DNA of 32,365 nucleotides from positions 1 through 32,365 of the forward strand of contig JADHVR010000045.1 of NCBI GenBank assembly GCA_016783885.1, read 5' to 3'. Under the pieces are notes generated by a model. The model did not search any database. It was not told the DNA's origin and saw nothing but the letters and a program-made list of their open reading frames with translations. This document shows positions 1-32,365 of the stretch, piece by piece. The translations under genes and the position numbers were made by a program. Within the stretch, counting starts at the first letter, position 1. The number at the start of each line of letters is the position of its first letter. Source of the DNA: Bacteroidales bacterium. Its GTDB lineage: Bacteria; Bacteroidota; Bacteroidia; Bacteroidales; JAADJA01.

Positions 1-132
1 TCATTATTTAATTGGCTGATAGAAAAGACAGATATACAAAGAGCATCAAAGGTCAGATCAACAAAAGGGCTTTTGGTTCATGTGTTTGGTAAGATCGCTG
101 CTGCTTTCATTAATCTAATATTTAACTCTTGA
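1..132 (+). CDS. C-terminal end of an insertion-sequence transposase (partial at window edge)
   Basis: Frame 1 is open from the first base to a TGA at 130-132 and gives 43 residues. They include FNWLIEKTDIQRASKVRS and, further on, GLLVHVFGKIAAAFI. From memory this resembles the tail of DDE transposases common in Bacteroidota, where a Glu in the FNW-IE region is part of the catalytic triad; I cannot fix the IS family. The catalytic core lies outside the window, so it is not possible to say whether the gene is intact. No terminal inverted repeat was identified in the 185 bases that follow. Confidence 0.55.
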   Translation, partial: SLFNWLIEKTDIQRASKVRSTKGLLVHVFGKIAAAFINLIFNS

Positions 133-141
133 TTCGCATGA

Positions 142-276
142 TATATAATTAATGATGGATTAATAGATCTTCATTTAATAACAGACGAGGATATTAGTAA
201 TCGAACAAGTTATGCTGTTATGATTAATGCACACACCGATCCAGCTCGCTTATTGTTGTTAAACGAACAATTATAG
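142..276 (+). pseudogene. Possible relic of an unidentified gene after the transposase
   Basis: Between the transposase stop and the phosphoesterase gene (133-317) there is a 44-codon stop-free stretch ending at TAG 274-276. It is in the same frame as the transposase and has no good start except an internal ATG at 220. The peptide has protein-like composition (for example DLHLITDEDISNRTSYAVMI, then TDPARLLLLNEQL). I do not recognise it. It could be the 3' end of a gene cut by the insertion sequence, or chance. Nothing else is visible in this spacer. Confidence 0.2.
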
Positions 277-317
277 GTTGTAAAATATAATTTATGAACA
301 AATAAATATTTGTAAAA

Positions 318-1175
318 ATGTGCTTATGCTTTTTTGTTTCTGATATTCATGGTAAAATTAATAAATATGAAAAATTATTTAAGGAGATAAAAACCGAAAA
401 ACCTGAAATTGTATTTTTTGGTGGAGACCTTTTACCTTCATTAGCATTTAATAAAACAGTTGAAAAAAAATTTTCGGATTTTATAAATGATTACATACTT
501 AAAAAATTTTCGGAAATAAAAGACCTTTTAGGAAGTGATTATCCTAAAATATTTTTAATATTAGGAAATGATGACCCAAAAATTGAGGAATCTTCGTTAT
601 TAAAAGCTGAAAAATCAGGAGCATTCAAATATATGCATAATAAGAAAGTTAAATATAAAAAATATAAAATTTACGGATATGCTAATATTCCGCCAACACC
701 CTTTTTTTTAAAGGATTGGGAACGCTATGATGTTTCAAGATATGTCGATCCGGGATGTGTTCCTCCAACCGAAGGATATAGAACAATTAAAACTAATGAA
801 GATGTTGAATATGCTACAATACAAAAAGATCTTGAAAAATTAGCTGATAATGATGACCTTTCTCATTCTGTATTTTTATTTCATTCTCCACCATATAAAA
901 CGAATTTAGATAGAGCGGCACTTGATGGTCAAATAGTTGATTTTGTGCCATTGGACGTTCATGTCGGAAGCATTGCAATAAAAAGATTTATTGAAGAAAA
1001 GCAACCTACTGTTACTCTTCATGGACATGTACATGAATCTTCGCAAATTACAGGGAAATGGCAGCAAAAAATTGGTAAAACATTTGCATTTTCAGCCGCT
1101 TATAATGGTAAGGAATTGGCTATAATCAAATTTGATTTAAACAATCCTTCTGTTGCTTATAGAGTTTTAATATAA
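318..1175 (+). CDS. Calcineurin-like metallophosphoesterase
   Basis: This 285-residue protein has the ordered metal-binding motifs of the calcineurin-like phosphoesterase superfamily. SDIHG supplies Asp9 and His11, GGD supplies Asp37, GND at 83-85 supplies Asn84, His189 sits in FHSPP, and HGHVH spans 235-239. These would bind a two-metal centre that hydrolyses phosphoester bonds. The substrate cannot be told; relatives act on nucleotides, proteins or nucleic acids. There is no signal peptide or membrane segment, so it is probably cytoplasmic. The start is the ATG at 318; no Shine-Dalgarno is visible, which is normal for the phylum. The next gene begins 31 bp downstream on the same strand, so co-transcription is possible. 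Family call is strong, specific role unknown. Confidence 0.85.
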   Translation: MCLCFFVSDIHGKINKYEKLFKEIKTEKPEIVFFGGDLLPSLAFNKTVEKKFSDFINDYILKKFSEIKDLLGSDYPKIFLILGNDDPKIEESSLLKAEKSGAFKYMHNKKVKYKKYKIYGYANIPPTPFFLKDWERYDVSRYVDPGCVPPTEGYRTIKTNEDVEYATIQKDLEKLADNDDLSHSVFLFHSPPYKTNLDRAALDGQIVDFVPLDVHVGSIAIKRFIEEKQPTVTLHGHVHESSQITGKWQQKIGKTFAFSAAYNGKELAIIKFDLNNPSVAYRVLI

Positions 1176-1206
1176 AAAATTACATTTTTAAATTAATAAA
1201 ACAATA

Positions 1207-4179
1207 ATGAATACAATTACCTACAAAACAAAAAAATATAATTATTCCGAAACTTCTTTTAACGAGTTGATGAAGAAAAGAATTTATCAGGTTTTACTTA
1301 TATCAAGTAAATACGATGCTTTTATTCTTGAAGAAGACGGAAGAATAGACGAACAGATATTTGATGAATATGTTTCATTGAACCTGAGGTATCCGCCGCG
1401 GTTCATTCAGGTTTCAACCACAGAACAGACTTTTATAACCTTAGAGGAAGAAAACATAGATCTGGTAATTGTAATGATGAGCGATGGTGATATTGATACT
1501 TTTGAATTAACAAACATTATTAAGGATAAATACCCTAATAAACCTATTGTTGTATTAACTCCGTTTTTACGTAAAGTTACATTAAAGCTTGACGAAGAAA
1601 ACCTTAATGCAATCGATTATGTTTTTTGCTGGCTTGGAAATGCTGATATTTTACTTGCAATAGTTAAGCTTATTGAGGACAGAATGAATGCCGAGCATGA
1701 TATATTGGATATTGGCGTTCAGGCAATTCTTATAGTTGAGGATTCAGTAAGATTTTATTCAAGTTTTTTACCACATATTTATAAAATTATCTTTAAGCAA
1801 TCGAAAAAATTCATGACAGAAGGATTGAATTTACACCAGCAAACGCTAAGAATGAGAGGTCGCCCAAAAATCCTTCTCGCAACTAATTATGAAGAGGCTT
1901 TAACTTTATATGAAAAATACAAGAACGATTTATTAGGGATAATTTCAGATGTTGGTTATAAAAGAAATGGTGAATTGGATTCACAAGCCGGAATAAAATT
2001 TTGCGAAAAGATAATCAGCATTGATAAGCAAATTCCTATCTTGCTGCAATCATCCGAAGTTAAAAATGAAAAAATTGCAAAAGAGCTTAACCTTGGTTTT
2101 ATAAATAAAAATTCAAAGAAACTATCAACTGAATTACGAAATTTTATTATTCAAAATTTTGCTTTTGGCGATTTAGTATTTTATCATCCCAAGACTAATA
2201 AAGAAATTGTTCGGATACCGGACCTTAAGTCATTGCAGGAAAGATTATTTGATATACCAGACGAAACTTTTAAATCACATCTTGATAGAAATAGCATTTC
2301 TAAGTGGTTGAATGCAAGGGCATTATTTTCAATAGCCGATACTTTTAAAAGTGTTGGTCGTGAAGATTTTAATGATTTAGACGAAATAAGAAGATATATA
2401 TTTGATACCATTTCCGAATTCAGGATTAAAAAAGGAAGAGGTGTTATTGCAAAATTTCAAAAAGATAATTTTGATGAATATTTGCATTTTTCACGCATAG
2501 GCGAGGGTTCAATCGGGGGAAAAGCAAGAGGTTTGGCTTTTGTTGATTCGCTTATTAAACGTAATAATTTATTGAATAAGTTTAAAGATACGATTGTTAC
2601 AATACCAAGAACCTTAACAATTGGAACCGATATTTTTGATGAATTTATGGAGGATAATAATTTACATAAAATTGCATTATCCGGTGCAAGTGATAAAGAA
2701 ATATTAAAACATTTTATTGAAGCAACCCTTCCTTTCCATATTCATGAAGATTTATTAGCTTTTATGTCGGTAATAAATAAACCATTAGCTATCAGATCAT
2801 CAAGTTTGTTAGAAGATTCTCTTTACCAGCCTTTCGCCGGTATTTATTCTACATATATGATCCCAAATATCAAATCGGATGAAAGACTTAGTTTACAACA
2901 ATTAAGTTATGCAATAAAATGTGTTTATGCTTCTACTTTTTTCAAAGATAGTAAAGCGTATCTGGACGCTATTTCAAATATTATTGATGAAGAAAAAATG
3001 GGAATAGTAATACAGGAGGTATGTGGCACTAAATATGGAAACAAATATTATCCTACAATATCCGGTGTTGCACGCTCATTAAATTTTTATCCTTTATCTC
3101 CTGAAAAGCCCGAAGATGGCATTGCTAATATTGCTCTCGGTTTGGGTAAATATATTGTGGAAGGAGGAGTAAATTTACGATTTTCACCAAAATACCCTAA
3201 AAAAGTAATACAGCTTTCTTCACCGGAAATGGCTTTAAGAGATACTCAAAAACAATTTTTTGCACTTAACCTTGATGAAAACAGCTTTACACCTTCAACA
3301 GACGATGGTATTAATATTTTGAAACTTAGAATAAATGAGGCTGAAAAAGATAATTCAATCAAATATATAGCTTCTACTTTCGATTTTGAAAATAATATGT
3401 TAAGAGATGGAACAAATTATAAAGGTAAAAAATTAATAACCTTTTCAAATATTTTAAATCATAATGCATTTCCTTTGGCTGAAATACTGCAAAACCTTTT
3501 GGATATCAGTCAAAAAGAAATGAATAATCCTGTTGAAATAGAATTTGCAGTAAACCTGAATACTCCGAGAGGACAGCCTAAAATTTTTAATTTTCTTCAA
3601 CTTCGCCCGATAGTTGATAATAAAGAAACCTTTGATGCAAAAATTGATAAAGTACCCGTAGAAGAAACGATAATTTATTCAGAAACTGCATTAGGCAACG
3701 GAATTATTGATAATGTTTGTGATTTCATTTATGTAAAACCTGATTCGTTTAATTCAATGGAAAATCCCAATATTGCAGTAAAAATCGGAAATATTAATGA
3801 ACAATTAATTAAAGAAAAGAGAAATTATGTTTTGGTTGGTCCCGGAAGATGGGGTTCAAATGACCCGCATCTCGGTATTCCGGTTAAATGGTCACAAATA
3901 TCAGGAGCAAGAGTAATGATTGAATCAGGTCTGGAAAATTATAGAATAGACCCAAGCCAGGGGACACACTTTTTTCAGAACCTGACATCTTTTCGTGTAG
4001 GATATTTTACAATTAATCCATACATCAACGATGGTTATTATGATTTGGATTATTTATCAAAATTCGGTTCATGCTATGAAGATGAATTTATAAGGCACAT
4101 CAGATTTGAAAATCCTTTAAAAATATTAATTGACGGAAAGAAGAATTTAGGTGTAATATTTAAGGTGGAATATTCCTGA
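1207..4179 (+). CDS. Receiver-like / PEP-pyruvate-binding ATP-grasp domain protein, copy 1
   Basis: A 990-residue multidomain protein. Residues about 25-165 look like a degenerate receiver (Rossmann-type) domain. Residues about 170-315 form a second receiver with apparently intact phosphorylation features: acidic pair Glu178-Asp179, candidate phospho-acceptor Asp248, Ser282/283 and Lys301, with a longer than usual insert between the acidic pair and Asp248. Residues about 430-805 match the PPDK_N/PEP-pyruvate-binding ATP-grasp fold: a GGKARGLAF loop near 437, the LAIRSSSLLEDS motif near 527 followed by QPFAG, and a closing FLQLRP near 796. A C-terminal domain contains VLVGPGRWG near 875. The mobile phosphohistidine domain and the PEP-binding TIM barrel of PEP synthase or pyruvate phosphate dikinase are absent, so 'PEP synthase' would be misleading. 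It is paralogous to the protein at 5842-9315, and gdhA lies between them. A sensor or regulatory kinase role is inference. Confidence 0.75.
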   Translation: MNTITYKTKKYNYSETSFNELMKKRIYQVLLISSKYDAFILEEDGRIDEQIFDEYVSLNLRYPPRFIQVSTTEQTFITLEEENIDLVIVMMSDGDIDTFELTNIIKDKYPNKPIVVLTPFLRKVTLKLDEENLNAIDYVFCWLGNADILLAIVKLIEDRMNAEHDILDIGVQAILIVEDSVRFYSSFLPHIYKIIFKQSKKFMTEGLNLHQQTLRMRGRPKILLATNYEEALTLYEKYKNDLLGIISDVGYKRNGELDSQAGIKFCEKIISIDKQIPILLQSSEVKNEKIAKELNLGFINKNSKKLSTELRNFIIQNFAFGDLVFYHPKTNKEIVRIPDLKSLQERLFDIPDETFKSHLDRNSISKWLNARALFSIADTFKSVGREDFNDLDEIRRYIFDTISEFRIKKGRGVIAKFQKDNFDEYLHFSRIGEGSIGGKARGLAFVDSLIKRNNLLNKFKDTIVTIPRTLTIGTDIFDEFMEDNNLHKIALSGASDKEILKHFIEATLPFHIHEDLLAFMSVINKPLAIRSSSLLEDSLYQPFAGIYSTYMIPNIKSDERLSLQQLSYAIKCVYASTFFKDSKAYLDAISNIIDEEKMGIVIQEVCGTKYGNKYYPTISGVARSLNFYPLSPEKPEDGIANIALGLGKYIVEGGVNLRFSPKYPKKVIQLSSPEMALRDTQKQFFALNLDENSFTPSTDDGINILKLRINEAEKDNSIKYIASTFDFENNMLRDGTNYKGKKLITFSNILNHNAFPLAEILQNLLDISQKEMNNPVEIEFAVNLNTPRGQPKIFNFLQLRPIVDNKETFDAKIDKVPVEETIIYSETALGNGIIDNVCDFIYVKPDSFNSMENPNIAVKIGNINEQLIKEKRNYVLVGPGRWGSNDPHLGIPVKWSQISGARVMIESGLENYRIDPSQGTHFFQNLTSFRVGYFTINPYINDGYYDLDYLSKFGSCYEDEFIRHIRFENPLKILIDGKKNLGVIFKVEYS

Positions 4180-4267
4180 CATTATCATAAAAATTTACCA
4201 AAAGAAGCCCATAGCTTTACCCTGAAAAATATTTTTATAAAATTTAAACTTTTATATTTAAATAATA

Positions 4268-4275
4268 TAAATTTG
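4268..4275 (+). promoter_or_regulatory. Candidate -7 promoter element for gdhA
   Basis: TAAATTTG matches the Bacteroidota -7 consensus TAnnTTTG exactly and lies 56 bp before the gdhA ATG. The expected -33 TTG is not evident, so this is a weak to moderate call in very AT-rich DNA. Confidence 0.4.
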
Positions 4276-4284
4276 CCAAAAAAA

Positions 4285-4308
4285 TTTAAACATTTATTTA
4301 AACATTTA
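4285..4308 (+). repeat. Tandem 12-bp direct repeat in the gdhA leader
   Basis: TTTAAACATTTA occurs twice with no gap (4285-4296 and 4297-4308), just downstream of the candidate gdhA promoter and 23 bp before the ATG. It may be low-complexity DNA or a paired binding site. Confidence 0.6.
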
Positions 4309-4331
4309 TTATCAATTAAATAACACATATA

Positions 4332-5669
4332 ATGAATTTGGAGAAAATAATGCACGACTTCTCAAAAAAGCATCCCGGAGAGGTCGAATATTTACAAGCA
4401 GTCCGGGAAGTCCTCGAGTCAATCGAAGATGTTGTTAATCAAAACCCTCAGTTTGAGTCTGCAGGTATCATCGAACGAATTATGGAACCTGACCGTATAT
4501 TAACTTTTAAGGTGCCATGGGTAGATGATAATGGTAAAGTTCACGTTAACCTGGGTTACAGGGTTCAGTTCAACAATGCTTTAGGTCCGTATAAGGGTGG
4601 TTTACGATTTCACCCGAGCGTAAATTTAAGTATTTTAAAATTTCTTGGATTTGAGCAAATCTTTAAAAATAGTCTTACCACCTTACCAATTGGAGGAGGA
4701 AAAGGAGGATCGGATTTTGACCCGAAGGGTAAGTCGGATGCCGAAATTATGAGATTTTGCCAGGCTTTTATGCTGGAATTATGGAAACTCATCGGACCGG
4801 AAATAGATGTTCCGGCGGGCGACATCGGAGTTGGCGGAAAAGAAATTGGATACCTGTATGGAATGTATAAAAAGCTCACGAGAGAGCATCATGGCGTTTT
4901 AACCGGAAAAGGGCTGAACTGGGGCGGAAGCCTTATCAGACCGGAAGCGACAGGATTCGGCGCCGTTTACTTTGCTAAGGAAATGCTTGCAACAAAGGGT
5001 GAGAGTTTTGAAGGTAAAAAAGTTTGTTTATCAGGTTTTGGTAATGTAGCATGGGGTGCAGCAACGAAAATTAACGAATTTGGCGGTAAAGTTGTAACGC
5101 TTTCCGGTCCTGACGGATATGTCTATGATCCTAACGGAGTTTCAGGTGAAAAAATCGAATATATGCTCGAATTGCGAGCATCTAACCAGGACATTGTGAA
5201 ACCATATGTTTATGAATTTCCGGATGCAAAATTCCATCAGGGTAAACATCCATGGGAAACGCCTTGCGATGTAGCAATTCCATGTGCCACTCAAAATGAA
5301 CTAAATAAACAGGATGCGTTAAACTTAGTGAAAAACGGATGTTTGTGTGTTGCCGAGGGCGCAAATATGCCTTCTACACCCGAAGCAATCGAAGTATTCC
5401 ATGAAAATAAAATGCTTTTCGCTCCTGGTAAAGCGGTAAATGCAGGAGGTGTTTCAACATCTGGATTGGAAATGTCTCAAAATGCCATGAAACTGAATTG
5501 GCCTGCTTCTGAAGTGGATGAAAAGCTTCATCATATAATGAGCAGTATTCATGAGGCATGTGTTAAATATGGAAAACAAGAAGATGGGTATATTGATTAT
5601 GTAAAAGGAGCTAATGTTGCTGGCTTTTTAAAAGTAGCAAACTCAATGTTGGATTTGGGGATTATTTAA
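4332..5669 (+). CDS. gdhA: NADP-type glutamate dehydrogenase (hexameric)
   Basis: A 445-residue protein of normal length for the hexameric class-I family. It catalyses reversible reductive amination of 2-oxoglutarate to glutamate in the cytoplasm. Visible motifs include GPYKGGLRFHP (Lys88), the glycine-rich PIGGGKGGSDFDP with Lys124 in the active-site region, and Lys112. PAGDIGVGGKEIGYL supplies Asp164, and the nucleotide-binding GFGNVAWGAA follows near residue 236. The SGPDG after the second strand is more like NADP-preferring than NAD-preferring enzymes, but cofactor preference is inferred. The ATG at 4332 gives the usual start (MNLEKIMHDF). The gene is separated by about 150-170 bp from both flanking receiver/PEP-binding genes and has its own candidate promoter, so it need not be co-transcribed with them. 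Confidence 0.96.
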   Translation: MNLEKIMHDFSKKHPGEVEYLQAVREVLESIEDVVNQNPQFESAGIIERIMEPDRILTFKVPWVDDNGKVHVNLGYRVQFNNALGPYKGGLRFHPSVNLSILKFLGFEQIFKNSLTTLPIGGGKGGSDFDPKGKSDAEIMRFCQAFMLELWKLIGPEIDVPAGDIGVGGKEIGYLYGMYKKLTREHHGVLTGKGLNWGGSLIRPEATGFGAVYFAKEMLATKGESFEGKKVCLSGFGNVAWGAATKINEFGGKVVTLSGPDGYVYDPNGVSGEKIEYMLELRASNQDIVKPYVYEFPDAKFHQGKHPWETPCDVAIPCATQNELNKQDALNLVKNGCLCVAEGANMPSTPEAIEVFHENKMLFAPGKAVNAGGVSTSGLEMSQNAMKLNWPASEVDEKLHHIMSSIHEACVKYGKQEDGYIDYVKGANVAGFLKVANSMLDLGII

Positions 5670-5798
5670 AAAAATCATAACTGACCTAATTGAAGTCAAA
5701 ATAAAAAATTAGTTCATTTCACCCATTATGACGGTAAATTGAACTTATAAGGCGACCTCAATTTTAAAAAAAGCCTTCTCTTATTTTTTTCATTAATT

Positions 5799-5816
5799 TT
5801 GCTTATATTTAAGCAA
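5799..5816. promoter_or_regulatory. 18-bp perfect 7-4-7 palindrome upstream of the second receiver/PEP-binding gene
   Basis: TTGCTTA-TATT-TAAGCAA is a perfect inverted repeat with a 4-bp centre. Its geometry matches Rex operators (TTGTTAA-N4-TTAACAA) and it is also similar to CRP/FNR-type sites. It sits immediately before a TATAATTTG sequence at 5824-5832 that approximates the Bacteroidota -7 element with one extra base, so it would overlap the -33 region. This position suits an operator; the regulator is unknown. Confidence 0.5.
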
Positions 5817-5823
5817 TCTTGGA

Positions 5824-5832
5824 TATAATTTG
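5824..5832 (+). promoter_or_regulatory. Approximate -7 promoter element for the 5842-9315 gene
   Basis: TATAATTTG resembles TAnnTTTG with one extra base, and a TTG lies about 22 bp upstream at 5799-5801. If it is used, the first ATG (5842) would be very close to the transcription start and the ATG at 5863 would be favoured. Confidence 0.25.
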
Positions 5833-5841
5833 TCCGGATTA

Positions 5842-8800
5842 ATGCATAATAAAAATAACAATATGAAAGAAAAAGATGGCATTCAAACCGGTTTTGAAGA
5901 ATTGAGAACTCAAACCATTGAAAGATTAAAGGAACTTTCTACAATCAACCGAACCACTTCAATACTAAAAGAAGGAAAATCAATAGAAGAGACCTTACAA
6001 AAAATCGCTCATATTCTTCCAACCGGCTGGCAATACCCTGAGTTTACCTCAGCCAGAATTATATTTGAAGACAGGGAATTCCGTTCAAACAATTTCATTA
6101 AAACAAACTGGGTTCAAAAACAGGATTTTGAGACTATCGATAACAAATCGGGTAGTATTGAAATTTATTATATAAAAAGCTTTCCCCAGGCTGACGAAGG
6201 TCCTTTCCTTGAAGAAGAACGCGACCTGATAATTAACCTGGCAAATATTATTTCAGGATATCTTAACAGTATTAAAGGGCAAGCCTTACTTAAAAAATTT
6301 GATTATCCTGTTGAGAGTGAAAAGCCGGTTGAAGAGAAAGAAAAATGTACAATAACCAACCTGCAATTATTACAAAGATTTCTTAATAGAAATAATTACG
6401 ACAGGGATATTTATCATGACCTGATGCCCTTTAAAGTAAAGGAAATACTTATAGTATCAAATCTTTATGATGCATACAGCATTGAAAAAGAAGGCCGCTT
6501 TTCGGAACATATAATGGGCGAATATGCTCAGTTAAATCTAACCTCTCTTCCAAGAATAACCGGAGTGTCAACAGAAGAAGAGGTTTTAGAACAGCTTCAT
6601 TCCAGGCATTTCGATATTGTCATTCTTATGGTTGGGGTAGATAAGAAAATGCCACTTATAATTAGTGAAAGGATAAAAAAAGCATTTCCTTATATTCCCG
6701 TCTTCCTGCTTCTTAATAACAACAGCGATATTGCCCTTTTCGAAAAAGAAAAGAAGGCTTTTTCATTCGACAGGATGTTCGTCTGGAATGGAGAATCGAG
6801 GATTTTCTTTGCAATGGTCAAGCTCATAGAAGATCAAAATAATATAGAGAACGATACTTCAATAGCATTAGTGCGATTTATCCTTCTTGTAGAAGATTCG
6901 CCTATGTATTATTCAAGGTATCTTCCGATGCTGTACAAAATTGTTTTTGAACAAACAAAAAGAATCATTGATGATGTTAGTACGGATGACCTGTACAAGG
7001 TGCTCAAGTTAAGGGCGAGACCTAAAATTTTATTGGCATCAAGTTATAACGAAGCTGTTAATATTTTTAATAAATATAAAGATTTCATTTTTTGTCTGAT
7101 CACGGATGTTAAATTCAGTAATGAAAGTAAAATGGATGAAACAGCAGGTTTTAAGCTGGTTAAGCACATTCGTAACGAAAAAAAGGACATACCGGTAATT
7201 ATCCAATCATCTGACCAGAAACATGCTGAAGATGCTTTTAAATTAAAATCCACTTTTATTAATAAAAATTCAGAAAACCTGGTTCAGGAATTCAAAAGCT
7301 TTATAATGCACCACTTAGGTTTTGGGAATTTTATATACCGCGACCAATACGGTAAAAAACTGGTAGAAGTTAAATCACTGAAAGATTTTGAAAAACATTT
7401 AAGAATTATTCCTGACGAATCCATTTTATATCATGCAAAAAAAGACCACTTTTCAATGTGGCTTATGGCAAGGGGTGAAATTCAGGCGGCAAAAATACTG
7501 CATCCTAAAAAAATAGATAACTTTAAGGATGCTGATTCTATAAGAGAATACCTGATTAGTGTTATTCACAGATTCCGTAATGAACAAAACCAGGGAAAAG
7601 TTATTCCTTATGAAGAATCAGCCTTTTTGGACGAGAGCAATATTGTTACATTATCGGAAGGCGCCATGGGTGGTAAAGGAAGAGGCTTGGCTTTTATAAA
7701 TTCGCTGATCTATAATCTTGATTTCTCACAATTTGTACCAAATATCAATATCCGTGCTCCACGGACTTCTATCATCGGAGCGGATGAGTTTGAATATTTT
7801 TTAGATCATAATAATTTGCACTATGTAAAAACCGAAGATATATCGTATGAAGAAGTAAAAAGATGTTTCTTGAAAGGCAAATTGACCAATACTCTTATCA
7901 AGAGACTGAAAGCCGGTCTTAAATTGCTGAAAAAACCTCTTGCCATAAGATCATCAGGGCTATTCGAAGACAGTTTGATGCAACCCTTTGCCGGCATTTT
8001 TGAAACATACCTGTTGCCCAACAATCACCCTGATATTAATGTAAGGCTTCAGCAGGTTATGGATGCTATTAAGCTGGTTTATGCTTCTGTTTATTCCGAT
8101 GTAGCCCGCGGTTACATTAAAGCCGTAAACTATAAAATTGAAGAGGAGAAAATGGCGGTTGTGATACAGGAGGTAGTCGGTAATAAATACGGTGATATGT
8201 TTTATCCTCATATCAGCGGTGTGGCACAATCGTACAATTACTATCCTTTTGCCCACATGAAACCCGAGGAAGGATTTGCAGTAGCCGCTTTCGGACTTGG
8301 CAAATATGTAGTTGAAGGTGAAAATGCTTACCGGTTCTCGCCTAAATACCCATCCACTGAAATCCTGACACCAAAAGATCAAATTCAAAATTCACAGGTT
8401 CAGTTTTATGCGGTGGATTTGAAAAAGCAAAAACCGAATCTTCTGGAAGGAGATACTGCCGGTCTTATTAAACCCGATATTGACGAGGCAGAACGGCATG
8501 GTACATTAAAGCACTGCGCATCCGTTTATAATATTGATAATAACACGATTAGCGCGGGGTTAGACAAGCCGGGACCAAGAATAGTTAATTTTGCCAATAT
8601 TTTAAAGTATAATTATATTCCAATGGCAAAAACAATTGAAATTGTCCTCGATATTGTGAAAGAAGCTCTGGGCTCTCCTGTTGAAATCGAGTTTGCTATT
8701 GATCTGAATAAAGACAAGGATTATAAAGCATCGTTCTACCTGTTACAAATAAAACCGATGATAGGTAACGTACAGGACTATAACGTGGATATGGATAAAG

Positions 8801-9315
8801 TCACGAAAAAAGATATTATTCTTTATGCTGAAAAAGGAATGGGTAACGGATTGATCAAAAATATCAGTGATGTTATATATATAGATAATGATGTGTTTGA
8901 TAAATCGAAAACTGAAGAAATGGCATCAGAGATCGAACAGTTGAACAATCAAATGGATAAAGAAGGCAAACAATATGTTTTGATTGGACCCGGCAGATGG
9001 GGTACACGTGATAAATGGATCGGCATTCCGGTTGACTGGCCGCAAATATCAAACGCAAAAGTAATAGTTGAAACCAGCCTTGAAGGATATCCTTTAGATG
9101 CTTCGTCAGGATCACATTTCTTCCATAACGTTACCTCGATGAACGTAGGCTATTTCTCCGTTCAGCCCAAAAAATCGGGAAGTTATATTACTTATGACAT
9201 ATTGGATAAACAGGAACTAATCCAAAAAACAAAATTTTTCCGGCATGTCCGCTTCAAGAAACCTATTAAGGTAAGGATGGATGGGAAGAAGAGGATTTCG
9301 GTGATAACAAAATGA
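5842..9315 (+). CDS. GAF-like / receiver / PEP-pyruvate-binding ATP-grasp domain protein, copy 2
   Basis: A protein of 1157 residues from the ATG at 5842. A TTG at 5830 and an ATG at 5863 are in frame; the latter has the A-rich upstream region favoured in this phylum. Residues about 10-145 form a GAF-like extension that copy 1 lacks. Then come a degenerate receiver and a receiver with acidic pair Glu351-Asp352, LITDV, IIQSSD and INKNS motifs. The PPDK_N ATP-grasp domain follows, with GGKGRGLAF near 610, LAIRSSGLFEDS near 702 and LLQIKP near 967. The C-terminal domain has VLIGPGRWG near 1047. Like copy 1 it lacks the phosphohistidine and PEP-barrel domains, so complete PEP synthase chemistry is unlikely. 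It may sense a ligand (GAF) and phosphorylation state, which is inference. The gene has its own promoter-like region and palindrome upstream. Confidence 0.75.
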   Translation: MHNKNNNMKEKDGIQTGFEELRTQTIERLKELSTINRTTSILKEGKSIEETLQKIAHILPTGWQYPEFTSARIIFEDREFRSNNFIKTNWVQKQDFETIDNKSGSIEIYYIKSFPQADEGPFLEEERDLIINLANIISGYLNSIKGQALLKKFDYPVESEKPVEEKEKCTITNLQLLQRFLNRNNYDRDIYHDLMPFKVKEILIVSNLYDAYSIEKEGRFSEHIMGEYAQLNLTSLPRITGVSTEEEVLEQLHSRHFDIVILMVGVDKKMPLIISERIKKAFPYIPVFLLLNNNSDIALFEKEKKAFSFDRMFVWNGESRIFFAMVKLIEDQNNIENDTSIALVRFILLVEDSPMYYSRYLPMLYKIVFEQTKRIIDDVSTDDLYKVLKLRARPKILLASSYNEAVNIFNKYKDFIFCLITDVKFSNESKMDETAGFKLVKHIRNEKKDIPVIIQSSDQKHAEDAFKLKSTFINKNSENLVQEFKSFIMHHLGFGNFIYRDQYGKKLVEVKSLKDFEKHLRIIPDESILYHAKKDHFSMWLMARGEIQAAKILHPKKIDNFKDADSIREYLISVIHRFRNEQNQGKVIPYEESAFLDESNIVTLSEGAMGGKGRGLAFINSLIYNLDFSQFVPNINIRAPRTSIIGADEFEYFLDHNNLHYVKTEDISYEEVKRCFLKGKLTNTLIKRLKAGLKLLKKPLAIRSSGLFEDSLMQPFAGIFETYLLPNNHPDINVRLQQVMDAIKLVYASVYSDVARGYIKAVNYKIEEEKMAVVIQEVVGNKYGDMFYPHISGVAQSYNYYPFAHMKPEEGFAVAAFGLGKYVVEGENAYRFSPKYPSTEILTPKDQIQNSQVQFYAVDLKKQKPNLLEGDTAGLIKPDIDEAERHGTLKHCASVYNIDNNTISAGLDKPGPRIVNFANILKYNYIPMAKTIEIVLDIVKEALGSPVEIEFAIDLNKDKDYKASFYLLQIKPMIGNVQDYNVDMDKVTKKDIILYAEKGMGNGLIKNISDVIYIDNDVFDKSKTEEMASEIEQLNNQMDKEGKQYVLIGPGRWGTRDKWIGIPVDWPQISNAKVIVETSLEGYPLDASSGSHFFHNVTSMNVGYFSVQPKKSGSYITYDILDKQELIQKTKFFRHVRFKKPIKVRMDGKKRISVITK

Positions 9316-9530
9316 CACGATAATCTTAATATGATAATTGCTTATTTAAACTATTTATAAATTACATTTTAATTTTGGTCAAAAGAATTAATGATTGATT
9401 TGATATTCAATAAATTAAATTCACAATCAACTTAAACTGATCTGGCTCATAATAAATACCTTTTAGTATATTAAAGGAATAATCTTTATAATTGTACTGA
9501 CAAAATTTTACTTCATGTTATATTAAAAAA

Positions 9531-9535
9531 AGGAG
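9531..9535 (+). promoter_or_regulatory. Strong Shine-Dalgarno before the first zinc-ribbon gene
   Basis: AGGAG (within AAAAGGAG) lies 7 bp before the ATG at 9543. Most genes in this window lack a visible Shine-Dalgarno, so this one stands out and supports the chosen start. A TAATTTTG at 9370-9377 fits TAnnTTTG and is a weak promoter candidate about 165 bp upstream. Confidence 0.55.
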
Positions 9536-9542
9536 TATCATC

Positions 9543-10421
9543 ATGTATGAATTTGTAGCTTTAAACCTAAAATGTCCTTTTTGTGGTGAATCATTCATGG
9601 ACAAAGAACACCTTATTGATAACGAACCCAGTATTTTGCTCAATATTAAATCAGAAGAAAATAAAGGTATTATCAATCTCAGTTCTATTTATGGCAGTTA
9701 TAATTTTTCAAGCGATATTGATCTGCCGGCAGGTGAGATAGTAAAATTTTTCTGCCCGCATTGTAAATCATTATTAAACACAGAAGTTGAATGTATGACA
9801 TGCGGAGCCGAAATGGTAACATCATACCTCGATATGGGAGGTAAAGTAAGCATTTGTTCCAGAAGTGGTTGCAAAAATCATCACGTTGAGTTTGAGGATT
9901 TATCCCAGGCTTTGCGAAAACTTTACCAGGAATACGGTTTCAGGGGTAGAAAATATCCGGCAGACGACAGACCGGAGAAATATAAAGTTGAGACCACAGA
10001 GACAGAAAAGAAAAAAGATGAACATGATGAAATTTTAGAAACCGGCGCATTTCTTCAAAGCTATTGTCCTCACTGCCGGAAAAGTTTAATTGAAGATGAT
10101 ATGCTGAAGCTGAGAATAATTAACGGGGAAGAAGGTTTCCTCATGTTAAGCCCGTACCTTAATGTATTTACCTCTAAGTCCACAATTTTTCTTCCCGAAG
10201 ACAAGACAATAAGCGACCTTAGATGTTTACATTGCGACACCAGCCTTGTGGATATAGAAAAAAAATGTGGAAAATGTGGTTCACCAGTTGCTAAAATTAA
10301 TGTTAGCAGCAGCACAAAACTGATCGATTTTTACATTTGTACAAAAAAAGGCTGCAGATGGCATGGATTGAGCGAAGAAGACTTATACAACATTAAGCTC
10401 GAAGACAGTGATGAATGGTAG
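9543..10421 (+). CDS. Double zinc-ribbon protein 1 (two copies of a Cys-rich module), function unknown
   Basis: A 292-residue soluble protein built from an internal duplication. The first copy has cysteine pairs at 11/14, 71/74, 84/87 and 105/110, with His113-114 after the last. The second copy repeats the pattern at 175/178, 228/231, 242/245 and 266/271, with His274. Each copy has a CPxC knuckle, a beta-rich segment with an LSPYLNVF/LSSIYGSYNF-type motif, a CxHC knuckle, a CxxCG knuckle and a CxxxGCxxH ending (variants C-SRSG-C-KNHH and C-TKKG-C-RWHG). This should bind two zinc ions or possibly other metals per copy. There is no DNA-binding or enzymatic motif that I recognise. It is convergent with nfnB 50 bp away, has a paralogue at 23249-24103, and one module is fused to a second NfnB at 25093. 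A structural, assembly or regulatory partner of Nfn-type enzymes is a reasonable inference. Confidence 0.8.
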   Translation: MYEFVALNLKCPFCGESFMDKEHLIDNEPSILLNIKSEENKGIINLSSIYGSYNFSSDIDLPAGEIVKFFCPHCKSLLNTEVECMTCGAEMVTSYLDMGGKVSICSRSGCKNHHVEFEDLSQALRKLYQEYGFRGRKYPADDRPEKYKVETTETEKKKDEHDEILETGAFLQSYCPHCRKSLIEDDMLKLRIINGEEGFLMLSPYLNVFTSKSTIFLPEDKTISDLRCLHCDTSLVDIEKKCGKCGSPVAKINVSSSTKLIDFYICTKKGCRWHGLSEEDLYNIKLEDSDEW

Positions 10422-10430
10422 AAATAAAGT

Positions 10431-10450
10431 TGGCAGTCGGCAGTAGGCAA
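10431..10450. repeat. Short GGCAGT-type repeat between convergent genes
   Basis: The 50-bp spacer between the zinc-ribbon gene and nfnB contains GGCAGT-CGGCAGT-AGGCA. Similar GGCAGT-rich spacers are, from memory, common dispersed intergenic sequences in Bacteroidota. No clear terminator hairpin is seen. Confidence 0.45.
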
Positions 10451-10471
10451 TTTTTAGATTTTTGATTACAA

Positions 10472-11893
10472 TTACCAGTTACTTGTTTTAAGATATTCGT
10501 GAATACCACGGGCAGCAATTTTCCCTGCTCCCATAGCAAGAATAACGGTTGCTGCGCCGGTTGCCACATCACCACCGGCAAAAACTCCTTTTTTCGATGT
10601 TTTTCCGGTTTGAGGATCAGTAATGATGGTTCCCCATTTTGAAACTTCAATATCTTTTGTTGTCGAAGGTATCAGGGGATTCGGGCTATTCCCTATGGCA
10701 ATTATTACCACATCTATCGGCAACCTGAAATTTGCCCCTTCAACAGGCACAGGTCTTCTTCTGCCTGAATCGTCAGGTTCGCCAAGTTTCATTGTAATGC
10801 ATTCCGCTTCTTTCACCCACCCGTTTTTATCACCACGAAAAGCTGCCGGGTTTGAGAGTAACTTAAATATAACACCTTCTTGTTCGGCATGATGTATTTC
10901 TTCCTCACGGGCAGGCATTTGTTCCCTTGCTCTCCTATATACGAGAATCGATTCCTCAGCTCCCAGACGCAAAGCAGTACGAGCACAATCCATAGCCACA
11001 TTCCCTCCGCCCACAGTGGCTACTCTTCTACCTTTAATAATTGGGGTTTTATACTTAGGAAAAAGATATGCTTTCATAAGATTAGCACGGGTAAGATATT
11101 CATTAGCCGAATAAACCCCATTCAGGTTTTCTCCGGGTACGTTTAAAAACCATGGCAAACCTGCACCTGTTCCTAAAAACACTGCATCATACTCAGACAA
11201 AAGCTCATCAATGCTTTTTATCATTCCGATAACCGTATCAGTGTATAAGTTTACTCCAAGCTTTTTTAAATAATCAATCTCTTTAAAAACAATTGCCTTT
11301 GGCAGCCTGAATTCGGGAATGCCATAAACAAGCACTCCCCCTGGCTTATGAAGCGCCTCAAACATATCAACTTTATGACCGAGTTTAACCAAATCTGCTG
11401 CTACTGTAATTCCTGCCGGACCAGCTCCGACAACTACAACCTTTTTCCCCGTAGGTCTATGTTTTGGAGGTATTTCAATTTCGCCCCGGTTCCGTTCCCA
11501 GTCGGCAAGGAATCTTTCCAGCCTGCCAATAGCTACAGGTTCGTTCTTTTTCCCTAAGATACATTGTTTCTCACATTGTTCTTCCTGCGGGCACACGCGA
11601 CCACAAATAGCCGGAAGAATGTTCTTTTCCTTGAGCTTTACAATTCCTTCCTTAAATTTTTTTTCAGCAATAAAACCAATAAACTCACATATATCAATTT
11701 CTACCGGACAGCCCTGGACACACAATGGCTTTTTACACTGAAGGCAGCGTTTTGCTTCCGTAACAGCTTCTTCGATGGAGTATCCGAAAGGTACTTCATC
11801 ATAATTATTTACACGCTCTTCAGGCGGCTGCTCCCTCATAGGAGTTTTCTTCGGACTTATTTTAGGTTTTTTTGATGGTTGTTTATCGGTCAT
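10472..11893 (-). CDS. nfnB: NfnB / GltD-family NADPH-binding FAD iron-sulfur subunit, copy 1
   Basis: A 473-residue protein of the glutamate-synthase small-subunit (GltD)/NfnB family. The N-terminal FeS domain has C50-x2-C-x4-C-x3-C62 and a second group in ICGRVCPQEEQCEKQC. The FAD site follows (VVVVGAGPAGITVAADL, then GGVLVYGIPEFRLP). The NADPH site is VATVGGGNVAMDCARTA with YRRAREQMPAREEE, and the closing FAD motif is GGDVATGAATVILAMGAG. In NfnAB this subunit holds the bifurcating FAD and two [4Fe-4S] clusters and couples NADPH to ferredoxin and NAD. A stand-alone glutamate synthase role is less likely because the adjacent partner is NfnA and no GltB large subunit is present. It lies 290 bp downstream of nfnA on the same strand. 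It lacks the zinc-ribbon extension found in copy 2, but a separate zinc-ribbon gene lies convergently next to it. Confidence 0.88.
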   Translation of the reverse strand: MTDKQPSKKPKISPKKTPMREQPPEERVNNYDEVPFGYSIEEAVTEAKRCLQCKKPLCVQGCPVEIDICEFIGFIAEKKFKEGIVKLKEKNILPAICGRVCPQEEQCEKQCILGKKNEPVAIGRLERFLADWERNRGEIEIPPKHRPTGKKVVVVGAGPAGITVAADLVKLGHKVDMFEALHKPGGVLVYGIPEFRLPKAIVFKEIDYLKKLGVNLYTDTVIGMIKSIDELLSEYDAVFLGTGAGLPWFLNVPGENLNGVYSANEYLTRANLMKAYLFPKYKTPIIKGRRVATVGGGNVAMDCARTALRLGAEESILVYRRAREQMPAREEEIHHAEQEGVIFKLLSNPAAFRGDKNGWVKEAECITMKLGEPDDSGRRRPVPVEGANFRLPIDVVIIAIGNSPNPLIPSTTKDIEVSKWGTIITDPQTGKTSKKGVFAGGDVATGAATVILAMGAGKIAARGIHEYLKTSNW

Positions 11894-11991
11894 TTTTACT
11901 TTATAAAAACTTATTTTTTCAGAAGACTTTAAAATATTAGGTTCTACTACTTATTTATTGGAATAGCTCTAATAAATTCCAAAAAGCAAGC

Positions 11992-12123
11992 ATCAAATAT
12001 CAAATAAATTCCAATTTTTGAAACTTCAAATTCCAAACCTGCCTTTGTACCCAAGTGCTGGAGATATTGAACCGGCAGTTTGAGATTTTGATATTGGATT
12101 TTGTAATTTATTTGATATTTGAT
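11992..12123. repeat. 19-bp inverted repeat in the nfnA-nfnB spacer
   Basis: Bases 11992-12010 and 12105-12123 are perfect reverse complements (arm ATTTATTTGATATTTGAT plus one base), separated by 94 bp. The 290-bp spacer (11894-12183) is otherwise made of TTTGGAATTTG/TTTGATATTTG-like runs around a GC-richer centre, typical of dispersed intergenic repeats in this phylum. It could fold into a long RNA hairpin between the two cistrons. No gene is seen in it. Confidence 0.6.
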
Positions 12124-12183
12124 TATTGTAATTTGTTATTTTCAATTTCCTACTATATTTGCAGTAGAACCCAACAATCAATA

Positions 12184-13002
12184 TTATCTTTCTTTTGATA
12201 TTATTTCTTCTTCAAGGTATGCCTTTCGTCTGTCTGAAACTATATTCCAGTCAATCTTATGAGCATCAAAATGAGGTCCGTCAACGCAGGCGAATTTTGT
12301 TTCTCCTTCTACCACCAGCCGGCAGGCGCCGCACATTCCGGTTCCGTCAATCATAACCGGATTCATGCTAACTATGGTTTTAACACCAAAAGGTTTTGTT
12401 ACCCGGGCAACCCTGTACATCATAAAAGTGCAGCCAACAGCCATGATCCGGTCAAAATGTTCGCCCGATTTCAAATTATCTTCGAGAAGATCAAAAGAAT
12501 GTCCTTTGGAGCCAAGGGAACCGTCAACGGTTGAATATCTCACTTCGTCAGCAACTTCCTCTAATTTTTTATTCCAATAAAGTAAAAATTTACTTCTTGC
12601 TTCAGAAAAACATATTACTTTATTCCCATTCTCTTTTAATGTTTTGGCTGCACGGTAGATTCCTCCAATACCATAACAGCCTCCCACCAGAGCGACAGTT
12701 CCAAAATTTTCAATTTCAAAAGGCTTTCCAAGTGGTCCTGTGAAAGAATAGATATCGTCTCCCGTATTAAGTTCTGCCAGTCGTTGAGTAGATGCGCCTA
12801 TTTCTAAAAAAATGATGGTAACATAACCTTTTTCTGCATCCCAATCGGCAATTGTAACCGGAACCCTTTCACTATACTCATCAGGAATAACAATAACGAA
12901 TTGTCCGGGAAGAGCTTTTTTAGCAATTCCCGGGGCATCAACAGTACAGGAATGAATGTTGGGGGCTATTTGCTCTTTTTCGATAATTTCGTTTTTATCC
13001 AT
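12184..13002 (-). CDS. nfnA: NfnA-type FAD/[2Fe-2S] oxidoreductase subunit, copy 1 (divergent)
   Basis: A 272-residue protein of the ferredoxin-NADP reductase-like family (NfnA, also annotated sulfide dehydrogenase beta or dihydroorotate-dehydrogenase electron-transfer-like). The FAD-binding ERVPVTIAD motif lies near residue 65. A C-terminal [2Fe-2S] site is formed by DGTGMCGACR plus the Cys in FACVDGP. The nucleotide-binding part is unusual: the expected GGGxGxAP loop is GGCYGIGGIY, and the usual GARxKDLLILEDE segment reads SEARSKFLLYWNKKLE. NAD binding or specificity may therefore differ from copy 2 (24173-24997), which is canonical there. It is transcribed toward nfnB and starts 58 bp after the stop of the secreted-protein array, so it could be read from upstream transcription. 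Confidence 0.82.
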   Translation of the reverse strand: MDKNEIIEKEQIAPNIHSCTVDAPGIAKKALPGQFVIVIPDEYSERVPVTIADWDAEKGYVTIIFLEIGASTQRLAELNTGDDIYSFTGPLGKPFEIENFGTVALVGGCYGIGGIYRAAKTLKENGNKVICFSEARSKFLLYWNKKLEEVADEVRYSTVDGSLGSKGHSFDLLEDNLKSGEHFDRIMAVGCTFMMYRVARVTKPFGVKTIVSMNPVMIDGTGMCGACRLVVEGETKFACVDGPHFDAHKIDWNIVSDRRKAYLEEEIISKER

Positions 13003-13060
13003 TCCTGAAATTCTTTTGTTTTTGATATTAATTCAAATCATTTTCGTCAATCGTAAATCT

Positions 13061-14527
13061 TCACTTCACCACCATCTTCCTGACACCCGCAACACTATTA
13101 TCAGCTTTTAAAACATAATAATAAACCCCTGGCGCAAAATTTGATAAATCAATTGTTATCTTTTGTTCGCCTTTTTGTTTTGACCCCTGGTTTATATTCA
13201 TAACTTCCTTTCCGAGAATATCTAATATTTCAAAGGAAATTTTGCATCGGTACGGTACGTAATAATTTATTGTGGTTGTGTTATCGAGAGGATTCGGATA
13301 GTTATTTAGTACGGGTTGGAAGATATCCGTAATTCCTGTGGTTTTGACAACATGAATGTAATTCTCCCTTAAAAAAGAATTTGTATCGTAATCGTCATAA
13401 ACAGATAAATCAACTGAATACCATCCAGTATCAGTGTATGTATGGATAGGATTTTCTTCGTTTGAATCTACAATTCCATCGTTATTAAAATCCCACTCGT
13501 ACAAATTTATATCACCGATAGAATAATTGTAAAACTGAACATCCAAAGGCATTTCACCTGTAACAAAGTAAACACTGTCAATTGTTTTAATATCTATAAT
13601 GATGATGTCATTGTCTACAGATTTGGCAGAAAATTGAGACAGTAAAGGTTCCTGTCCTTTTGCGAATGGATGTAGCACTTCATAAGTTATTCCATAATCA
13701 ATTGAACGTAAAATATATATATGTGTATTAATACCTGACATGCTAGAAAATAGGTATAGAGAATAAATTTCGCCTTCAGTTCTACCCCCAACAATATCAT
13801 TTACCGCAATTGCCAACGATTTATTAAAATAATTTGTTTCATACCATTCTTCTCCAAAATTTTGAGAAATAAGTAAACGGCCTTCTGAACCTTTAAAGAA
13901 AAATAATTCACCTTGATAAAAGCACCTGCTCAACCTTCTTAAACTTCCATAATTCGATTCTGTATGAAAAGAATGTTGCAATTCTAAATTTTCAAAATTG
14001 TCAGTTGATTTTAATAAAAATAATGAATCGCTTACTCCAAACTTATTTACCAATACATATCCAATATCAGCTTCATTATCAATTTCTACATCAATTGTAT
14101 TTCCAAAAAAGCCATTATAAGAATGTGGCATAAAATTATTACCATAATCACTACTATGAGATACAAAAGCATTATATATAGTACCTTCAATTACACCGCT
14201 ATTTATTTGTAGATTTATTCCAGAATTTCTATACTGCCATGATCCCTGGTTTCCATAATCATAAGAAATATATAAGGCTTCTACCAAATTGGTGTAATAA
14301 ATAACTCCGGGTGTTTTATCGGCAGTAATTGTCATAATTAACTGGGTAGTAGAATCGACACAGACAGCCGTTTCGCCAAAGTCGGTAGAATGATATAAAC
14401 CATATCCGGTATGTGTACCCCCCATAAAATAAATTTCACCGGGTACCGGGCCTCTGGTTATAAACCAATCAGGTAAGGCTTGTGATGCTGATAAAAAGAA
14501 TACTGAAAAGAGAATTAGTTTTTTCAT
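13061..14527 (-). CDS. Secreted Asp-box propeller-like protein with PKD and T9SS sorting domains, unit A
   Basis: A 488-residue protein with a signal peptide (MKKLILFSVFFLSASQA). Residues about 22-320 hold blade-like repeats. Each begins with a GEIY/GELF segment and ends with an Asp-box-like turn such as HSTDFGE, ISYDYGN, SHSSDYGN, ISQNFGE or RSIDYGI, suggesting a sortilin/BNR-type beta-propeller. A PKD-like domain follows at about 325-395 (YEWDFNNDGIVDSNEENP, then DTGWYSVDLSV). The last 83 residues (from about 406) are a T9SS C-terminal sorting domain: NYPNPLDNTT, LDILGKEV, LAPGVYYY-type and a KMVVK end. It should be exported by Sec, then moved across the outer membrane by T9SS to the surface. 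The ligand is unknown. Its sorting domain differs from those of units B and C. Confidence 0.8.
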   Translation of the reverse strand: MKKLILFSVFFLSASQALPDWFITRGPVPGEIYFMGGTHTGYGLYHSTDFGETAVCVDSTTQLIMTITADKTPGVIYYTNLVEALYISYDYGNQGSWQYRNSGINLQINSGVIEGTIYNAFVSHSSDYGNNFMPHSYNGFFGNTIDVEIDNEADIGYVLVNKFGVSDSLFLLKSTDNFENLELQHSFHTESNYGSLRRLSRCFYQGELFFFKGSEGRLLISQNFGEEWYETNYFNKSLAIAVNDIVGGRTEGEIYSLYLFSSMSGINTHIYILRSIDYGITYEVLHPFAKGQEPLLSQFSAKSVDNDIIIIDIKTIDSVYFVTGEMPLDVQFYNYSIGDINLYEWDFNNDGIVDSNEENPIHTYTDTGWYSVDLSVYDDYDTNSFLRENYIHVVKTTGITDIFQPVLNNYPNPLDNTTTINYYVPYRCKISFEILDILGKEVMNINQGSKQKGEQKITIDLSNFAPGVYYYVLKADNSVAGVRKMVVK

Positions 14528-14558
14528 ATTAAAATGGTTTTAAAATCAAAGCATAAAT

Positions 14559-14861
14559 TTAAGAAATATTATTAACATAACCACATTCAGGTACAGCTAC
14601 TAAAAACGAAACAACTGGTATTTCAGGGCAGCCGGTGGAATCGAATTTTACATATTCAGGTATATTTACCCGCTGAAAGCTATCAACCTCGGTGGCGTAC
14701 ATTCCCGGTATCAAAACCTCAAACTCTACTATCGTATCCGTTGAAGATAATTGGTTATAAGTTGGTGCTATTGTTTCGGACGGGCAGAACTCAACCCAAT
14801 CCTGTGAATTTGCACTGAAAGAAATAATCAGAGCTGCGAAAATTAATGTTTTTGTTTTCAT
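14559..14861 (-). CDS. 100-residue secreted stub resembling a C25-peptidase propeptide N-terminus, copy A
   Basis: A 100-residue ORF with a signal peptide (MKTKTLIFAALIISFSANS) followed by QDWVEFCPSE and a segment containing VEFEVLIPGMYATEV and EIPVVSFLVAVPECGY. This resembles, from memory, the start of the propeptide of gingipain-like (C25) cysteine peptidases in Bacteroidota. It then stops where the full protein would continue for hundreds of residues, so no catalytic domain is present. It begins 12 bp after the unit B stop and ends 31 bp before the unit A start, tight enough for one transcript. It is either a truncated relic copied with the array or a genuine small exported protein. Copy B has exactly the same length. 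Confidence 0.6.
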   Translation of the reverse strand: MKTKTLIFAALIISFSANSQDWVEFCPSETIAPTYNQLSSTDTIVEFEVLIPGMYATEVDSFQRVNIPEYVKFDSTGCPEIPVVSFLVAVPECGYVNNIS

Positions 14862-14873
14862 TTGTTTTGGGAT

Positions 14874-16289
14874 TTAATGATTTATGATGATTTTTTTTGT
14901 TTGTGAATAATTTTGAAAATCAATTTTGAAATAATAAACCCCGGTAGTAAAATTAGAAGTTGAAATTGATAGTTTACTTTTCCGGAAATTCGGTTTATTA
15001 TATTCAATTGTTTTGATCATGTCTCCTTTTGAAGTGTAAATTGAAATCTTTTTGATTTCTTTCCTTGTTTCAATTGTTAAATTATTGTCTGCAGGAACAG
15101 GATAAACTTTAATATTATTTTCGTGATAAAAACTATTTTCCATATTTGTTAAATCATCCACATGAATATAATCATACCTGATACCATAGTCCTCAATTAC
15201 TCCTCCATAGCCTGTGATTGAAAGTTTAACCGTGTAATATCCTGTATCCTGATATGTATAAGTTGGATTTTGTTCGTAAGAATCAATTGTGCCGTCATTG
15301 TCAAAATCCCACTCCCATGTTTCTGCATCATTCGACAGGTCTGTAAACTGAACAGTGTCGCCCGGTTCAACGAGTGTATCCTCTGCTATGAAATTTGCAT
15401 ATATCGGATCAGGGCCAATGGCTATAGGATGATAAACTGTAAAAGTTTCACCATAATCAAGGCTGTGATAAATATAGACATGACGGCGCTGGCTCATTAA
15501 TTGAATATAAACCACATGCAAAAAGAGCTCGCCATTTTGTCTTCCTCCGGTTATTCCAGAAACTGGCAGATTTGGGCAGGTAAATTGGTTTTTTAATTCC
15601 CAGTTAGCCCCATAATCCTGGCTTAAATATAATTCTTCAGTAATTTTATTAAGGAGATAAATTTCACCTTCGTTATTTCCTCTTGATATATCAGTGAAAT
15701 CGTACCAATTAAAGTTAAATTTGTATTGGACTTCAAGGTTCTCAAAGTTATCATAAGAAATAAAAAAATATAGTGTATCATTAACACCATAAAGTTCAGA
15801 AATACAATAACCAATATTATCCGAATAATCTATTTCAGTATCTTTAACTGATGTACAGAAATATCCATTTAGAGAATGAGGAATAAAGCTATTTCCATAA
15901 TCATTGCTGTGGGAAGAAATAGAATTAAAGATTTCGCCTTCAAATCTACCACTACAAATTCTTGAATATATATCAGAATTTTTATAAATCCAGCTACCCT
16001 GGCTTCCGTAATTTTCTGAATAATACAGGCTTTGGCCTGTTGTAGCAAGGTAAAGCCCACCTGGGGTTTTATCTGCTTCAATCGCAGCTATACTCATGCT
16101 GTTTTGAGTTGTACTATCAACACAAATTGCACTTTCACCAAAATTGGTAGACCTATAAATTCCATGATTACCCTGTGTTACTGTGTATCCAATGAAATAA
16201 ATCTCTCCAATATCAGGGCCTCTTGTTATAGGTTGAGTAAATGAGTTAAAAGTGAAAAGCAAAAACGTTAGTAATAATATCTTTTTCAT
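14874..16289 (-). CDS. Secreted Asp-box propeller-like protein with PKD and T9SS sorting domains, unit B
   Basis: A 471-residue paralogue of unit A. It has a signal peptide (MKKILLLTFLLFTFNSFT), then blade-like repeats opening with RGPDIGEIYFIG, SGRFEGEIF, RGNNEGEIYLL and GGRQNGELFLH and closing with Asp-box-like RSTNFGE, YSENYGS, HSNDYGN, LSQDYGA and HSLDYGE. A PKD-like domain (EWDFDNDGTIDSYEQNP, then DTGYYTVKLSI) lies at about 325-385. The T9SS-type end has VYPVPADNNLTIE, SNFTTGVYYFKI and KKIIINH. The PKD region is nearly identical to that of unit C at DNA level, indicating recent duplication or gene conversion. It is surface-exposed or released by T9SS; ligand or activity is not evident. 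Confidence 0.8.
   Translation of the reverse strand: MKKILLLTFLLFTFNSFTQPITRGPDIGEIYFIGYTVTQGNHGIYRSTNFGESAICVDSTTQNSMSIAAIEADKTPGGLYLATTGQSLYYSENYGSQGSWIYKNSDIYSRICSGRFEGEIFNSISSHSNDYGNSFIPHSLNGYFCTSVKDTEIDYSDNIGYCISELYGVNDTLYFFISYDNFENLEVQYKFNFNWYDFTDISRGNNEGEIYLLNKITEELYLSQDYGANWELKNQFTCPNLPVSGITGGRQNGELFLHVVYIQLMSQRRHVYIYHSLDYGETFTVYHPIAIGPDPIYANFIAEDTLVEPGDTVQFTDLSNDAETWEWDFDNDGTIDSYEQNPTYTYQDTGYYTVKLSITGYGGVIEDYGIRYDYIHVDDLTNMENSFYHENNIKVYPVPADNNLTIETRKEIKKISIYTSKGDMIKTIEYNKPNFRKSKLSISTSNFTTGVYYFKIDFQNYSQTKKIIINH
15143..15313. repeat. About 170-bp direct repeat shared by units B and C
   Basis: Bases 15143-15313 align without gaps to 16903-17073 (offset 1760) with only scattered substitutions. 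They encode the PKD core and the YDYIHVDDLTN linker to the sorting domain. The flanking propeller and sorting regions are more diverged, so this block may be recently converted or under strong constraint. Confidence 0.65.
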
Positions 16290-16316
16290 ATCAATGGTTT
16301 TTTAGGAGGAGTAAAG

Positions 16317-16619
16317 TTAAACAAAATCTTTTATGCTGTTGCAATCAGGAATGGCAACAAGAAAACTAACGATTGGTATTTCGGGAAACCCAACGGAATC
16401 CAAACGTGTATGTTCTTTTATATTCACACGATTGAAAGTATCAATGGGTGTTTCAAACATACCCGGGATAATTACATTAAACTCAACAAGTGTATCTGTT
16501 GAGGATAATAGGTTATAAGTCGGTGTATTTGTTTCTGACGGGCAAAACTCCACCCAATCCTGTGAATTAATTGATAAGCTTATAAGCAGCATAATTGAAA
16601 TAATGGTTCTTGCTTTCAT
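16317..16619 (-). CDS. 100-residue secreted stub resembling a C25-peptidase propeptide N-terminus, copy B
   Basis: A paralogue of the ORF at 14559-14861, also exactly 100 residues. It has a signal peptide (MKARTIISIMLLISLSINS), the QDWVEFCPSE start, VEFNVIIPGMFETPI and EIPIVSFLVAIPDC, and then ends with unrelated residues (NSIKDFV). Both copies stop just after the VPEC/IPDC motif, so the truncation predates the tandem duplication. It begins 11 bp after the broken unit C gene and ends 27 bp before unit B. No catalytic residues are present. A leader or decoy role is possible but unsupported. Confidence 0.6.
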   Translation of the reverse strand: MKARTIISIMLLISLSINSQDWVEFCPSETNTPTYNLLSSTDTLVEFNVIIPGMFETPIDTFNRVNIKEHTRLDSVGFPEIPIVSFLVAIPDCNSIKDFV

Positions 16620-16630
16620 TGTTTTTAAAT

Positions 16631-18034
16631 TTAATGGTTTATGATAATTTTTTTCGTTTGTGATTGTTCAGGGGTACTCATTTTTAAGAAATAGATTCCA
16701 TTTGGCAAATCATTTACTGGCAAAGAAATCGGACTTTTCGCATTCTCTTTTAAATTAAGTAATCTAACCAACTCTCCTTGTGAATTATATATGCAAATAT
16801 CTATAGTCCTGTTTAGATTGGTTTTAATAGAAATATTTATTTGATCAGAAACAGGATTTGGATAGATATGAATTTCTTTATTTATATTTTCAACTAAATT
16901 AGTATTTGTCAAATCATCCACATGAATATAATCATACCTGACACCATAGTCCTGAATTACTCCTCCTGCCCCGGTTATTGAAAGCTTAACCGTGTAATAT
17001 CCTGTGTCTTGGTAACTATGTATTGGGTTTTGTTCGTAAGAATCTATTGTCCCATCATTGTCAAAATCCCATTCATACTCTAAAATATCCCCAACGGAAA
17101 AATTTGTAAACTCAACAGGAGTGGTTAGATGCAATTCTTTGTCAATTGTTGAAAAATTAGCTAACACCGGCTCATCCCCTTTAGCAAATGGATGAAACAC
17201 CTCGAATGTTTTTCCATAATCGCTTGATTGATATATATATATATGCTGAGATTCATAAAATTGATCAAAATAGGTATATAGAATATAGAATTCACCTTCA
17301 GTTTTTCCGCCTTCAATGCCAGTTATATAATTTTCAGCAAGATTGAAAGTGTCAACAGATTGATAACTGTTGAAAAAATCGTTGCTTATCCATAACTTAC
17401 TTTCAGTGAAATCAAACATATAAATGACACCGGAATTATATCCACCTGATAATTCAATATTTTCATACCAGGGATAATTCAATTTATGAATTAATTCTAC
17501 ACTATCAAATTTGTTAAAACTTCTAAAAAAATAAATAGTATCTGCAACTGTAACTTTTTTTGAGAGATTATAAATTATATCCTCATTCATTCTATCAATT
17601 GTTGTGTTTTTAGAACTACCAAAATAACCAATTGATGAATGGTATATAAAATTGACACCAAAATCTTCACTGTGCCTTCCAGCTGAAGAAAAGATATGCC
17701 CCGGAATTATCCCGCTATTGATATTTGCACTTACATCTGTATTTTAAAATTCCCAACTATAGGCATTGCCATAATTAGTAGAATAATAAAGGCTGATAGG
17801 ATAGGTATAGCAATATATTCCGCCGGGAGTTATGTCGGCAGCAATAGTAATTATATTTTTAATACTATCCATACAAACTGCTGTTACTCCAAAATCAATT
17901 GAGTAATAGAGACCATCAGTAGTGTGGGTTGGTCCTAAAAAGTATATTTCACCAATGTCGGGACCTCTTGAAATTTTTTGTGAGAAAGAAACTATGCTTG
18001 AGAGAAGTAACAAAATAAGTACAAGATTTTTCAT
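16631..18034 (-). pseudogene. Secreted propeller/PKD/T9SS protein, unit C, interrupted by one in-frame stop
   Basis: The reading frame from the ATG at 18034 (signal peptide MKNLVLILLLLSSIVSFS, then RGPDIGEIYFLG) runs to a TAA at 17744-17746. It then continues in the same frame without a frameshift to the stop at 16631, giving 467 codons, close to unit B's 471. Aligned to unit B (SWIYKNSDI), unit C reads SWEF-stop-NTDV, so the stop replaces a Lys codon and AAA to TAA is the simplest change. The downstream part (blades, PKD, and a T9SS end with YPNPVSDQI and KKIIINH) is intact. A second ATG at 17590 could give a 319-residue product, but without a signal peptide it would not be exported. Most likely a recent pseudogene; sequencing error should be excluded. 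Confidence 0.75.
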
Positions 18035-18070
18035 AATAAATTGGTTTTACTATTAAGGATTTAAAATTAA

Positions 18071-18078
18071 CAAAAATA
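18071..18078 (-). promoter_or_regulatory. Candidate -7 element upstream of the T9SS array
   Basis: On the minus strand this reads TATTTTTG, matching TAnnTTTG, 37 bp before the unit C ATG and just after the nuoG-like stop. No -33 TTG is obvious at the expected distance. If real, the secreted-protein array has its own promoter inside the redox gene series. Confidence 0.35.
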
Positions 18079-18086
18079 TTTATACA

Positions 18087-20669
18087 TTATCCTTTTTCTA
18101 TTTTAACATTAATATAACCTCTATCTAAGCTCAACCCCTTACCAAAAAGATAGAGATGTTCCCATACAGGTTTAAAAAATGCCGTTTTCCCAATTAAATC
18201 CGACATTATTTTAATGCGTTGCTTCGATTTTCCAAATTCAGTAGTAAGCATCACGTTATCTCCATCCTTAATATTCAGATGACCTGCAAGTTCGGGTGAA
18301 ACACAAAGAATCCCTTCTTCCCTTATTACTTTCATATCAGGAATTAAGGCTGATAATATATTCCCCATATAATGAAAGCAGTTTGGTTCAATAATAAGTG
18401 AAACGGGAAATTTATCAGTTTTCCCGGATACCGCAAGACTAACGGGCAATACTTTATTCTGATTTTTGGCAGCAGATGAGTTTTTCAGGTCAATAAATGA
18501 TTTAACCTCAGTAAATATGTCAGATGTTTTTTTATAGTTAAATCCTTTCTCTGACATCTTCCCTGCAATCTCAGAAATTACTTCCCATGTGTAATGGATT
18601 CCTTCTAACGGATGAATTACCGGATTTATCTTTTTTAATTCGCCTTCAATATTTATTGCGTGTCCTTCAACTTCTGTGAAACCGGTTAATGGCAGGAATA
18701 CGTCAGCATATTTCGATGTTTCGGTCAGGAACATATTTTGCTGAACAAAAAATTCTAACCCTGATAAATTCGTGTGTGCCGGTATATCTCCGATTACATA
18801 CATGGAGGTAATTCCATCTTCTGAAATATTATTGACCATTTCATCGGCTGAAACACCACCGGTATTGCCGAGCTTTGTATTCCAATTATCCGACCATTTG
18901 TTTATCAACGCCTTGTCGTCCACTTCATCAAATCCTCCAAGATAATCAGGATGCATTCCAGCTAAAGTGGCTCCGTAGCGATTGCCTTCATCAAGTAAGA
19001 ATAGAATTTGACATCGGGCAGATTTTTTCATCATAAGTTTCAGATTGAGCAGTGTTTTAAAATTGGATAAGTTATCCGCAGTTCTTAATACATTGTCGCC
19101 AACCATTATTATCAGGTTATGCGATTTCAGTAAAGAAGCAGAGATGTCTTTTATCTCCTTCACGGAAACACCGCAATCTTCCACAGCCTTTTTAATGTTA
19201 AAATTCTTCAGGAAGCCGGAAATCTCTTTTGAAATTTTATTTTTATTCCGGGTAATTAATTCTGACAAAAGCAATAACAGGAAAGAAAGTTCTTTTCCCG
19301 GCTGATAAATAACATATTTATTTGAGAAATTGTATGTTTTGTTATAGTGGTTGTTTGCAACAATAACCAGTTTTCCTGCCTTATATGATTTTCTGATACG
19401 ATTTTCGATAATAGGATGAGATATATCACAATTTGCTCCGATAATAAAAATCGTTTCAGCTTTTAAAATATCATCTATTTGAACAGGAGGAAAAACAGAA
19501 TGAAATTCATGAATTTTTTTCAGCAATGTTTTATTCGGATATCCTGAAAGCAAATCCACATTATTCGACCTCATAACTTTACAGGTAAATTTTTGAAGGA
19601 TATAGTTATTTTCAATCGAATCCTGAGCTGATCCTATGAGTCCGAACCGGTTTCCGCGATAACCTTCAAGGTTGTCTGCCGAATACTTTAAAGCTTTTTC
19701 CCAGGTTACTTCAATCCATTTATTATCTTTTTTAATAAGAGGTTTCCGTATTCTATCGGGATGATGGGTAATGTCGCCCGGAACAAATTTACCCCGAACG
19801 CATAGTTGTAACGGTTCTGTTCTTTTACCCGGTTCAGGTCCAACATTTATTATCCTGTTGCCTTTTGTGTTAATATTCATAGTGCATGCAATCGAACAGA
19901 AAGGGCAGGTTGTTCTAATTGATTTATCAGCAACACCAACCCACTGACCCATCTTTTCTGAAATAGACCCGGTTGGACATACGTCAACACAAGCGCCACA
20001 ATATTCACAACCGGCATCTTTCTGAGATTCACCAAATGCAGTACCAACTATCGAAGAATTTCCGCGCTGAACAAACGCTAATACCTCACTGTACCGTTCC
20101 TCATTACATATCCTTACACAGCGTCCGCATAGAACACACAGGTTATAATCCAGTTCATAGAACGGATTATCTTTTATGGGTTTAATATTCCTGTAAGTTA
20201 TCGGAAACCTGACGTCTTTCAATTCAAGATAATCAACTAAATCCTGCAATTCACAATTTCCATTGTTGGTGCAAAAGTTACAACCTGTTGTAATACTGAC
20301 CTTTCTAATTGTGTGCATAAAATCCGCACAATTCTCTTTGTCTTTACATATAAGACAGGTAAAGGGGTGTTCTGAAAGGACAAGCTCAAGAATTTCTTGT
20401 CTAAGCTCCTGCAGTTCGGATGATTTGGTTGTAACCTCCATTCCCTGGCTTACAGGAGTAGTGCAGGCAGTAGGAAATCCCCGCGTGTTTTTTATCTCGA
20501 CTATGCAGAGGCGACAGCCTCCATAATTTTTAAGTTTATCTAAGTAGCAAAGGGTTGGTATATAAATGTCGGCTTTCCGGGCAGCCTGAAGCACTGTAGA
20601 ACCTTCCGGAACTCTAACTTGCTTTCCGTCAATTTTTATTGTAATATTTTGTGTTTTTTGAATACTCAT
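18087..20669 (-). CDS. NuoG/FdhA-like iron-sulfur molybdopterin-family subunit without the catalytic Cys/Sec
   Basis: An 860-residue protein from the ATG at 20669; an upstream TTG at 20729 would overlap the preceding gene and adds residues before the conserved start. In order it has a complex-I-type [2Fe-2S] domain (Cys41, 52, 55, 69), the His-Cys3 cluster HPFTCLICKDKENC, and a TGCNFCTNNGNCELQ motif. Two [4Fe-4S] clusters follow near 177-240 (CVLCGRCVRIC, CEYCGACVDVC), then a molybdopterin-oxidoreductase domain with its own cluster (CPFCSIAC near 252) and a C-terminal molydop-binding domain. Near residue 370, where formate dehydrogenases have a Cys or Sec followed by His, this protein reads SNNVDLLSGYP, so formate oxidation is unlikely. 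With the NuoE/F-like partners upstream it should form a soluble NADH-linked electron-transfer or bifurcating complex (HydABC/Bfu-like). The terminal acceptor is unknown. Confidence 0.82.
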   Translation of the reverse strand: MSIQKTQNITIKIDGKQVRVPEGSTVLQAARKADIYIPTLCYLDKLKNYGGCRLCIVEIKNTRGFPTACTTPVSQGMEVTTKSSELQELRQEILELVLSEHPFTCLICKDKENCADFMHTIRKVSITTGCNFCTNNGNCELQDLVDYLELKDVRFPITYRNIKPIKDNPFYELDYNLCVLCGRCVRICNEERYSEVLAFVQRGNSSIVGTAFGESQKDAGCEYCGACVDVCPTGSISEKMGQWVGVADKSIRTTCPFCSIACTMNINTKGNRIINVGPEPGKRTEPLQLCVRGKFVPGDITHHPDRIRKPLIKKDNKWIEVTWEKALKYSADNLEGYRGNRFGLIGSAQDSIENNYILQKFTCKVMRSNNVDLLSGYPNKTLLKKIHEFHSVFPPVQIDDILKAETIFIIGANCDISHPIIENRIRKSYKAGKLVIVANNHYNKTYNFSNKYVIYQPGKELSFLLLLLSELITRNKNKISKEISGFLKNFNIKKAVEDCGVSVKEIKDISASLLKSHNLIIMVGDNVLRTADNLSNFKTLLNLKLMMKKSARCQILFLLDEGNRYGATLAGMHPDYLGGFDEVDDKALINKWSDNWNTKLGNTGGVSADEMVNNISEDGITSMYVIGDIPAHTNLSGLEFFVQQNMFLTETSKYADVFLPLTGFTEVEGHAINIEGELKKINPVIHPLEGIHYTWEVISEIAGKMSEKGFNYKKTSDIFTEVKSFIDLKNSSAAKNQNKVLPVSLAVSGKTDKFPVSLIIEPNCFHYMGNILSALIPDMKVIREEGILCVSPELAGHLNIKDGDNVMLTTEFGKSKQRIKIMSDLIGKTAFFKPVWEHLYLFGKGLSLDRGYINVKIEKG

Positions 20670-20721
20670 AAGAACCAGATGGATGGTACTGTATTTAATT
20701 TTAATAATTTCTCGCAAACAA

Positions 20722-22611
20722 CTACTCAATTATAATAGCATCACCGGCAATTGCATCAAAGCGGCATATTTCGTAGCAAGCCCTGCATTTGATACATTTT
20801 TCAGGATCGAGATTATGCGGCTCGCTTCTTGGCCCTGAAATGGCTTGTGCCGGGCAAACTTCGACACAGCGCTGGCAACCGGTACATTTTTCTTTTATAA
20901 CCCTGTAAACTACAAGGTCTCTGCATACAGCAGCCGGGCATCTTTTTTTATCAATATGTGCTTCATACTCATCCTTAAAATATTTCAACGTAGTAAGTAC
21001 AGGATTCGGAGCTGTCTGACCCAGTCCGCACAATGAACCCTTTTTTACGGTATCAGCCAGACTTTCCAGGATGCTGATATCTTCCATATTGCCTTTGCCC
21101 TCAGTAATTCTCTCAAGTATCTCAACCATTTTTCGCGTTCCTATACGACAAGGTGTGCATTTACCACAGCTCTCCTGGCTTGTAAATCTGAGGAAATACT
21201 TGGCAATATCAACCATACACGAATGTTCATCCATAACTATTAATCCACCCGACCCCATTATTGATCCGGCTTCTGTAAGCGACTCATAGTCTATCGGCAG
21301 GTCTAAGAACTCTTTCGACAAACATCCACCTGACGGACCTCCTGTCTGTACAGCTTTAAACGGTTTTAGTGTTCCACCCCCTATATCAAAAATTATTTCA
21401 CGAAGGGTTGTCCCGAGAGGCACTTCAATTAACCCTGTTCTTCTTACTTTCCCAACTAATGCAAAAGTCTTTGTTCCCTTACTTTTTTCAGTTCCAAATC
21501 CCGAATACCATTTTCCTCCCTTACGCAAAATATTTGGTACTGTACCCAGGGTTTCAACATTATTGATATTGGTTGGTTTTCCGTTAAGTCCCGAAACAGC
21601 CGGAAATGGCGGTCTGTTGCGGGGCATCCCCCTTTCACCTTCGATTGAGGCAATAAGGGCTGTTTCTTCACCACAAACAAATGCACCGGCTCCTTCTTTC
21701 AATTTTACCTCAAAGTCAAAACCACTATCCAGAATATTTTTCCCTAACAAGCCAGTTTTTTGCATCTGATTTATCGCAATTTTCAACCTGTGGATTGCTA
21801 AAGGATATTCTGCCCTGATATAAATATATCCATAATTGGATCCAATCGCATAAGCTGCTATCAGCATACCTTCAAGCAATGCAAACGGGTCTCCCTCAAT
21901 AAGAGAGCGATTCATAAAGGCGCCCGGGTCTCCTTCATCTGCATTACATATCAAATATTTCGGACTTCCTTTAGCCTCTCTGCAAAATTGCCACTTTTTA
22001 AAAGTCGGGAATCCGGCGCCTCCCCGTCCCCTTAATCCGGCTATCTTTACTTCCTCAATGACGCCCTCGGGACCTTTATTAAAAGCATTTATCAAACCCT
22101 GGAACCCGTCCCGCGCAATATAATGTTTAATATTCTCAGGATCAACAATGCCACAGTTACGCAGGACTATCCGTTTTTGATTTTTTAACATAGGAATGCT
22201 CCAGAACGATTTTATTCCGTCAAATTCTTCAACCTGCTCACCAAGATGACCCAGGGGCTTTAATTTTGCTTCACTCTTAATAATATATTCATTGATAATT
22301 TTTTCTGCCCTGTTTGCATCAACATTATTAAAACATAACCGGGGCTTCCCAGGCAATTTTATATCAAGAAATGGTTCCAGATAACATGGTCCGATACAGC
22401 CAACCTTGAGTAAATGAATTTTTTGTTTTAAGCCCGAAATATTCTTCTCAACTGCATTCCAAACTTCACCGGCGCCCGAGGCAATTCCGCAACTCCCCAT
22501 ACCGAGGTAAATGACAGGATCAGGGTTGCTTTGTAAAGCCTCCCACTGCTCAATGGCTTCTTGTTTTATATGTTTATATCGGGATTTCAAAGTTTTATTA
22601 AAATCATTCAT
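20722..22611 (-). CDS. nuoF: NuoF/HydB-like NADH-binding flavoprotein with N-terminal [2Fe-2S] and C-terminal 2x[4Fe-4S] domains
   Basis: A 629-residue protein. A thioredoxin-like [2Fe-2S] domain at the start (MGSCGIASGAG and VGCIGPC) has three of the usual four cysteines. The NuoF core carries FMN/NADH motifs: GLRGRGGAGFPT near 195, CNADEGDPGAFM, RAEYPLA and GAGAFVCGEETALI. The core's [4Fe-4S] site is SCGKCTPCRIG near 480 plus SLCGLGQ. The C-terminal extension has RCPAAVC and two ferredoxin-like clusters (CTGCQRCVEVCP, CIKCRACYEIC). This domain order is that of HydB/BfuB of electron-bifurcating complexes rather than respiratory NuoF, which lacks the ferredoxin tail. It oxidises or reduces NAD(H) in the cytoplasm. 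Its start overlaps the nuoE-like stop by 8 bp, which implies translational coupling. The symbol reflects family only. Confidence 0.88.
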   Translation of the reverse strand: MNDFNKTLKSRYKHIKQEAIEQWEALQSNPDPVIYLGMGSCGIASGAGEVWNAVEKNISGLKQKIHLLKVGCIGPCYLEPFLDIKLPGKPRLCFNNVDANRAEKIINEYIIKSEAKLKPLGHLGEQVEEFDGIKSFWSIPMLKNQKRIVLRNCGIVDPENIKHYIARDGFQGLINAFNKGPEGVIEEVKIAGLRGRGGAGFPTFKKWQFCREAKGSPKYLICNADEGDPGAFMNRSLIEGDPFALLEGMLIAAYAIGSNYGYIYIRAEYPLAIHRLKIAINQMQKTGLLGKNILDSGFDFEVKLKEGAGAFVCGEETALIASIEGERGMPRNRPPFPAVSGLNGKPTNINNVETLGTVPNILRKGGKWYSGFGTEKSKGTKTFALVGKVRRTGLIEVPLGTTLREIIFDIGGGTLKPFKAVQTGGPSGGCLSKEFLDLPIDYESLTEAGSIMGSGGLIVMDEHSCMVDIAKYFLRFTSQESCGKCTPCRIGTRKMVEILERITEGKGNMEDISILESLADTVKKGSLCGLGQTAPNPVLTTLKYFKDEYEAHIDKKRCPAAVCRDLVVYRVIKEKCTGCQRCVEVCPAQAISGPRSEPHNLDPEKCIKCRACYEICRFDAIAGDAIIIE

Positions 22612-23056
22612 ATTTGCTCAATACTTCTCTGAGTTTGATTACAGACATACGGCTATGAATATTATTATTAACCATCATCACCGGGGCTAATGCACAACAG
22701 CCCAGGCAAGCTACCCTCCCCAGGTCAAATCTTCTGTCTTCAGTTGTTTCACCCGGTTTAATCCCTATTTCCAATTGTAGTGCATTTAATAAAAAATCAC
22801 CTCCCTGTACATGACAGGCAGTACCCAGACATATCTTTATTGAATTTCGGCCGGGGGGATTGAATCTAAATTGCGAATAAAAAGTAGCTACACCATAAAT
22901 CGTGCTTCTCGAAATCCTTAAATGCCTGGAAATTTTAACAATAGCTTCCTGCGAAATGTATCCTTCCTCTTTCTGAACCTCTTGAAGTATTGTAATCAGA
23001 CTTCCTTTGTCGTTAGAAGGATTTTGTTCAAGAATTGTATTTGTTGATCCTGGCAT
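22604..23056 (-). CDS. nuoE: NuoE/HydC-like [2Fe-2S] thioredoxin-fold subunit
   Basis: A 150-residue protein with the NuoE family layout. An N-terminal helical part (LITILQEVQKEEGYISQEAI) leads to IYGVATFYSQFRF. The [2Fe-2S] ligands lie in CLGTACHVQG and ACLGCCALAPV. It transfers electrons within the NuoE/F-type module next to the flavin subunit. It is the first gene of the minus-strand redox set, and its promoter should lie in the 23057-23248 spacer shared with the divergent plus-strand set. Length and motifs are normal. Confidence 0.9.
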   Translation of the reverse strand: MPGSTNTILEQNPSNDKGSLITILQEVQKEEGYISQEAIVKISRHLRISRSTIYGVATFYSQFRFNPPGRNSIKICLGTACHVQGGDFLLNALQLEIGIKPGETTEDRRFDLGRVACLGCCALAPVMMVNNNIHSRMSVIKLREVLSKYE

Positions 23057-23248
23057 TAACTATTAATAAATGTTACTGTATGAGTTAGTTAATTCAATAT
23101 TTAATTAAAAACTAAAAAAATTAACCGTATAAAAATACAGAATAAAAAAAACATAGCTTCGCAAATTAATTAAAAAATTCATATTATTGTACACATTTTA
23201 ATTGGAATGAATTTTAACTCATTAAATAACTGTTAAACTATTATTATT
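23057..23248. promoter_or_regulatory. Divergent control region between the two redox gene sets
   Basis: This 192-bp, very AT-rich spacer separates the nuoE-like start (minus) from the zinc-ribbon start (plus), so both promoters should lie here. It contains a small perfect hairpin GTAT-AAAA-ATAC and an AT-rich inverted repeat TTAATT/AATTAA, but no exact TAnnTTTG on either strand. A shared redox regulator is plausible but no known operator was recognised. Confidence 0.45.
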
Positions 23249-24103
23249 ATGGACGATATACTATTTGATTTTATATATTTGAATGTAAAATGTCCGTTAT
23301 GTGAAAAATCACTTATGGATGAAGATTTTCCGGTTGACGGAAGACCCGGGATAAAATTAATTATTAAAACAAAAAAAGGTACCGGGCTTATCAGGTTAAG
23401 CTCTATATACGAAAGCTATAATTACAGATGTGATGTTGAAATTCCTCTGAAAGAAATTGTACATTTTACCTGTCCTCATTGTAACAAAGAAATTACGAGC
23501 AGCAATGAATGTGAAACATGTGATGCTCCGATGACACCTCTATTATTAGATATCGGCGGGAAGGTCAGTATTTGTTCACGAGCCGGATGCAGTGGTCATT
23601 TTCTTGAATTTGATGATATTTCATTAGCATTGAAAAAACTTTATCATCTTGGCGATTTTAACGGACCATTGCCTGAAGGGCTTGTTGAAACAGATGAATC
23701 TAAAGAAATTATTGAATCCGGCTCATTTCTGCATACCTATTGTCCTCATTGTAAAAAAACAATATTAGAAAAAGGATTGGTGAAGCTGAAAGTTATAAGA
23801 GATGATGACGAAACAGGTTTTGTCTTTTTAAGTCCCTATCTGAATGTATTCACAACTAAATCAACAATGGTAATACCCGAAGACCAGGTTGTTAAAGACT
23901 TGAAATGTTTTCGTTGTAATACCAGCCTTATAGAAAAAGGGGAAAAATGCGGAGAATGTGGTTCACATGCTGCAAAAATCGCAATAAGTGCAAGAACAAA
24001 GCTTATAGATTTTTATTTATGTTCAAAAAAAGGATGCACATGGCATGGATTAAGCAAAGCCGACTTGCACGATATTGATTTGGAAGATAGTATGGAATGG
24101 TAG
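23249..24103 (+). CDS. Double zinc-ribbon protein 2 (two copies of the Cys-rich module), function unknown
   Basis: A 284-residue paralogue of the 9543-10421 protein with the same two-module plan. The first copy has CPLC (Cys15/18), CPHC, CETC and CSRAGCSGH; the second has CPHC, CFRC, CGEC and CSKKGCTWH. The LSPYLNVFTTKST segment and the closing WHGL are also shared. No signal peptide, membrane segment or recognised catalytic motif is present. It is the first gene of the plus-strand set and lies 69 bp before nfnA copy 2, so it is probably co-transcribed with Nfn and NuoE/F/G-like genes. Position and paralogy point to a structural or regulatory role with these flavoenzymes. Metal binding is strongly implied but the metal is not known. 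Confidence 0.8.
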   Translation: MDDILFDFIYLNVKCPLCEKSLMDEDFPVDGRPGIKLIIKTKKGTGLIRLSSIYESYNYRCDVEIPLKEIVHFTCPHCNKEITSSNECETCDAPMTPLLLDIGGKVSICSRAGCSGHFLEFDDISLALKKLYHLGDFNGPLPEGLVETDESKEIIESGSFLHTYCPHCKKTILEKGLVKLKVIRDDDETGFVFLSPYLNVFTTKSTMVIPEDQVVKDLKCFRCNTSLIEKGEKCGECGSHAAKIAISARTKLIDFYLCSKKGCTWHGLSKADLHDIDLEDSMEW

Positions 24104-24107
24104 ATAT

Positions 24108-24133
24108 GGTTTAAGGTTTAGGGTTTGAAGTTT
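24108..24133. repeat. GGTTT-type short repeats before nfnA copy 2
   Basis: The 69-bp spacer begins with GGTTTAA-GGTTTAG-GGTTTGAAGTTT, a short-period repeat like those in many Bacteroidota spacers. Function unknown. Confidence 0.4.
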
Positions 24134-24172
24134 AATAGTAAAAAGTAAATAGAAAATATTCAATATCAAAAG

Positions 24173-24997
24173 ATGTTTCAGATTGTAAAAAAGCAGGAAA
24201 TGGCAAAAGGAACGATAATACGTTTTGATATTAGCGCTCCGAAGATTGCAAAAAAAATTAAAGCCGGACAATTTGTAATTATCAGAGTAAACGAAACAGG
24301 AGAAAGGATTCCCCTGACTGTTGCTGATAAAGATGACTTTGCAGGAATAATAACAATAATTTTTCAGGTTGTTGGGAAAACAACGGCATTAATGCGCTCA
24401 TTGAACGAAGGCGATATTTTAATGGATGTTGTTGGTCCGCTTGGAAGACCCGCTGAAGTTGAGAAAATGGGAACGGTTGTAATGGTAGGTGGCGGTACGG
24501 GTGTGGCTATTCTTTATCATGTTGCAAAAGCCTTTAAAGAAGCCGGCAATTATGTAATCGGTATTATGGGTGCACAAGAAAAAGATATGCTTATCCTGGA
24601 AAATGAAATGAGAGCTGTTTGTAATGAAATCGTTGTTACAACTGATGATGGCAGCTATGGCGAACGAGGATTTGTTACCCAGCCTTTGAAAAAATACCTT
24701 GAAGAAAGATTTGATATTAAGCTGATATATACTATCGGCCCGATTATTATGATGAAAAATGTTTGCAAACTGACAGAAAAATATAATGTCAAAACAATGG
24801 TCAGTTTAAACCCTATTATGATTGACGGGACAGGTATGTGCGGCGGATGCAGAGTAAAAGTTAATAATGAAACAAAATTTTGTTGCGTTGACGGTCCCGA
24901 TTTTATCGGACATGAAGTTGATTTTGAGGAGTTGATAAATAGAAATTCTCTTTATTTGAAACAAGAAAAGGATTCTTTGTTATATTCGATTAGATAA
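24173..24997 (+). CDS. nfnA: NfnA-type FAD/[2Fe-2S] oxidoreductase subunit, copy 2
   Basis: A 274-residue protein with canonical NfnA features. The FAD-binding ERIPLTVAD motif is present, along with the NAD-site loop VMVGGGTGVAILYH, GAQEKDMLILENEM, TTDDGSYGERGFVT, and a C-terminal [2Fe-2S] site in DGTGMCGGCR with the Cys of FCCVDGP. In NfnAB this subunit exchanges electrons with NAD(H). The partner is the zinc-ribbon/NfnB fusion 95 bp downstream. Compared with copy 1 its nucleotide-binding loop is standard, so the two Nfn complexes may differ in specificity or direction. Confidence 0.87.
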   Translation: MFQIVKKQEMAKGTIIRFDISAPKIAKKIKAGQFVIIRVNETGERIPLTVADKDDFAGIITIIFQVVGKTTALMRSLNEGDILMDVVGPLGRPAEVEKMGTVVMVGGGTGVAILYHVAKAFKEAGNYVIGIMGAQEKDMLILENEMRAVCNEIVVTTDDGSYGERGFVTQPLKKYLEERFDIKLIYTIGPIIMMKNVCKLTEKYNVKTMVSLNPIMIDGTGMCGGCRVKVNNETKFCCVDGPDFIGHEVDFEELINRNSLYLKQEKDSLLYSIR

Positions 24998-25000
24998 GAC

Positions 25001-25045
25001 AAAAGTAAAAAGTATCTCCCTGAAAACTTTTACCTTTTTACTTTT
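25001..25045. repeat. 12-bp inverted repeat between nfnA and the nfnB fusion
   Basis: AAAAGTAAAAAG (25001-25012) is the reverse complement of CTTTTTACTTTT (25034-25045), leaving a 21-base loop. It begins 3 bp after the nfnA stop and could act as an RNA hairpin, but it is AT-rich and lies inside a presumed operon, so it is not called a terminator. Confidence 0.5.
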
Positions 25046-25092
25046 ATCTTTAAATTTGATATCAGTCAACAATTTAAAAATACCGAAACAAT

Positions 25093-26898
25093 ATGTTAGA
25101 ACAAGATGTCAGATATTTAAAATACAAAACATATTTAAGTTTTTATTGCCCGCATTGCAGTAACACTTTTAATGTTGAAAGAAAGCATGAAAAATCATTG
25201 ATCTTTAATGCAAGATATAAGAACAAAGACCTCGTATTAAAGCTTAGTCCTTTTCTTGATGTATTCGATATAAAAGCGTCAATACCTATAAAAATGGGTG
25301 ATGTATTAGATGATCTTCTTTGCCCTCAATGCAAAAAAAGCCTGATAGATCCTGATGTAAAATGCGGGGAATGTGGCTCAAATGTTGGGAAAGCAATTGT
25401 TTCGGCTTATGCAAAGTTAATACCTTTTTATTTTTGCCTGAAACACGGATGTGAATGGCACGGGATTACAAAAGAAGATGAGAAAAAAATAAAGCTGAAG
25501 ATTCCGCGCCAGGATATGCCCGAACAAGACCAGAGATTACGAATCGACAATTTCCAGGAAGTTCCGTATGGATATACTTCAGAGTTAGCCCTTCTTGAAG
25601 CAGGAAGGTGTTTGCAATGCAAGAAACCGAGATGTGTTGAAGGATGCCCTGTAAATGTCGATATCCCTTCATTTATTGCCCTGATTGCAGAAGAAAAATT
25701 CGATGCTGCTGTAAAAAAAATAAAAGAAACTAATGTTCTGCCATCTGTTTGCGGACGTGTCTGCCCCCAGGAAAGTCAGTGTGAAGCTAAATGTGTTCTC
25801 GGAATAAAAGATGAACCTGTGGCTATCGGAAGGCTGGAAAGATTTGTAGCTGATTATGAAAGAAAAATGGACCTTGTGAAAATTCCTGAGATCAGGAATA
25901 ATACAAACCAAAAAATTGCTGTAATAGGTTCCGGCCCGGGCGGTTTAACAATAGCTGCAGATATGCGAAAATTAGGTTACGAGGTAACAATTTTTGAAGC
26001 TTTGCATGAAACGGGCGGTGTTTTAACTTATGGTATTCCCGAATTTCGATTACCTAAATCCATAGTCCAGTTCGAAATAGATTACTTAAAGAAAATGGGA
26101 TGCCGGATTGAATTAAATCATGTAATAGGAAATATTTTAACAATCGACGAACTGCTCGATCATTTCGACTCTGTTTATATTGGTGTTGGTGCCGGACTAC
26201 CCTGGTTTATGGGAATTGAAGGAGAAAGTCTTGGCAACGTCTTTTCGGCTAACGAATTCCTGACCAGGATGAACCTTATGAAAGCATACAGATTCCCTGA
26301 ATATGATACACCAATGCCAAAAGGAAACAAAGTTGCTGTAATCGGCGGTGGTAATGTGGCAATGGATTGTGCAAGAACTGCACTGAGGACCGGGGCCGTA
26401 GAAGTTACAATAGTTTACAGAAGATCAAGAAATGAATTGCCTGCCCGTAGCGAAGAAGTGCATCATGCCGATGAAGAAGGAATAAAGTTCAGGCTGTTAA
26501 CGAGTCCGGTAAGATATATCGGTACGGATACAAGCCTGGTAAAAGGAATGGAGTGTATAAAAATGGAGTTAGGCGAACCTGACTCTTCGGGCAGAAGAAG
26601 ACCTGTCCCGATAGAAAATTCCAATTTTACTTTAGACTGCGACATGGTTATTGTCGCTATCGGTAACGGTCCTAATCCGATAATTTTCCAGTCAACACCT
26701 GATTTAAAGCTTAACAAACGGGGATATATTGAGGTAAATCCCAAAACTAACGAAACTCCTAAAGAATTTGTTTACGCAGGCGGAGATATTGTAACAGGCT
26801 CGGCAACAGTTATCGAAGCTATGGGCGCCGGACGGATAGCTGCTAATGCAATGCACAAAAAACTATCAACTCTAAGCAAGAAAAAAAACAGTTTATAA
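25093..26898 (+). CDS. nfnB: Zinc-ribbon / NfnB (GltD-family) fusion protein
   Basis: A 601-residue protein, about 130 longer than ordinary NfnB. Residues about 15-130 are one copy of the zinc-ribbon module found twice in the proteins at 9543 and 23249: Cys19/22, Cys77/80, Cys91/94, Cys115/120 and His123. After a charged linker, residues about 145-600 are a complete NfnB. It has FeS cysteines from Cys173 (CLQCKKPRCVEGC), VCGRVCPQESQCEAKC, the FAD loop VIGSGPGGL near 278, the NADPH loop VIGGGNVAMDCARTA near 418, and GGDIVTGSATVIEAMGAG. It should hold the bifurcating FAD and two [4Fe-4S] clusters and react with NADPH. The fusion ties the zinc-ribbon module physically to Nfn chemistry. It sits in a same-strand series with nfnA and the NuoE/F/G-like genes. 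Confidence 0.88.
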   Translation: MLEQDVRYLKYKTYLSFYCPHCSNTFNVERKHEKSLIFNARYKNKDLVLKLSPFLDVFDIKASIPIKMGDVLDDLLCPQCKKSLIDPDVKCGECGSNVGKAIVSAYAKLIPFYFCLKHGCEWHGITKEDEKKIKLKIPRQDMPEQDQRLRIDNFQEVPYGYTSELALLEAGRCLQCKKPRCVEGCPVNVDIPSFIALIAEEKFDAAVKKIKETNVLPSVCGRVCPQESQCEAKCVLGIKDEPVAIGRLERFVADYERKMDLVKIPEIRNNTNQKIAVIGSGPGGLTIAADMRKLGYEVTIFEALHETGGVLTYGIPEFRLPKSIVQFEIDYLKKMGCRIELNHVIGNILTIDELLDHFDSVYIGVGAGLPWFMGIEGESLGNVFSANEFLTRMNLMKAYRFPEYDTPMPKGNKVAVIGGGNVAMDCARTALRTGAVEVTIVYRRSRNELPARSEEVHHADEEGIKFRLLTSPVRYIGTDTSLVKGMECIKMELGEPDSSGRRRPVPIENSNFTLDCDMVIVAIGNGPNPIIFQSTPDLKLNKRGYIEVNPKTNETPKEFVYAGGDIVTGSATVIEAMGAGRIAANAMHKKLSTLSKKKNSL

Positions 26899-26931
26899 TT
26901 TTACTGTCCAACATAAATAAATAACAAGGCA

Positions 26932-27450
26932 ATGCGAATAGCAAGAATTAGTAGTAAAACCACGGCAGAAGTTAAGGATCCTGTCGATCTGTCGGCACTC
27001 GAATTAGTAATAGAAAAATATAAAAATAAAAAAGGCAACCTGATACCTTTGCTACAAGCGACACAAAATATTTTCGGATATATCCCCATGGAAGCTTTCG
27101 GGAAAATATCAAAAGAAACAGGGCTGAAGTTAAGCGATATGTACGGAGTTGCCACCTTTTATGCTCAGTTCAGGCTGAACCCCGCAGGAAAGTATATTAT
27201 CAAAGTCTGCCATGGTACGGCATGTCATGTTCAGAATGCTAATACAATTACCGATTCATTAGAGGAAGCGCTTAAAATAAAAGATGGAGAAACAACAGAG
27301 GATGGAATATTTACCCTTGAATCTGTTGCATGTCTGGGTTGTTGTTCCCTTGCTCCGGTTATGATGATTGGTGATGAAACTTATGGAAAACTTACCGGAA
27401 ACCAGGCTGTGAAGATTATTAAAAACATCAGGATTCGCGAAAACAATTAG
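26932..27450 (+). CDS. nuoE: NuoE/HydC-like [2Fe-2S] subunit, copy 2
   Basis: A 172-residue paralogue of the 22604-23056 protein, with about 20 extra N-terminal residues. It has MYGVATFYAQFRLNP, CHGTACHVQN and ACLGCCSLAPVMM, providing the four [2Fe-2S] cysteines. It is the small electron-transfer subunit of the second NuoE/F/G-type complex. It starts 33 bp after the nfnB fusion and ends 18 bp before the nuoF-like gene, so operon membership is clear. Confidence 0.9.
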   Translation: MRIARISSKTTAEVKDPVDLSALELVIEKYKNKKGNLIPLLQATQNIFGYIPMEAFGKISKETGLKLSDMYGVATFYAQFRLNPAGKYIIKVCHGTACHVQNANTITDSLEEALKIKDGETTEDGIFTLESVACLGCCSLAPVMMIGDETYGKLTGNQAVKIIKNIRIRENN

Positions 27451-27468
27451 AAAATCGAACTAAAAAAT

Positions 27469-29247
27469 ATGGAAGCAACTAAAGTAATCGTCGGACTTGG
27501 AAGTTGTGGTATAGCAGCGGGAGCTAAAAAAGTATATGATAAGATAGAAGCTGTAAAAGAAGCTGAGAACCTCGGGTTCGAACTAAAAAAGACCAGTTGT
27601 GTCGGAATGTGTTACAGGGAGCCGTTGGTGGAGATTATCGACAAATCAGGCTCTTACCTTTACGGTGATATTGATGAGGATAAAGCCGTTGAACTGATCG
27701 AAAAGCACATTAATCAACAAGAACCGATTAAAGAGTATGTTGTTCAATCCGATTTCTTTAAAACCGTTGACAACGAATTCACAGATTCACAAGTCAAAAT
27801 AGCTCTTCGTAACTGCGGATACATTGATCCCGAATCCATCGAAGAATATGAAAGCAGAAGCGGATACAGGGCTATCAAAATAATTGCAGGTTCCGGCATG
27901 TCGCGCCTTGATGTAATACAGGCTGTTCTGGGTTCAGGGTTGAGAGGCAGGGGAGGTGGCGGCTTTCCAACCGGATTAAAATGGAAGTTTGCCAATAATA
28001 ATATAGCCGACGAAAAGTTCATTATCTGCAATGCTGATGAGGGCGATCCCGGTGCTTTCATGGACCGTTCCGTACTGGAAGGCGATCCTCATGCTGTGGT
28101 TGAGGGAATGATAATCGGAGCTTATGCCATTGAAGCATCAGGAGGCATCATATATTGCCGTGCCGAATACCCCCTGGCTATTAAACGACTGAATATCGCT
28201 ATTGAACAGGCAAGAGCAAAAGGATATCTGGGTCAGAATATTTTAGGGATCCGGGGATTTAATTTTGATATATTTATAAAAGAAGGAGCCGGAGCATTCG
28301 TTTGTGGTGAAGAAACCGCCTTAATCGCATCGGTAGAAGGTCAAAGAGGAATGCCTCGCAAACGTCCTCCGTTCCCTGCTGCATCAGGACTATGGAAAAT
28401 GCCTACTAATATCAATAATGTTGAAACCCTTGCTAACATACCCTGGATCATTCTTCACGGTGCTAAGGAGTATTCCAAATACGGCACTGAAAAAAGTAAA
28501 GGAACAAAGGTATTTGCACTTGCCGGTAAAATAAAACGTTCAGGACTGGTTGAAGTTCCTATGGGAATGAGCATACGGGATGTGATATTTAAGTTAGGCG
28601 GCGGCATACAAGGAGATAAAAAATTCAAGGCTGTACAGATGGGAGGTCCTTCAGGCGGCTGTATTCCAGAACATCTGGCAGATACAATTATCGATTATGA
28701 TTCGGTAAATGCTACGGGCGCAATCATGGGATCAGGCGGCATGGTGGTTATGGACGAAACTACTTGTATGATAGATGTGGCAAAATTCTTCCTCGATTTC
28801 ACACAAAAGGAATCCTGTGGCAAATGTACTTTCTGCCGTATAGGAACCAAACGGATGTTAGAAATACTTATCAGGATAACCGAAGGCAAAGGAGAAGAAG
28901 GCGACATTGAAAAACTGGAAGACCTCGCATACCAGATAAAGGAAAGTTCACTGTGTGGTTTGGGTCAAACAGCACCGAACCCCGTGCTTACTACTATTAA
29001 ATATTTCAGGAATGAATATGAGGCTCATATCAGGGATAAAAAATGTCCTGCCAAAGTTTGTAAACCTCTGCTGACTTATGAAGTGGATCCTGAAAAATGT
29101 ACGGGATGTACCGTTTGTGCAAAAAACTGTCCGTCCAATGCCATTGACGGTAATAAAAAAGAAGTTCACTTCATCCGTCAGGACGACTGTATTAAGTGCG
29201 GTATGTGCTACTCCAGGTGTAAATTTGATGCTATCAAAGTTTCATAA
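27469..29247 (+). CDS. nuoF: NuoF/HydB-like NADH-binding flavoprotein with ferredoxin-like tail, copy 2
   Basis: A 592-residue protein. The N-terminal thioredoxin-like domain has GLGSCGIAAGA and SCVGMC, again three cysteines. The NuoF core has GLRGRGGGGFPT near 160, CNADEGDPGAFMDR, RAEYPLA, GAGAFVCGEETALI, SCGKCTFCRIG near 449 and SLCGLGQTAPNP. The C-terminal part has KCPAKVC and two [4Fe-4S] ferredoxin motifs near 541-585 (CTGCTVCAKNCP, CIKCGMCYSRC). As in copy 1, this order is that of HydB/BfuB-type bifurcating subunits. It binds NAD(H) and FMN. It is followed 13 bp later by the NuoG/GltD fusion. Confidence 0.9.
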   Translation: MEATKVIVGLGSCGIAAGAKKVYDKIEAVKEAENLGFELKKTSCVGMCYREPLVEIIDKSGSYLYGDIDEDKAVELIEKHINQQEPIKEYVVQSDFFKTVDNEFTDSQVKIALRNCGYIDPESIEEYESRSGYRAIKIIAGSGMSRLDVIQAVLGSGLRGRGGGGFPTGLKWKFANNNIADEKFIICNADEGDPGAFMDRSVLEGDPHAVVEGMIIGAYAIEASGGIIYCRAEYPLAIKRLNIAIEQARAKGYLGQNILGIRGFNFDIFIKEGAGAFVCGEETALIASVEGQRGMPRKRPPFPAASGLWKMPTNINNVETLANIPWIILHGAKEYSKYGTEKSKGTKVFALAGKIKRSGLVEVPMGMSIRDVIFKLGGGIQGDKKFKAVQMGGPSGGCIPEHLADTIIDYDSVNATGAIMGSGGMVVMDETTCMIDVAKFFLDFTQKESCGKCTFCRIGTKRMLEILIRITEGKGEEGDIEKLEDLAYQIKESSLCGLGQTAPNPVLTTIKYFRNEYEAHIRDKKCPAKVCKPLLTYEVDPEKCTGCTVCAKNCPSNAIDGNKKEVHFIRQDDCIKCGMCYSRCKFDAIKVS

Positions 29248-29260
29248 TCTATTATTAGAA

Positions 29261-32200
29261 ATGGGTGATAATTTAAATATAATTCTTAACGGAAAAACCG
29301 TTAAAGGGATACAAGGAGAATCTATTCTTGAACTGGCTCAGAGGCATGGAATAGAAATTCCGACATTATGCCACGATCCGCGAATCGTGCCTTATACATC
29401 CTGCTACGTTTGTGTTGTCGAAATAGAGGGTTTCAGGGGATTGCAACCATCATGCTCTACAATAATAGTTGAGGGTATGAAGATAGAAACCGATAACGAA
29501 CATATCAGGAAAGCACGCAAAACAGCCCTTGACCTCCTAATTAGCAACCACTACGCTGATTGCATGGGACCCTGTAAACAAACCTGCCCTGCGGGCGTTG
29601 ATGTACAGGGGTATATTTCGTATATCGAAAAAGGGATGTACCACGAAGCTGTGGCTCTGATAAAGGAAACAAATCCATTACCGGCAATTTGCGGACGTGT
29701 ATGTGTAAGACCCTGTGAAGTTGCCTGTCGCCGGAATCTTTTAGACGAAGGCTCTCCGGTAGGCATTGATTACCTGAAAAGATTTGCTGCTGATATTGAC
29801 CTTGAATCGCCGAACAAATGGAAACCCGTTATTAAAGAATCAACAGGTAAAAAAGTAGCTGTGATCGGCGCCGGACCCGGTGGTTTGTCCGCAGCTTTTT
29901 TCCTTCAGAAAGAAGGGCACCAGGCTGATATTTATGAGGCAAGTCCTAATGCCGGTGGCTGGCTTAGATACGGAATACCTGAATACAGACTTCCCAATGA
30001 CATCCTTCAGAAAGAAGTGGATAACATTACGGAAATGGGAGTTAATATTTTTTATAATAAAAAATTAGGAGAGGATAATAGTTTTAAAGAATATAAAGAC
30101 CGCTACGATGCTTTTATTCTTGCCATCGGTTCACAAAAAGGTACTCTCACCGGAACGGAAGGTGATGATGCTGAAAATGTTTTCCCGGGAACCGATTTTC
30201 TTAAAGAAATGGAAGTTACAGGAAAGCAATATGATTTCAAAGGAAAAAAAGTTGCTGTAATCGGCGGTGGAAACACTGCTATGGACTGCTGCCGTACTTC
30301 TGTTCGTTGCGGAGCCGATAAAGTTTACATAATTTACCGTAGAACTGAAAAAGAAATGCCTGCCAACCCCATCGAAATTCATGAGTCAAAGTTGGAAGGC
30401 GTTGAATACATGCTGCTGACCAATCCTTCCCGTGTCAACAAAGATGAAAAGGGCAGAGTAAAATCTGTTACATGTCTTAAAATGAAATTAGGCGAACCCG
30501 ACGCCTCGGGAAGAAGAAGACCAATACCGATTGAAGGCTCGGAATTTGAAATAAAAGTAGATTATATACTGGCAGCTATCGGGCAAAAAACCAGTGTGAA
30601 TTTCCTTAATGACATCAATGAACATACTGATAAAGGCGAATTAAAACTCAACCGCTGGGGAGATATTAATGCCGATTCAAAAACCTTACAAACCGGAATT
30701 GAAAATGTTTTTGCTGCCGGCGACGGTGTTACGGGTCCCGCAACACTGATAGAAGCAGTAGGGCAGGCAAAGGTTGCTTCAAGAAGCTGTCATCAATACC
30801 TGACAGGCTTACCGCCTGAACCTCCTAAAAAGGAATTCCTCAGCAAACGCGATAATTTCAAAACACAAGTTAAAGAGGATTATATTGGCAAATATGAAAA
30901 ACAGCTTCGTGAAGAAATGCCCACCCTTAACCCTAAGAAAAGATTAAACTTTAAGGAAGTTGAATTGGGATACAAGAGCGAAGAAGTTGCCAAACACGAA
31001 ACACAACGTTGCCTCGAATGTGGTTGTACCGAATATTTTACCTGCGACCTGAAAAAATATTGCTCGGAATACGAAGCAGACCAAGGCGTATATATCGGTG
31101 AATTTAAAGAACATGAAATTGATTTCAGGCATCCGTTCATCGAGATCGACAATAACAAATGTATTCTTTGTGCGCGTTGTGTCCGAATCTGTAACGAAGT
31201 AGCAGGAGCCAACGCATTGGGTTTGGTAAATCGTGGTTTTGAAACTTTTGTGGCTCCGAGTTTGGGTGATAGTTTGCAGGATGCAAATTGTGAATCATGC
31301 GGGTTGTGTATTTCAACCTGTCCGACAGGCGCTATTACAGAAAATTTCTTTTTCAAACCCGGACCTGTAAGGCTTGAAGATATTGATACCATCTGTAATT
31401 ACTGCTCAATAGGCTGTACAATCACTCTTCATCATAAGAATGGCTTTGTTATGAAAACCACAGGCAGGGAAGGGCTGGTGAATAAAGACGGAAATCTGTG
31501 CCGCTTCCCGAAATTCGGTTATAATTACCTGAATGACAAAACAAGAATAACGATGCCTTTGCTTAAGATAAGAGGAAGATTCAAAGAAATTACTTATAAA
31601 AAGGCATATAAGATAATCACTGAAAAAATCAAAGGCGTAAAACCTGACGATAACGCATTTTTTGCCGGAGCGCGCCTTTCAAATGAAGAAATGTACCTTG
31701 TACAGAAACTGGCGCGTGGCGGAGTAAAAACAAATAATATAACCAGCTTTCATTACCTGAACCGCGGTGACGGATACATTTTCGATTCTTTTGCCAATGT
31801 GCCATTTGAACAGATCAGTGGCGCCGGCAAAATATATCTTATCGGATCAGAGACTAACATGGATAATGCTGTTGCCGGCTTTATAATCAACAATGCCCGG
31901 TATAAGCAAAAAATTCCTGTTGAACTTATTACTATCCATCACGATAGCAAGATGAAACACAAGGTTGATAAAGTTATTGATATCAAATCGTATTATCATT
32001 TTATTAAAGCTGTAAACTACTATCTTGTGGCTAACGGATTTGAAAACAGGTTATTTATTAATGATAACTGTGAAGGGTTTGAAAAGTACAGGAAAGCGGT
32101 CTTAAAAGAAAACTTCGTTGAATTAGTTGAGAAATCAGGAGTGAAGTTCATGGATACGATCATAGAATTTGCCAAGGAATTCAACAGGGAAATGAATGCA

Positions 32201-32365
32201 ATAATTGTCTTTTCCGAGAAGGAGATTTGCTCACAGGCTGCGTATGAATTAAAAAACCTAACACTGATAACCGGTAAACTCGGCAAAACTTCATCAGGAC
32301 TTATATCGCTAAAAGAAAAAAATAATTCACAGGGTTTATTCGACATGGGTGTTTGCCCGAAGCTA
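29261..32365 (+). CDS. NuoG-like FeS/molybdopterin-family subunit fused to a GltD/NfnB-like FAD-NADPH module (3' end outside window)
   Basis: Open from the ATG at 29261 to the window end, giving 1035 codons with no stop. A complex-I-type [2Fe-2S] domain comes first (Cys37, 48, 51, 65). A GltD-type FeS domain follows (Cys101, 105, 109; Cys144, 148, 152, 156), then the FAD loop VIGAGPGG at 201-208 with GIPEYRLP, the NADPH loop GGGNTAMDC from 335 with YRRTEKEMPA, and the closing AAGDGVTGPATLIEAVGQ. Two [4Fe-4S] sites lie at 634-644 and 677-687. A molybdopterin-oxidoreductase domain begins with Cys712, 715, 719 and 747. Where formate dehydrogenases have Cys/Sec-His, about residue 820, it reads KTNNITSFHYLN, with no Cys. 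The GltD module replaces the region between the first FeS domain and the [4Fe-4S] pair. With NuoE/F-like partners this would link NADPH, NADH and probably ferredoxin in one complex, which is inference. The C-terminus is not seen. Confidence 0.85.
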   Translation, partial: MGDNLNIILNGKTVKGIQGESILELAQRHGIEIPTLCHDPRIVPYTSCYVCVVEIEGFRGLQPSCSTIIVEGMKIETDNEHIRKARKTALDLLISNHYADCMGPCKQTCPAGVDVQGYISYIEKGMYHEAVALIKETNPLPAICGRVCVRPCEVACRRNLLDEGSPVGIDYLKRFAADIDLESPNKWKPVIKESTGKKVAVIGAGPGGLSAAFFLQKEGHQADIYEASPNAGGWLRYGIPEYRLPNDILQKEVDNITEMGVNIFYNKKLGEDNSFKEYKDRYDAFILAIGSQKGTLTGTEGDDAENVFPGTDFLKEMEVTGKQYDFKGKKVAVIGGGNTAMDCCRTSVRCGADKVYIIYRRTEKEMPANPIEIHESKLEGVEYMLLTNPSRVNKDEKGRVKSVTCLKMKLGEPDASGRRRPIPIEGSEFEIKVDYILAAIGQKTSVNFLNDINEHTDKGELKLNRWGDINADSKTLQTGIENVFAAGDGVTGPATLIEAVGQAKVASRSCHQYLTGLPPEPPKKEFLSKRDNFKTQVKEDYIGKYEKQLREEMPTLNPKKRLNFKEVELGYKSEEVAKHETQRCLECGCTEYFTCDLKKYCSEYEADQGVYIGEFKEHEIDFRHPFIEIDNNKCILCARCVRICNEVAGANALGLVNRGFETFVAPSLGDSLQDANCESCGLCISTCPTGAITENFFFKPGPVRLEDIDTICNYCSIGCTITLHHKNGFVMKTTGREGLVNKDGNLCRFPKFGYNYLNDKTRITMPLLKIRGRFKEITYKKAYKIITEKIKGVKPDDNAFFAGARLSNEEMYLVQKLARGGVKTNNITSFHYLNRGDGYIFDSFANVPFEQISGAGKIYLIGSETNMDNAVAGFIINNARYKQKIPVELITIHHDSKMKHKVDKVIDIKSYYHFIKAVNYYLVANGFENRLFINDNCEGFEKYRKAVLKENFVELVEKSGVKFMDTIIEFAKEFNREMNAIIVFSEKEICSQAAYELKNLTLITGKLGKTSSGLISLKEKNNSQGLFDMGVCPKL

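Follow-up and report, generated by a model that had tools for sequence, protein, structure and literature searches.

The stretch of Bacteroidales DNA analysed here (32,365 nucleotides, referred to below as the window) encodes five copies of a module of about 125 residues with eight cysteines, identified by profile search and translation, which appears to be of the double zinc-ribbon type and to belong to a family that is undescribed as far as the libraries and papers searched show. The module exists in two forms, and our preferred interpretation, put forward tentatively, is that it may be built permanently into a subset of NAD(P)H-ferredoxin flavoenzyme complexes as a docking or regulatory domain.

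A single profile, built from these five copies and their relatives by iteration over the first loci, matched all five over their full length (140-152 bits). As the sequence-only reading had proposed, two copies lie in each of two free-standing proteins (p1 and p2) and one at the start of an NfnB (Table 1). Form A, in the first half of p1 and p2, has the signature CPxC...LSSIYxSY...CPHC...CxxC...CSRxGCxxH, and form B, in the second half of these proteins and in the NfnB fusion, the signature CPHC...LSPYLNVF-like...CxxC...CxxC...CxKxGCxWHG, with LSPFLDVF as the core in the fusion. The two forms are homologous (hhalign probability of 98.9, over 110 columns). The motif with an LSPYLNVF core originally ascribed to all copies is found in B, but not in A, and therefore describes one of two paralogous forms. 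The p1 and p2 proteins are 53% identical, and a protein 95% identical to p2 is encoded in a Bacteroidales MAG.

Seven of the eight cysteine columns were invariant in a 46-row alignment, the remaining one (C15) being nearly so. Among 195 copies from the retrieved loci, six cysteines were kept in at least 194 and the eighth in 187. The second ligand place contained CxxC in 162 copies, CxxxC (the cysteine one residue further on) in 10 and CxxxH in 23, the last comprising 13 single copies and 10 of the 13 copies in histidine kinases described below; a possible ligand (Cys or His) is thus kept at this place in all 195. Such paired Cys/His knuckles, able to bind two metals, place the module in the broad class of zinc-ribbon folds. 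The obvious reading would be two four-ligand metal sites per module; the metal is probably zinc, and any assignment of particular knuckles to a shared metal would be putative. The first two cysteine pairs are separated by a strand-rich stretch of about 50 residues.

Table 1. Module-containing and flavoenzyme-type genes of the window, in order of position.
Feature	Position	Strand	Basis
p1, two-module (A+B) protein, 292 aa	9543..10421	+	ORF and profile
p1, module A	9540-9917	+	profile
p1, module B	10032-10400	+	profile
Second NfnB, without module, convergent with p1	10472..11893	-	TIGR01316, above cut-off
Second NfnA	12184..13002	-	NF004862, above cut-off
NuoG-type/formate-dehydrogenase-like molybdopterin protein	18087..20729	-	PF00384, PF13510, PF10588
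NuoF-like, divergent run	20722..22611	-	PF01512 at 21535-22050
NuoE-like, divergent formate-dehydrogenase-type run	22604..23056	-	ORF list
p2, two-module (A+B) protein, 284 aa	23249..24103	+	ORF and profile
p2, module A	23258-23635	+	profile
p2, module B	23708-24082	+	profile
NfnA, between p2 and fused NfnB	24173..24997	+	NF004862, 391 bits, above cut-off
NfnB (GltD-type), B-type module at N-terminus (25114-25497)	25093..26898	+	ORF and profile
NuoE-like (StnA/HydC-type)	26932..27450	+	named by eye; served as NuoE query
NuoF-like (StnB/HydB-type)	27469..29247	+	PF01512 at 27934-28443
StnC-like NuoG/GltD/molybdopterin-fold subunit, start approximate, cut by contig end	29270..32365	+	Pfam, PDB

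From position 23249 onwards, the gene order is p2, NfnA, module-NfnB, NuoE, NuoF and the StnC-like subunit. All three module genes adjoin or are Nfn genes, as had been stated: p1 lies 57 bp from an opposing NfnB frame, p2 lies directly upstream of NfnA and the third gene is itself an NfnB, in which the Fer4_20 domain begins at residue 150. The closest PDB chains to the StnC-like subunit are 9bov_A (E 9.1e-225) and 8oh5_C (E 1.5e-213). The host genome (of an uncultured Bacteroidales-type bacterium; 4.1 Mb, 155 contigs) contains two further copies outside the window. One is a single-module gene with HypF/HypC on one side and a Crp-type regulator on the other; the second forms a C-terminal extension of a NuoE-like protein, with a NuoF-GltD fusion as the next gene.

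Other genes of the window were recorded as observations in their own right. A glutamate dehydrogenase (4332-5669) is flanked by two large proteins (1207-4179 and 5830-9315), in both of which a pyruvate phosphate dikinase N-terminal domain is joined to a region resembling a response regulator; relatives of these dikinase-domain proteins are found repeatedly close to module genes in loci from Bacteroidota, Cloacimonadota and Thermoplasmatota. Three PKD/Por_Secre_tail proteins are encoded at 13061-18034, in the interval that separates the second NfnA from the formate-dehydrogenase-type genes. Each has ahead of it, on the minus strand, an ORF of about 100 aa without a Pfam match at 1e-6, an arrangement that looks like a duplicated secreted-protein array.

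Matches to the module were obtained in 22 of 60 genomes of relatives (E ≤ 0.01), in 27 of 375 genomes of the window's phylum (E ≤ 1e-8), in 28 of 117 genomes of the phylum of the Cloacimonadota centre genome (E ≤ 1e-4) and, at E ≤ 1e-6, in 16 of 47 genomes for the Eisenbacteria centre, 7 of 243 for the Thermoplasmatota centre, 8 of 198 for the Spirochaetales centre and 23 of 42 for the Sabulitectum centre. The phyla covered, and the names used for them, are those of the centre genomes, together with a first pattern scan that contributed 17 loci. Within the window's phylum, and leaving its own genome aside, loci were retrieved for 13 of 26 genomes with a match; the corresponding numbers were 27 of 28 in the Cloacimonadota search and 8 of 23 in the Sabulitectum search. 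The sets of 161 and 167 ORFs correspond to deduplicated rows above 35 bits, after the removal of weaker rows and duplicates. Obligatory pairing of A with B was rejected, as all seven matching genomes of the Thermoplasmatota phylum hold a single match.

We examined the neighbours of 167 distinct module genes, with partner labels assigned by phmmer matches to window or locus proteins and confirmed with Pfam for examples. Nfn or Nuo genes were found within 1.5 kb of 33 of the 36 two-module proteins, all 32 NfnB fusions and eight of the nine NuoE fusions, the ninth (L161) lying at a contig end. Among the three two-module exceptions, contig ends truncate two loci (L018 and L045), and the third (L016) has 8 kb on both sides without Nfn or Nuo genes. 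The single modules were more varied: 25 of 77 were near Nfn/Nuo genes and seven, all in Bacteroidales-type genomes, were within 1.5 kb of Hyp genes; Crp- or Rex-type regulators stood beside a few. For 43 of the 77, no recognised partner was found among Nfn/Nuo, Hyp and HybA/NrfD genes (1.5 kb) or glutamate dehydrogenase (4 kb), a count that partly reflects ignorance, because many loci among the relatives carry only about 1.5 kb of flanking sequence. As a background, regions no more than 1.5 kb away from a NuoF- or GltD-type domain match make up about 1% of the window's genome, and two of its three free-standing module genes fall within that fraction (P about 3e-4, for this genome alone); the binomial P values are extreme but overstated, owing to the shared ancestry of the genes and to a background taken from a single genome. 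The link between the module and Nfn- and NuoEF-type flavoenzymes is well supported. The profile search and neighbour scoring suggested in the sequence-only reading yielded enrichment and no match to a characterised family. The restriction to Nfn did not survive, as the module is also fused to NuoE, inserted in histidine kinases and found near Hyp genes; the earlier interpretation was therefore partly supported, being right in direction but too narrow in scope.

Several gene sets encountered in this survey deserve mention. In L102 (675-7194), L071, L106 and L127, the order NuoE-(module)-NuoF::GltD fusion-small NuoG-like ferredoxin protein-glutamate-synthase-like protein (PF01645) recurs, in both bacteria and Thermoplasmatota, with glutamate dehydrogenase adjoining in several loci; this set appears to specify an undescribed NAD(P)H/ferredoxin complex of the glutamate-synthase type. 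A cysteine-rich protein of about 100 aa without a Pfam match is encoded in L102 (7210-7518) and near L096, L109 and L132, and its motif (CxxC..C..YCEEY-like) also forms the tail of a NuoE-module fusion (L004, 1408-2328). In Eisenbacteria loci L123 (5415-6722) and L114, the module gene overlaps or adjoins a gene for an iron-hydrogenase-domain/4Fe-4S protein (labelled with Pfam for L123 and by eye for L114) beside a NuoE-NuoF set.

The relationship with Nfn is confined to part of this enzyme family. The 60 genomes contained 54 NfnA-type matches, 16 with the module nearby and 38 without it. All 12 NfnA proteins at least 76% identical to that of the window had an adjoining module, versus four of the other 42 with a module within about 2 kb (hand comparison); these four are found in G023 (two), G030 (one) and the window (its second NfnA). 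Eleven of the 42 were weak matches (92-112 bits), perhaps to other electron-transfer subunits, and without them the ratio is 4 of 31. Ordinary NfnAB without the module were present within the same genus. The module-free majority, which extends to members of one genus, indicates that Nfn works without the module, and the contrast between 12 of 12 and 4 of 42 shows that the module marks one Nfn subtype. A general Nfn subunit, which should be encoded with nfnAB generally, was rejected on these counts. The claim that the module tracks with Nfn genes therefore stands as an enrichment beside Nfn and NuoEF genes, but not as a general partnership, and physical membership of the complex is indicated, through the fusion to NfnB, for the fused B form only.

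Phylogenetic analysis placed the 24 fused NfnB sequences in one clade (support 0.969) drawn from Bacteroidota and Cloacimonadota; the second NfnB of the window (as L002) fell outside it. The sister of this clade is the unfused NfnB of the archaeal locus L019, in which a same-strand run at the contig start opens with a free-standing B-type module, but this split pair is the weaker one, because the module lies closest to NuoE and is separated by about 6 kb from NfnB, which follows it. A NuoE clade of 17 sequences (support 0.998), from Bacteroidota, Cloacimonadota, Eisenbacteria, Spirochaetota and Thermoplasmatota, contained nine NuoE-module fusions and eight NuoE proteins with an adjoining separate module gene, the latter from Cloacimonadota and Thermoplasmatota; it provides a clear fused/split pair for form A. 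In the tree of the modules themselves, in which several deep nodes were weakly supported, NfnB fusions grouped with the B halves, NuoE fusions with the A halves and the kinase copies in a group of their own. B-type single modules are nonetheless found beside NuoE in the archaeal loci L019, L130 and L131, and beside NuoF in L021 and L113. The association of A with NuoE and B with NfnB therefore holds for fusions, but not strictly for neighbours. As all loci were retrieved for holding a module, the trees are silent on the rate of module-free members in the NfnB and NuoE clades.

The occurrence of one fused NfnB clade in both Bacteroidota and Cloacimonadota, and the 43 single modules without a partner, would be expected of an often-transferred cassette, the neighbours of which say little about function. 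Such hitch-hiking is improbable, however, given that NfnB and NuoE each carry a fusion of their own, that of NuoE being matched by split genes, and given neighbour counts far above the background of about 1%, even though relatedness makes the P values too small.

The module was also identified in the ATPase region of 13 histidine kinases from Bacteroidota and Eisenbacteria loci (L052-L057, L060, L061, L064, L065, L121, L122 and L124), this number being that of the kinases examined, with other frames of about 620 aa in the search of the window's phylum falling outside the count. HAMP, HisKA and HATPase domains were recognised by Pfam in the two kinases scanned; the isolated first half of the kinase ATPase domain, which is too short, gave no Pfam match. 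In a pattern search, the module was preceded by an N-box-like motif and followed by a G1-type motif in 10 of the 13 kinases; of the others, L065 is truncated at the contig end, and neither L053 nor L057 satisfies the strict N-box pattern, the N-box of L053 being a variant by eye. Profile comparison showed the modules of the kinases to be homologous to both forms (hhalign 99.3 for A and 98.6 for B). At the second ligand place, 10 of the 13 have a histidine and three a cysteine one residue further on, and the eighth cysteine is lost in seven. All 13 kinase genes lie within 1.5 kb of HybA/NrfD-type genes and 12 lie within 1.5 kb of a regulator-type gene; the L052/L053 operon encodes, according to Pfam, a 4Fe-4S protein, NrfD, a class III cytochrome and two response regulators with GcvH-like domains. 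A plasmid search with one kinase gave, among the matches listed, kinase-type or unannotated proteins with less than 60% identity, none covering 80%. These copies would fit a sensory role as well.

This position in the ATPase region, with the N-box/G1 flanks, the HybA/NrfD and regulator neighbours of the kinases and the Crp- or Rex-type genes beside a few single modules are the features expected of a thiol/zinc redox switch, in which Cys-zinc sites would sense the cytoplasmic redox state and turn flavoenzymes or the kinase ATPase on or off. We regard such a switch as rather unlikely, because the histidine swap and the loss of the eighth cysteine in kinase copies are changes in the wrong direction for a thiol-based sensor. 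The same ligand data bear on an electron-transfer domain in which the CPxC/CxxC pairs, which resemble the knuckle motifs of rubredoxin, would bind iron. The fused forms do sit on redox enzymes, but one ligand is a histidine in 23 of 195 copies, another is lost in seven of the 13 kinase copies and it is not evident what purpose electron transfer would serve within an ATPase domain; a rubredoxin-like function is accordingly very improbable. A HypA-like factor for the assembly or maturation of flavin/iron-sulfur or hydrogenase complexes would be in keeping with the seven single modules near Hyp genes and with a weak, below-cut-off match of p2 to the HypA zinc region (19.3 bits), but fusion to NfnB and NuoE and a place within a kinase ATPase are unsuited to a transient chaperone, and we consider this possibility quite unlikely. 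The sequence-only reading had left open an uncharacterised subunit, a sensing partner or an assembly factor: an uncharacterised, probably metal-binding and enriched module is what we found, with the assembly factor as the weaker option, because the fusions point to a permanent domain.

A docking or restraining role would be the most economical reading of where the module lies in the flavoenzymes. Form B, at the N-terminus of one NfnB clade, is positioned just ahead of the Fer4_20 iron-sulfur domain, which carries the ferredoxin-side clusters in known Nfn. Form A, on or encoded beside one NuoE clade, in its fused form follows the thioredoxin-like [2Fe-2S] domain. The homologue of that domain in StnA is the moving gate of bifurcation, according to PMC10482914. 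The A+B protein would interact with these partners too and might link NfnAB to NuoEF-type complexes nearby; alternatively, it could limit gate or ferredoxin access. Against docking stand the module-free NfnA (38 of 54), the partnerless single modules (43 of 77), the two-module gene of L016 with its flanks free of Nfn/Nuo genes, the loose rule linking form to partner, the single matches in the Thermoplasmatota-phylum genomes and the kinase copies.

More speculatively, the module might act as a common receptor for a single low-potential redox partner or signal, such as ferredoxin, through which enzymes and kinase-dependent gene control would be served by one domain in bacteria and archaea: in enzymes of the NuoEF and NfnAB types, A and B would bring it to the side of the gate or of ferredoxin, and the kinase copy, beside HybA/NrfD-type genes, would read the same signal. 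We do not expect this broader proposal to hold. Electron-bifurcating enzymes have been described as compact assemblies of known subunits. A conserved extra domain would be a missing part of the assembly or control of bifurcating complexes in anaerobes living near the energy limit; a domain fused to two core subunits, separate in archaea and reused in kinases hints at assembly or control that has yet to be studied.

Profile searches of Pfam, NCBIfam and PDB yielded only generic or partial zinc-ribbon matches. With Pfam DZR (PF12773) and Zn_ribbon_6 (PF07191) the module shares paired CxxC knuckles: p1 scored 27.4 against DZR (cut-off 27.3) and 25.1 against Zn_ribbon_6 (cut-off 25), and p2 exceeded the Zn_ribbon_6 cut-off by 0.1 bit, in each case over short stretches of generic profiles. 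The best stretches cover 23-37 of the 125 residues, leaving the strand-rich stretch of about 50 residues uncovered. The zinc region of methionyl-tRNA synthetase (PF09334) also gave partial matches above the cut-off (p1, 20.2 with a cut-off of 20.1; p2, 23.8, E 2.3e-5), and the module profile weakly matched synthetases, named by eye, in G000 and G052; a synthetase catalytic domain was rejected, as about 70 of 391 profile positions were matched and the module does not lie within a synthetase. Two other candidates were discarded: the acetophenone carboxylase subunit ApcB (p1 residues 44-82, E 0.0012, 18.7 bits against an NCBIfam cut-off of 250) and the nickel chaperone HypA, matched by p2 in the zinc region only (E 0.0012, Pfam cut-off 28.9). 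Among PDB sequence profiles, the matches were short and zinc-finger-like, the best in one search being a zinc-finger array in 17-residue pieces. The structure model of p2 had a mean pLDDT of 71.5, with block means of 74-95 for most of module A and about 34 for the linker; with this modest model, Foldseek returned no solved structure at E ≤ 0.001 (best E 0.37). For the fusion model, NfnB/GltD/dihydropyrimidine-dehydrogenase-type structures were among the matches listed. No description of the module was found in the literature searched, including passages of PMC10482914 and PMC6405883, with subscription papers mostly outside the search.

The NfnB part of the fusion is 49-57% identical to that of NfnAB (PDB 4ylf and 5jca), with the alignment beginning at residue 139, whereas the solved NfnB chains (468-476 aa) have no N-terminal module. 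Stn is described, in passages of PMC10482914, with one zinc, in StnB, and no further subunit. The window from 26932 to 32365 fits the architecture of StnABC/NfnABC (PDB 8oh5 and 9bov), with a large subunit that matches by sequence, but differs from these complexes in that the module genes are extra here.
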